DNA from: an uncultured Prevotellaceae bacterium
Lineage (GTDB): Bacteria; Bacteroidota; Bacteroidia; Bacteroidales; Muribaculaceae
Direction: 5' to 3'
Assembly (NCBI GenBank): GCA_900314215.1
Contig: OMUK01000002.1
Span: 25,196-89,195 of the forward strand
DNA length: 64,000 nucleotides
Position 1 is the first letter of the stretch. Each line of letters starts with the position of its first letter. Below the pieces are notes generated by a model. That model was not told where the DNA came from, did not search any database, and saw only the letters and a program-made list of their open reading frames with translations. Position numbers and translations under genes: made by a program. This document shows, piece after piece, positions 1 through 64,000 of the stretch.

Positions 1-531
1 GCCCTGCGGGGTGAGCACGCTCTCGGGGTGGAACTGGATGCCATGCATGTCGTAGCGGCGGTGCTTGAGGCCCATGATCTGGTTCTCGTCGCTCAGGGCG
101 GTGATTTCGAGCTCGCGTGGGAAGCCCTTGCGCGATACCACCCACGAGTGGTAGCGGCCCATGTCGATGCGGCCGGGCAGCCCGTCGAAGATGTAGTCGT
201 TGCCGATGAGTGTGCCAGGGGTCGACACGCCGTGAAACACCTCGTCGAGGTTCTCGAGCGTGGCGCCAAACACCTCGCCCATGGCCTGGTGGCCCAGGCA
301 CACGCCCAGCATGGGCTTGCTGGGGGCGTAGGTGCCGATCACCTGCTTGAGCAGGCCGGCCTCGTCGGGAATGCCTGGCCCGGGGCTCAAGATGATTTTG
401 TCGTAGCCGGCGAGGTCGGCCAGCTGGAATTTATCGTTGCGCAACACCGTGACCTGGGCGCCCAGCGCGCGCACCAGGTGGGCCAGGTTGTAGGTGAAGG
501 AGTCGTAGTTGTCGATGATTACTATATTCAT
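1..531 (-). CDS. trpG: Anthranilate synthase component II (glutamine amidotransferase), 3' end outside window
   Basis: Supplies ammonia from glutamine to TrpE for anthranilate synthesis, the first committed step of tryptophan synthesis, in the cytoplasm. The 177 visible codons start MNIVIIDNYDSFTYNL, the usual TrpG amino end. They include the class I amidotransferase nucleophile loop MLGVCLGHQAMGE (Cys78) and the catalytic pair in QFHPES (His168, Glu170). Only the last ~10-15 residues expected for the family lie beyond base 1. The gene follows trpE by 42 bp in the same direction, the common Bacteroidales order trpB-trpE-trpG. A closely similar paralogue, PabA, is the main alternative; position in the trp operon argues for TrpG. 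Confidence 0.95.
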   Translation of the reverse strand, partial: MNIVIIDNYDSFTYNLAHLVRALGAQVTVLRNDKFQLADLAGYDKIILSPGPGIPDEAGLLKQVIGTYAPSKPMLGVCLGHQAMGEVFGATLENLDEVFHGVSTPGTLIGNDYIFDGLPGRIDMGRYHSWVVSRKGFPRELEITALSDENQIMGLKHRRYDMHGIQFHPESVLTPQG

Positions 532-573
532 GACTGTGCTGTGTTTTTTTTATTTTCAAAATCGAGATGGGAT

Positions 574-1980
574 TCACATGTGCTCGGCGAGCTTGATGGC
601 CTTGTCCAGGGCGCCGAGTTTGCTGTTGACCTCTTGCAACTCATAGTTGTCGTTGCTCTTGGCCACCACGCCGCTGCCGGCCTGGAACCACAGGGTGTTG
701 TTGCGGCTGATGAAGGTGCGTATCACGATGGCCTGGTTGAGGTCGCCGTTGAGGCCTATGAAGCCTATGCAGCCGCCATAGGCGCCGCGGTTGTGGGGCT
801 CCATCTCGCTGATGAGCTGCATGGCGCGCACCTTGGGGGCGCCCGAGAGGGTACCGGCCGGGAAGGTGTCGATAAAGGCCTTGATCTTGTCGGTGCCAGA
901 GTCGAGGGTGCCGCTCACGCGCGACACCAGATGAATGACGTGGCTGTAGTATTGCATATCCTTGTAGAAGTCGACTTTCACATCGTGGCAGTTGCGGCTC
1001 AAATCGTTGCGGGCGAGGTCGACGAGCATCACATGCTCGGCGTTCTCCTTGGGGTCGGTGCGCAGGAACTCGGCGTTGCGCCGGTCGGCCTCGGGGTCGC
1101 CGGTGCGCTTGGTGGTGCCGGCTATGGGGTCGATATAGGCCTTGTTGCCCTCGATGCGGCAGTGAGTCTCGGGCGACGAACCGAAGATGCGGAAGCCGCC
1201 GAAGTCGAAGTAGAACAGGTAGGGCGAGGGATTGATGCTGCGCAGGGCGCGGTAGAGCTTGAGGTCGTCGCCCTCGTAGTGCTGGATGAAGCGGCGCGAG
1301 ATCACGATTTGAAACACGTCGCCACGCTTGCAGTGCTGCACGCAGCGGCGCACGTTGGCGCGGTGCTCGTCGTCGGTGAGGGTCGAGGTGACAGGGCCCA
1401 CGGGGTGGAAGCCGTAGGCAGCCACGCTGGTGCGGTTCACCGCCTTGAGCAGGGTGTCGAGGTGGTCACTCTCGCCCGGGGCAAGCATCTCGACGAGGGT
1501 GAGCTGGTTGTTGTAGTGGTCAAAGACGATGACGTCTTTATACAGGATATAGTAGATGTCGGGGGCATCGTTGCGCTCCTGGGTCTCGTCTTTCACGTCG
1601 ATGTGCTCAAAGTAGCGCACAGCGTTGAACGACGTGTAGCCATACAGGCCGCAATAGTCTTTGCCCTCGCCCTCGACGTGGAAGGCGGCAATGAAGTCGC
1701 CCAGGGCACGCTCCACAGGGTAGCGGTCGGTCACGGGGTGGCGCTCCACAGTGCCGTCGGGCATGGTGAGGATGGCCTCGCCGTGGTCGATGGCCACGCT
1801 GGCCAGCGGGTGGATGCCGAAGAAGGAGCGGCTGTTGTCTTGGCTGTGGTAGTCGCTGCTCTCCATGAGAGCGCTCTTGGGATAGAGGTCGCGCAGTCGC
1901 ATGTAGATGGCCACCGGGGTGTAGAGGTCGGCCAGAATGGTGCGCGTGGCTGTGGTGTAGTTGTATTTAGAAGTTTCCAT
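574..1980 (-). CDS. trpE: Anthranilate synthase component I
   Basis: Chorismate-binding subunit (468 aa) that makes anthranilate with TrpG. The amino-terminal ALMESS stretch (residues 37-42) corresponds to the LLES motif that binds feedback-inhibiting tryptophan. The carboxy half carries chorismate-enzyme signatures: a GSSPETH block, DPIAGTTKRTG, and a GAPKVRAMQLI block followed by RGAYGG. Length is normal for a stand-alone TrpE. The start overlaps the end of trpB by 14 bp, which suggests translational coupling. It lies in the attenuator-controlled trp transcript. PabB is the alternative family, but the LLES-like element and the trp neighbours favour TrpE. Confidence 0.96.
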   Translation of the reverse strand: METSKYNYTTATRTILADLYTPVAIYMRLRDLYPKSALMESSDYHSQDNSRSFFGIHPLASVAIDHGEAILTMPDGTVERHPVTDRYPVERALGDFIAAFHVEGEGKDYCGLYGYTSFNAVRYFEHIDVKDETQERNDAPDIYYILYKDVIVFDHYNNQLTLVEMLAPGESDHLDTLLKAVNRTSVAAYGFHPVGPVTSTLTDDEHRANVRRCVQHCKRGDVFQIVISRRFIQHYEGDDLKLYRALRSINPSPYLFYFDFGGFRIFGSSPETHCRIEGNKAYIDPIAGTTKRTGDPEADRRNAEFLRTDPKENAEHVMLVDLARNDLSRNCHDVKVDFYKDMQYYSHVIHLVSRVSGTLDSGTDKIKAFIDTFPAGTLSGAPKVRAMQLISEMEPHNRGAYGGCIGFIGLNGDLNQAIVIRTFISRNNTLWFQAGSGVVAKSNDNYELQEVNSKLGALDKAIKLAEHM

Positions 1981-3178
1981 ATTCTCCTGCCAATAGCTTG
2001 TTGTTAAGATAAGTTTCCACGTCCTTGTCGCCGCGGCCGCTCACGGTGAGCACGACCACGTCGGTGGGCTTGAAGTGCACCTTGCCCAGGGCGGCGATGG
2101 CGTGGGCGCTCTCGATGGCGGGGATGATGCCCTCCATGCGGGTGAGCTCGTAGCCGGCGCGTATGGCCTCGTCGTCGTTGATGGCATAGACAGTGGCACG
2201 GTGCTCGGTGGCCAGATTGGCGTGCATGGGGCCTATGCCGGGATAGTCGAGGCCGGCCGAGATGGTGGTGGCCTCCATGATTTGGCCGTCGGGGGTCTGC
2301 ATCACCAGGGTCTTGCTGCCGTGCAAGATGCCCAGGCGACCGGCGTGGATGGTGGCGGCGGTGTAGCCGCTGTCCACGCCCTTGCCGCCAGCCTCGGCGA
2401 GCACGATTTTCACGCGCTCGTCGTCGATATAGTGGTAGATGGTGCCGGCCGCGTTGCTGCCGCCGCCCACGCAGGCCATGAGGTAGTCGGGGTAGTCACG
2501 CCCTATCTTCTCTTGCAGTTGCACCTTGATTTCCTTGCTGATGATGCTTTGCAGCCGTGCCACCAGGTCGGGATATGGGTGCGGCCCCACGGTAGAGCCT
2601 ATGATGTAGAAGGTGTCGGCCGGGTGGCAGCACCAGTCGCGTATGGCCTCGTTGGTGGCGTCCTTGAGGGTGTGGTTGCCGGTGTAGACGGGCACCACGG
2701 TGGCACCGAGCATCTTCATGCGCTCCACATTGGTGTGCTGGCGCTCCACGTCGAGGGCTCCCTGATAAATCACACAGGGCATGTCCATCAAGGCGCACAC
2801 GGTGGCGGTGGCCACGCCATGCTGACCCGCGCCGGTCTCGGCGATGATGCGCTTCTTGCCCATCTTCTTGGCGAGCAGTATCTGGCCTATCGTATTGTTG
2901 ATCTTGTGAGCGCCGGTGTGGTTCAGGTCCTCGCGCTTGAGGTAGAGCTGGCAGCCGTACTTCTGGCTCATGCGGCGGGCATAATAGAGTGGCGAGGGGC
3001 GGCCCACGTAGTCGCGCAACAGCGCGTAGTACTCATCTTGAAACTCCTTGCTCTCGAGTATCTCGAGGTATTGACTGCGCAGCGCCTCGACCGTGGCATA
3101 GAGTATCTCGGGCACATAGGCTCCGCCAAACTTGCCGTAGTAGCCCTCCTTGTCAACTAAAAATGATTTCTTATCCAT
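1967..3178 (-). CDS. trpB: Tryptophan synthase beta chain
   Basis: PLP enzyme joining indole and serine to form tryptophan; normally pairs with TrpA, which is not in the window and is probably downstream past base 1. The 403-aa protein has the PLP-lysine motif HTGAHKINN (Lys92), the preceding LYLKREDLNHTG block, the AETGAGQHG loop and the glycine-rich phosphate cup GGGSNAAG. It is of the classical TrpB1 length. ATG at 3178 follows the attenuator hairpin by ~36 bp and is the first gene of the operon. The regulatory leader upstream (3211-3472) indicates control by charged tRNA-Trp. Confidence 0.97.
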   Translation of the reverse strand: MDKKSFLVDKEGYYGKFGGAYVPEILYATVEALRSQYLEILESKEFQDEYYALLRDYVGRPSPLYYARRMSQKYGCQLYLKREDLNHTGAHKINNTIGQILLAKKMGKKRIIAETGAGQHGVATATVCALMDMPCVIYQGALDVERQHTNVERMKMLGATVVPVYTGNHTLKDATNEAIRDWCCHPADTFYIIGSTVGPHPYPDLVARLQSIISKEIKVQLQEKIGRDYPDYLMACVGGGSNAAGTIYHYIDDERVKIVLAEAGGKGVDSGYTAATIHAGRLGILHGSKTLVMQTPDGQIMEATTISAGLDYPGIGPMHANLATEHRATVYAINDDEAIRAGYELTRMEGIIPAIESAHAIAALGKVHFKPTDVVVLTVSGRGDKDVETYLNNKLLAGEYGNF

Positions 3179-3214
3179 GATGTATATCTTTGTGTTGATT
3201 GTTTTGTTGCATGT

Positions 3215-3253
3215 AAAAAAAAAGACCTGCCAAGCGAAACCGCGGCAGGCCTT
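3215..3253 (-). terminator. trp operon attenuator terminator
   Basis: On the minus strand an 8-bp stem GGCCTGCC/GGCAGGTC (one G-U pair) with an inner GCG/CGC stem closes a short loop and is followed by nine T residues. It sits between the Trp-codon leader peptide and trpB, so it would terminate before the structural genes. The competing antiterminator fold was not resolved by eye. Confidence 0.85.
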
Positions 3254-3328
3254 GTAGAAGCGTTGATGTGTAATTTTTTTTTATTTATGACGCACAAGAG
3301 AGAAATGACATGCTCACGATTTCATCAA

Positions 3329-3373
3329 TCATGGGCAACGCCACCATGCGATATATGCGTCAATATATTTCAT
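3329..3373 (-). CDS. trpL: trp leader peptide with tandem Trp codons
   Basis: A 14-codon reading frame, MKYIDAYIAWWRCP, lies in the leader RNA between the trp promoter (-7 element at 3442-3449) and the terminator hairpin at 3215-3253. The two adjacent TGG codons are at 3341-3346. Trp is the rarest codon, so a pair in a 14-codon frame directly upstream of trpB fits a ribosome-stalling sensor of Trp-tRNA supply. The Trp codons lie inside a possible hairpin (GGC/GCC plus CATG/CATG, about 3330-3350), and TGACGCA near 3357-3363 can pair with TGCGTCA near 3287-3293. The sequence and layout are seen; the attenuation role is inferred from classical trp leaders. No Shine-Dalgarno is visible, as usual in Bacteroidota. 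Confidence 0.8.
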   Translation of the reverse strand: MKYIDAYIAWWRCP

Positions 3374-3441
3374 TCTTATCACGTAATCTTAAAACTGAAT
3401 AAAGAAATGCATAATCAGTCATCACATTCCCTTTTCGACTG

Positions 3442-3472
3442 CAAATGTAGAATAAATATCTTACAATCCAAA
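3442..3472 (-). promoter_or_regulatory. trp operon promoter
   Basis: Minus-strand TTTG (3469-3472), 19-bp spacer, TACATTTG (3442-3449), matching the Bacteroidota housekeeping promoter. Predicted transcription start is near 3435, which places the leader peptide about 60 nt into the RNA. Confidence 0.8.
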
Positions 3473-3592
3473 ATAATTATGATATTTTTTAATTTTTTGT
3501 ACCAGCACATGTATAGGGAGTGCGCCGGGGCTCAGCTGGCGTGCCCAAGGTTGAGGATGGGGAGAATGATTGGAGCGTGGGCGACAGGGCGC

Positions 3593-5254
3593 TCATTTCT
3601 CCTGTTGCTCAGGAGATTGGCGCTTGTCGGCATACATCGACGCCACATAGTCGGAAAGGGGGAAGTTGGGCTGCAACGTAGCGCGGCGTGCCCTCAGGCG
3701 ATAGTTGTAGATAGTCTGCGGCGAGTATTGCAACACCTCGGCGATGGTCACGCTGTCGGTCACACCCAGGGCAATGAGGGCATAGATGCGCATTTCGGGC
3801 GTGAGCTTGCCATTGCTTACCGCCACGCGGGCCTCGGGCTTGAGCAGGGCGTTGAAGCGCTCGGGAAAGTCGGGATAGAGCATGAGCATCATTTTGTCGA
3901 ATGCTGAGTGCACGCGGTCGGCAGTGTCGTCTTTGAGCAATTGCGAGGTGGCAAGTCGGTGTGCCTGGGTATAACTCTTGGCCACAATAAGCTGGCCCAG
4001 TGTCTTTTTAGTCTTCTGCAGGTTATTGACCATGGCACCAGCAATCATAAGCGTCTGGGCAGGCAGCATCTTGAGTCGCAGCAGGCGTTGGGTGAGCGAC
4101 TCCACCTGCCCGCTCAAGTGGCGGTTGCTCTCGGCCAGCTGACGGTTCTCAACCCGCATGTGACTCAGCCTGTCGACCTGGCTGCTCACTTGCTTCAGCG
4201 CCTGAGTGCTACGGCGCATGCGGCGGCGCGACCACACCATCAAGATGATGAAGGCTACCGCCACCACGCCCAGGCCTATTTCCAAGGCCAGCATGCGCCT
4301 GTTGTAGCGTGCCAGGAAATCGGTGCTCGACTTCTGCATCAAGTGTAGCAGGTCGATACTGCGGCCCACATCGCTGTACCGCGCCACATTGTCGATGCCC
4401 ACACTCAGGTAGCGGTTCACACGGCCAGCGTCTTTGCCAGCCTCAAGCATGATATTGGCCACATAGATGATTGACGACGACGAGTGGTTGGAATTGTGAA
4501 TATCGGCAATGGCCGAGCGTATGAAGTGTGGCAGAGCGCCCAACTTGTCGCCGTTGCCATATAGCGTGAAGGCCCACATGAGTTCAAGAATGGCGGCATC
4601 GTAGCTATAAGGAGACACCCGGTTGAGGCGCTGCCTGAGCATGTCGATTTCGGCATGTCGCTCTTTGGCATCGAGTTGCTCAAAGCGGAACAGCTCGTAG
4701 TACACATCGTTGCGGTCGAGATAGGGCTGATAGGTGTGCCAGGCCTGCTGATAGGCCGAATCGGCATTTCCGGTGTATTTCGGGAGGGAGATGTAGGTCA
4801 AAACGCGCATCATGGCAGCCTTGGCATATTTTGGTTTCAACTCGGGCGGCACTGTCTCGATAGGCCCCACCTTGTTGAGAATGACGAGGGCGCGCATGAA
4901 GTCGCCACGGTCGGCGAGCACAAAGGCTTGGTAGATGAGCGCCTCCTGCTGCCACAGCAGGTTTTTGGCATTCACTCCCTGTTTCTCACATTGCTTGAAG
5001 TAGTATAGCGCAGAGTCGCTGTCAAACTTGATGTAGCACTCAGCAATCTGCTTGCAGGTGAGATAGCGGTCGGTGTTGCCCACCACAGCACGCAAGTTCC
5101 CCTTCAGCCTGTTGATTTTGGCCTGACGCTGCTTGACGTAGATTTCGCTGCTGTCGATTGTCCTGTCGAGCTCATCGAGAGTGCCAGGGCGATAACTACG
5201 CGCTTGAAGGCCGATCACACATATACTTAGAATTATGGTTAGAAGGAATCTCAT
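3593..5254 (-). CDS. DUF6377-type membrane regulator with TPR-like periplasmic domain and C-terminal HTH
   Basis: Start chosen at the ATG of MRFLLTIILSICVIGLQA (a signal peptide) because the promoter -7 element lies just upstream (5275-5282); a longer in-frame start would lie above the transcription start. The 553-aa protein has a helical, TPR-like region (about residues 25-310), one membrane segment (about 325-345, LGVVAVAFIILMVW), a coiled-coil stretch, and a carboxy domain ending in an HTH-like segment (IAEVLQYSPQTIYNYRLRA). This is the architecture of Bacteroidota DUF6377 proteins, thought to be membrane-bound transcription regulators. It is divergent from the GH3-led glycoside cluster, which it may control; that link is inference from position only. 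Confidence 0.8.
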   Translation of the reverse strand: MRFLLTIILSICVIGLQARSYRPGTLDELDRTIDSSEIYVKQRQAKINRLKGNLRAVVGNTDRYLTCKQIAECYIKFDSDSALYYFKQCEKQGVNAKNLLWQQEALIYQAFVLADRGDFMRALVILNKVGPIETVPPELKPKYAKAAMMRVLTYISLPKYTGNADSAYQQAWHTYQPYLDRNDVYYELFRFEQLDAKERHAEIDMLRQRLNRVSPYSYDAAILELMWAFTLYGNGDKLGALPHFIRSAIADIHNSNHSSSSIIYVANIMLEAGKDAGRVNRYLSVGIDNVARYSDVGRSIDLLHLMQKSSTDFLARYNRRMLALEIGLGVVAVAFIILMVWSRRRMRRSTQALKQVSSQVDRLSHMRVENRQLAESNRHLSGQVESLTQRLLRLKMLPAQTLMIAGAMVNNLQKTKKTLGQLIVAKSYTQAHRLATSQLLKDDTADRVHSAFDKMMLMLYPDFPERFNALLKPEARVAVSNGKLTPEMRIYALIALGVTDSVTIAEVLQYSPQTIYNYRLRARRATLQPNFPLSDYVASMYADKRQSPEQQEK

Positions 5255-5274
5255 CTTACATCGAAGGTTTTGTG

Positions 5275-5306
5275 CAAAGATATTTTTTTTTGCACACTTA
5301 TACAAG
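5275..5306 (-). promoter_or_regulatory. Promoter of the DUF6377 regulator
   Basis: Minus strand CTTG (5303-5306), 20 bp, TATCTTTG (5275-5282). The implied start near 5268 leaves a 14-nt leader and supports translation from 5254. Confidence 0.65.
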
Positions 5307-5471
5307 TAAAACAACAAATATATTTTTGTGAGGTTTTGTAGTAGAAAACATTTACACCAAATGGCCACATCTATTACTTCACAATCTACTTAGATATATA
5401 TGTAATGCGCTATTAATTAGAATTTTATAATTCAGACAAATTTACTTTAGGCTTCATGCTCAAAATCATGT

Positions 5472-5503
5472 GTTGCGGCCGTGCAATCGATTGCGTAATT
5501 TTG
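5472..5503 (+). promoter_or_regulatory. Promoter of the first GH3 gene
   Basis: GTTG (5472-5475), 20 bp, TAATTTTG (5496-5503). Start predicted near 5510, giving a ~93-nt leader that contains a small GCCTG/CAGGC hairpin around 5526-5543. The remaining bases of the 348-bp divergent gap (5255-5602) show nothing else recognisable. Confidence 0.65.
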
Positions 5504-5602
5504 CCATGCAAAACGGGAAAAAGCCCTGCCTGCCGAAAACAGGCCCGCGACGATATTAATGGAAGCGAATTCATAACATTAACGATAACCAATAATAAAG
5601 CA

Positions 5603-7957
5603 ATGAGAAAAAAATTGTTCTCCTTAGTGGCACTTGCAGCCGCTATTGCATCAACAACATTTGCACAGCCGGCTCCTCAATTGCGAGCCGACAACATCGA
5701 CCAAGTGTTAGGAGCCATGACTCTTGAAGAAAAAGCCACTCTTGTAGTGGGCACTGGCATGGGCGGTTTCAGCGCCAGCCCAGTGATAGGCTCATCATCG
5801 AGCCTCGTACCCGGAGCTGCCGGCACGACAGCCTCGATTCCCCGTCTCGGCATTCCTTCCATCGTACTCTCTGATGGCCCTGCGGGCGTGCGCATCAACC
5901 CTGAGCGCAACTATGACCACAACAAGTATTATGCTACCCACTTCCCCATCGGCACTGCCCTGGCCTGCACATGGAACCCCACCCTCGTCGCTCAGGTGGG
6001 TCAAGCCATAGGTCAAGAGGCTTCGGACTATGGCGTGGAGGTGATGCTTTCGCCCGGTGTGTGCCTGATGCGCAACCCCCTGTGCGGCCGCAACTTTGAG
6101 TACTACAGCGAGGATCCCGTGCTCTCGGGCAACATTGCAGCTGCCTATATTAATGGCATTCAGAGCCAAGGCGTGGGCACCTCGATCAAGCACTTCGCCT
6201 TCAACAACCAGGAGACCCAGCGCATGGGCAACGACGCCCGCGTGAGCCAGCGCGCCGCGCGTGAGCTCTACCTGAAGAACTTTGAGATTGCCATCGAGAA
6301 GGCTCAGCCCTGGACCGTGATGTCGTCCTACAACCTCGTGAACGGCACGCTCACCAGCGAGAGCTACGACCTGCTCACCGCCATTCTGCGCAACGACTGG
6401 GGCTTCAAAGGCCTGGTGATGACCGACTGGTTTGGTGGCATGGACCCCGTGCACCGTGGCGGCAAGAGTGATCGTCCTGCCAACATCAAAGCTGGCAACG
6501 ACCTCATCGAGCCAGGTTCGGAGGCCGACAGCAAAGCCATTGTAGAGGCTGTGAAGAACGGCCAACTGAAGGAGAAAGACCTCGACGCATGCGTGCGCCG
6601 CGTGCTTGAGCTTGTGGTTAAGACCAAGCGCTTCGCCGGCCAGAAATACAGCAACCACCCCGACCTCACCGCTCATGCACAAATCACCCGCAACAGCGCT
6701 GCCGAGGGTGCCGTGCTGCTGAAGAACAACGGCGGCCTGCCTTTCACTGGTAATGTGAAGAATGTGGCCCTCTATGGCTGCGGCAGCTACGACCTCGTGG
6801 CTGGCGGCACTGGCTCGGGCAACGTGAACCGCGCCTACACCATCTCGCTCGTCGAAGGCTTGCGCACCGCTGGCTACAACGTGGATGAGACCCTCATCAA
6901 CGAGTACACCGGCTATGTGAACGACTACTATAAGAAGAATCCCAAGCCAGGTCCACTGGAGCTGCGCGTGCCCACGCTCCCCAGCGAGAAAGACATCAAC
7001 ATCGATGCCAACGATGTGAAGCAAAACGACATCGCCGTGATCACCCTGCACCGCATCTCGGGTGAGGGCCAAGACCGCACCATCGCCCAGTACAACCTGG
7101 AGCAGAACGAGAAAGACCTGATCAAGAAGGTGTGCGACGCCTATCATCGGGCTGGCAAGAAGGTAGTGGTGGTGCTCAACATAGGTGGCGCCATCGAGAC
7201 AGCCTCGTGGAAAGACGAGCCCGACGCAATCCTCGTGCCCTGGCAAAGTGGCCAAGAGATTGGCAACTCCATCACCGACCTGCTCAGCGGCAAGGCTACT
7301 CCCTCGGGCAAGCTCTCGATGACCTGGCCTGTGAAGGTTGAGGACGATCCCTCTACCGTAAACTTCCCCGCCAACACCTCGGGCTACGATATCAACAACA
7401 TGACAGGCGATGCCTCTAAGATGGCCGACGTGAAGAATGTGGGCTACACCGACTACGACGAAGACATCTATGTGGGCTATCGCTACTACGACACCTTCAA
7501 CAAGAATGTGTCCTACCCCTTCGGCTACGGTCTGTCCTACACCACCTTTGCCTACAGCAATGTCAAGGCCGTCGACAACGGCAACACCGTGACTGTGACC
7601 GTGACTGTGACCAACAACGGCAACCGCGCCGGCAAGGAAGTGGCCGAGTGCTACGTAACCGCTCCCAAGGGCAGCGTGGAGAAACCCGCCCAGGAGCTCA
7701 AGGCCTTCGCCAAGACCCGCAACCTGCAGCCTGGCGAGAGCGAGACGCTCACCATGAGCATCGACAAGATTCAGCTCGCCTCGTTCGTCACCAAGCAGAG
7801 CGCTTGGGTGGCCGACGCCGGCACCTACACCTTCAAGGTGGGCGCTTCGAGCCGCGACATCAAGGGCACTGCAACACTCAAGCTCAAGAGCGCCAAGAAG
7901 AAAGTGAGCAACGTGCTGGCTCCCAAGCAGAAACTCGACCTTCTCACCCAGAAATAA
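5603..7957 (+). CDS. Secreted glycoside hydrolase family 3 beta-glycosidase
   Basis: A 784-aa GH3 enzyme that removes beta-linked sugars from the non-reducing end. Start is the ATG before the signal peptide KKLFSLVALAAAIASTTFAQ; an upstream in-frame ATG would put 49 unlikely residues before it. The (alpha/beta)8 domain has IVLSDGPAGVR, SIKHFAFNNQE and the nucleophile motif GLVMTDW with Asp275. The second alpha/beta sandwich starts around residue 360, and a fibronectin-III-like domain ends the protein (about 630-750). This is the full bgl-type three-domain layout. Substrate cannot be read from sequence; beta-glucosidase is the commonest activity. It heads the cluster that includes a receptor, esterases and a rhamnosidase. 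Confidence 0.93.
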   Translation: MRKKLFSLVALAAAIASTTFAQPAPQLRADNIDQVLGAMTLEEKATLVVGTGMGGFSASPVIGSSSSLVPGAAGTTASIPRLGIPSIVLSDGPAGVRINPERNYDHNKYYATHFPIGTALACTWNPTLVAQVGQAIGQEASDYGVEVMLSPGVCLMRNPLCGRNFEYYSEDPVLSGNIAAAYINGIQSQGVGTSIKHFAFNNQETQRMGNDARVSQRAARELYLKNFEIAIEKAQPWTVMSSYNLVNGTLTSESYDLLTAILRNDWGFKGLVMTDWFGGMDPVHRGGKSDRPANIKAGNDLIEPGSEADSKAIVEAVKNGQLKEKDLDACVRRVLELVVKTKRFAGQKYSNHPDLTAHAQITRNSAAEGAVLLKNNGGLPFTGNVKNVALYGCGSYDLVAGGTGSGNVNRAYTISLVEGLRTAGYNVDETLINEYTGYVNDYYKKNPKPGPLELRVPTLPSEKDINIDANDVKQNDIAVITLHRISGEGQDRTIAQYNLEQNEKDLIKKVCDAYHRAGKKVVVVLNIGGAIETASWKDEPDAILVPWQSGQEIGNSITDLLSGKATPSGKLSMTWPVKVEDDPSTVNFPANTSGYDINNMTGDASKMADVKNVGYTDYDEDIYVGYRYYDTFNKNVSYPFGYGLSYTTFAYSNVKAVDNGNTVTVTVTVTNNGNRAGKEVAECYVTAPKGSVEKPAQELKAFAKTRNLQPGESETLTMSIDKIQLASFVTKQSAWVADAGTYTFKVGASSRDIKGTATLKLKSAKKKVSNVLAPKQKLDLLTQK

Positions 7958-8007
7958 TCCTATCTTGGATTAAACAAGCACAAACATTACCAATATAATA
8001 TATACAT

Positions 8008-8045
8008 TCTTTCTCCTCCCCCACGCTTAAGGGGGCGGAGAAAGA
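8008..8045 (+). other. Strong intercistronic hairpin between GH3 and receptor gene
   Basis: Arms 8008-8022 and 8031-8045 pair in 14 of 15 positions around an 8-base loop. There is no T-run after it, so it is more likely an RNA-processing or stability element than a terminator. Confidence 0.6.
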
Positions 8046-8094
8046 TAAAACAAAAGAGAAAAAATCTATTCACAAATACAAATAAACATTTTAG

Positions 8095-10362
8095 ATGAAA
8101 ACCTATCAATTCATTATCGCAGGTGCTTTACTGCTCGCCTCGGGCATGAGTGCTTCGGCACAAGACGTGGCCAAGACCGATACCTCGGCTTCCAACTCCA
8201 AGGAGGTAAAGAACCGCAACGTGCTGCTTAACGCATCGTCGGACAACCAACCCCGTCAGATCTCTATCGGTCTGCCCTCGAGCCTGTCGGCTACCATTCA
8301 GGAGGATAACATGAATATCTCCTACAACGTGTGGCCTTGCCTGCCCTACAACTACTGGTTTATGTCGACCTCTCACGCTGGCGGCGGCCTGCGCTCGTTG
8401 AGCGAGAGCGCCATCACTACCGGCGCTGTCAACTACACCGTGCTGTCGACCTCGCGCAAGGGCGGCAACAAATTTGAGGCCCACGCAGGCTTCACCACCA
8501 ACACCTACGGCCTGCAACGTTACGACCTGAACGTGGCCGGCCCACTGGGCAAGGGCTGGTTCTACTCACTGGGTGCTTACACCAATTTAGACCCTGGAAC
8601 CAACAAGCTGGCCGATACCCGCTACTCTAACGACGCCAAGCAATTCAAGGCTACCCTCACCAAGCGCTGGGACGACAACCGCGGTGAGTTCAACATCTTC
8701 TATCGCTATGCCAGCAACCGCGGCTTGGGCGACAGCTACGGCCCATTCATCTATGTGGGCGACGGCAGTGTGAAGAAGTACAACGACTTCGACCTGGGTC
8801 ACGACGGCTTCCTGCCCGCTCATGGCTTCATCACCTATCTCAACGTGATGGACGGCAAGGAGTACACCTATACCCGCAGCAAGGAGGTGTTTGCTCACAA
8901 CCAAGCTGTGACCGCCAACTTCAAGTATCAATTCCTCAACGGCATGAAGCTCGACATCAGCAGCAAGATCAACTTCTCTCGCTCGAGAATGGTCATGCTT
9001 GCTCTGGCAGGTACTGGCGTGGCAACTGCTGCCGACGGCCTGACCTATGCCTACGACTACAACGGCCACAAGGCAGGTGAGGTGTTCACTGGCGCTTACA
9101 ACGGCCGCTTCGCACTGCACGACATCGGCTTTGAGCGCGACTGGCTCACCACTGCCGAGCTCACTGGCCTGGCAGGCAACCACAGCTGGCGCCTGGGTGC
9201 CAACATCTGGTGGAACCGTCAAGGTATCGAGGCCTCTACTGGCGTGTATGCTCACACCATGGAGAAAGACCCCGTGTGGCTGAACCGCTTCGGCAAGATG
9301 GAATTTGCAGCCAACACTGGTGCTGAGTACTACGACTCTCACGAGACCAAGTTTGCCCTCTATGCTTCTGACTCTTGGAACGCCACTCAGCGCTTCAAAC
9401 TCGAGTATGGCGCACGTCTGGAAATCTACAACGTGGGTGGCAAGGACGCTATGGCTTTCCTCAACGCAACCGACAAAGAGGCCACATATCCCGAGAACAT
9501 ACGCACCATGAACTGGAGCTACAACAAGGGCACCAAGACCCGCTTCAGCAAGCACTGGGTAAACCCCGCCGCATTTGTCAACTTCCACTACAACCTGTGG
9601 CAAGGTGGCGGCTTCCTGGGCGAATATGTTTACGCCATGCAACACCCCAATTCGCAAGACTTCGCTGGCCCCTACATGCCTATCCTCGACGCTGTCAACA
9701 TTCACTATGCCGGCCTGGGCATCTACTGGAACACTCCCTGGATGAAACTCCAGTCGCAAGGCACCTTCATCAGCCAGAGCAACTACAAGAGCCGCACTCA
9801 GTTCACCAATCCCAACAACCCATCGGACGTTGTGACTCTGCCTATCACCAACGACGTGCAGACCATCGGGTGGACCACCGACGTTGTGCTCACTCCTTTC
9901 AAGGGCTTTTCGTTCCACGGCCTGCTCACTCTGCAAGATCCTAAGTACAAGAACTTCACGATGACCCCAACCTTCAGCGACGGCACCAGCCACACCTACG
10001 ACTTCACCGACAATGTGACCACTGGCGTGAGCAAGACTATCATCGAGCTCGATCCTAGCTACTCGTTCTGGAAATTACGCATCTGGGGCAGCTTCCGCTA
10101 TCAGAGCAAGCAATACATCAACAAGACCAACACCCTCTACTTCAACGGACGCTGGGAGACCTTCGCTGGCCTGCACTACCAGCACAACCAGCACCTGGGC
10201 TTCGACGTGAACCTCGTGAACCTCTTCAACACCAAGGGTGCCAGCGGTTCGATCGGCGCTGCCGACCTGCTCGAGGATGTCTCGGCTTACAAGAACTATG
10301 CAATGGCCGGCACCTACATCCGTCCGTTCACTGTTGAGTTCTCGGCTCACATCGACTTCTAA
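8095..10362 (+). CDS. TonB-dependent-receptor-like outer-membrane protein
   Basis: A 755-aa protein with signal peptide MKTYQFIIAGALLLASGMSASAQ, then a divergent plug-like region (about residues 35-130, with RNVLLNASS and ISIGLPSSL) and a long run of amphipathic beta-strands ending in a terminal Phe (VEFSAHIDF), the mark of an outer-membrane barrel. It lacks the carboxypeptidase-like amino domain seen in SusC proteins, and no SusD follows. It probably takes up the glycosides processed by the neighbouring enzymes. It lies 137 bp after the GH3 gene with a hairpin between, and ends at a branched terminator. The family assignment rests on overall resemblance to Bacteroidota receptors of this length. 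Confidence 0.75.
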   Translation: MKTYQFIIAGALLLASGMSASAQDVAKTDTSASNSKEVKNRNVLLNASSDNQPRQISIGLPSSLSATIQEDNMNISYNVWPCLPYNYWFMSTSHAGGGLRSLSESAITTGAVNYTVLSTSRKGGNKFEAHAGFTTNTYGLQRYDLNVAGPLGKGWFYSLGAYTNLDPGTNKLADTRYSNDAKQFKATLTKRWDDNRGEFNIFYRYASNRGLGDSYGPFIYVGDGSVKKYNDFDLGHDGFLPAHGFITYLNVMDGKEYTYTRSKEVFAHNQAVTANFKYQFLNGMKLDISSKINFSRSRMVMLALAGTGVATAADGLTYAYDYNGHKAGEVFTGAYNGRFALHDIGFERDWLTTAELTGLAGNHSWRLGANIWWNRQGIEASTGVYAHTMEKDPVWLNRFGKMEFAANTGAEYYDSHETKFALYASDSWNATQRFKLEYGARLEIYNVGGKDAMAFLNATDKEATYPENIRTMNWSYNKGTKTRFSKHWVNPAAFVNFHYNLWQGGGFLGEYVYAMQHPNSQDFAGPYMPILDAVNIHYAGLGIYWNTPWMKLQSQGTFISQSNYKSRTQFTNPNNPSDVVTLPITNDVQTIGWTTDVVLTPFKGFSFHGLLTLQDPKYKNFTMTPTFSDGTSHTYDFTDNVTTGVSKTIIELDPSYSFWKLRIWGSFRYQSKQYINKTNTLYFNGRWETFAGLHYQHNQHLGFDVNLVNLFNTKGASGSIGAADLLEDVSAYKNYAMAGTYIRPFTVEFSAHIDF

Positions 10363-10380
10363 TCAGTCTCTTTAACAATA

Positions 10381-10464
10381 AAAAGGGCCCCACTTGTAAT
10401 GGGCGTGGCCATCACGCCTTGCCAGTCACGGCTGGCAGACGAATTGCAAATGGAGCCCTTTTTT
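10381..10464 (+). terminator. Branched, three-way-junction terminator
   Basis: An outer stem pairs 10381-10400 with 10443-10462 (18 of 20 positions, including AAAAGGGC/GCCCTTTT) and encloses two perfect hairpins: GGCGTG/CACGCC (10402-10418) and GCCAG/CTGGC (10421-10436). The outer stem ends in six T residues (10459-10464), so it can act as an intrinsic terminator after the receptor gene. Such branching is more elaborate than normal. Confidence 0.7.
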
Positions 10465-10528
10465 CTATCAAGAAGAATTAAGCATAACACTACATCAAAC
10501 CAAAAAGATTAATTTTCTATCTATATAT

Positions 10529-12133
10529 ATGACTCGTTTCAACAGAATTCTCACACTGCTCGCTGTCGTGCTCATGGCAGCAAGCGCAGTAGCACAAAAT
10601 CCCCGCGTGACCACCAAAAATGGTGTGCTCGAGGGAAAATACGAACAAGGACTCTGCATCTTCCTGGGCGTGCCTTTCGCACAGCCCCCTGTGGGCGACC
10701 TGCGCTGGGTGGCTCCACAGCCTGTGAAGGCCTGGCAAGGCGTGCGCGAGGCCAAGGAATATGGTCCTAACCCCATGCAGGAGCCTGTGTTTGGCGACAT
10801 GGCTTTCGGCACCAAGAAGATGAGCGAGGACTGCCTCTACCTCAACATCTGGTCGCCTGCCAAGAGCGCTAGCGACAATCTCCCTGTGTTTATCTACTTC
10901 AATGGCGGCGGCTTCATGGCCGGCAGCGGCAGCGAGCCTCGCTACGCTGGCGACGCCCTGGCACATGAGGGCATCATCGCAATCACTGCCAACTACCGCA
11001 TGGACATCTTTGGCTGCTATGCCAACAAGGAGCTCTCCAAAGAGACCAGCTACAAGGGTTCGGGCAACTACGGCTACATGGACCAGGCAGCTGCCATACA
11101 ATGGGTGAAAGACAACATCGCAGCCTTTGGCGGCGACCCCAACCGCATCACCATCGAGGGTGAGTCGGCCGGCTCCTACTCGACGAGCGCCCTGTGCGCC
11201 TCGCCCATGAGCCGCAACAACATTGCGCGCGGCATGGGCTCAAGCGGCTCGTGGCTCGACAGCAAGGACACCCAATCGCTGAAGGAAGCCGAGAAAGAGG
11301 GTGCCGAGGTGATGAAGAAGCTGGGCTGCAAGAGCATCAAGGAGATGCGCGCCATGCCCGCCGAGGAGCTCCTGAAGAAGGCTCACGTGAGTGGCATGCC
11401 TAAACTGGTGGTCGACGGCAAGTTTATGCCCGAGCCCATCTACGACATCTATGCCAAGGGTGAGCAGGCCCAAGTGCCCATGTTCATCGGCGGCAACAAC
11501 CTGGAGTTCCCCGTGATGTGGCGTCTGGCTGGCAAGCGAGGCACCGTGGCAATGGCAAGAGAGTGGGCTGCCCAGAAATATGGCGAGGAGAACGCCGACA
11601 AAGTGCTCAAGGCCTTCCGCATCTATACCGACGATGATGTGAACGGCGAGCCTGGAAACAAGCTGGCCAGCGTGCTCTTCATCGACTACGGCACCTGGAA
11701 ATGGCTCGAGATGGAAAGCAAGACCGACAAGCAGCCCGTGTATCGCTACCTCTTCTGCCATCCACGTCCCGAGCAGCGCGTGGCCAAAGAGGCCATGCTG
11801 GCTGGCGGCACCAAGGATGCCGAAAAGAAGGCTCCACTGCTGCCTGGCGCTGTGCACTCGGCCGACATTGAGTATCAGATGGGCACTCTGGCTACCAACC
11901 GCATATACGACTGGACGCCCTGCTGCACCACCACTTCTACCCTCTTTCTGAAGTACACTGCCAACTTTGTAAAGACTGGCAACCCCAACGGTCTGGGCCT
12001 GCCCGAGTGGAAGCCCTGCAACGGCGACGTGTCGGGCAATGTGCTCTACATCGACGTGAATCCCGTGCTCAAGAAAGCTGAGTGGGACGACGCTTACCGT
12101 GTTGTCGACCAAGTCGTGCGCTCTGGCAAGTAA
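10529..12133 (+). CDS. Secreted type-B carboxylesterase, copy 1
   Basis: An alpha/beta-hydrolase (534 aa) with signal peptide ending ASAVAQ. It shows the family hallmarks: EDCLYLNIWSP, the nucleophile elbow GESAGS (Ser213), the acid site in GGNNLEFPV and the catalytic His in GAVHSADIEY. The oxyanion motif is NGGGF where most family members have HGGG. It is the first of three tandem paralogues of nearly equal length and would cleave an ester (acyl or aromatic) from a glycoside in the periplasm; substrate unknown. No promoter is obvious in the 64 bp after the upstream terminator. Confidence 0.9.
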   Translation: MTRFNRILTLLAVVLMAASAVAQNPRVTTKNGVLEGKYEQGLCIFLGVPFAQPPVGDLRWVAPQPVKAWQGVREAKEYGPNPMQEPVFGDMAFGTKKMSEDCLYLNIWSPAKSASDNLPVFIYFNGGGFMAGSGSEPRYAGDALAHEGIIAITANYRMDIFGCYANKELSKETSYKGSGNYGYMDQAAAIQWVKDNIAAFGGDPNRITIEGESAGSYSTSALCASPMSRNNIARGMGSSGSWLDSKDTQSLKEAEKEGAEVMKKLGCKSIKEMRAMPAEELLKKAHVSGMPKLVVDGKFMPEPIYDIYAKGEQAQVPMFIGGNNLEFPVMWRLAGKRGTVAMAREWAAQKYGEENADKVLKAFRIYTDDDVNGEPGNKLASVLFIDYGTWKWLEMESKTDKQPVYRYLFCHPRPEQRVAKEAMLAGGTKDAEKKAPLLPGAVHSADIEYQMGTLATNRIYDWTPCCTTTSTLFLKYTANFVKTGNPNGLGLPEWKPCNGDVSGNVLYIDVNPVLKKAEWDDAYRVVDQVVRSGK

Positions 12134-12160
12134 TCTCACACAATCGACATAAACAACGAG

Positions 12161-12221
12161 GCTGTGCCAAAAGGATGAGGGGAAAAATTCAGCCCGTCAA
12201 TACCCTTGACACAGCTTTTTT
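12161..12221 (+). terminator. Terminator after carboxylesterase 1
   Basis: GCTGTG (12161-12166) pairs with CACAGC (12210-12215), extended by CAA/TTG past a mismatch, and six T residues follow. It may be partial, since copy 2 begins 34 bp later. Confidence 0.65.
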
Positions 12222-12254
12222 CAATTTCAAAAACTTAAATTCCAATCAAAAACG

Positions 12255-13859
12255 ATGAAACAAATAAGCAAATACCTGTGCCTGCTGGCAGCAATCCTGA
12301 TCGCCGCATGTGCCAGTGCACAGCACAATCCACGTGTCAACACGCAATATGGAGCCCTTGAAGGCCTCTACAAGTCGGGGCTCAACGTGTTTCTGGGCGT
12401 CCCCTACGCTCAACCGCCTGTGGGCAACCTGCGCTGGGTAGAGCCACAGCCCCTCAAGGGCTGGCAAGGCGTGCGCCAGGCCAAGGACTACGGTCCCAAC
12501 CCCATGCAAGAAGACCTGTATGGCGACATGGCTTTCAACACCAAGAAGATGAGCGAGGACTGCCTCTACCTCAACATTTGGTCGCCTGCCAAGAACTTCA
12601 ATGAGAAGTTGCCCGTGTTTATCTACTTCAACGGCGGCGGCCTCACCACCGGCAGTGGCAGCGAGCCCCGCTACGACGGCGCTGTGCTGGCCCGCAAGGG
12701 CATCGTCACCATCACGGCCAACTACCGCGAGGGCATCTTCGGCTTCTTTGCCCACAAGGACCTCTCCAAGGAGAGCAGCTACAAGGGCTCGGGCAACTAC
12801 GGCTACATGGACCAGGCAGCTGCCATCAAGTGGGTGAAGGACAACATCGCAGCCTTTGGCGGCGACCCCAACCGCATCACCATCATGGGTGAGAGCGCTG
12901 GCTCGCGCTCGGTGAGCGCCCAGATGGTATCGCCACTGAGCAAGGGCAATTTTGCCCAGGCCATGGGCTCGAGCGCCGCTGTGGTGGGCTCTAAGGTGCT
13001 CACGCTGAAAGAGGCCGAGAAAGCTGGCGAGGAGCTGATGAAGAAAATAGGATGCAAAAGCATCAAGGAGATGCGCGCCATGGACGCAACCGAGCTCACC
13101 AAGAAAGCCCACATGACCAGTGTGCCGGTGGTGATCGACGGCCACTTCATGGTCGAGGACCCCAATGAGACCTATGCCAAGGGCCAGCAAGCCCAAGTGC
13201 CGCTGCTGGTGGGCTTCAACAACTGCGAGTTCCCCATGATGTGGCGACTGGGCGGCAAGGCACCCACAGTAGAGAATGTGAAGGCTGCCATCGCCCCAAC
13301 CTTTGGCGACAAGGCCGGCGAGGTGGTGAACATCTTCGGCATCAACAGCGATGCCGACGTGCTTAAAGACGGCGGCAACTGGCTGAGCAGCGCCATGTTT
13401 GTGGTCTACCCCACCTGGAAGTGGAGCCAGATGCATCGCGCCACCTGCTCGCAGCCCGTGTATCGCTATCTCTTCACCCGCGCGCGTCCCGACATGCGCG
13501 AGAACAAGGAGGCCATGCTGGCTGGCGGCACCCGCGAGTCGACCAAGAAGGCTCCTCGCATGCCTGGAGCAGTGCACTCGGCCGACATCGAGTATGAGAT
13601 GGGCAACCTGCCCACCAACCGCGTCTACGACTGGGAGCCCGAGGACTATGCCGCATCCAACGTGTTTATCGACTTCTTTGCCAACTTCATCAAGACTGGC
13701 AACCCCAATGGCCTGGGCCTGCCCGAGTGGACTCCTACCAACGGCCAAGCCGTGCCTCCTGTGATGCACATAGGCGTAGAGAGCGGACAACAGACCGATG
13801 CCCAACTCGAGCAGCGACTCAAGCAATACGGCGAAATCTTTGAGGCCACGCTCAAATAA
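12255..13859 (+). CDS. Secreted type-B carboxylesterase, copy 2
   Basis: Same length (534 aa) and architecture as copy 1. It has a signal peptide ending ACASAQ; a Cys sits near the cleavage site but the sequence is not a clean lipobox. The elbow is GESAGS (Ser214), the catalytic His is in GAVHSADIEY, and the oxyanion motif is again NGGG. It differs from copies 1 and 3 near the end, with YDWEPEDYAASN in place of the YDWTPCC motif they share. The third copy follows 31 bp later with no terminator, so these two are probably co-transcribed. Divergence in the acyl-pocket region after residue 215 would allow different esters to be handled. Confidence 0.9.
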   Translation: MKQISKYLCLLAAILIAACASAQHNPRVNTQYGALEGLYKSGLNVFLGVPYAQPPVGNLRWVEPQPLKGWQGVRQAKDYGPNPMQEDLYGDMAFNTKKMSEDCLYLNIWSPAKNFNEKLPVFIYFNGGGLTTGSGSEPRYDGAVLARKGIVTITANYREGIFGFFAHKDLSKESSYKGSGNYGYMDQAAAIKWVKDNIAAFGGDPNRITIMGESAGSRSVSAQMVSPLSKGNFAQAMGSSAAVVGSKVLTLKEAEKAGEELMKKIGCKSIKEMRAMDATELTKKAHMTSVPVVIDGHFMVEDPNETYAKGQQAQVPLLVGFNNCEFPMMWRLGGKAPTVENVKAAIAPTFGDKAGEVVNIFGINSDADVLKDGGNWLSSAMFVVYPTWKWSQMHRATCSQPVYRYLFTRARPDMRENKEAMLAGGTRESTKKAPRMPGAVHSADIEYEMGNLPTNRVYDWEPEDYAASNVFIDFFANFIKTGNPNGLGLPEWTPTNGQAVPPVMHIGVESGQQTDAQLEQRLKQYGEIFEATLK

Positions 13860-13890
13860 ATAAAAACGACCTTATCACACGACACGATAT

Positions 13891-15483
13891 ATGAAAAAAA
13901 TCATTTTTCTGCTGGCTGCATTGCTCACCACGGCATGCGCCATCGCACAGCAAAATCCGCGCGTGACCACCAAGAACGGCGTGCTCGAGGGCACCTATCA
14001 ATCGGGACTCAACGTGTTTCTGGGCGTGCCCTTTGCACAGCCGCCTGTGGGCGACCTGCGCTGGGTGGAGCCTCAACCTGTGAAAAACTGGGAGGGCGTG
14101 CGCCAGGCCAAGGAGTTTGGCCCCAACCCCATGCAGACCAACGTGTTTGGCGACATGGCTTTCAACACCAAGAAGATGAGCGAGGACTGCCTCTATCTCA
14201 ACATTTGGTCGCCTGCCAAGAGCGCCGCCGACAAGCTGCCCGTGTTTATCTACTTCAACGGCGGCGGCCTGATTGCCGGCAGCGGCAGCGAGCCCCGCTA
14301 TGCGGGCGACATCATGGCCCACGAGGGCATCGTGTGCATCACGGCCAACTACCGCGAGGGCATCTTTGGCTTCTACTCCAATCCCGAGCTCTCCAGTGAG
14401 ACCAGCTACAAGGGCTCGGGCAACTACGGCCACATGGACCAGGCCGCAGCCATCAAGTGGGTGAAAGACAACATCGCAGCCTTCGGCGGCGACCCCGACC
14501 ACATCACCATCATGGGCGAGAGCGCCGGCTCGGGCTCGGTGAGCGCCCTCATGGCATCGCCCATGAGCAAGGGCCTCATTGCCCAGGCCATGGGCTCGAG
14601 CGGCTCGGTGCTCGTTGCCAAAAACATCATGAAGCTCAGCGACGCCGAGAAAGCCGGCGTTGAGACCATGAAGAAGATGGGCTGCAAGAGCATCAAAGAG
14701 ATGCGCGCCCTCTCGGCCGAGGAGCTTCTGAAGCGCTCGCAAGGCGGCATACACTGGGGCAACGTGGTCGACGGCCGCTTCTTCACCGAGAGCCCAGTGG
14801 AAGTGTACCGCAAGGGCCAGCAGGCACAAGTGCCGCTGCTGGTGGGCGGCAACAATCTCGAGTTTCCCGTGATGTGGCGCATGCAGGGCAAGCCTGCCAC
14901 CCGCGCCGCCCTCAAGGAGATGGCCAAGGCCTACTACGGCGACCGCACCGATGAGGTGATGGCTGCTTTTGGCATCAACAACGATGCCGATGCCAACTCA
15001 ACCCCTGGCAACAACCTGAGCGCCGCCATGTTTATCGACTACAGCACCTGGAAGTGGAGCGAGATGCAGCGCGCCACAAGCTCCAAGCCCGTGTATCGCT
15101 ACCGCTTCACCCACCCGCGCCCCGACATGCGCGAGAACAAGGAAGCCATGCTGGCTGGCGGCACCCGCGAGTCGGCCACCAAGGCTCCTCTGCTGCCCGG
15201 CGCCGTGCACTCGGCCGACATCGAGTATGAGATGGGCACCCTGCCCACCAACCGTGTGTACGACTGGACTCCCTGCTGCTACAACACCTCAAAGGTATTT
15301 CTGAAATACTACGCCAACTTTATCAAGACTGGCAACCCCAATGGCCTGGGCCTGCCCGAGTGGAAGCCCTGCAACGGCCAAGCCGTGCCAGGCGTGCTCA
15401 TGCTCGACGAGAACTCCTACATGAGCAGCGAGGCCAATATCGACAACGCCTACCGCGTGATCGACCAAATCCTAGGTAAATAA
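13891..15483 (+). CDS. Secreted type-B carboxylesterase, copy 3
   Basis: A 530-aa paralogue with signal peptide KKIIFLLAALLTTACAIAQ, elbow GESAGS (Ser211), His in GAVHSADIEY and NGGG oxyanion motif. Sequence is closer to copy 1 at the carboxy end (YDWTPCC, two adjacent Cys). Long blocks are shared with the other copies at DNA level (for example the segment around the EDCLYLNIWSP codons), which points to fairly recent duplication or gene conversion. Followed by a 149-bp gap that holds a decayed gene fragment rather than a terminator. Confidence 0.9.
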   Translation: MKKIIFLLAALLTTACAIAQQNPRVTTKNGVLEGTYQSGLNVFLGVPFAQPPVGDLRWVEPQPVKNWEGVRQAKEFGPNPMQTNVFGDMAFNTKKMSEDCLYLNIWSPAKSAADKLPVFIYFNGGGLIAGSGSEPRYAGDIMAHEGIVCITANYREGIFGFYSNPELSSETSYKGSGNYGHMDQAAAIKWVKDNIAAFGGDPDHITIMGESAGSGSVSALMASPMSKGLIAQAMGSSGSVLVAKNIMKLSDAEKAGVETMKKMGCKSIKEMRALSAEELLKRSQGGIHWGNVVDGRFFTESPVEVYRKGQQAQVPLLVGGNNLEFPVMWRMQGKPATRAALKEMAKAYYGDRTDEVMAAFGINNDADANSTPGNNLSAAMFIDYSTWKWSEMQRATSSKPVYRYRFTHPRPDMRENKEAMLAGGTRESATKAPLLPGAVHSADIEYEMGTLPTNRVYDWTPCCYNTSKVFLKYYANFIKTGNPNGLGLPEWKPCNGQAVPGVLMLDENSYMSSEANIDNAYRVIDQILGK

Positions 15484-15500
15484 ACAAAAACGCAAACAAG

Positions 15501-15611
15501 ATACCCCAGGATGCCAAGCCCGGCCAAACCATACACATGGTGCTTGAGGCTACCGACAATGCCGAGATATCCCTCACGCGCTACCTGCGCACAATGATTA
15601 CAGTAAAATTA
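15501..15611 (+). pseudogene. Remnant of a DUF1593-type protein carboxy terminus
   Basis: Read in frame from 15501, the bases translate to IPQDAKPGQTIHMVLEATDN followed by AEISLTRYLRTMITVK. This resembles the final beta-sandwich segment of Bacteroidota DUF1593 (sugar-binding, nucleoside-hydrolase-like) proteins. No start or upstream body of such a gene is present; carboxylesterase 3 ends at 15483. The frame runs on without a stop into the next gene's start at 15633. It is best read as a deletion scar. The match is from memory of the family, not a search. Confidence 0.5.
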
Positions 15612-15632
15612 ACGATTAAAAAAATAAACTTT

Positions 15633-16685
15633 ATGAAACGCTTAAGACTGACCCTCGTGGTCATCATGCTGTGCCTGCTGGGCGGGCTCCCCGCCATGGC
15701 ACAGAAGAGCAAGAAGCAGGCTAGAGAGCCGCAGCCAGCGGCCGTGACCCAAGCCAAGAAAGTGAAAGTCGTGATCGACAACGACTTCTGCGGCGACCCC
15801 GACGGTCTCTTCCAACTGGTGCACCAGCTGTTGTGCAAAACCTGCGACGTGCGCGCCATCGTGGGCGGCCACCTGGCCCCCAACGCCGGCTTCACCAGCC
15901 GCAGCGACCAAGCCACCGAGTCGTGCGAGAAAGCCAACAAGGTGCTTGAGCTCATGGGCATGCAAGGACAAGTGAAAGTGGTGCCCGGTGCCGAGACCGG
16001 TCTGAAGTCGACCACCGAGCCCATACGCTCGGCCGGCGCCCAGGCCATCGTCGACGAGGCCCGCCAGTGCACGCCCGAGAAGCCCCTCTATGTGCTGTGC
16101 GGCGCAGCCCTCACCAATGTGGCTTGCGCCCACCTCATCGACCCCAGCATCGACGACAAAGTGGTCGTGGTGTGGATTGGCGGCCAGGAATACCAGGGCG
16201 TGGGCAGCTATCCCCCACCAGGCTACTCCAAGGTGGAGTACAACCTCAACCTGAGCATCGCTGCCGGCCAAGTGGTGTTTAACCAGAGCAAAATGCGCAT
16301 TTGGCAAGTTCCCCGCGACGTGTATCGCCAGTGCCTCTACGGCCTCGACGAGGTGCGCACCAAGATTGCCCCCTATGGCAAGGTGGGCGCCTTCCTGCTC
16401 GAGTCGCTCATGAACACAGTGAACTCCTGCGAGAAATACGGCATCCCCATGGGCGAGTGCTACATCCTGGGCGACTCGCCCCTGGTGTTGCTCACCGCCT
16501 TGCAGAGCGGCTTTGAGGCCGACCCCTCGTCGTCGCAATACCAATACGTGAGTTGCCCAACCATCAACGACGACGGCTCCTACGGCTTGAACCACAACGG
16601 CCGCCTGATACGCGTCTACACCCACATCGACAGCCGCCTCATGTTTGGCGACCTCGAGGCCAAGATGCAACTGCTGGGCAAGTAA
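15633..16685 (+). CDS. Secreted nucleoside-hydrolase-like protein
   Basis: A 350-aa protein whose start is the ATG of MKRLRLTLVVIMLCLLGGLP, a signal peptide ending AMAQ. VKVVIDNDFCGDPDG matches the DTDxGxDDA calcium/ribose site of inosine-uridine nucleoside hydrolases, with an altered order of acids. YVLCGAALTNVA matches the following family block, where the NLA of classical enzymes appears as NVA. Export and the glycosidase neighbours make nucleoside salvage less likely than cleavage of a glycoside or C-glycosyl/ribosyl bond; this is inference. A fragment of a related DUF1593 protein lies just upstream. It is 44 bp before the second GH3 gene. Confidence 0.8.
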   Translation: MKRLRLTLVVIMLCLLGGLPAMAQKSKKQAREPQPAAVTQAKKVKVVIDNDFCGDPDGLFQLVHQLLCKTCDVRAIVGGHLAPNAGFTSRSDQATESCEKANKVLELMGMQGQVKVVPGAETGLKSTTEPIRSAGAQAIVDEARQCTPEKPLYVLCGAALTNVACAHLIDPSIDDKVVVVWIGGQEYQGVGSYPPPGYSKVEYNLNLSIAAGQVVFNQSKMRIWQVPRDVYRQCLYGLDEVRTKIAPYGKVGAFLLESLMNTVNSCEKYGIPMGECYILGDSPLVLLTALQSGFEADPSSSQYQYVSCPTINDDGSYGLNHNGRLIRVYTHIDSRLMFGDLEAKMQLLGK

Positions 16686-16729
16686 AATCCATATCAAATC
16701 ACCAAAACATTTAAACCAAACCAACAACA

Positions 16730-19048
16730 ATGAAGAAAATCATGTTATTCATGTTGCCTCTGGCAACAGTGGCCCTGGCTGCTACCTGCTTAGCCAAAAA
16801 CGGCGTGGCACAGAACAAGAGCCAGTATGCTATCATAACGCAATCGGCCGGCCCCACACTGGGCTACAACCCCAACTCGGGTGTGAAAATTCTGACGGTC
16901 GACGGCAAGAAATTCAAGGACTTGAACCGCAACGGCAAACTTGACAAATATGAAGACTGGCGACTGAGCTACGACGAGCGCGCCCGCGACCTCGTGGCCC
17001 AGCTGAGCGACGAGGAGATTGCCGGCCTGATGCTCTACTCGGCTCACCAGCAGATTCCTGCCCCCTCGCAGGGCTACGGCGCATCGACCTACAACGGCAA
17101 GCCATTTGCCGAGAGCGGCGTGCCCGCCTACACGCTGAGCGATGTGCAGAAGAAATTTCTCAAAGACGACCACCTGCGCGCCGTGCTGGTGACCAAGGTG
17201 AAAGACGCTGAGACCGCTGCCCGCTGGAGCAACGAGCTGCAGGCCTATGTGGAAGGCCTCGACCACGGCATCCCCGCCAACAACAGCACCGACCCACGCC
17301 ACGAGACCTCGGCCAACGCCGAGTACAACTACGGCGCCGGCGGCGACATCTCGAAATGGCCCACCGCTCTGGGCCTGGCTGCAACCTTCGACCCCGACCT
17401 GGTGAGGAACTTCGGCCACATCGGCGCCCAGGAGTATCGCGCGCTGGGTCTCACCACCGCCCTTTCTCCTCAAGTCGACGTTGCCACCGAGCCCCGCTGG
17501 ACTCGCTTCACCGGCACCTTTGGCGAGGATCCCAAGCTGGTGACCGACATGGGCCGCGCCTATATCGAGGGCTTCCAGACCTCGACCGGCAAAAAGATGG
17601 TAAAGGACGGCTGGGGCTATGAGAGCGTCGTGGCCATGGCCAAGCACTGGCCCGGCGGCGGCCCTGTGGAGGCAGGCCGCGACAGCCACTACAACTACGG
17701 CAAATATGCCGTGTATCCCGGCAACAACTTCAACACCCATCTCATGCCCTTTGTCGACGGTGCCTTCAAGCTCAATGGCGGCACCAAGAGCGCTGGCTCG
17801 GTGATGACATTCTACAACGTGTCGTGGGGCCAAGACCCATCGGGCAAGAACGTGGGCGAGAGCTTCAGCAAGTATATCGTGACCGACCTGCTGCGCAACA
17901 AGTATAAATTTGACGGCATCGCTTGCACCGACTGGATGGTGACTGGCGACAATGCCAAGATTGAGAGTTTCGACGGCAAGTGCTGGGGTGTGGAAAACCT
18001 CACCGTCGACCAGCGCCACTACGAGATTCTCAAGGCTGGAGTCGACCAGTTTGGCGGCAACAACGACAAGGGTCCCGTGCTGGCAGCCTTCAAGATGGGC
18101 CGACAGGAGTTTGGCGAGGCTGCATGGAACAAGCGCATACGCGAGTCGGCTCGCCGCCTGCTGCTCCCCATGTTCCGCACCGGTCTCTTCGAGAATCCCT
18201 ATCTCGACCCAGCCGAGTCGCGCGCTACCGTGGGCAAGAAGGAGTTTGCCCAGGCTGGCTACGACGCTCAGGTGAAGTCGCTCGTGATGGTGAAGAACCA
18301 CGCCAACGTGCTGCCCGTCGCTGGCAAGAAGAAGGTGTACATTCCCAAGCGCCACTTCCCCAGCGTGGTCGACTTCTTTGGCAACGCTACCAAGGACTAT
18401 TGGGACAACCCCATCGACCTGAAGATGGTGGCCAAGTACTACGACGTGGTCGATAAGCCCGAGGAGGCCGACTTTGCCATCGTAGCCATCCAGGCTCCCA
18501 TGACGGGCACCGGCTACTCGGTTGCCGACCGCGACCAGCAGGGCGGCAACGGCTACGTGCCCATCTCGCTGCAGTACAACGACTACACCGCTACCACTGC
18601 CCGCGACGTGAGCATCGCCGGCGGCGACCCCAAGGAGAGCTTCACCAATCGCACCTACAAGGGCAAGACCGTGAAGACCGCCAACTACGACGACCTCAAG
18701 CTCGTGATCGACACCAAGCAAGCTATGGCCAAGAAGCCCGTGGTGGTGTTTATGACGGCTCCACGCCCATTTGTGCCCGCTGAGTTTGAGCCCTATGCCG
18801 ACGCTATCCTCATCAGCTTCGGCACCAGCTATCAGCCATTCTTCGACCTGGTGTCGGGCAAGAGCGAGCCATCGGGCCTGCTGCCCTGCCAGCTGCCTGC
18901 CGACATGAAGACCGTTGAGGCTCAAAAGGAGGACGTGCCTCGCGACATGACGCCTTATACCGATGCCGACGGCAACAAGTATGACTTCGCCTTCGGCCTG
19001 AACTGGAAGGGCGTGATCAACGACGCCCGCGTGAAGAAGTACAAGTAA
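16730..19048 (+). CDS. Secreted glycoside hydrolase family 3 enzyme, second type
   Basis: A 772-aa GH3 protein. After the signal peptide is an EF-hand-like loop (DLNRNGKLDKYEDW), common in one Bacteroidota GH3 subgroup, then WPTALGLAATFDP, TGTFGEDP, KHWPGGGP and the nucleophile motif GIACTDW (Asp401). It lacks the fibronectin-III tail of the first GH3 enzyme, so the two are not recent duplicates. Likely acts on beta-linked glucose or related sugars in the periplasm. It directly precedes the rhamnosidase (21 bp), so the two would be co-expressed and could strip disaccharides such as rhamnosyl-glucose; that pairing is inferred. Confidence 0.93.
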   Translation: MKKIMLFMLPLATVALAATCLAKNGVAQNKSQYAIITQSAGPTLGYNPNSGVKILTVDGKKFKDLNRNGKLDKYEDWRLSYDERARDLVAQLSDEEIAGLMLYSAHQQIPAPSQGYGASTYNGKPFAESGVPAYTLSDVQKKFLKDDHLRAVLVTKVKDAETAARWSNELQAYVEGLDHGIPANNSTDPRHETSANAEYNYGAGGDISKWPTALGLAATFDPDLVRNFGHIGAQEYRALGLTTALSPQVDVATEPRWTRFTGTFGEDPKLVTDMGRAYIEGFQTSTGKKMVKDGWGYESVVAMAKHWPGGGPVEAGRDSHYNYGKYAVYPGNNFNTHLMPFVDGAFKLNGGTKSAGSVMTFYNVSWGQDPSGKNVGESFSKYIVTDLLRNKYKFDGIACTDWMVTGDNAKIESFDGKCWGVENLTVDQRHYEILKAGVDQFGGNNDKGPVLAAFKMGRQEFGEAAWNKRIRESARRLLLPMFRTGLFENPYLDPAESRATVGKKEFAQAGYDAQVKSLVMVKNHANVLPVAGKKKVYIPKRHFPSVVDFFGNATKDYWDNPIDLKMVAKYYDVVDKPEEADFAIVAIQAPMTGTGYSVADRDQQGGNGYVPISLQYNDYTATTARDVSIAGGDPKESFTNRTYKGKTVKTANYDDLKLVIDTKQAMAKKPVVVFMTAPRPFVPAEFEPYADAILISFGTSYQPFFDLVSGKSEPSGLLPCQLPADMKTVEAQKEDVPRDMTPYTDADGNKYDFAFGLNWKGVINDARVKKYK

Positions 19049-19069
19049 ACTACATGAATACAACAATTG

Positions 19070-22000
19070 ATGAATAGGTTTTCATTCTGTGTATTGCTGA
19101 CCTTGGTGGGACTGCTTCCTGCCAAGGCTCAACAATCCTTTCAACTGAGCAAGCTCACTGTTGACTATCAACAGCCGCAACCAGGGCAGACCATCGTCTT
19201 CACCGACGAGGCCCAGCCCCGCTTTGCCTGGCAGCTGGCCGACGCCCAGACCACTGGCGTGGTGCAGACTGCCTACCAGATTGTCGTCACCGACGAGGCT
19301 GGCAACACCGTGTGGAACAGTGGCCGCACCACCTCGCGCGACAACTTCAGCATCGCCTACCAGGGGCAGGCGCTGCGTGCCTGCACCCCCTACAAGTGGA
19401 CGGTGACCGTGTGGGACAACCACAAGCGCCAGGCCACGGCCACATCAAGCTTCGAGACCTCGCTGCTCTCGACCACCGACCGCGATGCCGCCTGGGGTGG
19501 CGCCCAATGGATAGGCGGAGCCGCCAACAAGCCCGTGGCCGGCAAGCCAGACGAAGCTGTGAACAACTGCCTCTCCTTTGAGAGCCAGTATCTGCCCGTG
19601 TTCCGCCTTGTGGGCACCATTGCCCTCGACAAGGCCACCAAGTCGACCCGCGCCGCCCTGGTATATGGCGCCAACGACGAGCGCCTCATGAATGCCAACA
19701 TGAACATACTGGGCCGCGCCAACGGCAAGAACGAGAGCTACGTGCTCGTGGAGCTCAACACCACCGGCCTCGACGCTGGCGACAGCGCTGCCGTGTGCAT
19801 CTATCGCGTGGGCTACACCAAGACCGACCGTGCCGACGTGCCACTGGCCACGGTGAAAATCCCCACCGACCTCGTGAGCAAGGCCAACCGCTATGCCGCC
19901 CACAAGATTGAAGTGATTGCCAATTGCGGCACGACCAAGCTCGAAATCGACGGCAAGCCCCTGAAGGGCGAGTTGCACATCAACCCCATGGGCGTGGGCA
20001 GCGACTTCATCGCCTTCCCCATGGTGGCCGACGTGGGCTTCTATGCCGCCCAGGGCCAGAAAGCGCAGTTTGGCGACTTCATCGTGCGCAACTACCGCTT
20101 GCCACGCCATGTGCTCGCCGTTGTGCCCACTCCCGGCACGCTCAGCGGCAATCTCTACCTGGCCACGCCCAAGGCCCAGGGCCTGCCCGCGCTGCGCACC
20201 GAGTTCAGCACCCAGAGCAAGCCCATAGCCCGTGCCCGCATCTATGCCACCGCACGCGGTGCCTACGACCTGGTGCTCAACGGCCAGCCCGTGGCCGGCG
20301 ACGTGTATCTGAGCCCCGGCCTCACGCAGTACAACAAGTACCACCAGTACCAGGTGTTCGACGTGACCTCGCTCATGCGTGGGGGCCAGAATGCCCTGGG
20401 CGCACAGCTCTATGAGGGCTGGTACACCGGCAACCAGACGTTCTCGGCCTTCAACTGGAACTACTTCGGCGACCGCCAGTCGCTCTTGCTCCTGCTCGAC
20501 ATCACCTATGCCGACGGCAGCCACCAGCAGGTGGTGAGCCGGCCCGACACGTGGAAATACACCACCGAGGGCCCCGTGAGGCTGGGCAGCATGTTTGCGG
20601 GCGAGATCTACGACGCCACCCGCGAGATGAGCGGCTGGGCCACGGCCGGCTACGACGACAGCCGCTGGCAGCAGGCCGAGCGCGTAGACCTGGAGGGCAC
20701 CATCAGCCACCAGATTGATCCTGGCATGCTCACCTGGCCTTGTCCCGACGACTACTCGAGCATGACCCTGCGCCAGCAATACGACTATCCCGTGCATCAA
20801 GACACGGTGCTCACCGCCCAGAGCCTCACCCAGGTGCGTCCTGGCGTGTATATCTACGACATGGGCCAGAACATGCCCGGCGTGCCCCGCATCACCTTCC
20901 GCGGCCTCAAGAGCGGCACCAAGGTGAAGATGCGCTTTGCCGAGGTGCTCTACCCCGACCTGCCTGAATACAGCGACAACGTGGGCATGGTGATGATGGA
21001 GAACCAACGCGCCGCCATGGAGCAAGACGAGTATATAGCCCGTGGCGCCGCAGCCGAGACCTTCGCCCCGCGCGGCACCTATCACGGCTTCCGCTACATC
21101 GAGATCACCGGCGTTCCCAGTGAGCTGGCGCTGAGCGACGTGCAAGCCACCGTGCTCACTTCGGCCACACCCATTGCCACCCAGCTCGAGACCAGCAGCA
21201 ACGATGTGAACCAGCTCTTCCACAACACCGTGTGGTCGACCAAGGCCAACGTGTTCTCCATCCCCACCGACTGCCCGCAGCGCAACGAGCGCATGGGCTG
21301 GAGCGGCGACTTGAGCGTGTTCTCGCCCACCATGAGCTATCTCATACAGGGCGCTCCCTTCCTGCGCAAGCACCTGCGCGCCCTGCGCGACACCCAGCTC
21401 GACGACGGCGCCTTTGCCTCCATCGCCCCAATAGGCGGCGGCTTCGGCGGCCCGCTGTGGAGCAGCGTGGGCATCGCCATGCCGTGGCAAAGCTGGATAC
21501 AATATGGCGACCGCCGTGCCCTCGAGGAGCACTACCCCGCCATGAAGCGCTACATCGAGTGCTCGCTCAACAACTACATCGACAAGAAGCAAGGCTTCTA
21601 TGCCGGCACCGGCGGCTGGGGCGACCTGGGCGACTGGCTCGGCTTCGAGGTGGGCAAGAACGACAACTCGCTGCTCTTCGACTCCTACCTGGTGTATGAG
21701 CTCGCAATCATGGAGAAAGCTGCCACCGCCCTGGGCAAGACCGACGAGGCTGCCCGCTGGAAACAAGCCCGCGAGCAACGCGCCCAGTTCATCATGGCCC
21801 ACTATGTAGACCCCGCCACGGGCAAGACCGTGGGCTCGGGCCTGGGCGAGATCAAGATGACGCCTTTCGGCCCCAACGGCCCCAAGCGCAGCGGCGTCGA
21901 CATCGACACGCAGACGAGCTACACCCTGCTGCTCTCCTTTGGCATCGCTGGCGACGACATGAAGCCCAAGATTGCCTCGCAACTCGTCAACACCGTCACC

Positions 22001-22627
22001 CGCCGCAGTTTGGGCGACGATGGCAAGACCTATCCTGCCTATTCGCTCATGACCGGCTTCATAGGCACCGCCTGGATTGCCGACGCGCTCACCAAGGTTG
22101 GCCGCACCGACCTGGCCTATCGCATGCTGCTCAACAAGCAGTTCCCGTCGTGGCTCTATCCCGTGGAGCAAGGCGCCACCACCATTTGGGAACGCCTCAA
22201 CTCCTACACCAAGACGGCCGGCTTCGGCGGCAACAACTCGATGAACTCGTTTAACCACTATGCCTTTGGCTCGGTTACCAATTGGGTCATCCAGCACGCC
22301 GCCGGCATTTGCCGCGACGATGTGACCCCCGCCTTTGAGCACTTCATCATCGCGCCCTCGCCCGACGACAACGGCGGCCTCACCCATGCCCGCGCCACCT
22401 ATCAGAGCATGCAGGGCACCATCGTGAGCGGCTGGGAGCGCCATGGCGACGGCGCCACCATCTACACAGTGGCCATTCCGGCCAATGCCACCGCCACCCT
22501 GCGCATCCCAGTGAGCAAGGGCCAAAAGGTGACTTGCAACGGCAAGAAGCTGAAACTCGGCAAGCAGGAAACCAGCGGACTGAACCGCGAGATAGGTTCA
22601 GGCAACTACACGATCATCGTGAAGTGA
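19070..22627 (+). CDS. Secreted alpha-L-rhamnosidase, GH78
   Basis: A 1185-aa enzyme; ATG at 19070 begins a signal peptide ending LLPAKAQ. The first ~110 residues form the Bac_rhamnosid_N-type fibronectin-like domain (PRFAWQL, YQIVVTD). A lectin-like insert and beta-sandwich domains follow, including RIYATARGAYDLVLNG. The (alpha/alpha)6 catalytic domain has the conserved block DCPQRNERMGWSGD starting at residue 734. It ends with a beta-sandwich (TTIWERLNSY then FNHYAFGSV). GH78 enzymes remove terminal alpha-L-rhamnose from flavonoid glycosides, saponins or pectin side chains. It is the last gene before a strong terminator. Confidence 0.95.
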   Translation: MNRFSFCVLLTLVGLLPAKAQQSFQLSKLTVDYQQPQPGQTIVFTDEAQPRFAWQLADAQTTGVVQTAYQIVVTDEAGNTVWNSGRTTSRDNFSIAYQGQALRACTPYKWTVTVWDNHKRQATATSSFETSLLSTTDRDAAWGGAQWIGGAANKPVAGKPDEAVNNCLSFESQYLPVFRLVGTIALDKATKSTRAALVYGANDERLMNANMNILGRANGKNESYVLVELNTTGLDAGDSAAVCIYRVGYTKTDRADVPLATVKIPTDLVSKANRYAAHKIEVIANCGTTKLEIDGKPLKGELHINPMGVGSDFIAFPMVADVGFYAAQGQKAQFGDFIVRNYRLPRHVLAVVPTPGTLSGNLYLATPKAQGLPALRTEFSTQSKPIARARIYATARGAYDLVLNGQPVAGDVYLSPGLTQYNKYHQYQVFDVTSLMRGGQNALGAQLYEGWYTGNQTFSAFNWNYFGDRQSLLLLLDITYADGSHQQVVSRPDTWKYTTEGPVRLGSMFAGEIYDATREMSGWATAGYDDSRWQQAERVDLEGTISHQIDPGMLTWPCPDDYSSMTLRQQYDYPVHQDTVLTAQSLTQVRPGVYIYDMGQNMPGVPRITFRGLKSGTKVKMRFAEVLYPDLPEYSDNVGMVMMENQRAAMEQDEYIARGAAAETFAPRGTYHGFRYIEITGVPSELALSDVQATVLTSATPIATQLETSSNDVNQLFHNTVWSTKANVFSIPTDCPQRNERMGWSGDLSVFSPTMSYLIQGAPFLRKHLRALRDTQLDDGAFASIAPIGGGFGGPLWSSVGIAMPWQSWIQYGDRRALEEHYPAMKRYIECSLNNYIDKKQGFYAGTGGWGDLGDWLGFEVGKNDNSLLFDSYLVYELAIMEKAATALGKTDEAARWKQAREQRAQFIMAHYVDPATGKTVGSGLGEIKMTPFGPNGPKRSGVDIDTQTSYTLLLSFGIAGDDMKPKIASQLVNTVTRRSLGDDGKTYPAYSLMTGFIGTAWIADALTKVGRTDLAYRMLLNKQFPSWLYPVEQGATTIWERLNSYTKTAGFGGNNSMNSFNHYAFGSVTNWVIQHAAGICRDDVTPAFEHFIIAPSPDDNGGLTHARATYQSMQGTIVSGWERHGDGATIYTVAIPANATATLRIPVSKGQKVTCNGKKLKLGKQETSGLNREIGSGNYTIIVK

Positions 22628-22703
22628 GACTTATAGGGCGTGAGTCCTGCATTTCCTACTAGCGCATATCGCGCAACCCAACATAATGGAAAATGAAGTC
22701 AAG

Positions 22704-22736
22704 GGGGTGTGCCCGAGAGGGACGCACCCCTTTTTT
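22704..22736 (+). terminator. Terminator of the glycoside cluster
   Basis: An 8-bp stem (22704-22711 with 22723-22730, one G-U) plus a CCC/GGG inner stem around a GAGA loop, followed by six T residues. Confidence 0.9.
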
Positions 22737-22851
22737 AGGCGCATCAATCACGCTGCGTGTTTCTTGTTGAACATGACTACCAGTTTCCCCACAAGGCACG
22801 GGCCAATTTCACCCAACCACAGGAGCCGAAAAAGAAGCAATTTTTGCCATT

Positions 22852-22890
22852 AAAAAAAAATGCTTGTAAATCAATGATTTGCAAGCATTT
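22852..22890 (-). terminator. Terminator of tRNA-Leu
   Basis: Minus strand AAATGCTTG..CAAGCATTT, with inner AAATCA/TGATTT, forms a long near-perfect hairpin directly after the tRNA and ends in nine T residues. Confidence 0.9.
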
Positions 22891-22895
22891 AGCAG

Positions 22896-22980
22896 TACCC
22901 GGAGTGGGACTTGAACCCACACAGCCGCAATGGCCAAGGGATTTTAAGTCCCTCGTGTCTACCGATTCCACCATCCGGGC
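22896..22980 (-). tRNA. tRNA-Leu (anticodon UAA)
   Basis: The minus strand from 22980 reads GCCCGGATGGTGGAATCGG, then an anticodon arm AGGGA-CTTAAAA-TCCCT (anticodon TAA). A long variable arm typical of class II Leu tRNAs follows, then the T arm GTGGG-TTCAAGT-CCCAC and the acceptor strand TCCGGGT with discriminator A. CCA is not encoded. The first acceptor pair is G-U. Confidence 0.97.
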
Positions 22981-23009
22981 AGCTCTTGTCAGTAGACAAA
23001 TGCGTGGTG

Positions 23010-23017
23010 CAAAGATA
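23010..23017 (-). promoter_or_regulatory. Promoter -7 element of tRNA-Leu
   Basis: TATCTTTG on the minus strand, 30 bp before the mature tRNA. The -33 element is not clear. Confidence 0.55.
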
Positions 23018-23173
23018 CGATTAATAATTAGAAATAAAAAAATAACCACTCAAAAAATTTCAAGCGCCTCACGGCACAGGCCCCGGCACGGGCTCCGCGG
23101 GTACTCACTATATGCGAACGCATACAAACTGCCACACCACAATTTATTTTACATCCGATAGGATATAATTGCA

Positions 23174-23398
23174 ATGGAACGAACCAAACTCTCAGCCACA
23201 GTCAAAGCCCTGCGCAAGAATGCAGGTTTGACGCAGGAAGACCTCGCCATGAAATCGGGCGTGGGCCTCAACTTCGTGCGAAATCTCGAGCAAGGCAAGC
23301 CCACCCTGAGAATGGACAAGGTGAACCAACTGCTTGACCTCTTCAACTACGAACTCGTCCCAGCAAAGAAAACTCCATCAACCGAAACGCAATCATGA
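23174..23398 (+). CDS. HipB-like XRE-family regulator
   Basis: A 74-aa Cro/CI-type helix-turn-helix protein. The helices are AGLTQEDLAMKSGVG and LNFVRNLEQGKPTLRMDKV, and the NQLLDLFNYELVP tail is typical of HipB-like antitoxins that sit before hipA in Bacteroidota. The stop codon overlaps an ATG (ATGA, 23395-23398), the usual hipB-hipA junction, but the hipA frame that follows closes after nine codons. The protein is therefore an orphan antitoxin-type regulator here. Whether it still binds its own promoter or another HipA elsewhere cannot be seen. Confidence 0.85.
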   Translation: MERTKLSATVKALRKNAGLTQEDLAMKSGVGLNFVRNLEQGKPTLRMDKVNQLLDLFNYELVPAKKTPSTETQS

Positions 23399-23424
23399 GA
23401 CAAGCCAAAATATACCACAAGTGA
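23395..23424 (+). pseudogene. hipA remnant (nine codons)
   Basis: The frame opening at the ATGA overlap reads MRQAKIYHK and stops. Bacteroidota HipA amino-terminal proteins typically open MRQAKVYYN or close to it, so this looks like the surviving start of a deleted or rearranged toxin gene. The next 130 bases contain no recognisable HipA sequence before the Sel1 gene. Confidence 0.6.
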
Positions 23425-23552
23425 TGCACCGCCTCCCCTCTACGGCAACGTGGATATATTGAAGTGTAAATGCAAGGCTTGCAATTGCTTTGCATTTCAT
23501 TTTTTTTGAAATTTATGCTTAACTTTACAAACAATAGAACAAACAAAAACCA

Positions 23553-24608
23553 ATGAAAATGAGAAACTGGAGAAAAATCAGCTTATTGCTTGCCGCGCTG
23601 TGCATCAGCCTGGCCGCCACGGCCCAATTGGACAAGGGCATAGAATACTACTTCAACAAAGACTACGCCAATGCCGTGAAGTGCTTCGCCCAAGCCGCCG
23701 AGCAGGGCGATGTCGACGCACAATGCATTTTGGGTCTTTGCTATTTTAGTGGTCTAGGTGTGGCCCAGAATTACAATGAGTCCGTGAAGTGGATCAGCAA
23801 AGCAGCTGAGCAAAATTCCATCGAGTCAAAATACTATTTGGGTTATTTCTATGACAATGGAATAGGGGTAGCAAAAAACTCTCGAGAGGCTGTGAAATGG
23901 TATTACAGAGCTGCTGAGCAAGGAAATGCCAAGGCGCAATATCAGTTGGGCGCTAGTTATGCTAATGGTGACGGCGTTGAGCAAAATGACAAAGAGGCCG
24001 TGATGTGGTACAGTAAGGCTGCCGAACAAGGTCTTGCCGATGCACAAAACAATTTGGGCGGTTGCTATTACACTGGGCAAGGCGTGGCTCAAGACTATGG
24101 CGAGGCTGTATATTGGTTTCGTAAGTCTGCCGAGCAAGGTTTTGCCCTTGCGCAATACAATTTGGGCGCTTGCTACGCAAAGGGGCAAGGATTAGCAAAG
24201 AACACTTGCGAGGCTGCTAAATGGTACCGCAAAGCTGCCGAACAAGGCTATGCCCCGGCACAAAATATTTTGGCAACACTTTATGCAAATGGCGATGGCG
24301 TTGAAGAAGACTATAGCAAAGCTGTAGAGTGGTACCGCAAGGCTGCCGAACAAGGGAATGTCAATGCAGAATTCCATTTGGGCGGTTGCTATTTCAAGGG
24401 CCGAGGAGTCGCACAGAACTCCCATGAAGCCGCGCGTTGGTTCCACAAGGCGGCCGAGCAAGGTGATGAAGATGCGCAGTATTTATTGGGCGTTTTTTAT
24501 GAATATGGCGAGGGCGTTGAAAAGGACCTCTACAGAGCCATGTATTGGTATAAAAAAGCTGCCGATCAAGGTATTGTGGAGGCCGCCGAAGCTCTGAAAA
24601 AATTCTAG
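23553..24608 (+). CDS. Secreted Sel1-repeat protein, copy 1
   Basis: A 351-aa protein. The start shared with its two paralogues is the second ATG (23559, MRNWRKISLLLAALCISLAA); either is possible. After the signal peptide (ending TAQ) come about nine 36-residue Sel1-like repeats with the consensus A.YNLG.CY..GQGV...Y.EA..WY.KAAEQG, ending with an ERAMYWYKKAADQG-like cap. Sel1 repeats form alpha-solenoid scaffolds for protein contacts. Base composition is clearly more AT-rich than neighbouring genes. It has no upstream copy of the inverted repeat; its upstream neighbour is the hipBA remnant. Function unknown. Confidence 0.9.
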   Translation: MKMRNWRKISLLLAALCISLAATAQLDKGIEYYFNKDYANAVKCFAQAAEQGDVDAQCILGLCYFSGLGVAQNYNESVKWISKAAEQNSIESKYYLGYFYDNGIGVAKNSREAVKWYYRAAEQGNAKAQYQLGASYANGDGVEQNDKEAVMWYSKAAEQGLADAQNNLGGCYYTGQGVAQDYGEAVYWFRKSAEQGFALAQYNLGACYAKGQGLAKNTCEAAKWYRKAAEQGYAPAQNILATLYANGDGVEEDYSKAVEWYRKAAEQGNVNAEFHLGGCYFKGRGVAQNSHEAARWFHKAAEQGDEDAQYLLGVFYEYGEGVEKDLYRAMYWYKKAADQGIVEAAEALKKF

Positions 24609-24651
24609 AACATTAAACTTCAACATCGGCGGCGCACGCGGCCAAAAGCCA

Positions 24652-24682
24652 CCTGTAAGGGTCGGTCTCGTGCCGGCCCACA
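24652..24682 (+). repeat. Dispersed palindromic repeat, left end, degenerate copy
   Basis: CCTGTAAGGGTCGGTCTCG followed by TGCCGGCCCACA. It is a variant of the 31-bp family at 26334 and lies between Sel1 copies 1 and 2. The bases after it (ATGGTTTCATTCC) correspond to those after the 26334 copy. Confidence 0.8.
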
Positions 24683-24797
24683 AAACATGGTTTCATTCCT
24701 CTTAATTAACGCAATGCTTTGCGATTGCGGTGCGATTTCTTGCTTGTTTTGAAATTTATGCCTAATTTTACACAAGGCAACAAAAACAACCATAAAA

Positions 24798-26279
24798 ATG
24801 AGAAACTGGATGAAAATCAGCTTATTGCTCGCCGCGCTTTGCATCAGCCTGGCCGCCACAGCCCAAGTGGACAAGGGCATGGAATACTTCAACAAATTCG
24901 ATTATGTTAATGCGATAAAGTGCTTCACCCGAGCCGCTGAACAAGGAGATGCCAAAGCACAACTCAAATTAGGCCTTTGCTATTATTATGGCACAGGCAT
25001 AGCCATAAATCGCCCTGAGGCTGTGAAGTGGTTTTACAAAGCGTCAGAGCAAAATTTAGCTGATGCACAATACTTTTTGGGCTTTTGTTATCAAGAAGGT
25101 GAAGGCGTAGCCCAAAATTACAACGAGGCCTCGAAATGGTACCGCAAGGCTGCTGAACAAGGTGATGTCAACGCACAATTCAGTTTAGGCGCTCTCTATG
25201 AAAATGGGCAAGGGGTAGACTCAAACCCTCAAGAGGCCGTAAAATGGTACCGCAAGGCGGCCGAGCAGGGTGATGCCGAGGCTCAATTAAACTTGGGGGC
25301 TTGTTACGATCAAGGAAAGGGCGTGACTCAAAATCACAATGAAGCTGTGAAATGGTACCGCAAGGCGGCCGAACAAGGCAACATAGATGCACAATTCAAC
25401 TTGGGTGCTTGTTATTATAATGGCCAAGGCGTGGAGCAGAATTATGATAAAGCCGTGAAGTGGTTTCGCGAGGCTGCTGACCAAGGACTCGCCCAAGCAC
25501 AATTCAGTTTGGGTATTTGTTACAATCAAGGACGGGGCGTAACCCAAAATTACAAAGAAGCCGTGAAGTGGTATCAAAAAGCCGCTGAGCAAGGCAACAT
25601 AGGCGCACAATTCAGTTTGGGCTTTTGCTATCACGAGGGCCAAGGTGTGGCGCAGGATTATTATGAAGCAGTGAAGTGGTTTCGCAAGACTGCTGAGCAA
25701 GGCCTTGCCGATGCTCAAATTAACTTAGGTAATTGCTATTTTAATGGGCAAGGCGTGAAGCAGAATTACAATGAAGCTGTAAATTGGTATCGCAAGGCTA
25801 CTGAGCAAGGCTGTGCTACGGCACAGTACGGTTTGAGCATTTGCTATTATCAAGGACTAGGCGTGGCTCAGAATTATAATGAGGCTGTGAAATGGTTTCG
25901 CAAAGGTGCCGAGCAAGGCCTTGCCATTGCTCAATACAATTTGGGGGTTTGCTATCACGAGGGCCAAGGTGTGACCCTAGATTATAATGAGGCTGTAAAG
26001 TGGGTTCACAAAGCAGCTGAGCAAGGCCTTGCCAATGCTCAATTCATTTTGGGTGGCTGCTATTACAAAGGCCAAGGCGTGGCACAAGACACTAAAGAGG
26101 CAATGAAATGGTACAGCAAATCTGCTGAGCAAGGCTTTTCCGAAGCTCAATACATTTTGGGTGGCTGCTATTACGTTGGCTATGGCGTAGAAAAAAACCT
26201 TGAAAGGGCCAAGTATTGGTTTCAGAAAGCTGCCGACCAAGGCAATGAAAAAGCCATTGAAGCACTGAAAGATTTTTAG
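24798..26279 (+). CDS. Secreted Sel1-repeat protein, copy 2
   Basis: The longest of the three (493 aa), with the same signal peptide (MRNWMKISLLLAALCISLAA) and about 13 Sel1 repeats. Several adjacent repeats are almost identical at DNA level (EAVKWYRKAAEQG blocks), so repeat gain and loss by recombination is likely. The upstream 100 bp, including TAATTTTA, matches that of copies 1 and 3 and probably carries the promoter. Flanked on both sides by copies of the 31-bp palindromic repeat in the same orientation (24652, 26334). Function unknown; a periplasmic or surface scaffold is the family expectation. Confidence 0.9.
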   Translation: MRNWMKISLLLAALCISLAATAQVDKGMEYFNKFDYVNAIKCFTRAAEQGDAKAQLKLGLCYYYGTGIAINRPEAVKWFYKASEQNLADAQYFLGFCYQEGEGVAQNYNEASKWYRKAAEQGDVNAQFSLGALYENGQGVDSNPQEAVKWYRKAAEQGDAEAQLNLGACYDQGKGVTQNHNEAVKWYRKAAEQGNIDAQFNLGACYYNGQGVEQNYDKAVKWFREAADQGLAQAQFSLGICYNQGRGVTQNYKEAVKWYQKAAEQGNIGAQFSLGFCYHEGQGVAQDYYEAVKWFRKTAEQGLADAQINLGNCYFNGQGVKQNYNEAVNWYRKATEQGCATAQYGLSICYYQGLGVAQNYNEAVKWFRKGAEQGLAIAQYNLGVCYHEGQGVTLDYNEAVKWVHKAAEQGLANAQFILGGCYYKGQGVAQDTKEAMKWYSKSAEQGFSEAQYILGGCYYVGYGVEKNLERAKYWFQKAADQGNEKAIEALKDF

Positions 26280-26333
26280 GACATAATTAGGAAAAACTAT
26301 TATTCCTCAGCATCGGCATGCTGTTGTAATCCG

Positions 26334-26364
26334 CCTGTAGGGGCCGGTCTTGTGCCGGCCCACA
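26334..26364 (+). repeat. Dispersed palindromic repeat, left end of Sel1 cassette
   Basis: CCTGTAGGGGCCGGTCTTG followed by TGCCGGCCCACA; GGCCGG/CCGGCC forms an imperfect palindrome. It is inverted relative to the copy at 27731, and the bases just inside (CGGTTCCATCCTT) match the inside of the 36670-36798 element. Confidence 0.9.
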
Positions 26365-26481
26365 AATTACGGTTCCATCCTTCTAATTAACACAATGCCT
26401 TTGCGATTGCGCTGAAAAATCTTTTTTTGTCTCGAAATTTATGCCTAACTTTACACAAGTCAACAAAAAACAACCATAGAA

Positions 26482-27639
26482 ATGAGAAACTGGATAAAAA
26501 TCAGCTTGTTGCTCGCCGCGCTGTGCATCAGCCTGGCCGCCACAGCCCAAGTGGACAAGGGCGAGGAGTACTACGCCAACAAAGACTACGCCAATGCCGT
26601 GAAATGCTTCACTCAAGCTGCCGAGCAGGGCGATGCCGAAGCACAATTCAATTTGGGCTATTGCTATTACAATGGACAAGGCGTGGCTCAGAATTACACT
26701 GAAGCTGTGAAGTGGTATCGCAAGGCTGCGGTACAAGGTTATGCCAAGGCACAAATCCTTTTGGGCTTGTGCTATTACGAAGGCCAAGGCGTGACGCAGA
26801 ATTACAACGAGGCCGTGACATGGTTCTGCAAGGCTGCTGAGCAAGGTAATGCCGATGCACAATATTATTTAGGCGAGTGCTACTATAATGGACAGGGCTT
26901 AACCCGAGATTACACTGAGGCTGTAATGTGGTATCGTAAGGCTGCCGTGCAAGGCCTAGCCGAAGCGCAATTCAATTTGGGATTGCTTTATGCTAACGGC
27001 CAAGGTGTGGCTCAAGATTATACCAAAGCAGTGAAGTGGTTCCGCAACCCTGCCGAGCAGGGCCTTGCCGAGGCCCAATGCAACTTGGGTGTGTGCTACG
27101 AAAAAGGCAAGGGTGTGAACCAAGACGCACGCGAGGCTGTACAGTGGTACCGCAAAGCCGCCGAGCAGGGCTATGTCCAGGCGCAATACAATTTGGGCTA
27201 TTGCTATGGTCAAGGACTAGGCGTGGCGAAAGATTACAACGAAGCTGCAAAGTGGATTCGAAAAGCGGCCGAGCAAGGACTTGCTGGGGCACAATACTCC
27301 TTAGGCAATTATTATGCCGTAGGTCAAGGCGTGGGTCAAGATTGCAATGAGGCTGTACAGTGGTACTGCAAAGCCGCTGAGCAGGGCTATGTCCCGGCGC
27401 AATACAATTTGGGTGTTTGCTATTATCAAGGGCTAGGAGTAGAGAAAAATTACAATATAGCAGTGAAGTGGTTCCGTAAAGCAGCTGAGCAAAGTTATGA
27501 CAAGGCGCAGCTAACTTTGGGCATTTGCTATTACTTTGGCTATGGCGTGGAAAAAGACCTCGACAGGGCCAAGTATTGGTTTCAAAAAGCAGCTGACCAA
27601 GGTAATGAAGATGCTATCGAAGCGTTGCAAGAATTTTAG
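26482..27639 (+). CDS. Secreted Sel1-repeat protein, copy 3
   Basis: A 385-aa paralogue with signal peptide MRNWIKISLLLAALCISLAA and about ten Sel1 repeats. The carboxy cap (EKDLDRAKYWFQKAADQG) is shared with copy 2 (EKNLERAKYWFQKAADQG). It is the only one of the three enclosed by inverted copies of the 31-bp repeat (26334 and 27731), and both inner flanks match a 129-bp gene-free element near 36.7 kb. It may therefore be cargo of a mobile cassette, an inference from the repeats. No transposase is present. Confidence 0.9.
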   Translation: MRNWIKISLLLAALCISLAATAQVDKGEEYYANKDYANAVKCFTQAAEQGDAEAQFNLGYCYYNGQGVAQNYTEAVKWYRKAAVQGYAKAQILLGLCYYEGQGVTQNYNEAVTWFCKAAEQGNADAQYYLGECYYNGQGLTRDYTEAVMWYRKAAVQGLAEAQFNLGLLYANGQGVAQDYTKAVKWFRNPAEQGLAEAQCNLGVCYEKGKGVNQDAREAVQWYRKAAEQGYVQAQYNLGYCYGQGLGVAKDYNEAAKWIRKAAEQGLAGAQYSLGNYYAVGQGVGQDCNEAVQWYCKAAEQGYVPAQYNLGVCYYQGLGVEKNYNIAVKWFRKAAEQSYDKAQLTLGICYYFGYGVEKDLDRAKYWFQKAADQGNEDAIEALQEF

Positions 27640-27730
27640 AGCATGAAATAGAAATGTCTGTTATTTTTCAATCTTGAGGGTGCGACACTCCTAAGGCAAA
27701 CATTATCAATAAAATAGGTTGCGACATTGT

Positions 27731-27761
27731 TGTGGGCCGGCACAAGACCGGCCCCTACAGG
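27731..27761 (-). repeat. Dispersed palindromic repeat, right end of Sel1 cassette
   Basis: TGTGGGCCGGCACAAGACC followed by GGCCCCTACAGG, the inverse of the 26334 copy. The preceding bases (CATTATCAATAAAATAGG, a five-base difference, ACATTGT) match the inside of the 36670-36798 element almost exactly. Confidence 0.9.
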
Positions 27762-27919
27762 TTGCACGCATTGCGTCTAGAAAAACAGAAAACTTGAGGA
27801 TTTCACCCATTCTGCTTGCTGGCGCGGCGGCGGGGGCCTCGGCAATTGTGGGCCTGGGGGCGGGGGCTCATGTGCAATCGATTGCACGGGAAAGTGGCGT
27901 TTTTGGATGGGGTGAAGTG

Positions 27920-27950
27920 GTTGAAAGTGTGAGAATTGGTTGTAACTTTG
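27920..27950 (+). promoter_or_regulatory. Promoter of the GH13 amylase gene
   Basis: GTTG (27920-27923), 19 bp, TAACTTTG (27943-27950), giving a ~70-nt leader. The rest of the 386-bp gap from 27640 holds the repeat at 27731 and no gene. Confidence 0.6.
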
Positions 27951-28025
27951 AGGTGGTGAATCGAACTGAGAAACCAACTGATAATTTAACATACAACTCA
28001 CATAGCGAATTTATTTCAACACAAC

Positions 28026-30095
28026 ATGCGCAAGATTTATATGCTTATAGCGCTGGCCGCGCTGCCTGTGATGGCCTGGGCAGCCGCTGGATGGCCGGCA
28101 AACTACGGGGGCGTGATGCTCCAAGGCTTCTATTGGGACTCCTACGACGACACCTACTGGCCCACGCTCGAGGCGCAGGCCGACGAGCTGTCGCCCTACT
28201 TCAGCCTGGTGTGGATACCGCAAAGCGGCAACTGCGGCAGCGGCACGTCGATGGGCTACGACGACCTGTACTGGTTTAGCAACTACAATAGCTCGTTTGG
28301 CACCGAGCAGCAGCTGCGCTCGCTCATCTCCACCTTCAAGAGCAAGGGCATAGGCACCATTGCCGACGTGGTGATCAACCACCGCAAGACGCCCAACGAC
28401 TGGTTCACCTTCCCCACCGAGACCTACAACGGGGTGACCTACAAGATGACTGCGGCCGACATATGCGCCAACGACGACGGCGGCGCCACAGCCACCGAGG
28501 CCGCCAAAGAGGGCGTGACCCTCTCGAGCAACAACGACACCGGCGAGGACTGGGACGGCATGCGCGACCTCGACCACAAGAGCAGCAATGTGCAAACCAT
28601 CGTGAAGGCCTACCTGGGCTTCCTGCTCAACGACCTGGGCTACTCGGGCTTCCGCTACGACATGACCAAGGGCTACTCGAGCTCGTTCACCGGCATGTAT
28701 AATGCCGCCGCGGCACCCACCTACTCGGTGGGCGAGTACTGGGACGGCAACGCCACGACCGTGGCAAGCTGGATCAACGGCACCAAGGTGGACGGCGAGA
28801 TCAAGAGCGCAGCCTTCGACTTCCCCTTCCGCTACACCGTGCGCGATGCTGCCAACAACGGCGACTGGACCAAGCTGGCAGCCACCTCGCTGGCCTCGCA
28901 GTCGACCTACCGCCAGTATGCCGTGACCTTCATCGAGAACCACGACACCGAGTACCGCTCGTCGTCGGCCCAGCAAGACCCCATCAAGAAAGACACGCTG
29001 GCCGCCAACGCCTACCTGCTGGCCATGCCTGGCACCCCCTGCGTGTTTCTCAAGCACTGGCAGGCCTATAAGCAAGACATCAAGGGCATGATCGACGCCC
29101 GCAAGGCCGCCGGCATCACCAACACCAGCACCTACAGCCGCTTCCGCAGCAACACCAACTACTACATTGTGAAGGTGGCAGGCAACAATTGCGGCCTCAT
29201 GGTCGACGTGGGCCCTGGCGCAGGCACAGTGACCTCGGCTCAATACACCGAGATCATAAGCGGCTACCACTACAAGTATTACCTCGAGAAGACTGCCGAG
29301 ACCGCTTGGATCGACAAGGCTAGCGGCAAGTATAGCAGCGCCTTCGACGCACGGCTCACCGCCGTGAGTGCCACCGACGGCGCCAAGGTGGTGTATACCA
29401 CCGACGGCAGCGACCCCACCGCCAGCAGCACCCAGGTGGAAAGCGGCTCGACCGTGACAATCGACAAGGCCTGCACCCTCAAGGCCGGCATGCTCATCAA
29501 CGGCAAGGTGACCGGCATCGTGAGCCGCACCTATACCTTCAAGGCTCCCGACGAGGAGTTCACCCCCTACACCTTCAACGTGTATCTCGAGGACCCAACC
29601 GCCAGCCCCAACAACTGGAGCGCCGTGTACTACTACTCGTGGGACAGCAACAACAACACCCAGCAAGACGGCAACTGGCCCGGCACCCAGGCCACAGCCA
29701 CCAAGACGGTGAAAGGCACCAAGTTCTACTATCGCACCTACACCAAGACGAGCAAGGACTACTATGTGAACTTCGTGTTCAGCCAGGGCGGCACCGACGC
29801 CGGCAACCACCAGACGGTCGACGTGCGCCGCGTGGGCGGCGACGCCTACTTCAAGGTGACCACGCAGACCAACAAATATGAGGTGGAGGACATCACCGAC
29901 CAGTACAAGAGCACCACCCTCACCGGCGATGTGAACGGCGACGGCGTGGTGAATGTGACCGACGCCACCATCATGATCAACATGATACTGGGCACCGTGA
30001 CTCCCGACACCACTGTGGCCGACCTCAACGGCGACGGCGTGATCAATGTGACCGACGTGACCGCGCTGGTCAACATCATCCTCGCTGCCGAATAA
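28026..30095 (+). CDS. Secreted GH13 alpha-amylase with C-terminal dockerin-like domain
   Basis: A 689-aa starch-degrading enzyme with signal peptide ending MAWA. All four GH13 regions are present: DVVINH (Asp114), GFRYDMTKG (nucleophile Asp212), GEYW (acid/base Glu237) and FIENHDTE (Asp307). After the barrel come a chitobiase-type beta-sandwich (VVYTTDGSDPT), a starch-binding-like module (WSAVYYYSWDS, NWPG) and, from about residue 634, two dockerin-type calcium loops (GDVNGDGVVNVTDA and DLNGDGVINVTDV). A dockerin on a Bacteroidota amylase suggests attachment to a cohesin-like partner not seen here. Transcribed with its own promoter and terminator, next to a second dockerin enzyme. Confidence 0.93.
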   Translation: MRKIYMLIALAALPVMAWAAAGWPANYGGVMLQGFYWDSYDDTYWPTLEAQADELSPYFSLVWIPQSGNCGSGTSMGYDDLYWFSNYNSSFGTEQQLRSLISTFKSKGIGTIADVVINHRKTPNDWFTFPTETYNGVTYKMTAADICANDDGGATATEAAKEGVTLSSNNDTGEDWDGMRDLDHKSSNVQTIVKAYLGFLLNDLGYSGFRYDMTKGYSSSFTGMYNAAAAPTYSVGEYWDGNATTVASWINGTKVDGEIKSAAFDFPFRYTVRDAANNGDWTKLAATSLASQSTYRQYAVTFIENHDTEYRSSSAQQDPIKKDTLAANAYLLAMPGTPCVFLKHWQAYKQDIKGMIDARKAAGITNTSTYSRFRSNTNYYIVKVAGNNCGLMVDVGPGAGTVTSAQYTEIISGYHYKYYLEKTAETAWIDKASGKYSSAFDARLTAVSATDGAKVVYTTDGSDPTASSTQVESGSTVTIDKACTLKAGMLINGKVTGIVSRTYTFKAPDEEFTPYTFNVYLEDPTASPNNWSAVYYYSWDSNNNTQQDGNWPGTQATATKTVKGTKFYYRTYTKTSKDYYVNFVFSQGGTDAGNHQTVDVRRVGGDAYFKVTTQTNKYEVEDITDQYKSTTLTGDVNGDGVVNVTDATIMINMILGTVTPDTTVADLNGDGVINVTDVTALVNIILAAE

Positions 30096-30127
30096 AAAGG
30101 CGCAATATCTTCAAATCCATACACAAT

Positions 30128-30169
30128 CTCGCAGAAGCGGCTGCCACGGCGGCAATTCTGCGAGATTTG
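30128..30169 (+). terminator. Terminator-like hairpin after the GH13 gene
   Basis: A perfect 9-bp stem, CTCGCAGAA/TTCTGCGAG (30128-30136, 30156-30164), with an inner GC-rich stem. The T-run is short and interrupted. Confidence 0.65.
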
Positions 30170-30197
30170 CTTTATCCAAAACATTGGGGTAACTTTG
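30166..30197 (+). promoter_or_regulatory. Promoter of the GH53 gene
   Basis: TTTG (30166-30169), 20 bp, TAACTTTG (30190-30197). Start predicted near 30204, so the mRNA leader is only about 14 nt. Confidence 0.75.
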
Positions 30198-30217
30198 CAC
30201 CCGACAATCATAACTCG

Positions 30218-31540
30218 ATGCGACTAGCAATGACAACAATCCAACGACTTGCCCTCGCAGCCCTGCTCGCCTGCATGGCTGTGGGCGCCAGCGCCGCCAC
30301 GCTGGGCGACATCAACGGCGACAGCACGGTGAATGTGACCGACGTCACCGCCCTCATCAACAAGATACTGGGCTCGGCCAGCTACGACGACACCGTGTGC
30401 GACGTGAACCACGACGGCGCAATCAATGTGACCGACGCCACCAGCACCATCAATATCATACTGGGCACCTATGAGGACCCGGCCGAGGTGAAACTCGTGG
30501 GCGGCGACATCTCGATGCTGCCCCGCCACGAGGCAGCCGGCGCCCAATACTACGGCACCGCGGGCCAGGTGACCGACATGATAGCCTACTACAAGAGCGT
30601 GGGGTGGAACGCCATGCGCGTGCGCCTCTTTGTCGACCCGTCGAAGGCCCCCACCTCGCAGCAGCGCGAGGGCGTGGTGCAAGACCTGGCCTATGTGAAA
30701 GCGCTGGGACGGCGCATCAAGCAGGCCGGCCTGAAGCTGGTGATCGACTTCCACTACAGCGACACCTGGGCCGACCCCAGCGCGCAGACCATGCCCAGCC
30801 GCTGGAGCAGCCTCACCGACCCCAGCCAGATTGCCGACTCGGTAGAGGCCTACACCCGACAGTCGCTACAAGCCCTGGTGGCCGCCGGCGCCACGCCCGA
30901 CTATGTGCAGGTGGGCAATGAGGTGACCTACGGCATGCTGTGGCCCACAGGCCATTGCTGGCCGGGCGGCGGCAACCCCGACGGCGGGTCGTGGAACAAC
31001 TTTGCCCGCTATCTCAACGCCGGCAGCAAGGCCGTGCGCCAGGTGTGCCCCCAGGCCAAGGTCATCGTGCACGTCGACCTGGGCAGCATGAGCAACGCCA
31101 CCGACTTCTATGCCACGGCCAAGGCCCACAACGTAGACTACGACATCATAGGACTGAGCTACTACCCTGCCTATCACGGCACCATACCCACCCTGAGCGC
31201 CGAGCTCTCGCGCCTGGAGCACGACTATGCCGAGAAGCCCATCATGCTCATGGAGCTAGGCTACTCCTATGCCTGGGCGATGGGCGGCACCAAGTATAAC
31301 CTCACCAACACCTACCCCTACACCGAGGCTGGCCAGGCCAGCCTGGTCGACGACCTCGTGACCAACCTCACCACCCAGCATGCCGGCGTGAAAGGCGTGT
31401 TCTGGTGGTGGCCCGAGCACAACGAGTATGGCAACAGCGGCACGCAGGTCACCACCAGCTGGTGGAATGCCAGCCTGGTCGACAGCCGCACCGGCCACAT
31501 CGAGCAGGCCACCTATGAGCTCAGCAAGTTTGCCCAGTAG
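30218..31540 (+). CDS. Secreted GH53 endo-beta-1,4-galactanase with N-terminal dockerin-like domain
   Basis: A 440-aa enzyme that cuts beta-1,4-galactan (pectin arabinogalactan side chains). Start is the first ATG after the promoter (30218); 30230 is also possible. A signal peptide ending VGASA is followed at once by two dockerin-type loops (GDINGDSTVNVTDV, DVNHDGAINVTDA; about residues 30-80). The GH53 barrel has RVRLFVDP, LVIDFHYSDTWADP, the acid/base motif GNEVTYGMLWP (Glu235) and the nucleophile motif MELGYSYAW (Glu346). Amino-terminal placement of the dockerin is unusual and sits directly beside the carboxy-terminal dockerin of the preceding gene. Confidence 0.93.
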   Translation: MRLAMTTIQRLALAALLACMAVGASAATLGDINGDSTVNVTDVTALINKILGSASYDDTVCDVNHDGAINVTDATSTINIILGTYEDPAEVKLVGGDISMLPRHEAAGAQYYGTAGQVTDMIAYYKSVGWNAMRVRLFVDPSKAPTSQQREGVVQDLAYVKALGRRIKQAGLKLVIDFHYSDTWADPSAQTMPSRWSSLTDPSQIADSVEAYTRQSLQALVAAGATPDYVQVGNEVTYGMLWPTGHCWPGGGNPDGGSWNNFARYLNAGSKAVRQVCPQAKVIVHVDLGSMSNATDFYATAKAHNVDYDIIGLSYYPAYHGTIPTLSAELSRLEHDYAEKPIMLMELGYSYAWAMGGTKYNLTNTYPYTEAGQASLVDDLVTNLTTQHAGVKGVFWWWPEHNEYGNSGTQVTTSWWNASLVDSRTGHIEQATYELSKFAQ

Positions 31541-31607
31541 CCCATGGGGCTTGCTGGGAATTTCACATAAAAACGTGAACATATAAAAACGCGAAAAAGC
31601 CCCATTA

Positions 31608-31622
31608 GGGGGGGGGGGGGGG
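31608..31622 (+). repeat. Homopolymer of 15 G
   Basis: An uninterrupted G15 run, rare in any genome, within the 386-bp gap 31541-31926 between GH53 and the DUF3098 gene. The preceding CCCC-ATTA could make a GCCCC/GGGGG hairpin. A sequencing artefact in length is possible. Confidence 0.85.
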
Positions 31623-31679
31623 AACCATTCTCCACCTTGCAACCGCACGACCAGTCGCGACATCCACACTGGCCGCACA

Positions 31680-31719
31680 GCCACTAGGGCCGCACCCTGC
31701 CAGTCACATCCACACTGGC
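31680..31719 (+). repeat. Dispersed 40-bp repeat, copy A
   Basis: Starts GCCACTAGGGCCGCACCCTG and matches 34 of 40 positions at 39186-39225. A partial second unit (CATCCACACTGGCC) lies just before it at about 31660. Confidence 0.6.
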
Positions 31720-31783
31720 CGGGGAGCGAGTGGGCAATTTACTGGCTTGTTGCGGCTTATTTCATATAAAAAACGTGAAAAAG

Positions 31784-31815
31784 GTTGACAAACGGGTTTT
31801 GATGTTGTAATTTTG
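31784..31815 (+). promoter_or_regulatory. Promoter of the DUF3098-uppP-truB-queA operon
   Basis: GTTG (31784-31787), 20 bp, TAATTTTG (31808-31815), giving a ~105-nt leader. Confidence 0.65.
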
Positions 31816-31926
31816 CAGTCGATTGCGCAAAATGCGCGGTTATGTGTGTGCGCTCTCGCAGGCGCACACAAGAGCGTTGGTTGGTTAGCAACGCATAATA
31901 CTTATTTAGAGCTCAACAATTTAATT

Positions 31927-32229
31927 ATGGCTAAAGAAACGACAAAGGCTACGGCCGCCAAGGCTGCGCCCACTAAGCAAGTGAAGAAGAACGTATTTCC
32001 CCTCGACAAGATCAATTTTGTGCTTATCGCAATATGCGTGGTCCTCATCGCGCTGGGCTTCATCTTGATGGCTGGCAGCCCCAACGAGGGCAGCACCTTC
32101 AACTACGACATATTCTCGTCGCGCCGCACGGTGGTGGGCCCCACCATCGCACTGCTGGGCTTCGTGCTCATGGTGCCTGCTATCATGTACAAGAAAAAGA
32201 ACACTAACGCCAACAACGAGGAAGCATAA
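31927..32229 (+). CDS. DUF3098 small inner-membrane protein
   Basis: A 100-aa protein with a Lys/Ala/Thr-rich cytoplasmic start and two predicted membrane helices (about residues 31-48, FVLIAICVVLIALGFILMAG, and 72-88, PTIALLGFVLMVPAIMY). In between lies the family block NYDIFSSRRTVVGP. In Bacteroidota, DUF3098 genes commonly lie between ftsX and uppP; here ftsX is absent but uppP follows after 16 bp. Role unknown; the neighbourhood points to cell envelope or division. The start is the ATG after the promoter leader, since upstream in-frame codons would precede plausible translation. Confidence 0.9.
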   Translation: MAKETTKATAAKAAPTKQVKKNVFPLDKINFVLIAICVVLIALGFILMAGSPNEGSTFNYDIFSSRRTVVGPTIALLGFVLMVPAIMYKKKNTNANNEEA

Positions 32230-32245
32230 CAAAACCCGATAATCG

Positions 32246-33076
32246 ATGGACATTTTTCAAACGATAGTCATAGCCATCGTTGAGGGCTTGACTGAATTTC
32301 TGCCTGTGTCGTCGACGGGCCACATGATCATTACCCAGAATCTGCTGGGCGTGGCACAGGGCGACCCCTTTGTGCACGCCTTCACCTTCATCATCCAGTT
32401 TGGCGCCATCTTGAGCGTGGTGTGCCTCTACTGGAAGCGCTTCTTCCAGATGCGCAACCGGGCCGAGGTCAATGAGAAGCTGCGCTTCTACGGCCTGCTC
32501 ATCGTGGGAGTGCTGCCAGCAGTGGTGATAGGCCTGGCCGCCAAGAAGTCGGGCCTGCTCGACTGGCTGCTCGACAGCGTGACCACCGTGGCCGTGATGC
32601 TGGTGGTGGGCGGTGTGTTTATGCTCTTTGTCGACAAGATATTCAACAAGGGCAACGACGGCAACAAGGTGACTTGGCGTCGCGCCCTCATGATAGGCTT
32701 CTGGCAGTGCCTCTCGGTGATACCCGGCACAAGCCGCTCGATGGCCACCATCGTGGGTGGCATGCAGCAGCGCCTCACCCGCAAGAATGCCGCCGAGTTC
32801 TCATTCTTCCTGGCAGTGCCCACCATGGCCGGCGCCACGCTGCTCGACCTGATCGACATGTTTGGCCAGCCCAACGACTGGGCCACGTCGGGCAACGTGT
32901 TTCTGCTCATCCTGGGCTGCGTCATCGCCTTTGTGGTGGCCATCCTGGCCATGAAGTGGTTTGTGGGCTTTCTCACCAAGTATGGCTTCAAGGCCTTCGG
33001 CTGGTATCGCATCATCGTGGGCGGCATCATCCTGGCCATGCTTCTCACCGGCCACTCGCTGGTGATGGTAGATTGA
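32246..33076 (+). CDS. uppP: Undecaprenyl-diphosphatase
   Basis: Integral membrane phosphatase (276 aa, BacA family) that recycles undecaprenyl diphosphate to the monophosphate carrier for peptidoglycan and polysaccharide synthesis; it also gives bacitracin tolerance. The two family signatures are present: EGLTEFLPVSSTGHMI near the start and the PGTSRS loop. About seven to eight hydrophobic segments cover the rest. It is the second gene of a four-gene run with short gaps (16 bp before, 46 bp after). Confidence 0.97.
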   Translation: MDIFQTIVIAIVEGLTEFLPVSSTGHMIITQNLLGVAQGDPFVHAFTFIIQFGAILSVVCLYWKRFFQMRNRAEVNEKLRFYGLLIVGVLPAVVIGLAAKKSGLLDWLLDSVTTVAVMLVVGGVFMLFVDKIFNKGNDGNKVTWRRALMIGFWQCLSVIPGTSRSMATIVGGMQQRLTRKNAAEFSFFLAVPTMAGATLLDLIDMFGQPNDWATSGNVFLLILGCVIAFVVAILAMKWFVGFLTKYGFKAFGWYRIIVGGIILAMLLTGHSLVMVD

Positions 33077-33122
33077 AACGAGACGCATGCGTGCGCGCTC
33101 CGTTAGAAAAAGATTTTAGGCA

Positions 33123-33962
33123 ATGCTCAATCCTATAGCTGGCGAAATATTCTATATCGACAAGCCCCTGCACTGGACCTCGTTTGCGGTGGTGAGAAAG
33201 ATACGCAGCTGCCTGCGCCGCCACCTCAACACGCCCAACGTGCGTGTGGGCCACGCCGGCACGCTCGACCCGCTCGCCACCGGGGTGCTCATCGTGTGCA
33301 CCGGCCGCAAGACCAAGATGATCGAGCAGTTGCAAAGTGGCGTGAAGGAATACATCGCCGAGCTGCGGCTGGGCGAGACCACCCCATCGCTAGACATGGA
33401 GACCGAGGTCGACGCCACATGGCCCTGGCAGCACATCACCCGCGAGCGGGTGGAGCGCGTGCTGCAAGAGCAATTCACCGGCACCATCGAGCAAGTGCCG
33501 CCCAAGTACAGCGCCTGCAAGGTCGACGGCAAGCCCGCCTATGTGCTGGCACGCAAGGGCGAGGAGGTGGTGATCAAGCCCAAGACGCTGGTCATCGACG
33601 AGATTGAGCTGCTCGAGTGCCAGCTTCCTGCACAGCCCGTGATCAAGATAAGGGTGGTGTGCAGCAAGGGCACCTACATACGCGCCCTGGCCCGCGACAT
33701 AGGCGTGGCCCTGGATAGCGGTGCCCACCTCACCGCGCTGCGCCGCACCCGCGTGGGCAATGTGCAAGAGGGCGACTGCAGCCAGCTCGAGCCCCTGCTG
33801 AACTGGCTCGACGAGCAAGACTACGTGATGCCCGACCAGGCCGAGGAGCAACGCCTGCTGCAAGAGCGCATCGACAACAAGAAGCGCATGGCAGCCCTCA
33901 AGGCCGCCCGCCGCGCCCGCGAGCAAGCCAGGCAGGCACGCACCTCGCAGCTCAAAGGCTGA
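33123..33962 (+). CDS. truB: tRNA pseudouridine-55 synthase
   Basis: A 279-aa TruB that makes pseudouridine 55 in the T loop of tRNAs. The catalytic motif [14 protein letters not shown] contains Asp49, and [26 protein letters not shown] and [13 protein letters not shown] follow as in the family. The protein ends with a Lys/Arg-rich, probably helical tail ([20 protein letters not shown]) that may help RNA contact. It sits between uppP and queA, the conserved Bacteroidota order. Confidence 0.97.
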
Positions 33963-34008
33963 TATATCGACAAGAAAAAAAATACTTAAATCACTCATAT
34001 ATATAGTT

Positions 34009-35091
34009 ATGAAACTCTCAGAATTTGGCTTTAGCCTTCCCCAGGACCTCATTGCCAGTCGTCCGGCCGAATTTAAGACAGAATCGGGCAAACTGCTCAT
34101 CATGCGCGACCAGTGCCGCCTGATGGTGCTGCACCGCCGCACGGGCGAGATCGAGCACAAGACCTTCAGCGACGTGGTGAGCTACTTTGGCGACAAGGAC
34201 ACATTTGTCTTCAACGACACCCGCGTGTTTCCTGCCAAGCTCTACGGCAACAAGGAGAAGACCGGCGCCAAGATTGAGGTGTTCCTGCTGCGCGAGCTCA
34301 ACGAGGAGCACAAGCTGTGGGATGTGCTCGTGGAACCCGCCCGCAAGATACGCATCGGCAACAAGCTCTACTTCGGACTCGACGACTCGATGGTGGCCGA
34401 GGTGATCGACAACACCACCTCGCGCGGCCGCACGCTGCGCTTCCTCTACGACGGCCCGCACGACGAGTTCAAGCAAAACCTCTTTGCCCTGGGCCACACG
34501 CCCCTGCCCTACTACATCAAGCGCGAGCCCGAACCTGAGGACGAGGAGCGCTACCAGACCATCTTTGCCCGCAACGAGGGCGCCGTGGTGGCTCCTGCCG
34601 CCGGTCTGCACTTCTCGCGCGAGCTCATGAAGCGCATGGAAATCATTGGCATCGACGCCCGCTTCCTCACCCTGCACATCGGGCTGGGCAGCTACCGCGA
34701 CATCGACGTGGAAGACCTCACCAAGCACCGCATGGACAGCGAGCAGATGGAGGTGACCGAGGAACTTGCCGAGCACGTGAACAGCTCGCGCGACGCCGGC
34801 CACAAGATATGCGCCGTGGGCACCAGCGTGCTGCGCGCCATGGAGAGCACCGTGGGCATGAACGGACACATCAAGCCCTTCTCGGGCTGGACCAACAAGT
34901 TCATCTTCCCGCCCTACGACTTCTCGACCGCCGACGCCCTCATCACCAATTTCCACATGCCCTACAGCGTGATGCTCATGCTCACAGCAGCCTTTGGCGG
35001 CTACGACCAGGTGATGGACGCCTACCAGGTTGCCGTGAAAGAGAAATACCAGTTTGGCGCCTACGGCGACGCCATGCTCATCGTCGACTGA
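34009..35091 (+). CDS. queA: S-adenosylmethionine:tRNA ribosyltransferase-isomerase
   Basis: Transfers the ribosyl part of SAM to preQ1-modified tRNA, giving epoxyqueuosine (360 aa). Family signatures include the amino end [55 protein letters not shown], and ALITNFHMP near the end. It is the last gene of the operon and is followed by a strong terminator. The queuosine genes for preQ1 synthesis are not in the window. Confidence 0.97.
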
Positions 35092-35114
35092 CCCCACCGC
35101 CGGTAAAAGCCTAC

Positions 35115-35164
35115 AGCAAGACCGCTCCACTCATTGCAGTGGAGAGCGGTCTTGCTTGCATTTT
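35115..35164 (+). terminator. Terminator after queA
   Basis: A 12-bp perfect stem (35115-35126 with 35145-35156) extended by CCACT/AGTGG past a two-base bulge; TTTT begins four bases later. Confidence 0.85.
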
Positions 35165-35343
35165 ATCCCAGCCGCTACTGCCATGACCGACCATCAAGAA
35201 TAATGGCCCCGAGCACGAGTAAAGCGCTTTGTTTTCCACTTCACCATTGCGCGAATTGCAATCAATCATTTTTTTATTCATTTGCAATAAACAACATAAG
35301 TGATTTCTAACCCTTTAAAATAACTCTTGAATACAACAAGATC

Positions 35344-35970
35344 ATGAAAGTATCAACTTTATTGGCAGCATTGATGGTAGTGAGCCAGCTGTGGCTGAGC
35401 AAGGCACAGGCACAGGGCAACTACTTCACGCGCGACAACGCGCTAGAAATCGAGGCCGGTGCAGGCCCAAACTTCGGCATTGCCAGCGTCGAAGCGATGA
35501 AAAGCAACAAGGTGGGTATCGACTACTATGGCGAGGTGCGCTACAACCTGCCCAAAGTGCCCCTTGCACTGGGCGTGCAGGTGAGCTACAACATCGTGGA
35601 GCGTCGCACTTATGGAGGCCATAACGAGACGATGAGCTGGAGCAGCACCTACGACTACAAATCGACCGACGTGATGCTCACTTGCGACTACCGCAAGCGC
35701 GTGAGCAGCGTCATCACCCTCTTTGGCGGCATAGGGCTGGGCTATTGCCACATCGACACCAGCAACGACCTGAAGCGCGCAGGGAGCGACATCGATGGCG
35801 AGAATTTCACCGACAACGGCACATCGGGCTCGGTGGCATTCATGCCACGCGTGGGTGTGCACATAGGCAACCTGGCACGCATCACAGCAGGCTACAAGCT
35901 GCAGGAGCGGGCCAACCGCCACGCCTTCGTCACGCTGGGCCTCACCTTCGGCTTCAAGCCGCGCCGGTGA
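35344..35970 (+). CDS. Small outer-membrane beta-barrel protein
   Basis: A 208-aa protein with signal peptide ending SKAQAQ, then alternating amphipathic strands (LEIEAGAGPNFGIAS, YYGEVRYNL, LALGVQVSYNI, FGGIGLGYCHI, ITAGYKLQER, FVTLGLTFGF). This fits an eight-stranded porin/OmpX-type barrel. No enzymatic motif is seen. It stands alone between terminators at 35115 and 36023. The 252 bp before it hold the queA terminator and an AT-rich stretch with no clear -7 match. Function unknown. Confidence 0.8.
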   Translation: MKVSTLLAALMVVSQLWLSKAQAQGNYFTRDNALEIEAGAGPNFGIASVEAMKSNKVGIDYYGEVRYNLPKVPLALGVQVSYNIVERRTYGGHNETMSWSSTYDYKSTDVMLTCDYRKRVSSVITLFGGIGLGYCHIDTSNDLKRAGSDIDGENFTDNGTSGSVAFMPRVGVHIGNLARITAGYKLQERANRHAFVTLGLTFGFKPRR

Positions 35971-36022
35971 GCCACACCACCCCGCCGCTGGGCACAATGG
36001 GTAACGACATCGCTGAAAAAAG

Positions 36023-36065
36023 GGTGACTTCCTGCACACAGCCGCGGGGAGTCACCGTTTTTTTT
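36023..36065 (+). terminator. Terminator after the barrel gene
   Basis: A 10-bp stem GGTGACTTCC/GGGAGTCACC (36023-36032, 36047-36056) followed by eight T residues. Confidence 0.9.
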
Positions 36066-36202
36066 GAGGGGCTTGAGCAACTTGCATGGTGCTATGTGTT
36101 CTCAATCAAGACACAAAAAGAGCGAAATAGAGTGAAACCGACCAACGTGAAACATATTTTAAGTGTTGTTGATTATATTTTAGAAATTTTCTTGCTCAAA
36201 AA

Positions 36203-36235
36203 TTTGCAATCGGGGCATGGCATGCATTATCTTTG
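36203..36235 (+). promoter_or_regulatory. Promoter of an orphan transcription unit
   Basis: TTTG (36203-36206), 21 bp, TATCTTTG (36228-36235), a good consensus match with no annotated gene behind it. It faces a terminator ~200 bp downstream. Confidence 0.7.
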
Positions 36236-36247
36236 CAATCGAAAACG

Positions 36248-36436
36248 ATGCTGACGCATTTCGCAATCGCCTCGATGGAAATCGTTTGTGGAGAGATCGG
36301 GAAAAGCATCACGCGAGTTTTCGATGCAGCAAATGCACGCTGTCCTAATGTTTTTGCTACACGTTTTCAACTTCAATGGGTTGGGAAATTTCCTGTTAAA
36401 AAAGAGACTAATTTTTTCATAACTGGTTTTACCTGA
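36248..36436 (+). CDS. Possible small protein or sRNA unit
   Basis: A 62-codon frame (MLTHFAIASMEIVCGEIGKS start) begins about 6 nt after the predicted transcription start and ends exactly where the terminator stem begins (36437). No family is recognised. It has no signal peptide or membrane segment, and three Cys. The same ~235-nt transcript could instead be a small RNA, with the frame open by chance. Promoter and terminator are clear; translation is uncertain. Confidence 0.35.
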   Translation: MLTHFAIASMEIVCGEIGKSITRVFDAANARCPNVFATRFQLQWVGKFPVKKETNFFITGFT

Positions 36437-36475
36437 AAAGGCCGCCTTCCTATCTGCAAGCGAGGCGGCTTTTTG
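36437..36475 (+). terminator. Terminator of the orphan unit
   Basis: GCCGCCT/AGGCGGC (36441-36447, 36463-36469) with a 15-base loop, followed by five T residues. Confidence 0.85.
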
Positions 36476-36553
36476 TTGCCCCCTATACGCCAAATGATCC
36501 AATTTATATTGCTCTATGAAAACGCCGTGATGACGAGAAATCGCCGCCGTGGA

Positions 36554-36669
36554 TTAAACCCACACCGTCGCCATGGCGCGCGCCCCGATGGCATCGCCGC
36601 TGGGGAGGTTAAACCCACACCGCCGCCATGACGCGCGCCCCGATGGCACGCCGCTGGGGTTTAAACCCA
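36554..36669 (+). repeat. Tandem 55-bp repeat, two copies plus start of a third
   Basis: Copies begin TTAAACCCACACCG at 36554 and 36609 and share CGCGCGCCCCGATGGCA and CGCCGCTGGGG. A third unit starts TTAAACCCAC at 36661 and is cut off by the inverted-repeat element at 36670. Non-coding. Confidence 0.75.
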
Positions 36670-36798
36670 CCTGTAGGGGCCTGTCTTGTGCCGGCCCACA
36701 ACAATGTTACCTCCTATTTTATTGATAATGTGGGAATTAATTTTAAAAAAAAGGATGGAACCGCGTCGGTGGGCCGGCACAAGACCGGCCCCTACAGG
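36670..36798. mobile_element. 129-bp MITE-like element with 31-bp terminal inverted repeats
   Basis: Ends at 36670-36700 and 36769-36798 are inverted copies of the dispersed repeat (CCTGTAGGGGCC... / ...GGCCCCTACAGG). The 68-bp centre holds, on the minus strand, CGGTTCCATCCTT next to one end and CATTATCAATAAAATAGG next to the other. These are the same inner flanks that bound the Sel1 cassette (26334-27761). It has no coding capacity. Mobility is inferred; no target-site duplication was found. The rest of the gap 35971-36903 holds the orphan unit and the tandem repeat. Confidence 0.7.
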
Positions 36799-36903
36799 TT
36801 TATCGAGGGGGCTGAGGGCTAAATAAAACATGGCGGGCACATGTGTGAGCGTTGCTACTGCTCCACATGTGCCCGGCACACATTATGGGGTTGTCCTCAG
36901 CCG

Positions 36904-37701
36904 CTAACTTGCACGGCGGTAGTACTTGGGCGAGCGGCCCCAGCGGTTTTCTTTCTTTTGGGAGTCCTGGCAGTGCCAGTTGAGCACCATCACCCAGCCC
37001 ACCACGGGCAACAGCCCCCACAGCAGCTTCAATCCGCTCTGGCCCATGTCGTGCAGGCGACGCACGCCTGCCGACACAAAGGGCACCAGCAGCACGAGCG
37101 ACACCACCGTGCCCGTGATGCCATGGTGCTTGATGGTGAGGCCCAGGTTCCAGTCGATGATGGCCGTGACCAGGTTGAGAAGCAGCACGATGGCGAAGAA
37201 CTTCCAGTACTCGGAACGGCGTGAGCGGCCCTTGAAGTCGAAGTAGTGGCGCATGGCCGACGCGAAGGCCTGCTTATAGGTGAGCGACGTGTCGCTGGCG
37301 GGGCGGTGCCACATCTTGGGCTTGTGCTGCTGCGGTTGCGGCATGTATTGTGGCTGCACATGAGCCACGCGCGGCCTCGCGGCTGCCACAGGTGCTTGCG
37401 GCCGTGCCACGCGCTGCGGCTGTGGCTGGAAAGCCGGTCGCGCAGCAGCGCCGTTGCGTGCTACCTGGCGGCGTGGCTGCTGGCGGCGTGCCGCTGCCAC
37501 CGCAGGCTGTGCCTGGGCACGCTGTGGCTGCTGGGCCGACGGATAGAGCAGCCGCATGAGGGCAGGCACATGGTAGGCGGGCGCCCAGTTGGGCATCGTC
37601 TTGCACCACACCAGTGTGGAGCGTTGCAAGCCGTGCGCAATCAGGTCGCGCTCTTCAAGTGGGCCCAATTGCCGCCCATCGATGTGCATATAGTATTTCA
37701 T
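36904..37701 (-). CDS. GYF_2 and DUF805 domain membrane protein
   Basis: A 265-aa protein. Residues 1-50 form a GYF_2-like domain (MKYYMHIDGRQLGPLEERDL, then GLQRSTLVWCKTMPNWAPAY). A Pro/Gln/Arg/Ala-rich linker (about 55-130) follows, and the carboxy part is DUF805 (FKGRSRRSEYWKFF, four hydrophobic segments, GVRRLHDMGQSG). DUF805 proteins are inner-membrane proteins of unknown role; GYF_2 is a likely protein-protein contact domain facing the cytoplasm. It follows the next GYF_2 gene by 37 bp in the same direction and shares its amino domain. Confidence 0.88.
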   Translation of the reverse strand: MKYYMHIDGRQLGPLEERDLIAHGLQRSTLVWCKTMPNWAPAYHVPALMRLLYPSAQQPQRAQAQPAVAAARRQQPRRQVARNGAAARPAFQPQPQRVARPQAPVAAARPRVAHVQPQYMPQPQQHKPKMWHRPASDTSLTYKQAFASAMRHYFDFKGRSRRSEYWKFFAIVLLLNLVTAIIDWNLGLTIKHHGITGTVVSLVLLVPFVSAGVRRLHDMGQSGLKLLWGLLPVVGWVMVLNWHCQDSQKKENRWGRSPKYYRRAS

Positions 37702-37738
37702 TGTTTATTGTTCTCCCTCCTTGAGTGTGTGAGCGCCG

Positions 37739-38371
37739 TTAGGCAAGTGAGCTTGCGCCCAAAATGCTCAGGAAGCTCACTCCCAATATTGCGTATAACA
37801 AAATGTATAACACGCCACCAATTGCCGCCGCAATCACGCTCCATATCACCCACTTCTTGGCCGACTCGCTGGCTGCCACGGCACCCTGGTAGTCGCCCTG
37901 GTTGTAGAGGCTGCTCACTTGCGAGGCCTTGACGATGCTCACGATGCCAAAGGGCAGACAGCAGAATATGGTGACCAGGATGGCCCACACCAGGTAGTTG
38001 TCGGGCATGGGTGGACGCTGGGCGCCGCCATACTGCGGTTGGCGGTAGCCGGGAGCGGCCTGCTGATAGGCGGGCTGTTGCGGCTGCTGGTAGCCTCCTT
38101 GCTGTGGCTGTTGATAGGTGGGCCTAGCCTGCTGCTGATAGGCTGGTTGTTGCGGCGGTTGGTAGGCCGGTTGCGGCGGTTGTTGATAGGCAGGTGGCTG
38201 GCTCGCAGGAGCGGCAAAGAGATGCGACAGCTCGGGCACTTGGCTGGCCACTGTCCAGTTGGCCATGCCTTCACGCCACACGTTGGTCGACGGGGTGAGA
38301 CCCTTGCTCAACAACTCTGATTCCTCATAGGGTCCGACTTGCTGGCGGTTGATATACATGTAATACTTCAT
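37739..38371 (-). CDS. GYF_2 and CD225/dispanin-like membrane protein, long form
   Basis: A 210-aa protein with an amino GYF_2 domain (MKYYMYINRQQVGPYEESEL), a long Pro/Gln/Tyr repeat linker (YQQPPQPAYQPPQQPAYQQ), and a CD225/dispanin-type pair of membrane segments (NYLVWAILVTIFCCLPFGIV, then SVIAAAIGGVLYILLYAILG). The block VKASQVSSLYNQGDYQGA between them is typical of the family. The linker codons are internally repetitive, so length may vary between strains. A -7-like CATCTTTG lies at 38414-38421. Function unknown. Confidence 0.88.
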   Translation of the reverse strand: MKYYMYINRQQVGPYEESELLSKGLTPSTNVWREGMANWTVASQVPELSHLFAAPASQPPAYQQPPQPAYQPPQQPAYQQQARPTYQQPQQGGYQQPQQPAYQQAAPGYRQPQYGGAQRPPMPDNYLVWAILVTIFCCLPFGIVSIVKASQVSSLYNQGDYQGAVAASESAKKWVIWSVIAAAIGGVLYILLYAILGVSFLSILGASSLA

Positions 38372-38413
38372 GCCGTAGTTGAGATTTAAAATCAGTAATT
38401 AATTTTTAATTTA

Positions 38414-38445
38414 CAAAGATGGCCATTTTTTGTCAAAAATGCAAC
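38414..38445 (-). promoter_or_regulatory. Possible promoter of the long GYF_2/CD225 gene
   Basis: GTTG (38442-38445), 20 bp, CATCTTTG (38414-38421); one mismatch to TAnnTTTG. The layout resembles that upstream of the paralogue at 38990. Confidence 0.5.
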
Positions 38446-38513
38446 TATTGTTGCATAGAAACTCAGCAAGGTCTCAAAAAAAAGGCCTTGCCCAGCGATG
38501 CCAAGTCACACGA

Positions 38514-38990
38514 CTACATGCCGGCATTGCTTGCAATTGCAGCGTAGACTCCGCCGAGCAGAAAACCGCACACGGCACCTATTATAGCCCACTTCTTGGC
38601 CGACTCGCTGGCTGCCACGGCACCCTGGTAGTCGCCCCCTCGATAGAGGCTGCTCACCTGCGAGGCCTTGACGATGCTCACGATGCCAAAGGGCAGGCAG
38701 CAAAATAGAGTGACCAGGATGGCCCACACCAGGTAGTTGTCGGGCATGGGCTGGCTAGGGAAGCCGGCATAGCCAGGGCTGGGCTGCTGATAACTGGGTT
38801 GCTGTGGCGAGTATGGCTGGCCCGCAGGAGCGGCAAAGAGATAGCTCAACTCGGGCACTTGACCGGCAAGTTGCCAGTCGGTCATGCCTTCGCGCCACAC
38901 GTTGGTCGACGCGTTGAGGCCATGGCTCAGCAACTCCGACTCATCGTAGGGGCCCTGCTGCTGGCCGCCAATGTACATGTAGTATTTCAT
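38514..38990 (-). CDS. GYF_2 and CD225/dispanin-like membrane protein, short form
   Basis: A 158-aa paralogue with GYF_2 domain (MKYYMYIGGQQQGPYDESEL), a short Tyr/Pro/Gln linker, and the CD225 segment (NYLVWAILVTLFCCLPFGIV) ending in a second hydrophobic helix (IGAVCGFLLGGVYAAIA). About 160 bp of the CD225 region are over 90% identical to the downstream gene at DNA level, so the pair is a recent duplication or kept alike by conversion. CD225 proteins insert in membranes; the bacterial role is unknown. First gene of a three-gene minus-strand group. Confidence 0.88.
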   Translation of the reverse strand: MKYYMYIGGQQQGPYDESELLSHGLNASTNVWREGMTDWQLAGQVPELSYLFAAPAGQPYSPQQPSYQQPSPGYAGFPSQPMPDNYLVWAILVTLFCCLPFGIVSIVKASQVSSLYRGGDYQGAVAASESAKKWAIIGAVCGFLLGGVYAAIASNAGM

Positions 38991-39038
38991 AAATTGGAAT
39001 CGTTTTTATTAAAAACAACGAGTAATTAGCTTTTCACA

Positions 39039-39070
39039 CAAAGGTAGCCATCTTTATTCAAAATTGCAAC
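39039..39070 (-). promoter_or_regulatory. Promoter of the GYF_2 gene group
   Basis: Minus strand GTTG (39067-39070), 20 bp, TACCTTTG (39039-39046). Leader of about 40 nt. Confidence 0.65.
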
Positions 39071-39185
39071 ATTTGTGGCTAAAAACACCGCAAGTGCTCG
39101 CGGCCATTGCAGCGTGGGGGATATCGCCCCTTGCGGAACCATCACACGCTCGGCACTTTAATTGCCGCATTGGGACGCGCTGATG

Positions 39186-39225
39186 GCCACCAGGGCCTCA
39201 CCCTGCCAATCACAACCACACCAGC
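39186..39225 (+). repeat. Dispersed 40-bp repeat, copy B
   Basis: Starts GCCACCAGGGCCTCACCCTG; 34 of 40 positions match 31680-31719. It lies in the 403-bp gap 38991-39393, which otherwise holds one promoter and the hairpin at 39292. Confidence 0.6.
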
Positions 39226-39291
39226 AACAATCATGCCAAACGCGCAATCACGCCCAATCGCCGCCACACCAGTCACACTGCGTGAGACGCA

Positions 39292-39332
39292 ACGTGCCGC
39301 GCCAGGGTGTGAAAACCGGTGGCGCGGCACGT
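39292..39332. terminator. Perfect 13-bp hairpin downstream of the CoA-transferase gene
   Basis: ACGTGCCGCGCCA (39292-39304) pairs fully with TGGCGCGGCACGT (39320-39332). There is no T-run on either strand. It probably ends or protects the 3' end of the minus-strand CoA-transferase mRNA. Confidence 0.5.
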
Positions 39333-39393
39333 GAAATGCTATGAGAGCTTGCCGCTACAGGCCGCGTGGGCCCAGGGGGCAGCAGTTTCTATT

Positions 39394-40905
39394 TTACTTG
39401 TCGTCGTCGTTAAGGAACTTGGAGAAATCGGCCTTGCGCATGTCGCCATCCTTCATGAGGGCGCGGTGGAACGAGAGGGCGTAGTCGAGGTTCTCCACGA
39501 TGTGACCACCCTTGGAGAGCTTGAGGTACTCACGCAGCAGCGGGCGATAGATGGGGTGAGCTGCATGCTCGATAATCTCCTCGGCAGCTTGCAGTGGATC
39601 CTTGGCACGCAGGTCGGCCACACCCTGGTCGGTGATGATGATGTCGACGCTGTGCACCGTGTGGTCGACGTGGGTCACCATGGGCACGATGGTCGAGATG
39701 GTGTCGTCCTTCTTGATCGAGGGGCACAGGAATATCGAGGTGTAGGCATTGCGGGTGAAGTCGCCGCTGCCGCCTATGCCATTCATCAGGCGCGTGCCGC
39801 CAATGTGCGACGAGTTGATGTTGCCAAAGATGTCGCACTCGATGGCCGTGTTCATCGAGATCACGCCGATGCGGCGTATCACCTCGGGGTTGTTGCTTAT
39901 CTCGCTGGGGCGCATGAGCAGCTTGTCGTGCAGCTTGTCGATGTGGTCGAAGAATTCCATCATGGCCTCGTGGCTGAAGGTCATCGAGCAGGTAGAGGCA
40001 AACTTGCAGCGGCCGCTCAGCAAGAGCTTCATCACGCTGTCTTGCACCACCTCGGTATACATCTCGAAGGGCGGGATGTCGGTACTCTGGTCGAGGGCGT
40101 CGAGCACGGCGTTGGCGATGTTGCCCACACCGCTCTGGATGGGCAGGAACGACTTGGGCATGCGGCCATGCTTCATCTCGTTGACGAGGAAGTCGCACAC
40201 GTTCTGGCCGATGCGGCGGGTAGTGTCGTCGACGGGAGTGAACTTGCTCTCCTTGCCCAGAGGCATGTCGCTATAGACCACGCACAGCACCTTCTTGGGG
40301 TCGACGTGGGCCACGGGCTCGCCGGCACGGTCGTGAGCGCTGTAGATAGGTATCTCGCGGCGGTAGGGCGGGTCGAGCGGCAGGTAGATGTCGTGCAGGC
40401 CGCGTATCGACTCGGGAATCTGCTTGTTGATTTCAATCATCACCTTGTCGGCATACTTGAGCCATGTGGGCGAGTTGCCAACGGCGGTGCCCAGCACGAT
40501 TTCGCCATCGTCGGTGATGCTCTGGGCCTCGATGATGGCCACGTCCATCTTGCCCCATGCGCCATAGCGGAACTCCTGAGCCATCTCGCTCAAGTGGCGG
40601 TCGTCGTAGTGGAGCTCGTGGGCGTTGATGCGCTTGCGCAGCTCGGGCGACGACTGGTAGGGCGCACGCATGTTGATAGCGTGGGCGCGGCTCAGCTCGC
40701 CATCGGTGTAGTCGTTGCTCGAAGCGCCCGAGAAGATGTTGACCTTAAACTCACGGCCAGCCTCGTGCTCACGGATAGCCTTCTTTGCGATTGCAGGTGG
40801 AATCACTTTAGGATTGCCTGGGATTGTGAAGCCTGAAACGCCGATGGTCATGCCATTCTGCACATACTCGGCAGCCTCTTCAGGCGTAAATACTGGATAA
40901 ATCAT
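39394..40905 (-). CDS. Succinyl-CoA:acetate-type CoA-transferase
   Basis: A 503-aa member of the acetyl-CoA hydrolase/transferase family (Cat1/AarC/ScpC type). Start is MIYPVFTPEEAAEYVQNGM, the usual amino end; an upstream in-frame ATG would add 20 unlikely residues. VSGFTIPGNPKVIP is the CoA-binding loop, MYTEVVQD contains the expected catalytic Glu285, and NGIGGSGDF is the oxyanion loop. In propionate-producing Bacteroidota it exchanges CoA between succinate and propionyl-CoA or acetyl-CoA. That suits the fumarate reductase encoded at 48.7-52.2 kb. The exact acyl preference cannot be read from sequence. Confidence 0.92.
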   Translation of the reverse strand: MIYPVFTPEEAAEYVQNGMTIGVSGFTIPGNPKVIPPAIAKKAIREHEAGREFKVNIFSGASSNDYTDGELSRAHAINMRAPYQSSPELRKRINAHELHYDDRHLSEMAQEFRYGAWGKMDVAIIEAQSITDDGEIVLGTAVGNSPTWLKYADKVMIEINKQIPESIRGLHDIYLPLDPPYRREIPIYSAHDRAGEPVAHVDPKKVLCVVYSDMPLGKESKFTPVDDTTRRIGQNVCDFLVNEMKHGRMPKSFLPIQSGVGNIANAVLDALDQSTDIPPFEMYTEVVQDSVMKLLLSGRCKFASTCSMTFSHEAMMEFFDHIDKLHDKLLMRPSEISNNPEVIRRIGVISMNTAIECDIFGNINSSHIGGTRLMNGIGGSGDFTRNAYTSIFLCPSIKKDDTISTIVPMVTHVDHTVHSVDIIITDQGVADLRAKDPLQAAEEIIEHAAHPIYRPLLREYLKLSKGGHIVENLDYALSFHRALMKDGDMRKADFSKFLNDDDK

Positions 40906-41001
40906 TGTACTATGGTTGTTAATTGATTTAGATATAGTTGTTTTATTATATAGTCGCACACACACTCTCTCTCGCTATTAAGCTTGCGAGAAGCGCCAGC
41001 G

Positions 41002-41032
41002 CAAAATTAATGATTTTGTGCGAAAACGCAAA
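41002..41032 (-). promoter_or_regulatory. Promoter of the CoA-transferase gene
   Basis: Minus strand TTTG (41029-41032), 19 bp, TAATTTTG (41002-41009); leader of about 90 nt. Confidence 0.75.
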
Positions 41033-41073
41033 ACTTATAAGTGATTAATATGCCCTGTCTCGCTCTCTGCCGT

Positions 41074-41094
41074 GCCACGGGTCATGCCCGTGGG
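41074..41094 (-). terminator. Hairpin after the small lipoprotein gene
   Basis: CCACGGG/CCCGTGG (41075-41081, 41087-41093) with a 5-base loop, seven bases after the stop codon. No T-run, so termination is uncertain. Confidence 0.4.
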
Positions 41095-41100
41095 CTGGGG

Positions 41101-41571
41101 CTATTGCAGCCGGGCCTTGCCGGCGCCGTCGAGGTGGTAGATTTGATCGTAGTTCACACTGAGCACGCCCTTCACCTTTTGGAACCAGGCGCGGGCCTGG
41201 TGCAGGTCGCGGTCCTCGGGCAGCGAGATAGCGATGCCGTTGATGATCTTGTAGTCGTAGATCACCGTGGCGCCGTAGGCCTTCACCGCCTTCATGAGGT
41301 TTTTCTTGCCGTCTTTGCCGTCGTACATGATGATGAGCGTGTGGGGCGCATAGAGCTCCTGGTTGCCCAGCTGGCGGCGCGAGCGGGCAGTGTCGGCGGG
41401 GTCGTAATAGCGCGGGCGCACCACTTGGGGCTGGGCCTGGCTGGCCGGCGCGGCACTCTGGGCGGGCACCGTGGCGGTGGTGCCCGTGGTGGCGTCGGCG
41501 GGGGCGGCCTGCTTGGCCTTGCAGCCAGCGAGCACGAGCGATGCGGCTATGAGCATGATTGCTTGTTTCAT
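41101..41571 (-). CDS. Small lipoprotein with an inhibitor-I9-like fold
   Basis: A 156-aa protein with a clear lipobox (SLVLAGC, Cys17), an Ala/Thr/Gln-rich linker to about residue 50, and a compact domain of ~85 residues (LIIMYDGKDGKKNLMKAVKA, YGATVIYDYKIINGIAISLP, FQKVKGVLSVNYDQIYHL). The beta-alpha-beta order and the GA.VIYDYK...GIAISLP pattern resemble subtilisin propeptide/peptidase-inhibitor I9 domains. No subtilisin gene is adjacent. An envelope inhibitor or chaperone role is inference; the lipoprotein assignment is firm. Monocistronic. Confidence 0.75.
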   Translation of the reverse strand: MKQAIMLIAASLVLAGCKAKQAAPADATTGTTATVPAQSAAPASQAQPQVVRPRYYDPADTARSRRQLGNQELYAPHTLIIMYDGKDGKKNLMKAVKAYGATVIYDYKIINGIAISLPEDRDLHQARAWFQKVKGVLSVNYDQIYHLDGAGKARLQ

Positions 41572-41599
41572 TGTTGTGTCTAAATTTTTTGGTCCTGCG

Positions 41600-41631
41600 C
41601 AAAGGTATACAATCGCCGTCAACCACCCAAC
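41600..41631 (-). promoter_or_regulatory. Promoter of the small lipoprotein gene
   Basis: Minus strand GTTG (41628-41631), 20 bp, TACCTTTG (41600-41607); leader of about 22 nt. Confidence 0.65.
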
Positions 41632-41699
41632 AATTTCACAAGATTTTGCACTGTGTAAACGATTGCATAAGGGGCAACGGCTTTGGCCGTCGCATTTAT

Positions 41700-41730
41700 T
41701 TTGACAAAAGAGGAAGAGTTTGTATTTTTG
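41700..41730 (+). promoter_or_regulatory. Promoter of galM
   Basis: TTTG (41700-41703), 19 bp, TATTTTTG (41723-41730); leader of about 34 nt. Confidence 0.75.
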
Positions 41731-41770
41731 CGTAATAACTTTTTGACCAAAACTTAAAATCAAATAAACG

Positions 41771-42817
41771 ATGAAAATTACAAGAGAAACCATCGACTCG
41801 CCCAAGGGCGAGATTAGCGTATACACGCTCGTCAATGCCAGCGGCGCCAGCGTGAAGCTCTCGAGCGTGGGAGCCGGCATCGTGAGCGTGGTCGTGCCCG
41901 ACCGTGAGGGCCACATGGACGACGTGGTGATAGGCTATGCCAACCCCGCCGACTACTTCTACGACGGCCCCTGCGCCGGCAAGGTGCCTGGCCGCTATGC
42001 CAACCGCATAGCCCGCGGCCACCTCGAGCTCGACGGCGTGACCTACCAACTTGCCATCAACAACGGCCCCAACGCGCTGCACGGCGGCCCCGAGGGCTTC
42101 AGCCACAAGATATGGCACAGCCAAGCCACCGCCACGGGCGTGAAATTCACCCTGCACAGCCCCGACGGCGACGAGCACTACCCCGGCAACCTCGTGGCCT
42201 GCGCCGAGTACAGCCTTGGCGACGACAACGAGCTGCGCCTCACCCTCACGGCCACTACCGACAAGAAGACCGTGGTGAACCTCACCAACCACACCTACTG
42301 GAACCTGGCCGGCGAGAACAGCGGCAGCGTGCTCGACGAGGTGCTCGAGCTGGCTTGCACCCACTACCTGCCCACCGACTCCACCCTCATCCCCACCGGC
42401 GAGATCGCTCCCGTGGCCGGCACACCCATGGACTTCACCACCCCCAAGGCGCTGGGCCGCGACATCAAGCAAGACTTCCCCGCCCTGAAATATGGCAAGG
42501 GCTACGACAACTGCTGGGTCGTCGACGACTGGCACAAGAGTGAGCTCAAGAAGGTGGCCACGCTGCGTGACCCCAAGAGCGGCCGCGTGCTCGAGGTGAT
42601 GACCACCCAGCCGGCCGTGCAGGTCTACACCGGCAACTACCTGGCCGGCAGCCCCGCCAACAAGGCCGAGGGCCGCTCCTACCGCGACTACGAGGGCGTG
42701 GCCCTCGAGTGCCAAGGCATGCCCGACGCGCCCAACCACCCCAACTTCCCCAGCCAGGTGCTCAACCCAGGCGAGGAATACCGCCAGGTGATTGTGTTCA
42801 AACTGGGCGTGGCGTGA
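41771..42817 (+). CDS. galM: Aldose 1-epimerase (mutarotase)
   Basis: A 348-aa GalM-type enzyme interconverting alpha and beta anomers of galactose and glucose. The motifs GRYANRIARG, NGPNALHGGPEGF (catalytic His), NLTNHTYWNLAG and ALECQGMPDAPNHPNF with the conserved Glu near the end are all present. It lacks a signal peptide, so it is cytoplasmic. It precedes a sugar transporter by 45 bp, and the two form an import-and-epimerise pair. Confidence 0.96.
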   Translation: MKITRETIDSPKGEISVYTLVNASGASVKLSSVGAGIVSVVVPDREGHMDDVVIGYANPADYFYDGPCAGKVPGRYANRIARGHLELDGVTYQLAINNGPNALHGGPEGFSHKIWHSQATATGVKFTLHSPDGDEHYPGNLVACAEYSLGDDNELRLTLTATTDKKTVVNLTNHTYWNLAGENSGSVLDEVLELACTHYLPTDSTLIPTGEIAPVAGTPMDFTTPKALGRDIKQDFPALKYGKGYDNCWVVDDWHKSELKKVATLRDPKSGRVLEVMTTQPAVQVYTGNYLAGSPANKAEGRSYRDYEGVALECQGMPDAPNHPNFPSQVLNPGEEYRQVIVFKLGVA

Positions 42818-42862
42818 AACTTTATCGAGAAATTATATCAACAAAAAAATCAAAACAGCATA

Positions 42863-44188
42863 ATGAAAACTAAACCCAACCTATCCACACGCCAGCTTTT
42901 CGACATCAGCTTCGGCTTCTTTGGCGTGCAGATAGCCTACGCTCTGCAGAGCGCCAACGTGAGCCGCATTTTCGCCACACTGGGTGCCGACCCGCATTCA
43001 CTCAGCTATTTCTGGATACTTCCGCCACTCATGGGCATGATCGTGCAGCCCCTGGTGGGCTACTTCAGCGACAAGACGTGGTGCCGCTTTGGCCGTCGCA
43101 TCCCCTACCTGTTTATAGGCGCCCTGGTGGCCGTCATCGTCATGTGCCTGCTGCCCAATGCCGGTTCGTTTGGCATGACGGTGGCCACTGCCATGACCTT
43201 CGGGCTCGTAGCACTCATGTTTCTCGACACGAGCATCAACATGGCCATGCAGCCCTTCAAGATGATGGTGGGCGACCTGGTCAACGAGAAGCAGAAGGCC
43301 AAGGCCTACAGCATCCAGTCGTTTCTGTGCAACGCCGGCTCGATTGTGGGCTACATCTTCCCGTTGCTGTTCACCTGGATAGGCATCAAGAATAAAGCCC
43401 CCAAGGGCGTTGTACCCGACTCAGTGATATGGTCGTTCTACATCGGGGCCGCCATCCTCATCTTGTGCGTCATCTACACCGTGACCCATGTGCGCGAGAT
43501 GCCACCCGAGGAATATGCCCAATACCAGGACACAGTAGAGGACGCCGAGGGCAAGGTTCACGTGAGGGAGCCCAAAGGTGCCTGGAAAGTGTTTTTCGAG
43601 GTGGGGGTCGTGCAATTCTTCTGCTGGGCAGCCTTCCTCTACATGTGGACCTACACGGGCGGCACCATAGGCCACACCGTGTGGCACACCCTCGACACCT
43701 CGAGCCGCGCCTATCAGGACGCCGGCAACTGGGTGGGAGTGCTCTTTGCCGTGCAGGCCGTGGGCAGCGTGTGCTGGGCTCTCGTGCTTCCCAAGTTCAA
43801 GAGCACCAAGGCAGCCTATGCCTTGAGTCTGCTCATCGGAGCCATCGGCTTTGCCTTGGTGCCCTATTGCGCCAATGCCTATCTGCTCTTTGTGCCCTTC
43901 ATCCTCATCGGTTTTGCCTGGGCAGCCATGCTGGCCATGCCCTTCACCTTTGTGACCAACGCCTTTGAGGGCAGCAGCCGCATGGGCACCGTGCTGGGCC
44001 TCTTCAACTGCACGATATGCCTGCCACAAATCATTGCGGCTGCCACAGGCGGCCTGGTGATGGCACTCGTGTGCCACAAGGAGGCCGGCGTCTTTGTGCA
44101 AGACCACATGTTCCTGGCCGCCGGCGCATTCCTGGCCATCGCCACGCTGTGTGTCTTCTTCATCTCCACCAAGAAGCATCAAGCCTAA
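42863..44188 (+). CDS. MFS/GPH-type sugar transporter (SLC45-like)
   Basis: A 441-aa inner-membrane protein with about twelve hydrophobic helices. The MFS loop motif after helix 2 appears as GYFSDKTWCRFGRRIPY, and the amino end NLSTRQLFDISFGFFGVQIAYALQSANVSRIF is typical of the Bacteroidota SLC45-like family that imports maltose-like or other glucosides with protons. It is co-directional with galM and followed by a strong terminator. The specific sugar cannot be inferred; galM suggests galactose- or glucose-containing oligosaccharides. Confidence 0.9.
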   Translation: MKTKPNLSTRQLFDISFGFFGVQIAYALQSANVSRIFATLGADPHSLSYFWILPPLMGMIVQPLVGYFSDKTWCRFGRRIPYLFIGALVAVIVMCLLPNAGSFGMTVATAMTFGLVALMFLDTSINMAMQPFKMMVGDLVNEKQKAKAYSIQSFLCNAGSIVGYIFPLLFTWIGIKNKAPKGVVPDSVIWSFYIGAAILILCVIYTVTHVREMPPEEYAQYQDTVEDAEGKVHVREPKGAWKVFFEVGVVQFFCWAAFLYMWTYTGGTIGHTVWHTLDTSSRAYQDAGNWVGVLFAVQAVGSVCWALVLPKFKSTKAAYALSLLIGAIGFALVPYCANAYLLFVPFILIGFAWAAMLAMPFTFVTNAFEGSSRMGTVLGLFNCTICLPQIIAAATGGLVMALVCHKEAGVFVQDHMFLAAGAFLAIATLCVFFISTKKHQA

Positions 44189-44213
44189 CCTCCGCGCTCG
44201 CTCACTCATGAGC

Positions 44214-44269
44214 GTGACAAGCCAAAAGCGGCACAGCACCCCAGGAGAGTGCTGTGCCGCTATATTTTT
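44214..44269 (+). terminator. Terminator of the galM operon, copy 1 of a 56-bp repeat
   Basis: GCGGCACAGCAC/GTGCTGTGCCGC forms a perfect 12-bp stem, followed by TATATTTTTT. The 56 bp are repeated exactly at 44385-44440. Confidence 0.9.
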
Positions 44270-44384
44270 TATAACCTCGTCGCTTTGTAGCAGTGCACAA
44301 AAAGAGATACCGATTGACATATACGGCAAGTTACAGGGTTTAACCGTTGACTTGGGGCGGCGCAACGCCAAAGCCAGGACAGGG

Positions 44385-44440
44385 GTGACAAGCCAAAAGC
44401 GGCACAGCACCCCAGGAGAGTGCTGTGCCGCTATATTTTT
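44385..44440 (-). terminator. Terminator, exact copy 2, serving the argH operon
   Basis: Identical 56 bp, 171 bp after copy 1. On the minus strand the stem follows the lipoprotein gene (end 44457) by ~27 bp and is trailed by CTTTTGG, so it can act in both directions. The ~115 bp between the copies contain no gene. Confidence 0.75.
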
Positions 44441-44456
44441 ATGCTAAAAATCAGTT

Positions 44457-44957
44457 TCAGTAGGAGGTGATGATGTAGCCGCCACCGGTGGCGGCACGCA
44501 CCACATAGGTGGTGAGGCCCAGTCGGCGGGTGAGAGCGGGCCCCGAGACGGGGCCGCCTGCGCCGGTGAGCACGTTGTAGCGGGAGCCGCACTTGGGGCA
44601 CACGGCCTCGAAATTGTCGGGGTCGATGCTCAGGGTCACAGTGGCGTCGTGCTCCACGGGGCACGCGTCGTCGTAGGCCAGCGGGGTGTAGCTGGCAGTG
44701 CCGCTGTCGAGGCCCATGATGAGCAGCACGCCGCCAAAGCCGGTGTAGGTGTTCACGTTGTAGGGGAAATTGCTGGGCAGCCCCTTGGGGCGGTTGAAGA
44801 TGTTGTAGTCGCCCACGCCGCTCACGCCATAGGTGTTCCACAGCGCATAGGTGCCCAGATTGAGGCGCACGGCGAAGCCCGACAACTCATTGTTGTCGAT
44901 CTTGTTGCAGGCCGAGAGCATGAGCGCGGCCATGAGGATAAGGAGCAGCTTTCTCAT
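44457..44957 (-). CDS. Rieske-like lipoprotein with altered cluster ligands
   Basis: A 166-aa lipoprotein (lipobox LMLSAC, Cys17). The carboxy half resembles a Rieske [2Fe-2S] domain: CPVEH (Cys99, His103), then VCPKCGSRYNVL (Cys120, Cys123), then GGPVSGPA and LTTYVV. Canonical Rieske motifs are CxH and CxxH; here the second His is Cys, giving a possible 3-Cys/1-His site. It could hold an iron-sulfur cluster or zinc. It overlaps the argH stop by 4 bp (ATGA), so the two are translationally coupled, an odd partner for arginine synthesis. Confidence 0.7.
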   Translation of the reverse strand: MRKLLLILMAALMLSACNKIDNNELSGFAVRLNLGTYALWNTYGVSGVGDYNIFNRPKGLPSNFPYNVNTYTGFGGVLLIMGLDSGTASYTPLAYDDACPVEHDATVTLSIDPDNFEAVCPKCGSRYNVLTGAGGPVSGPALTRRLGLTTYVVRAATGGGYIITSY

Positions 44958-46294
44958 TTCCCAAGCAATTTGTCAAAAGCCTTGTGATAGCTATCGAAGT
45001 CAAAGGACTCGAGCGTAGAGCGGTAGAGGCTGGCGATGCGGTCGTTGCACAGGTTGCCGATGCTGCCCTCGTGGGTGTGGTGCACCTCTTTCACGGGGGT
45101 GAAGCGGCCAGCCTCGATGTCGAGGCCCACCTTCTTGTAGGCGTCGCGGAAGGGCATGCCCTGGGCAGCCAGGCGGTTCACCTCCTCGACGCTGAACATG
45201 AGGTCGTAGCGCGGGTCGTCGAGCAGGTGCTCGTTGACCTTGATTTGGCTCACCATGGCGTTGACCATCGAGAGGATGGCCTTGATTTCGTCAAACTCGG
45301 GCAGGAACTCCTCCTTGATGAGCTGCAGGTCGCGGAAGTAGCCCACTGGCAGATTGCTGGTAATCATCGTGATCTGGTAGGGAAGCGCCTGCAGACGGTT
45401 GCATCGGGCACGCGTGAGCTCAAACACGTCGGGGTTCTTCTTGTGGGGCATGATGCTGCTGCCGGTGGTGTACTCGTCGGGCAGCTTGATGAATGCGAAA
45501 TTCTGGCAATTAAACAGGCAGGCGTCCATGGCCAACTTAGAGATGGTGGCAGCCACATTGGCAATGGCGGCGCTCACGATGCGCTCGGTCTTGCCACGCC
45601 CCATCTGGGCATACACCACGTTGTAGTCGACCGAGGCGAAGCCCAGCAGGCGCGTGGTCATCTCGCGGTCGAGCGGGAACGACGAGCCGTAGCCAGCCGC
45701 CGAGCCCAGCGGGTTGCGGTTGGTCACGTCGTAGGCAGCCTTGAGCACCACCAGGTCGTCGGCCAGCGACTCGGCATAGGCGCCAAACCACAGGCCAAAC
45801 GACGAGGGCATGGCCACCTGCAGGTGGGTGTAGCCGGGCATGAGCACATGCTTGTAGCGCTCGCTTTGCGCTTGCAGGGTCTTGAACAGCGTGGTCATGT
45901 GCATCACCACGTCCTCGAGCTCGCTGCGCGTGAACAGGCGCAGGTCGACCAGCACCTGGTCGTTGCGCGAGCGCCCCGAGTGTATCTTCTTGCCCACGTC
46001 GCCCAGCCGCTGGGTGAGCAGGAGCTCCACCTCGCTGTGCACGTCCTCGATGCCATCTTCGATTTCAAACTTACCCGCCTCAATCTCGGCATAGATCTCG
46101 CGCAAGGCAGCGGTGAGCGTGGCGAGTTCGCTGGCGGTGAGCAGCCCTATGCTCTCGAGCATGGCGATGTGGGCCAGGGAGCCCAGCACATCGTAGCGTG
46201 CCAAGTACATGTCCATCTCACGGTCGCGCCCCACGGTGTATTTCTCCACGTCGTGGTCGAGCTTTACAGTCTTTTCCCAAAGTTTTGATGCCAT
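44954..46294 (-). CDS. argH: Argininosuccinate lyase
   Basis: A 446-aa enzyme that splits argininosuccinate to arginine and fumarate. The fumarase/aspartase-superfamily signature GSSIMPHKKNP is present, as are DVHSEVELLLTQRLG, SGRSRNDQVLVDLRLF and PGYTHLQVAMPSSFG. Length is close to family norm. Other arg genes are not in the window. It is followed, with a 4-bp overlap, by the Rieske-like lipoprotein. Confidence 0.97.
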   Translation of the reverse strand: MASKLWEKTVKLDHDVEKYTVGRDREMDMYLARYDVLGSLAHIAMLESIGLLTASELATLTAALREIYAEIEAGKFEIEDGIEDVHSEVELLLTQRLGDVGKKIHSGRSRNDQVLVDLRLFTRSELEDVVMHMTTLFKTLQAQSERYKHVLMPGYTHLQVAMPSSFGLWFGAYAESLADDLVVLKAAYDVTNRNPLGSAAGYGSSFPLDREMTTRLLGFASVDYNVVYAQMGRGKTERIVSAAIANVAATISKLAMDACLFNCQNFAFIKLPDEYTTGSSIMPHKKNPDVFELTRARCNRLQALPYQITMITSNLPVGYFRDLQLIKEEFLPEFDEIKAILSMVNAMVSQIKVNEHLLDDPRYDLMFSVEEVNRLAAQGMPFRDAYKKVGLDIEAGRFTPVKEVHHTHEGSIGNLCNDRIASLYRSTLESFDFDSYHKAFDKLLGK

Positions 46295-46357
46295 AATCGT
46301 TCAATTTTTTTCCTGATTGGGCCACTTGCTTTCCCGCATGGCCCATCATCTAAACGA

Positions 46358-46365
46358 CAAAATTA
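46358..46365 (-). promoter_or_regulatory. Promoter -7 element of argH
   Basis: TAATTTTG on the minus strand, ~65 bp before the start codon; no good -33 element at the usual distance. Confidence 0.5.
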
Positions 46366-46397
46366 CAATAATATTTTCAACTTTGAAAAAAGGGTTT

Positions 46398-46405
46398 TAC
46401 CTTTG
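46398..46405 (+). promoter_or_regulatory. Promoter -7 element of the GT2-MATE operon
   Basis: TACCTTTG ends six bases before the ATG at 46412, so transcription would start at or beside the start codon (leaderless mRNA). A weak TTTC lies 20 bp upstream (46374-46377). Confidence 0.55.
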
Positions 46406-46411
46406 CGAGAT

Positions 46412-47167
46412 ATGGAACACCAACCCACATTCAGCATCGTCACCGTCACCTGGAACGCCGCCAGCGTGATTGGCCCCACGCTCGAGAGCGTGAGGCAGCA
46501 AGCGTGCCACGACTATGAGTACCTGGTCATCGACGGCGCCTCGACCGACCGCACCGTGGAGCTCGTGCGCAACGCCGGCATCGAGGGCACGCGCATCGTG
46601 AGCGAGAAAGACCGCGGCATCTACGACGCCATGAACAAGGCCATCGGCCTGGCCCGCGGCCGCTACCTGATATGGATGAATGCCGGCGACGCCTTTGCCG
46701 CCGGCGACGCGCTGCAACGCATGGCGACAGCGGCGGCAGGCGAGCCCGATGTGATATACGGGCAAACGCAGCTCGTCGACGCCAGCCGCCAGGTGGTGGG
46801 CATGCGCCACCTCACCGCCCCCGCCACGCTCAAGTGGCAGGATTTCAAGCGCGGCATGCTGGTGTGCCACCAGGCCTTTGTGGCCCGGCGCGACATCGTG
46901 CCCCCCTACGACCTGCAATACCGCTACAGTGCCGACTACGACTGGTGCATCAAGGTGCTCAAGCGCTCGCAGCGCAACGCCTACCTGGGCGACGCGCCCG
47001 TGATAAGCTTTCTCACAAGCGAGGGCACCACCTCCATCCACCACAAGGCCTCGCTCAAGGAGCGCTTCCACATCATGTGCCACTACTACGGCACCGTGCC
47101 CACCATCGTGCGCCACCTTTCCTTCTTGCCCCGCTACCTGAAACGCAAATTCTCGCACCCGGCATGA
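46412..47167 (+). CDS. Family 2 glycosyltransferase
   Basis: A 251-aa GT-A enzyme of the WcaA-like group. Start is taken at the ATG 46412, MEHQPTFSIVTVTWNAASVI. It has the nucleotide-sugar motif IDGASTDRTVE, then SEKDRGIYDAMNKAI and WMNAGD (the DxD-equivalent region), and a carboxy SADYDWCIKVLKRS block. It transfers a sugar to a cell-surface polysaccharide or lipid carrier in the cytoplasm; the acceptor is unknown. It overlaps the MATE gene by 4 bp (ATGA), so they are coupled. No other polysaccharide genes are adjacent. Confidence 0.9.
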   Translation: MEHQPTFSIVTVTWNAASVIGPTLESVRQQACHDYEYLVIDGASTDRTVELVRNAGIEGTRIVSEKDRGIYDAMNKAIGLARGRYLIWMNAGDAFAAGDALQRMATAAAGEPDVIYGQTQLVDASRQVVGMRHLTAPATLKWQDFKRGMLVCHQAFVARRDIVPPYDLQYRYSADYDWCIKVLKRSQRNAYLGDAPVISFLTSEGTTSIHHKASLKERFHIMCHYYGTVPTIVRHLSFLPRYLKRKFSHPA

Positions 47168-48480
47168 AGGGGATAAACCACGAGATATGGCGCATCGCCC
47201 TGCCGGCCATCGTGACCAACGTCACCATACCGCTGCTGGGCCTGCTCGACACTGCCATTGCCGGCCACCTCGACGCCTCGCGCGGCGCCCTCTACATCGG
47301 GGCCGTGTCGGTGGGTGCCATGATGTTTAATCTGCTCTACTGGAATTTTGGCTTCTTGCGCATGGGCACCTCGGGCATGACGGCTCAGGCCTATGGCCGG
47401 CGCGACCCCGCCATGCAGGCAGCCATCTTGCAGCGTGCCACCCTGCTGGGCCTGGCCATAGGGGTGCTCATCATCGTGCTGCAATGGCCGCTGCAGCGGG
47501 TGGTGCTGTGGCTCATCGGGCCGAGCGACGACGTGCGGGCGCTGGCGCTCACCTATTTCTACATAGGCGTGTGGGGCGCGCCGCCCACCCTCATGATGAT
47601 GAGCATCAAGGGGTGGCTGCTGGGCATGCAGGACTCGCGCAGCCCCATGGTGATATCGATAGGTGTGAATGTGCTCAACATCGTGGTGAGCCTGATAGCC
47701 GTGTATGGCCTCGGGCTGGGCTTTGCGGGCATCATCGTGGGCACCGTGGCGGCGCAGTGGGCAGGCCTGCTCTACTGCTGGTGGCTGCTGCGGCACAAGC
47801 ACCGCGGCCTGCTGGCGCTCATGAGCTGGCGCACGGCCTTGAAGGCCGACGGCCTGTGGCGCTTCTTCAAGGTGAACGGCGACATCTTTGTGCGCTCGAC
47901 GCTCATGATGGTGCTCAACCTGTTTTTCATGGCCGTGGGAGCGCGCAGCGGCGAGATGGTGCTGGCAGTGAACGCGCTCATCATGCAGCTTTTCACCCTT
48001 TTCTCCTATTTCATGGACGGCATAGCCATGGCCGGCGAGGCCCTCGTGGGCAAGTACTGGGGCCGGCGCGACGGCCAGCGGCTGCACAGCTGCGTGCGGC
48101 GCCTCTTCGCGTGGGCGGCAGTGCTCACCGTGCTGTGTGCCACGCTCTATGCCGCGGTGCCGGGCAGCATCTTCGGTCTGCTCACCAGCGACAGCCGCGT
48201 GGTGGCCGCCAGCCTCGGCTACCGCTGGTGGTGCGCTGCCATCCCCGTTGCCGGCATGGCCGCCTTTGTGTGGGACGGCGTGTTTATAGGCCTCACCCGC
48301 ACGCGGGCCATGACCCTGGCTGTGCTGGTGGCCGTGGCCGCCTTCTTCACCCTCTATGCCCTGCTGCCCCGGTCGATGGGCAACCAGGCCCTGTGGCTCG
48401 CCTTTGTGGCCTACCTCGCCCTGCGCGGCCTGGTGCAGACGGTCCAGTACATCCTCCACCCCGCCCGCAGCCCGAGATAA
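47164..48480 (+). CDS. MATE-family efflux transporter (DinF-like)
   Basis: A 438-aa inner-membrane protein with about twelve hydrophobic helices in two halves. Start is the ATG overlapping the glycosyltransferase stop (MKGINHEIWRIALPAIVTNV). The family features are LLGLLDTAIAGHL in helix 1-2, FGFLRMGTSGMTAQAYGRRD and, in the second half, MDGIAMAGEALVGKYWGRRD. DinF-type MATE proteins export drugs or organic cations with Na+ or H+; the link to the glycosyltransferase is unexplained. Substrate unknown. Confidence 0.93.
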   Translation: MKGINHEIWRIALPAIVTNVTIPLLGLLDTAIAGHLDASRGALYIGAVSVGAMMFNLLYWNFGFLRMGTSGMTAQAYGRRDPAMQAAILQRATLLGLAIGVLIIVLQWPLQRVVLWLIGPSDDVRALALTYFYIGVWGAPPTLMMMSIKGWLLGMQDSRSPMVISIGVNVLNIVVSLIAVYGLGLGFAGIIVGTVAAQWAGLLYCWWLLRHKHRGLLALMSWRTALKADGLWRFFKVNGDIFVRSTLMMVLNLFFMAVGARSGEMVLAVNALIMQLFTLFSYFMDGIAMAGEALVGKYWGRRDGQRLHSCVRRLFAWAAVLTVLCATLYAAVPGSIFGLLTSDSRVVAASLGYRWWCAAIPVAGMAAFVWDGVFIGLTRTRAMTLAVLVAVAAFFTLYALLPRSMGNQALWLAFVAYLALRGLVQTVQYILHPARSPR

Positions 48481-48552
48481 ACGCACACAGGCAATGGCAT
48501 CGTGAAAAATCAGAAAAAAGGAGCGAAGAATAAAGAAATTTTTCACCATTAA

Positions 48553-48584
48553 GTTGCAAGTGCGATTTATTCAAAGTAACTTTG
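48553..48584 (+). promoter_or_regulatory. Promoter of the sdhCAB operon
   Basis: GTTG (48553-48556), 20 bp, TAACTTTG (48577-48584); a leader of about 110 nt precedes sdhC. Confidence 0.75.
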
Positions 48585-48699
48585 CACATTAAAGTGTGGC
48601 CGCGACACCTGGGTGGGTGGGCAAGGCCCTGAACGACTGAAAACATAGGAAACATAAAACAACAATTCATTCAAATTAATAACTTAATTCAGAACTACT

Positions 48700-49380
48700 A
48701 TGTGGTTAACTAAATCTAGCATAGGACGGAAAGTGGTGATGAGTGTCACCGGTCTTTTCTTGATCCTATTTGTAACCTTCCACGCGCTGATGAATGTGGT
48801 TGCCGTCTTCTCGCCAAGCGGTTACGACGCAATTTGCGATTTTCTCGGCGCCAACTGGTATGCTGTGCTGGGCAGTGCTGTGATTGCGCTGTTCATCTGC
48901 ATCCACTTCATTTATGCTGCATGGTTGACCCTCCAGAACCGCAAGGCACGCGGCACCGACCGCTATGCCGTGAGCAAGAGCTGGAAGGAAGTCGACTGGC
49001 AGAGCAAGAACATGTTTGCAATCGGCCTGGTTGTGATCTGCTTCCTGATTCTTCACCTGGTGCAATTCTGGGCAAAGATGCAACTTCCCGAGCTCGTGGC
49101 TGGCATGGGCGGCGAGAGCTGCATCGAGGCTTACACCTCGGGCCACTATGCACTCTACTCAGTGTTCTCTCACGTGTGGGTACTGCCCGTCTACCTCATT
49201 GGCTTCGCAGCCCTGTGGTTCCACCTCACCCACGGCTTCTGGAGCGCATTCCAGACGCTGGGCGTGGCTGGCGACAAGTGGATACCCCGCTGGAAGACCA
49301 TCGGCATGTGGTGGGCTTCGATCCTGTTTATCCTCTTTGCTGTGACGGCCTGCTACCTCACTTGGTGCTGCGCCTTTTAA
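48700..49380 (+). CDS. sdhC: Fumarate reductase/succinate dehydrogenase cytochrome b subunit
   Basis: A 226-aa membrane anchor of the Wolinella/Bacteroides (type B) complex. It has five hydrophobic helices and conserved His residues suited to haem b ligation (VTFHALMNVV, ICIHFIYAAW, LILHLVQFW, VFSHVWVLP, WFHLTHGFW). The amino end WLTKSSIGRKVVMSVTGLFL is typical. It passes electrons between menaquinone and the iron-sulfur subunit. Anaerobic Bacteroidota use the complex mainly as fumarate reductase on the route to succinate and propionate. First gene of a three-gene operon. Confidence 0.95.
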   Translation: MWLTKSSIGRKVVMSVTGLFLILFVTFHALMNVVAVFSPSGYDAICDFLGANWYAVLGSAVIALFICIHFIYAAWLTLQNRKARGTDRYAVSKSWKEVDWQSKNMFAIGLVVICFLILHLVQFWAKMQLPELVAGMGGESCIEAYTSGHYALYSVFSHVWVLPVYLIGFAALWFHLTHGFWSAFQTLGVAGDKWIPRWKTIGMWWASILFILFAVTACYLTWCCAF

Positions 49381-49424
49381 ACCATTAGCTGAGTATTAAC
49401 TTTTAAAATTTCAATTTAAGAAAA

Positions 49425-51434
49425 ATGGAAGAAAAAGAAAAAACAACTGCTGCTCAGCCCGTAATCGACTCTAAGATTCCTGAAGGTCCCGTTGCTGAGA
49501 AGTGGACCAACTATAAAGCACATCAGCGCCTGGTGAACCCCGCCAACAAGCGCAAGCTCGACATCATCGTGGTGGGTACCGGCCTGGCAGGCGCTTCGGC
49601 TGCCGCCACCCTGGGCGAGATGGGCTTCAACGTGCTTGACTTCTGCATTCAAGACTCTCCCCGCCGTGCACACTCTATCGCCGCACAAGGTGGTATCAAC
49701 GCCGCCAAGAATTACCAGAACGACGGCGACTCGGTGTATCGCCTCTTCTACGACACAGTGAAGGGCGGTGACTACCGCAGCCGCGAGGCCAACGTGTATC
49801 GCCTGGCCGAGGTGAGCAACAATATCATCGACCAGTGCGTGGCACAGGGCGTGCCATTTGCACGCGAGTATGGCGGCCTGCTGGCCAACCGCTCATTTGG
49901 CGGCGCTCAGGTGAGCCGCACATTCTATGCCAAGGGCCAGACGGGCCAACAGCTGCTGCTGGGCGCCTACAGCTCGCTCAACCGCCAGATACACATGGGC
50001 AAGGTGAAGATGTACACCCGCTACGAGATGCACGAGATTGTGATGATCAACGGCCGTGCCCGCGGCATCATCGCCAAGAACCTCGTCACCGGCGAGTTTG
50101 AGCGCTTTGCAGCCCACGCTGTGGTGCTCGCCACCGGCGGCTACGGCAACACCTACTTCCTCTCGACCAACGCCATGGCCTGCAACTGCTCGGCCGCAAT
50201 GGCAGCTTATCGCCACGGAGCCTACTTTGCCAACCCCGCCTATGTGCAAATCCACCCCACCTGCATTCCTCGCCACGGCGACAAGCAGTCGAAGCTCACG
50301 CTCATGTCGGAGTCGCTGCGTAACGACGGCCGCATCTGGGTGCCCAAGAAGCTTGAGGACGCCAAGGCTCTGCAAGCCGGCACCAAGAAGGGCAGCGACA
50401 TCCCCGAGGAGGAGCGTGACTACTACCTGGAGCGCCGCTACCCGGCATTTGGCAACCTGGTGCCCCGCGACGTGGCCAGCCGTGCCGCCAAGGAGCGCTG
50501 CGACAAGGGCTATGGCGTGAACAACACCGGCCAAGCCGTGTTCCTCGACTTCAGCGAGGCCATCAACCGCCTGGGCATCGACGTGGTGCGCCAGCGCTAC
50601 GGCAACCTCTTCGACATGTATGAGGAAATCACCGACGTGAATCCTGGCCAGCTGGCCAACGAGATCGACGGCGTGAAATACTACAACCCCATGATGATTT
50701 ATCCTGCCATCCACTACACCATGGGCGGCCTGTGGGTTGACTACGAACTGATGACCTCGGTACCCGGCCTCTACGCCATAGGCGAGTGCAACTTCAGCGA
50801 CCACGGTGCCAACCGCCTGGGCGCCAGCGCACTGATGCAGGGTCTGGCCGACGGCTACTTTGTGATTCCCTACACCATTCAGAATTACCTCAACAACCAG
50901 GACATCTGGCCACGTGTGTCGACCGACGCTCCCGAGTTTGACGAGGCCGAGAAGAAGGCCAAGGCCGACCAAGACCACATCTTCAACATCCACGGCAAGC
51001 GCTCGGTCGACTCGATACACCGCGAGCTGGGCAACATCATGTGGGAGTATGTGGGCATGGGCCGCACCAAGGAAGGCCTCGAGACCGCTCTCAAGAAGCT
51101 CAAAGAGATACGCAACGAGTTTAACACCAACGTCTTTGTCCCCGGCAAGGAAGAGGGCATGAACAACGAGCTCGACAAGGCTTGGCGCCTGCGCGACTTC
51201 ATCATCATGGGCGAGCTCATCGCCTACGATGCACTGAGCCGCAATGAGAGCTGCGGCGGCCACTTCCGCGAGGAGTATCAAACCGAGGAAGGCGAGGCCA
51301 AGCGCGACGACAAGAACTACTTCTATGTGTCGTGCTGGAAATATGAGGGCAGCGACGACAAGGCTCCTACCCTTATCAAGGAACCTCTCAAGTATGAGGC
51401 AATTAAGGTACAAACACGTAACTATAAGAAATAA
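49425..51434 (+). CDS. sdhA: Fumarate reductase/succinate dehydrogenase flavoprotein subunit
   Basis: A 669-aa catalytic subunit with covalent FAD. The dinucleotide motif is [10 protein letters not shown] (residues 51-60), the FAD-linked His is in [14 protein letters not shown] (His83), and [20 protein letters not shown] and [20 protein letters not shown] follow. The length and [11 protein letters not shown] block match the type B family. Converts fumarate to succinate or the reverse at the inner face of the membrane. It lies 44 bp after the cytochrome gene and 5 bp before sdhB. Confidence 0.97.
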
Positions 51435-51439
51435 TCACA

Positions 51440-52195
51440 ATGGAATCAAATATAAGTTTTAAACTTAAAGTGTGGCGTCAGGCTGGTCCCAAGGAGCAAG
51501 GTCACTTTGAGACCTATGAAATGCAGGACATCCCAACCGACACCTCATTTCTTGAGATGCTCGATATCCTGAATGAGCAGCTTATCGAGAAGGGCGAAGA
51601 GCCCATCATGTTCGACCACGATTGCCGCGAGGGCATATGCGGCATGTGCTCGCTCTACATCAACGGCCACCCTCACGGTCCCGCACAGGGCGCAACCACT
51701 TGCCAGCTCTATATGCGCCGCTTCCACGACGGCGAGACCATCACCGTTGAGCCCTGGCGCTCGGCAGCATTCCCCGTAATCAAGGACTTGATGGTCGACC
51801 GCAACGCCTTCGACAAGATTCAGCAGGCCGGCGGCTACGTGAGCTTTGCCTGCGGCGGCGCCCCCGACGCCAACGCCATCCCCATCAGCAAGGAAGCTGC
51901 CGACGAGGCTATGAACAGCGCCACCTGCATCGGGTGCGGCGCCTGCGTTGCAGCCTGCAAGAACGGCTCGGCCATGCTCTTTGTTGGAGCCAAGGTGAGC
52001 CAGTTTGCCCTGCTCCCGCAAGGCAAGGTCGAAGCCAAGCGCCGCGTCAAGGCTATGGTGGCCAAGATGGACGAGCTGGGCTTCGGCAACTGCACCAACA
52101 CTGGCGCATGCGCTTCGGAGTGCCCCAAGAACATCAAGCTGAGCAACATCTCGCGCCTCAACCGCGAGTTCATCTGCGCCAAGCTGAGCGACTAA
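51440..52195 (+). CDS. sdhB: Fumarate reductase/succinate dehydrogenase iron-sulfur subunit
   Basis: A 251-aa subunit with all three clusters: [2Fe-2S] at CREGICGMC (Cys62, 67, 70) with Cys88; [4Fe-4S] at [11 protein letters not shown] (Cys163, 166, 169, 173); and the [3Fe-4S] group [15 protein letters not shown] (Cys218, 224, 228). It carries electrons between the haem subunit and FAD. It completes the C-A-B order usual in Bacteroides. A terminator follows at 52253. Confidence 0.97.
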
Positions 52196-52252
52196 TCTAG
52201 CCCATTGCGTGCACATGCGGCCTCAAGGTCGCAACGGCATAACATCATCATT

Positions 52253-52290
52253 ACAGCCCAAAGCCCCAAGTCGAGGTTTTGGGCTGTTTC
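52253..52290 (+). terminator. Terminator of sdhCAB
   Basis: A 10-bp perfect stem ACAGCCCAAA/TTTGGGCTGT (52253-52262, 52278-52287) with a short T-run. Confidence 0.8.
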
Positions 52291-52347
52291 GTTTCACGCC
52301 CACCACCCTGTCGCAACAAGACAAGGGGGCAACGGGGCATTTATTTT

Positions 52348-52536
52348 AAAGAGTTTGACAGTTTTGGGCATATCGTGCAGATATACAGCGTGTTGCGGCA
52401 ATAATAATGTTGCTATACGGGAGCCTGGGCAGATGGATGACAAAGAGTTTGACAGTTTTTGGTGTATCGTGCAGATATACAGCATGTTGCGGCAATAAAA
52501 ATGTTGCTATACGGGAGCCTGGGCTGGGCGATGGAT
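52348..52536 (+). repeat. Tandem duplication of ~94 bp
   Basis: Two copies beginning AAAGAGTTTGACAG at 52348 and 52442, about 90% identical through GGGAGCCTGGGC. Non-coding, in the 359-bp gap 52196-52554 after sdhB; nothing else is seen there beyond the terminator. Confidence 0.8.
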
Positions 52537-52554
52537 GGCTTGGGCTACACTATG

Positions 52555-53028
52555 TCACTCGTCGCCTGAAGGGAGACGTGTGCCCTCGGGCTTGAGAGGA
52601 GAGCCCTCTTGCGAGAGACGGAAAGTGACAGGAAGAAAATACCAGCAGTCGATGGGATGGCCGTGCTCAATAGCAGGGTTGAAATCGGGCAAGAGCCACA
52701 TCACTCTCACAGCCTCGCTATCAAGCGATGGAGTGAGAGACGACTGCAAGACCTTGACTGAATCGACTTTGCCCGAGGCCCTGACCAGAAACTCCACGAC
52801 CACACGCCCCTCGATGTGGCGCTGGGCGGCATCGTCGGGGTAGTGAGTGTGAGTCGAAATGAAGTTGAACAGGGAATCTTGCCCGCCAGGGAACGCAGGT
52901 GATGGCACAGGTGGGCAAATGAAATCACGAGTCTCCTCGGTTGCTGCAGTGTGGGCGACAGTGGTGAGGGCCTGGCCAGGCAGCGCCAAGGCCAGCAGCA
53001 GGAGCATAGTTGTGAAAAATCTGCTCAT
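52555..53028 (-). CDS. Secreted TonB C-terminal-domain protein
   Basis: A 157-aa protein; start is the ATG of the signal peptide MSRFFTTMLLLLALALPGQA. The mature part has the TonB_C pattern: FPGGQDSLFNFISTHTHYPD, GRVVVEFLVRASGKVDSVKV, SLDSEAVRVMWLLPDFNPA. Unlike true TonB energy transducers it has no membrane anchor or proline-rich spacer, so it may be a free periplasmic protein that competes for or bridges TonB contacts. Monocistronic. Such stand-alone domains are common in Bacteroidota; role unknown. Confidence 0.8.
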   Translation of the reverse strand: MSRFFTTMLLLLALALPGQALTTVAHTAATEETRDFICPPVPSPAFPGGQDSLFNFISTHTHYPDDAAQRHIEGRVVVEFLVRASGKVDSVKVLQSSLTPSLDSEAVRVMWLLPDFNPAIEHGHPIDCWYFLPVTFRLSQEGSPLKPEGTRLPSGDE

Positions 53029-53185
53029 AGACTTCCGGATTTTCAGCGAAGATAAACAATACAATCCTGAAATGCAAACGATTGCATGATTTATTTACCC
53101 ATTATTCAGCGAGTTGACCACCCATGCGTTACCTTTTTTACTAACTTTACAAGGTTAATTCAGCTAATACACAAACATAACATAA

Positions 53186-55867
53186 ATGAAGATAAATTTT
53201 AACGTAGATTATCACACTTACTTTGGCGAAGAAGTAGTGTTGAACATCCTGGGTGCTGGAGGCAAAACCTCGAAGCACGCCATGACTACCATCGATGGTC
53301 TGAGCTGGACTTGCGAGGTGACCACGACGGCACGTAGCGCCAAGAGCGTTGAGTATTACTATAGCGTGGAGCGCGACGGCTATGTGGAGCGTCACGAGTG
53401 GGCGACCGACCACCACGTGCTCGACCTGGCTGCCACCCGCGCCAGCCGCGTCACCACATTTGACCACTGGATCGACATCCCCCAAGACAGTTACCTCTAC
53501 AGCTCGGCCATAACCGAGTGCCTGGCACACCGCGACCTCATGACCGTGCCTGCCACCGACTATGGCATGACCGTGATGCTCAAGGTGCACGCTCCGCAGC
53601 TGCACTCGGGCGACAAGCTCGCCCTGGTGGGCAATGGCGCCGCTCTGGGCAACTGGAGTGTGCTCAATGCCATCACCATGGTTGAGCACAAGCGCAACGA
53701 GTGGGTGGCGGTGATTGATGCCGACCAGCTCACCAGCCGCGTGATGGAATTCAAATTTGTGGCATTCAGCAGCAACAACGACCAGACCATCATGTGGGAG
53801 GTCGACGGCAACCGCACCGTGACGCTGCCCGATTTCAAGCGCGGCGACTGCATGGTCTATGAACTGCCCACAGCCGGCTTCCCCATTGCCGACTGGCGCA
53901 TCGCCGGCACCGTGGTGCCCATATTCTCGCTCAAGACTGCCGGCAGCTTCGGCGTGGGCGACCTGGGCGACCTCAAGCAGATGATCGACTATGTGGCCTC
54001 GACCGGCCAAAAGGCCCTGCAAGTGCTGCCCATCAACGACACCACAAGCACCCACACCTGGGTCGACAGCTACCCCTACAACTGCATCAGCATCTATGCC
54101 CTGCACCCGCAATACCTCGACCTGCGCCAGCTGCCTCAGCTCAAAGACGCCAAGCGCCGCGAGTACTACAACAACCTGCAAGTCGAGCTCAACGCCCTGC
54201 CCAAGATCGACTATGAGCGCGTGAACAGCGCCAAGCTCGCCTATATGGTAGAACTCTACAAGCAAGAGGGCGCCAAGACCCTGCGCTCGGCAGCCTTCAA
54301 ACAATACTTCAAGGCCAACGAGGAGTGGCTTGTGCCCTATGCAGCATTCTGCCACTTCCGCGACCTCTATGGCACGGCCACCTTCAGCAAGTGGCCCGAG
54401 CACCGCACCTTCGACGAGAGCCTGCGCGCCGCCATGGCCGACAACCGCACCAGCCAGTTTAAGCAAGTGGCCTACTGGTACTATGTGCAATACTGCCTCG
54501 ACCAGCAGATGCACGAGGCCCACGACTACGCCCGCAAGCGCCACGTGATACTCAAGGGCGACATCCCCATAGGCGTGGCCCGCGACGGCGTGGAGACCTG
54601 GGTAGAGCCCAACTACTTCAACCTCAACGGGCAGGCCGGCGCACCGCCCGATGCCTTTGCCACCGACGGCCAGAACTGGGGCTTCCCCACCTACAACTGG
54701 GACGAGATGCTCAAGGACGGCTGCAAGTGGTGGGTGAAGCGCTTCAGCAAGATGGCTGAGTACTTCGACGCCTATCGCATCGACCACGTGCTGGGCTTCT
54801 TCCGCATTTGGGAAATCCCCTACGACTCCCTGAGCGGCCTGCTGGGCCAGTTCTCGCCCGCACTGGGCATGACCCGCGAGGAGATCGAGGGCTACGGGCT
54901 GCACTTCCAGGACTACTTCACCGAGCCATTTATCACCGACTGGACGCTCGAGCGCACCTTCCACGACCGCGCCGGCGAGGTGAAGGAGAAATATCTGGAG
55001 CACACCTTCGACGACCGCTACCGCCTGAAGGAAGAATACAACACACAACGCAAAATCCAAGATGCCTTTAAGGGAAAAGATAGTGAAGATGACAAAAATC
55101 TGTGCACCGCGCTCATGTCGCTCGTGACCGACGTGCTCTTCCTGCGCGACCGCAAGGACGCCAACCGCTTCCACCCGCGCATCGCCGTGCAGCACGCCTT
55201 TATCTACGAGGCCCTCTACGACAACGACAAGGCCGCCTTCAACAAGCTCTACAACGACTACTACTACCGTCGCAACAACGACTTCTGGTATCGCGAGGCC
55301 ATGAAGAAGCTGCCTCGCCTGGTCGAGGCCACCCGCATGCTGGTGTGTGCCGAGGACCTGGGCATGGTGCCCGACTGCGTGCCGTGGGCCATCAACGACC
55401 TGCGCATCTTGAGCCTCGAGATACAGTCGATGCCCAAGGACAACCACGTGAAATTTGGCGTGCTCGCCAACAATCCCTACCGCTCGGTGAGCACCATCTC
55501 GACCCACGACATGCCCACCATGCGCCAGTGGTGGGACGAGGACTGGGGCGTGGCCCAGGAATACTACAACGAGGTGCTGTGGAAGGTGGGCCCGGCTCCA
55601 CACCCCATGCCAGGGTGGCTCGCCGAGCAAGTGGTGGTCAACCACCTCAACTGCCCCTCGATGCTGTGCCTGCTCTCCTTCCAGGACTGGATGGCCATCG
55701 ACGAGAACGAGCGTCTGGCCGACCCCAGCGCCGAGCGCATCAATGTGCCTGCCATACCACGCTACTACTGGCGCTACCGCATGCACAAGAGCATAGAGGA
55801 GCTCAAGGACTGCACAGCCCTCAACGACAAGGTGGCCAGTCTCATCGCCATGAGCGGCCGCAAGTAG
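53186..55867 (+). CDS. malQ: 4-alpha-glucanotransferase with two CBM20 domains (GH77)
   Basis: An 893-aa cytoplasmic amylomaltase, without signal peptide, that rearranges maltodextrins. Two starch-binding CBM20 modules occupy about residues 1-115 (FNVDYHTYFGEEVVLNILG) and 130-235 (GDKLALVGNGAALGNW). The GH77 domain follows (GSFGVGDLGDL) with nucleophile Asp533 in YRIDHVLGF, acid/base Glu723 in CAEDLGMVPDCV, and HDMPTMRQWW. The two-CBM20 layout is that of plant DPE2 and Bacteroidota enzymes. A 70-residue insert around the TQRKIQDAFKGKDSEDDKN segment is also DPE2-like. First of three co-directional starch genes. Confidence 0.96.
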   Translation: MKINFNVDYHTYFGEEVVLNILGAGGKTSKHAMTTIDGLSWTCEVTTTARSAKSVEYYYSVERDGYVERHEWATDHHVLDLAATRASRVTTFDHWIDIPQDSYLYSSAITECLAHRDLMTVPATDYGMTVMLKVHAPQLHSGDKLALVGNGAALGNWSVLNAITMVEHKRNEWVAVIDADQLTSRVMEFKFVAFSSNNDQTIMWEVDGNRTVTLPDFKRGDCMVYELPTAGFPIADWRIAGTVVPIFSLKTAGSFGVGDLGDLKQMIDYVASTGQKALQVLPINDTTSTHTWVDSYPYNCISIYALHPQYLDLRQLPQLKDAKRREYYNNLQVELNALPKIDYERVNSAKLAYMVELYKQEGAKTLRSAAFKQYFKANEEWLVPYAAFCHFRDLYGTATFSKWPEHRTFDESLRAAMADNRTSQFKQVAYWYYVQYCLDQQMHEAHDYARKRHVILKGDIPIGVARDGVETWVEPNYFNLNGQAGAPPDAFATDGQNWGFPTYNWDEMLKDGCKWWVKRFSKMAEYFDAYRIDHVLGFFRIWEIPYDSLSGLLGQFSPALGMTREEIEGYGLHFQDYFTEPFITDWTLERTFHDRAGEVKEKYLEHTFDDRYRLKEEYNTQRKIQDAFKGKDSEDDKNLCTALMSLVTDVLFLRDRKDANRFHPRIAVQHAFIYEALYDNDKAAFNKLYNDYYYRRNNDFWYREAMKKLPRLVEATRMLVCAEDLGMVPDCVPWAINDLRILSLEIQSMPKDNHVKFGVLANNPYRSVSTISTHDMPTMRQWWDEDWGVAQEYYNEVLWKVGPAPHPMPGWLAEQVVVNHLNCPSMLCLLSFQDWMAIDENERLADPSAERINVPAIPRYYWRYRMHKSIEELKDCTALNDKVASLIAMSGRK

Positions 55868-55983
55868 ATAGAGAGATATTGTGATTGTGAGCCTATAGCT
55901 CCCATGAGCAGGCATGCCCGGGACTATAGGCTCGCAGTCTCAACGACACAAAGTAGTTTAGTTTCAGTTAGCAATCCATTTTT

Positions 55984-57942
55984 ATGAAACTTAATCGCAC
56001 AATCAGCACAATAGTTATGTCAATTTTAGTGTCGATGACCGCTGTGAGCCAGAATGTCATCTACACCCCGCAGTCGACCACCTTCAGCTTCAACACGCTC
56101 AAGAGCGCCAAGGCTGCCGTGCTGCGCATCTACGACGAGGGCACCGGAGGCAAAGCAGTGAAGACTGTGAAGATGAAGCGCGCCAAGCATGACGACGGCC
56201 CCATGGCGGCCTATGTGACCACCCTCAAGGGCGACCTCAAGGATAAATTCTACACGGTCGACGTGAAATATGGCAAGAAATTCATGGGCGAGTGCCCGGG
56301 CCCCGACGCCCGCGCCGTGGGCGTGAACGGCCAGCGTGGAGCCATCATCGACATGGCCGACACCGACCCCGAGGGCTGGGCCAGCGACGCGCGTCCTGCC
56401 ATAGCCGCCAGCGACCTGGTGATCTACGAGATGCACCACCGCGACTTCTCGATAGCCCGCAACGTCGACCTCGACCCTGGCATGCCCGTGAAAATCAAGC
56501 GCGTGAGCAGCCAGTATCCTGGCAAATTCCTGGCACTCACCGAACCCTGGGCCATCAATCACCTCAAGGCGCTGGGCGTGAACGCGGTGCACATCCTGCC
56601 CTCGTTTGACTTCGCCTCGATCGACGAGACCCGCCTCGACGAGCCGCAATACAACTGGGGCTACGACCCGCTCAACTACAACGTGCCCGAGGGCAGCTAC
56701 TCGACCAATCCCTACAAGCCCGAAGTGCGCGTGCGCGAGTTCAAGCTCATGGTGCAAGCCCTGCACAAGGCCGGCATCAAGGTGATACTCGACGTGGTCT
56801 ACAACCACATGTTCAGCGTCGAGGGCAACTCATTCCAGAAGACCATGCCCGACGCCATATTCCGCAAGACGGCCGACGGCAACTACAGCAACGGCTCGGG
56901 CTGCGGCAACGAGACCAAGAGCGAGGGGTGGTTTGGCGACTACATGCTCAAGAGCGTGAAATACTGGGTCGACGAGTACCACATCGACGGCTTCCGCTTC
57001 GACCTGATGGGCGTGCACGACATTGCCACGATGAATAAGATACGCGCCGCCTTGCCCAGCGACATCTTCATCTACGGCGAGGGCTGGAGCGCTGGCTCCT
57101 GCGCCCTGCCTGCCGAGCAGCTGGGCATGAAGGCCAATGTGCCCCGCATGCCAGGCATAGCCGCCTTCTGCGACGACATGCGCGACGCCCTGCGCGGCCC
57201 CTTCAGCGACGACCACAAGGGCGCCTTCCTGGCTGGCATAGCCGGCGAGGAGGAGAGCATCAAGGCTGGCATAGCCGGCTGCATCGAGCATCCACAAGTC
57301 GACTACAGCAAGGTGAACTACAGCAAGAAGCCCTGGTGCCTCGAGCCCACCCAGATGATAGCCTATGTGAGCTGCCACGACGACATGTGCCTCGTCGACC
57401 GCCTCAAGGCCAGCATTCCGGGCTTGAGCGAGGAGGAACTCGTGAGCCTCGACCTGCTGGCGCAGACGGCCGTGCTCACCTCGCAGGGCGTGCCCTTCAT
57501 GCTGAGCGGCGAGGAGCTGCTGCGCTCCAAGAAGGGGGTGCACAACAGCTACAACTCGCCCGACAGCATCAATGAGCTCGACTGGAACGGCGCCTACCTG
57601 CACCCGCAGGTGTGGAGCTACTACTGCAACCTCGTCAAGTTGCGCAAGCACCACCCCGCCTTCCACATGGGCAGTGCCGAGCAGGTGCGCAAGCACCTGG
57701 AGTTCTTGCCCACGCAAGACTGCGTGGTAGCCTTCTGCCTCAAGGACAATGCCGGCGGCGACAGCTGGAACGACATCGTGGTCGTGCTCAACAGCAACAA
57801 GACCCCCGTGCGCGTCGACGTGCCTCAAGGCCGCTACACCGTGGTGTGCACCCAAGAGCAGGTGCAGGAAGACGGGCTGGCCACCTTCAGCGGCAGCACC
57901 GTCGAGGTAGCTCCCCAGTCGGCACTCATCATGCACCAGTGA
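55984..57942 (+). CDS. pulA: Type I pullulanase (GH13_14)
   Basis: A 652-aa debranching enzyme hydrolysing alpha-1,6 bonds. The type I hallmark YNWGYDP begins at residue 223. Catalytic regions are DVVYNH, GFRFDLMG (nucleophile Asp340), YGEGW (acid/base Glu366) and VSCHDD. A CBM48-like amino domain covers about residues 25-130. The first 22 residues look like a signal peptide (VMSILVSMTAVSQ), so it is probably periplasmic. It follows malQ by 116 bp and precedes a neopullulanase by 44 bp. Confidence 0.95.
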   Translation: MKLNRTISTIVMSILVSMTAVSQNVIYTPQSTTFSFNTLKSAKAAVLRIYDEGTGGKAVKTVKMKRAKHDDGPMAAYVTTLKGDLKDKFYTVDVKYGKKFMGECPGPDARAVGVNGQRGAIIDMADTDPEGWASDARPAIAASDLVIYEMHHRDFSIARNVDLDPGMPVKIKRVSSQYPGKFLALTEPWAINHLKALGVNAVHILPSFDFASIDETRLDEPQYNWGYDPLNYNVPEGSYSTNPYKPEVRVREFKLMVQALHKAGIKVILDVVYNHMFSVEGNSFQKTMPDAIFRKTADGNYSNGSGCGNETKSEGWFGDYMLKSVKYWVDEYHIDGFRFDLMGVHDIATMNKIRAALPSDIFIYGEGWSAGSCALPAEQLGMKANVPRMPGIAAFCDDMRDALRGPFSDDHKGAFLAGIAGEEESIKAGIAGCIEHPQVDYSKVNYSKKPWCLEPTQMIAYVSCHDDMCLVDRLKASIPGLSEEELVSLDLLAQTAVLTSQGVPFMLSGEELLRSKKGVHNSYNSPDSINELDWNGAYLHPQVWSYYCNLVKLRKHHPAFHMGSAEQVRKHLEFLPTQDCVVAFCLKDNAGGDSWNDIVVVLNSNKTPVRVDVPQGRYTVVCTQEQVQEDGLATFSGSTVEVAPQSALIMHQ

Positions 57943-57986
57943 TTTTGCAAGTACACAACAACAACACAACAACAACAATACACACA

Positions 57987-59846
57987 ATGAGAAAAATTTT
58001 AATATTGGCTATGATGATGACAGCGATGACGGCAAGTGCAGCCTCGGTCAACGTCGACCGCATCGACCCGCCCAACTGGTATGTGGGCATGGACGACCCC
58101 TCGCTGCAACTCATGATTTACGGCAAGGGCATCAAGGGTGCCAGCGTGAGCACCAGCTACCCAGGCGTTACGGTCGACAGCGTGGTCAACGTGGAGAGCG
58201 ACAACTACCTGCTCGTCTACCTCAACGCGCAAGGCGCCCAACCCGGCACCATGACACTCAATTTTGCCCAAAACGGCAAGAAGAAGGCCGTGAAATACGA
58301 CCTCAAGCAGCGCGCCATGAGCGGCAGCGCACACCAGGGCTTCACCAATGCCGACGTGCTCTACATGCTCATGCCCGACCGCTTTGCCGACGGCAATCCC
58401 AAGAATGACCAGCTGCCCGGCATGGAGAAGTACACTTGCAACCGCGCCGAGCCCAGTCTGCGCCACGGCGGCGACCTCAAGGGCATAGCGCAGCACCTCG
58501 ACTACTTCGACCAGCTGGGCGTGACCGCGCTGTGGTTCACTCCCGTGCTCGAGAACAACAGCCCCGACGAGAACGGCACCTTCAGCACCTATCACGGCTA
58601 TGCCACCACCGACTACTACAAGGTAGACCCCCGCTTTGGCACCAACGACGAGTACAAGCAGCTCGTGGCCCAGGCCCACCAGCACGGGCTCAAGGTGGTG
58701 ATGGACATGATATTCAACCATTGCGGCCTCTACCACCCCTGGCTCAAAGACCTGCCCTCCAAGGACTGGCTCAACTGGCCCGCCGGCTACCAGAAGTATA
58801 TGCAGACGAGCTACAAGCTCACCCCCGTCATGGACCCCTATGCCAGCCAGGTCGACAAGAAAGAGACCCTCGAGGGCTGGTTTGTGCCCACCATGCCCGA
58901 CCTCAACCAGAACAACCCCCACGTGATGACCTACCTCATACAGAACAGCGTGTGGTGGATTGAGACCGTGGGCATCGACGGCATACGCATGGACACCTAC
59001 CCCTATGCCTACAGGCAGCCCATGGCCCGCTGGATGAAGCGCATCAACCAGGAGTACCCCAACTTCAACGTCGTGGGCGAGACCTGGGTCACCGAGCCCG
59101 CCTATACCGCCGCCTGGCAGAAGGACTCGCGCCTGACCGACGACAACAGCTACCTGCCCACCGTGATGGACTTCGCCTTCTTCGACCGCCTCAACTCGGC
59201 CCGCGGCGAGGAGACCGACGGCTGGTGGAACGGCTACAACCGCATCTACAACAGCTTTGTCTACGACTACCTCTACAAGGACCCCAACCACGTGATGGCC
59301 TTTATCGAGAACCACGACACCGACCGCTTCTTGAAGAATGGCAAAGACGTGAAATCGCTCAAGCAGGCACTGGCCCTGCTGCTCACCATCAAGCGCATAC
59401 CGCAACTCTACTATGGCACCGAGGTGCTCATGAACGGCACCAAGGAGGTGACCGACGGCAACGTGCGCAAGGACTTCATGGGCGGCTTCCCGGGCGACAC
59501 ACGCAGCTGCTTCACCCGCGAGGGCCGCACGGCCGAGGAAAACGACATGTTTGACTGGCTGAGCACCGTGCTGCACTGGCGCCAGGGCAACGACGTGATC
59601 ATCAATGGCACCATGACGCAATTCTGCCCCTACGGCGGCGTCTACGTCATCGCCCGCCGCTACCAGGGCAAGAAGGTGATGACCGTGCTCAACGGCACCA
59701 GCAAGGCTGCCACGATGAGCGTGAAGCGCTATGCCGAGATCATAGGCAACGCCACACAGGCCCGCGACGTGCCCACAGGCCGCACCATCGACCTGACCAA
59801 GGACTACGAGATGGCACCCCGCGAGACCCTCATTTTGGAATTTTAA
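57987..59846 (+). CDS. SusA-like periplasmic neopullulanase (GH13)
   Basis: A 619-aa enzyme; ATG at 57987 starts signal peptide MRKILILAMMMTAMTASA. A cyclomaltodextrinase-type amino domain (residues ~20-110, IDPPNWYVGMDDPSLQLMIY) precedes the GH13 barrel with MDMIFNH, GIRMDTYPY (nucleophile Asp336), GETWV (acid/base Glu365) and FIENHDTDR. This matches SusA of the Bacteroides starch system, which cuts maltodextrins in the periplasm. No susCD genes adjoin it here. It ends the starch group before a very strong terminator. Confidence 0.93.
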   Translation: MRKILILAMMMTAMTASAASVNVDRIDPPNWYVGMDDPSLQLMIYGKGIKGASVSTSYPGVTVDSVVNVESDNYLLVYLNAQGAQPGTMTLNFAQNGKKKAVKYDLKQRAMSGSAHQGFTNADVLYMLMPDRFADGNPKNDQLPGMEKYTCNRAEPSLRHGGDLKGIAQHLDYFDQLGVTALWFTPVLENNSPDENGTFSTYHGYATTDYYKVDPRFGTNDEYKQLVAQAHQHGLKVVMDMIFNHCGLYHPWLKDLPSKDWLNWPAGYQKYMQTSYKLTPVMDPYASQVDKKETLEGWFVPTMPDLNQNNPHVMTYLIQNSVWWIETVGIDGIRMDTYPYAYRQPMARWMKRINQEYPNFNVVGETWVTEPAYTAAWQKDSRLTDDNSYLPTVMDFAFFDRLNSARGEETDGWWNGYNRIYNSFVYDYLYKDPNHVMAFIENHDTDRFLKNGKDVKSLKQALALLLTIKRIPQLYYGTEVLMNGTKEVTDGNVRKDFMGGFPGDTRSCFTREGRTAEENDMFDWLSTVLHWRQGNDVIINGTMTQFCPYGGVYVIARRYQGKKVMTVLNGTSKAATMSVKRYAEIIGNATQARDVPTGRTIDLTKDYEMAPRETLILEF

Positions 59847-59891
59847 TTTTCACTTTACACACTCACATCTACAATTTACACTTTTATTCCC

Positions 59892-59936
59892 GAAATCCCG
59901 GGGCGGCCGTGGAGCTGCCCCGGGATTTCAATTTTA
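59892..59936 (+). terminator. Terminator of the starch genes
   Basis: A 13-bp perfect stem GAAATCCCGGGGC/GCCCCGGGATTTC with a 12-base loop, followed by AATTTT. Confidence 0.9.
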
Positions 59937-60002
59937 ATCACCACCAGCCTCCCCTGCATGATGGCAACGGGAGTGCCACAGGGCAATTCTGGCGGCGATT
60001 GA

Positions 60003-60034
60003 TTTGGTTTTGCGCGTGAGTTGCAGTAACTTTG
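60003..60034 (+). promoter_or_regulatory. Promoter of ychF
   Basis: TTTG (60003-60006), 20 bp, TAACTTTG (60027-60034); leader of about 23 nt. Confidence 0.8.
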
Positions 60035-60063
60035 CAACCTGAAAACAAAAATACAATAGATAT

Positions 60064-61164
<1,101 letters not shown>

Positions 61165-61217
61165 TTCCACCCCACAGCCCGGCACCACAGGTGTGGGCAT
61201 AGCACAAAAAAGCACAG

Positions 61218-61256
61218 CGGCTTGGCGACAGACGTCGCCAGGCCGTTTTTATTTTT
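61218..61256 (+). terminator. Terminator of ychF
   Basis: A 12-bp stem (61218-61229 with 61234-61245, one G-U) around a 4-base loop, followed by five T residues. Confidence 0.9.
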
Positions 61257-61345
61257 AGCGCTAAATCAATATGCCTTGTTTCACACATCCCCTCCCGCCA
61301 GTTACGTCACGCCCACGCAAATTATCGACACTGTGATTGACCTGT

Positions 61346-61377
61346 CGTGGGCCAGCACAAGACCAGTCCCCCCTACA
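61346..61377 (-). repeat. Degenerate copy of the dispersed palindromic repeat
   Basis: CGTGGGCCAGCACAAGACC followed by AGTCCCCCCTACA resembles the right-end form at 27731 with several changes. Its flanks do not match the other copies, so it is a solo or decayed end. Confidence 0.6.
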
Positions 61378-61413
61378 ATTCAGCATATAACCGCGGTAGC
61401 GGTGAGCCAATTG

Positions 61414-62490
61414 CTATCGGGCGGCCGAGGCTAGCACCTGCTGGGTGGTGGCGGCGATGGCGTTCCAGTCAAATTGCGACAGGTCGTAGTCGACTGGCGC
61501 GCTAGGCTGGGCCAGCTTGGCGGTAATGGTGGCGCGCATCGAGTCGACACTGGCCACAGTGAAGTAGTCGGCTTGGGGCAGTTCCACCAGGTGGGTAGCC
61601 GGGATGTCGCTCACGGCGAGCGGCAGCTTGTAGCTCATGGCCTCGAGCAGCACGAGAGGGAAGCCCTCGTTGACCGACGAGAGCACGTAGAGGCGGGCAT
61701 GGCTGTAGAGCTCGCACAGGTCCTCGCCATAGGTGTAGCCGGTGAAAATCACCTTGTGGCCGGTGTCGAGGCGCTTGAGCTGCTCAAAATAGGTGTTGTC
61801 GTGGTCGCTGGCACCGGCTATCACCACCTGCTCCACCTCGGGCAGCTGGCTGGCGGCCTGGATGAGATACTCAAAGCCCTTCTCGGGCGTGAGGCGGCCC
61901 ACTGCCAGCAGGTAGCGGCCGGGGCTTATGCCATAGTGCTCGAGAAACATGGTCTCGTGGCTGCGCGACACGTGACGTATGCCGTTGGGAATGTAGACCG
62001 ACTTGGCCAGCACACGCGCCGGGAATTTCTCGCGCTGGAACTTGTTGACAAAGATCACCCGGTCGGCGCCACGCAGCGATATGCCCTCGCTCCACTTGAG
62101 CAAGCGGCGCGTGACGGGGCCCCACTTGGCGTGCTCATAGTTGGGGCTGTGATAGGTCATCACCACCTTGATGCCGAAGAGCTTGAGCAGGGGGATAAAC
62201 ATGCCTGGCCCTATGTTGTGCACATGCACCACATCGGGGCGATGGGTGATGATGTGGAGCACGCTCAAGAAGGTGTGCCACACGGCCTCAAAGCCCGGGA
62301 CGCGCGTCGAGGGCAGGTCGACATATTCAATGTTGGGATACACGTGCGACGACTTCTCAGAGAGATAGGGGCGGCGGCGGTAGAGACGTATCTTCACGCC
62401 CTGCATGCGGGGATATATATTCTCGCAATGCTTCTCCACTCCGCCTTGTATGCCGGGGAAACCGCGTGTACCTATCACCGCTATCGTCAT
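61414..62490 (-). CDS. Family 4 glycosyltransferase
   Basis: A 358-aa GT-B enzyme; ATG at 62490 is chosen over the GTG one codon earlier. The amino domain begins MTIAVIGTRGFPGIQGGVEK, characteristic of a group acting in capsule or exopolysaccharide assembly. The carboxy domain has LLAVGRLTPEKGFEYLI and the EX7E-type sugar-nucleotide motif NEGFPLVLLEAMSYKLPLAV. It acts in the cytoplasm or at the membrane face. The start of the radical SAM gene's frame end (62555) lies 64 bp upstream, so both may share the promoter at 63616. Confidence 0.92.
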   Translation of the reverse strand: MTIAVIGTRGFPGIQGGVEKHCENIYPRMQGVKIRLYRRRPYLSEKSSHVYPNIEYVDLPSTRVPGFEAVWHTFLSVLHIITHRPDVVHVHNIGPGMFIPLLKLFGIKVVMTYHSPNYEHAKWGPVTRRLLKWSEGISLRGADRVIFVNKFQREKFPARVLAKSVYIPNGIRHVSRSHETMFLEHYGISPGRYLLAVGRLTPEKGFEYLIQAASQLPEVEQVVIAGASDHDNTYFEQLKRLDTGHKVIFTGYTYGEDLCELYSHARLYVLSSVNEGFPLVLLEAMSYKLPLAVSDIPATHLVELPQADYFTVASVDSMRATITAKLAQPSAPVDYDLSQFDWNAIAATTQQVLASAAR

Positions 62491-62554
62491 CACACAAAAG
62501 AAAATATTTTTAACTCACGTTCAAGTGGCTGTGGTCCAGAGCGTCGTGTGCGCT

Positions 62555-63559
62555 CTACCAGCACAGCTCCTTGCCGCGCCATATGCGCCACTTGTTTTTC
62601 ACAATCCACCAGATGGGCACCCAGGGGCGGCGCAGCATGTCGTGGCGCTCGGTGACGATGAAGGCGCAGTTGCGCTTGCAGTTTTTCACCTGCTCAAGGG
62701 CCCACTTGGCTTTGTCGCTGTTCATGATTTCCTCAAACGACTGCTCCTTGATGTTGCCAATCACCCACTCCTGGGCGCTGCCGTTGCAAGGCGACACATT
62801 GCCCCAGGGGTCGATAAAGAAGAAATCGGTGAGGGCGCCGCAAGCCGGGCGGTAGTTGCTCGTGTCGCCAGCCAGGCGGCGGTGCACCGACTTGTTGAAG
62901 TAGGCGCGGCCATAGTCCTTGAGGCGGGCCTTGAGGTGACGGCGCTTGCTGGTGAGCAGCGCGCGCACAAAGAGCTCATGCTGCTTGAGGGCATCCTCGC
63001 TGGTCACCTGGTTGTCGGTCTTGTGGAAGTACCAGCTGTTGTGCACGGCCGAGGTGCCCAGCTCCACGTCAAGAGCCACACACAGCTCGTAGAGCGACAC
63101 CAGGTCCTTGTAGTTGTCGGGCGAGATCACCACCGAGAAGCCTATGTTTTTGCACTTGGTCTTCTTGAGCTCGAGCATCGTGCGCAGGGCATGGTCGAAG
63201 CCATCCTTGATGCCACGCTTCTCGTCGTTGATTTTGGGCAGGCCCTCAACGCTCACTCGTATCAAAATTTTGGGGTACTTCTTGGCCAGGGCCACCACCT
63301 TGTCGGTAAAGTAGCCATTGGTGCTCAATTCCAGGAGCACCGACTTGGGGTATAATATTTCGAAGATGCGGTCAATATCGGGGCGAATCGTGGCCTCGCC
63401 GCCTGTGATATTGATGCGCAAGCCTTTAGGGAGCTTCTCGTAGTAGGAAGGGTCGATTTCCTCGCTGGGCTTGGTTGGATTTTTCCAAATGTTGCACATG
63501 TTGCAATGTGCATTACAGCGAAAAGTAGTAATCAGACTTCCCTGTATAATATTCTTCAT
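62555..63559 (-). CDS. Radical SAM/SPASM-type protein
   Basis: A 334-aa enzyme with the radical SAM cluster motif CNAHCNMC (Cys15, 19, 22), the GGEATIRPD loop (GGE motif that binds SAM), and a carboxy Cys-rich region (ACGALTDFFFIDPWGNVSPC, then CKRNC) of the SPASM or Twitch type that holds an extra iron-sulfur cluster. The family modifies peptides or alters sugars and cofactors. No precursor peptide is evident nearby. The neighbour is a GT4 glycosyltransferase, so a part in surface-polysaccharide chemistry is possible but unproven. Start is the ATG at 63559, just after the promoter leader. Confidence 0.9.
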   Translation of the reverse strand: MKNIIQGSLITTFRCNAHCNMCNIWKNPTKPSEEIDPSYYEKLPKGLRINITGGEATIRPDIDRIFEILYPKSVLLELSTNGYFTDKVVALAKKYPKILIRVSVEGLPKINDEKRGIKDGFDHALRTMLELKKTKCKNIGFSVVISPDNYKDLVSLYELCVALDVELGTSAVHNSWYFHKTDNQVTSEDALKQHELFVRALLTSKRRHLKARLKDYGRAYFNKSVHRRLAGDTSNYRPACGALTDFFFIDPWGNVSPCNGSAQEWVIGNIKEQSFEEIMNSDKAKWALEQVKNCKRNCAFIVTERHDMLRRPWVPIWWIVKNKWRIWRGKELCW

Positions 63560-63615
63560 ATTGATCAATAAGAATGTATTAAATCTAAAACAAGAAAAAT
63601 AGCTGTTTTATTGTG

Positions 63616-63647
63616 CAAAGGTACTAAAAATAGCAGTACACAGCAAA
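63616..63647 (-). promoter_or_regulatory. Promoter of the radical SAM-glycosyltransferase pair
   Basis: Minus strand TTTG (63644-63647), 20 bp, TACCTTTG (63616-63623); leader of about 50 nt. Confidence 0.8.
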
Positions 63648-63851
63648 ACATTCTGCAACATGTCTGCACCACAGCCCACGGCTCTTTCATTTAAGATTGC
63701 TTTGGCCTGTCAAAATTAAGATTATTTTATAGCGGGTGTCCGGACGGTTTTTCCCGCCCGATTCATGGCTTTTCCCCATTGCTTTTGGCAGTCGCAGAAA
63801 GTGGACGTGCTGCAATCTAATTTCTTAAAAATCAGGAAAATAAGCGGTTTA

Positions 63852-63887
63852 AAAAATTGGCCAAATGGCCAATTTTTCGTAACTTTA
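63852..63887 (+). promoter_or_regulatory. Palindromic operator overlapping a promoter
   Basis: A perfect palindrome with 12-bp arms, AAAAATTGGCCA (63852-63863) and TGGCCAATTTTT (63866-63877), sits just before a -7-like TAACTTTA (63880-63887) and covers the expected -33 position (TTGG 63857-63860). It suits a dimeric repressor site, or an RNA hairpin ending in T residues. Confidence 0.6.
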
Positions 63888-63907
63888 TAGTTGACAATCA
63901 GAAAGTT

Positions 63908-64000
63908 ATGATTGAAATTGAACCACTTGACCAAATACGTTCGAACGGTGCGCAAGCACTCGACCGGACCTCAAAATTACAAAAGAAATCTGAGTCCCGC
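63908..64000 (+). CDS. Start of an unidentified gene running off the window
   Basis: ATG at 63908 opens 31 codons (MIEIEPLDQIRSNGAQALDR start) without a stop to the window end, ~14 nt after the predicted start from the -7 element at 63880. The visible sequence is hydrophilic with no signal peptide. No family is recognised from so short a piece. The region 63624-63907 is AT-rich and otherwise empty apart from the palindrome. Confidence 0.5.
   Translation, partial: MIEIEPLDQIRSNGAQALDRTSKLQKKSESR

Follow-up and report, generated by a model that had tools for sequence, protein, structure and literature searches.

REPINs and a putative RAYT in an uncultured Prevotellaceae genome, with half-REPINs around tandem Sel1-repeat genes

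The inverted repeats that flank a Sel1-repeat gene in the window (the whole 64,000-nt stretch analysed, positions 25,196–89,195 of contig OMUK01000002.1, our contig C78) are, by their sequence, a REPIN family: GTAG-headed REP palindromes arranged as inverted pairs around a conserved spacer. This is a known kind of element in a new host. Our best explanation, to which we assign a probability of about 0.6, has three parts: a REPIN family served in trans by a RAYT (REP-associated tyrosine transposase), a Sel1 gene that multiplied in place, and one REPIN that was split into halves. The Sel1 gene seems to be an old resident of its locus that multiplied among broken REPINs, and not cargo.

REPs and half-REPINs in the window

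The palindrome lies at 24652 (+), 26334 (+) and 27731 (−), with two more copies within 36669–36799 (Table 1); the first three are placed as an earlier note on this DNA had claimed, two direct and one inverted. At ≤3 mismatches its 25-nt core has five copies in the window, against none in 100 dinucleotide shuffles, and in the window all five lie outside the long open frames that we took as genes. Positions 26334–26365 and 27730–27761 are complementary at 32/32 positions; the copy at 24652 is diverged, with 3 mismatches in the core. Each repeat consists of a GTAG head, a stem of 8 bp closed by a 5-nt loop (predicted fold) and a short tail. The REP and the DNA after it recur with a period of 1682 (copies at 24652 and 26334).

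Adjoining 26334 is the inner flank CGGTTCCATCCTT, of which a diverged version, CATGGTTTCATTCCT, adjoins 24652; the flank adjoining 27731 is ACATTATCAATAAAATAGG...ACATTGT. The stretch 36669–36799 contains both, a CGGTTCCATCCTT side and a ACATTATCAATAAAATAGG...ACATTGT side, so the flanks are indeed common to the gene-free element, as the earlier note had observed. They are the two sides of the conserved, asymmetric REPIN spacer. The same note had joined the ends and the 129-bp element in one MITE-like family, a view that holds up, since the inner flanks are shared genome-wide.

As DNA, 36669–36799 folds as a long hairpin (−43.7 kcal/mol, z −9.86), and 0/200 shuffles fold as well. A 40-nt direct repeat, 95% alike, directly adjoins this intact REPIN (36554–36593 and 36609–36648). 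Single REPs also fold alone as DNA (z −3.3 and −2.3), which would suit a reading, compatible with the others discussed here, that selection keeps the REPs after Sel1 genes as putative RNA hairpins acting as terminators or transcript stabilisers. For copies 1, 2 and 3 the distance from the gene end to the start of the next REP core is 47, 58 and 95 nt, respectively, and PMC3733652 regards REPs that lie downstream of genes as plausible RNA elements. The REP after copy 3 is in the opposite orientation, however, and we consider this reading very unlikely.

Table 1. Features of the Sel1 locus and of the intact REPIN in the window
Feature	Positions	Strand	Description
Sel1-repeat gene copy 1, 351 aa	23553–24608	+	open frame; Pfam Sel1 4.3e-91
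Left half-REPIN before copy 2	24652–24707	+	diverged REP, core 24655–24679, plus ~28 nt of left spacer side
Sel1-repeat gene copy 2, 493 aa	24798–26279	+	open frame; Pfam Sel1 4.8e-148
Left half-REPIN before copy 3	26334–26389	+	core 26337–26361, 0 mismatches, plus 28 nt of left spacer side ending ATTA
Sel1-repeat gene copy 3, 385 aa	26482–27639	+	open frame; Pfam Sel1 6.1e-111
Right half-REPIN after copy 3	27702–27761	−	core 27734–27758, 0 mismatches, plus 32 nt of right spacer side starting ATTA
Amylase-like gene, synteny anchor	28026–30095	+	open frame; name read from sequence
Intact REPIN, long-spacer form, no gene inside	36669–36799	.	same family as half-REPINs

The REPIN family across the genome and its relatives

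Across the 2.88 Mb of this genome, which is 90% complete and comprises 140 contigs, we counted 116 REP copies at ≤3 mismatches; the pattern read backwards, used as a control, gave 0. For a census of REP surroundings we took 121 matches at ≤5 mismatches in fetched stretches, leaving 115 after six identical pairs were merged; about two of these 115 classed rows are redundant, C14 being present via two overlapping loci. An inverted partner was found for 71/115, across spacers of 54–73 nt, exactly 55 nt in 49/71. Seventeen others keep at least 45 of the 55 spacer positions without a recognisable partner, and seven of these belong to the array next to the transposase gene described below. Another 17/115 are halves that end at spacer position 22–37 (13 right and 4 left rows). 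The rest are five bare REPs and five at contig ends, these last five not classifiable. A variant of the REP loop region occurs mainly on the left side of inverted pairs. The spacer is conserved and asymmetric, and its inner flanks are common to the family genome-wide, so the repeats are not the scattered 31-mers without shared inner flanks that the earlier note had named as the finding that would count against it; a bare REP without such flanks is ruled out by the conserved spacers.

Among the genomes searched, the REP is confined to this one. No REP at ≤3 mismatches was found in 100 other genomes of the genus or in 396 other genomes of the family, leaving its own genome as 1/101 and 1/397, respectively. 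Insertion sites were compared with ~832 kb of a relative, G004. At four places (C23:15964, C23:28686, C44:8276 and C55:46185) both flanks align to G004 and the gap between them is shorter there: ~31, 144, 152 and 153 nt in G004 versus 480, 195, 308 and 749 nt here, in that order. Exact empty sites are not readable in G004, because the borders between genes are too diverged; by eye, no target-site duplication was seen at the outer ends, in a comparison with G004 blurred by the same divergence between genes.

REPINs were defined by Bertels and Rainey in 2011, and tandem clusters and clusters beside RAYTs are described in that work (PMC3116915), which also reports excised REPINs in Pseudomonas fluorescens SBW25. 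The present family resembles the REPINs described there in its inverted REP pairs that may form a hairpin, its high copy number, a RAYT beside a REPIN cluster, tandem clusters, and single REPs as remnants. It differs in host lineage, in REP sequence, in its long, asymmetric and sequence-conserved spacer, and in having one gene-sized gap between two half-REPINs. The survey in PMC3733652 reports GTAG repeats for Proteobacteria, Cyanobacteria, Chloroflexi and the PVC group and CGTC repeats for Bacteroidetes, whereas the repeats here, in a genome whose genes suggest a Bacteroidales gut bacterium, are GTAG; the GTAG head, short hairpin, head-to-head dimers and RAYT flanked by repeats are as in the GTAG-tagged REPs of that survey. 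In 92/115 copies (raw count) GTAG is preceded by CT, either immediately or with one base between them. In E. coli, TnpAREP is described as cutting at CT beside the REP (PMC8266576), and the GTAG-headed REP and the position of CT are shared with that REPtron. Unlike it, the perfect stem here is only 7–8 bp and the enzyme activity is predicted from sequence.

Some REPs lie in tandem arrays with units of 142–328 bp (C14, C33, C39, C40, C58, C60, C81 and C107); none of these REP-bearing arrays has a gene-sized unit. On C39 (locus L053, 4302–4411) a left and a right half-REPIN stand back to back, 60 nt apart and both broken near the spacer centre, an inside-out REPIN that might be what is left from the interior of a tandem array. 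A second REP-like family, GCAGGGTGCGGCCCTTGTGGCCGC, has 29 distinct matches at ≤5 mismatches in 342 kb of the genome's own sequence (backward control 0). It occurs in the window at 31677 (−) and 39183 (−) and also at L008, L033, L066, L067 and other loci, and it is fused to several right half-REPINs, forming mosaic elements.

A putative RAYT on another contig

The earlier note had found no transposase in the window and had concluded that any movement would need one acting in trans. A profile search of the whole genome with PF01797, the Y1 transposase family, bears this out: there is no match in the window, on C78, and a single match in the genome, an open frame of 191 aa on contig C107. The frame scores 81.3 bits against the REP_Tyr_transpos model NF047646, a narrow pass at a cut-off of 80, and 32.7 against the IS200 model NF033573, below the cut-off of 55. 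The closest solved chains are three labelled TRANSPOSASE, with E values of 0.0039–0.0061. Its sequence contains PNHIHF and FICRYIHFNP, which we take to be the HUH motif and the segment with the catalytic tyrosine, respectively; both roles are predicted.

The 3.1-kb locus of this gene (L180) contains 12 GTAG palindromes of the same REP family. On these sequence grounds we identify the C107 gene as a RAYT embedded among REPs of its own family, the matching transposase that the earlier note had proposed looking for, and its pairing with the GTAG REP family is well supported. This RAYT would move or copy REPINs in trans. In the array beside the RAYT (positions 84–2085 of locus L037, contig C107), seven REPs have a whole spacer; in these seven units GTGG and then TAAACACTC replaces the right REP, as though every unit had lost the same one.

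PF01797 is present in 92/101 genus genomes; the protein family alone is therefore no marker of the system, and the REP is. A scan of named genomes yielded six relatives of the RAYT from other phyla at 35–50% identity, the 50% extending over 48 residues only. The motif GTAGGGGC occurs in 6/6 of their loci, clearly above shuffles in L175, L176 and L177 and once each in the others. Nine of the 396 other family genomes have more distant relatives (30–36% identity, E up to 1e-15), with other GTAG palindromes in 5/9 of those loci and none in 4/9 (raw counts). The five are L184, L185, L187, L188 and L189, with palindromes such as GTAGGGACGCTCACTCGGGAGCGTCC, which suggests further REP–RAYT pairs in the same bacterial family.

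Multiplied Sel1 genes and two facing half-REPINs

Three Sel1 genes stand in tandem (23553–27639) before the amylase-like gene. G004 is the closest relative, with the most similar amylase protein (82% identical); at this anchored locus it has a single Sel1 frame directly upstream of the amylase gene, and there are 0 REPs in its genome. Of the Sel1 repeat matches in our genome, 29/31 are in this cluster and the other two are in one frame on contig C93, where no REP was found among the places listed (100 of 116 and 101 of 107 places). The single G004 gene beside the amylase gene and the 29/31 matches in the cluster together indicate that Sel1 is native at this locus and multiplied there. Elsewhere near the locus, ~19.7 kb of the window (3173–22883), beside a tRNA-Leu gene (22895–22980, −), had no blastn match in the orthologous G004 stretch (L102, L103), and both of its flanks do align; this is a possible island or replaced segment.

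These observations weigh against the earlier note's proposal of a gene-carrying form of the element, in which REP ends move Sel1 as cargo with a transposase acting in trans. Such a composite mobile element would account for a Sel1 gene lying between inverted REPs with family-specific inner flanks, and a RAYT is present in the genome. The facing REP pairs that we examined, 34 in all, came from the window plus 51 fetched loci, most of which reach 2 kb to each side of a REP. They comprise 32 ordinary REPINs, a single pair spanning 17.3 kb and the pair around Sel1 copy 3. With one case in 34 and no second locus with a gene between ends, with Sel1 repeats elsewhere only in the C93 frame, and with Sel1 at the same place in a relative that has no REP, we regard a composite element as extremely unlikely. 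Titles and abstract openings of literature on REPINs, RAYTs, REP duplication and Sel1 mention no REPIN with a gene inside.

The junction that copies 2 and 3 share supports a further claim of the earlier note, a duplication of the left end along with a gene: from the REP onward the two copies are 73% identical over 96 nt, and across the start codon 94.6% over 129 nt. The first 141 coding nt, however, do not group copies 2 and 3, whose identity there is 84.5%, versus 85.9% and 89.4% to copy 1. At the 3' coding ends the two do group (81.5% versus 69.2% and 74.6%). In the 3' flanks, shuffles were as good in 0.7% of cases for copies 1 and 2 and in 11.9% for copies 2 and 3, so that copies 2 and 3 show no clear likeness there.

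Do the halves around copy 3 come from one REPIN? When joined, the halves at 26334 and 27731 make up 56 columns, of which 49 match the intact C129 spacer, and each half has ATTA at its inner border. In a control of 52 pairings (4 left × 13 right halves), the copy 3 pair ranked 19th, tied with ranks 17–21; most left and right halves fit one another because, as a rule, halves break near the spacer centre. We dropped the fit as evidence for a single split REPIN, and its ordinary quality lowers the odds of such a split to about even. Only closeness suggests that one REPIN was split during Sel1 multiplication. With 11 right and 3 left loci placed at random (C121 left out, duplicated rows merged), a left and a right half faced each other within 1.4 kb in 0.8% of simulations under uniform placing, and in 5% when placing was confined to 15% of the genome.

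Alternatively, the right half and a left half that was duplicated later along with a gene may be separate decay remnants that face each other by chance, with the same REPIN–RAYT family and the same Sel1 multiplication. Halves are common, as the census shows, and the pair's fit is ordinary. Right halves also arise without a gene, as seen in the 6/13 right-half rows (two of them one duplicated locus) with a second-family REP within 200 nt, compared with 1.4% of 3000 random stretches. Against two independent remnants stand the closeness and facing orientation of the pair, expected by chance at the 0.8–5% given above, and the lack of a nearby second-family REP at the right half at 27731, where the best candidate had 12 mismatches and was rejected. 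We give two remnants somewhat less than even odds, nearly as high as those of a single split. The origin of both halves from one REPIN has about even odds and is slightly favoured over two remnants; the frequency of half-REPINs (17/115) and the other tandem arrays, without a gene-sized unit, count against the split.

In the explanation that we prefer, the order of events would be as follows. REPINs would have spread as single-stranded hairpins, served in trans by the genome's one RAYT. The amylase gene already had a Sel1 gene next to it, which in this lineage was multiplied on the spot until there were three. A REPIN presumably lying beside the Sel1 gene would have broken near its spacer centre during this multiplication; the left half, duplicated with a gene, would now stand before copies 2 and 3, and the right half would remain after copy 3. 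The tandem arrays with REPs at several other loci speak for this explanation. Tandem duplication in its simple form should have left an intact REPIN behind the last copy; none is there, so a further loss or a second join would be needed. Stalled replication at the hairpin and recombination between REPs are candidate links between breakage and duplication.

Join points at REPs in duplications have been dealt with in older work. The REP-assisted duplications of 18–49 kb on a plasmid reported in PMC8763031 likewise tie REPs to duplication of neighbouring DNA, and they differ from the present case, a 1.7-kb single-gene unit with its join in the REPIN spacer. For single REPs, DNA insertion into REPINs has been named as one possible origin (PMC3116915).

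A bolder proposal, and in our judgement quite an unlikely one, is that DNA breaks and joins preferentially at the REPIN spacer centre and that the REPIN–RAYT system would thereby amplify neighbouring genes, in this case Sel1, in tandem; the half-REPINs would be the scar of such an event, possibly still allowing copy-number change between them. With an expanded REPIN–RAYT system in only 1/397 sampled genomes of the family, this genome is a good case for studying the origin of such systems and the speed of their spread. How REPINs decay and recombine is seen in its 17 half-REPINs, several of which are joined to the second REP family. Should REPIN breakage prove to be tied to gene amplification, REPINs would be more than passengers and would themselves generate changes in gene copy number.
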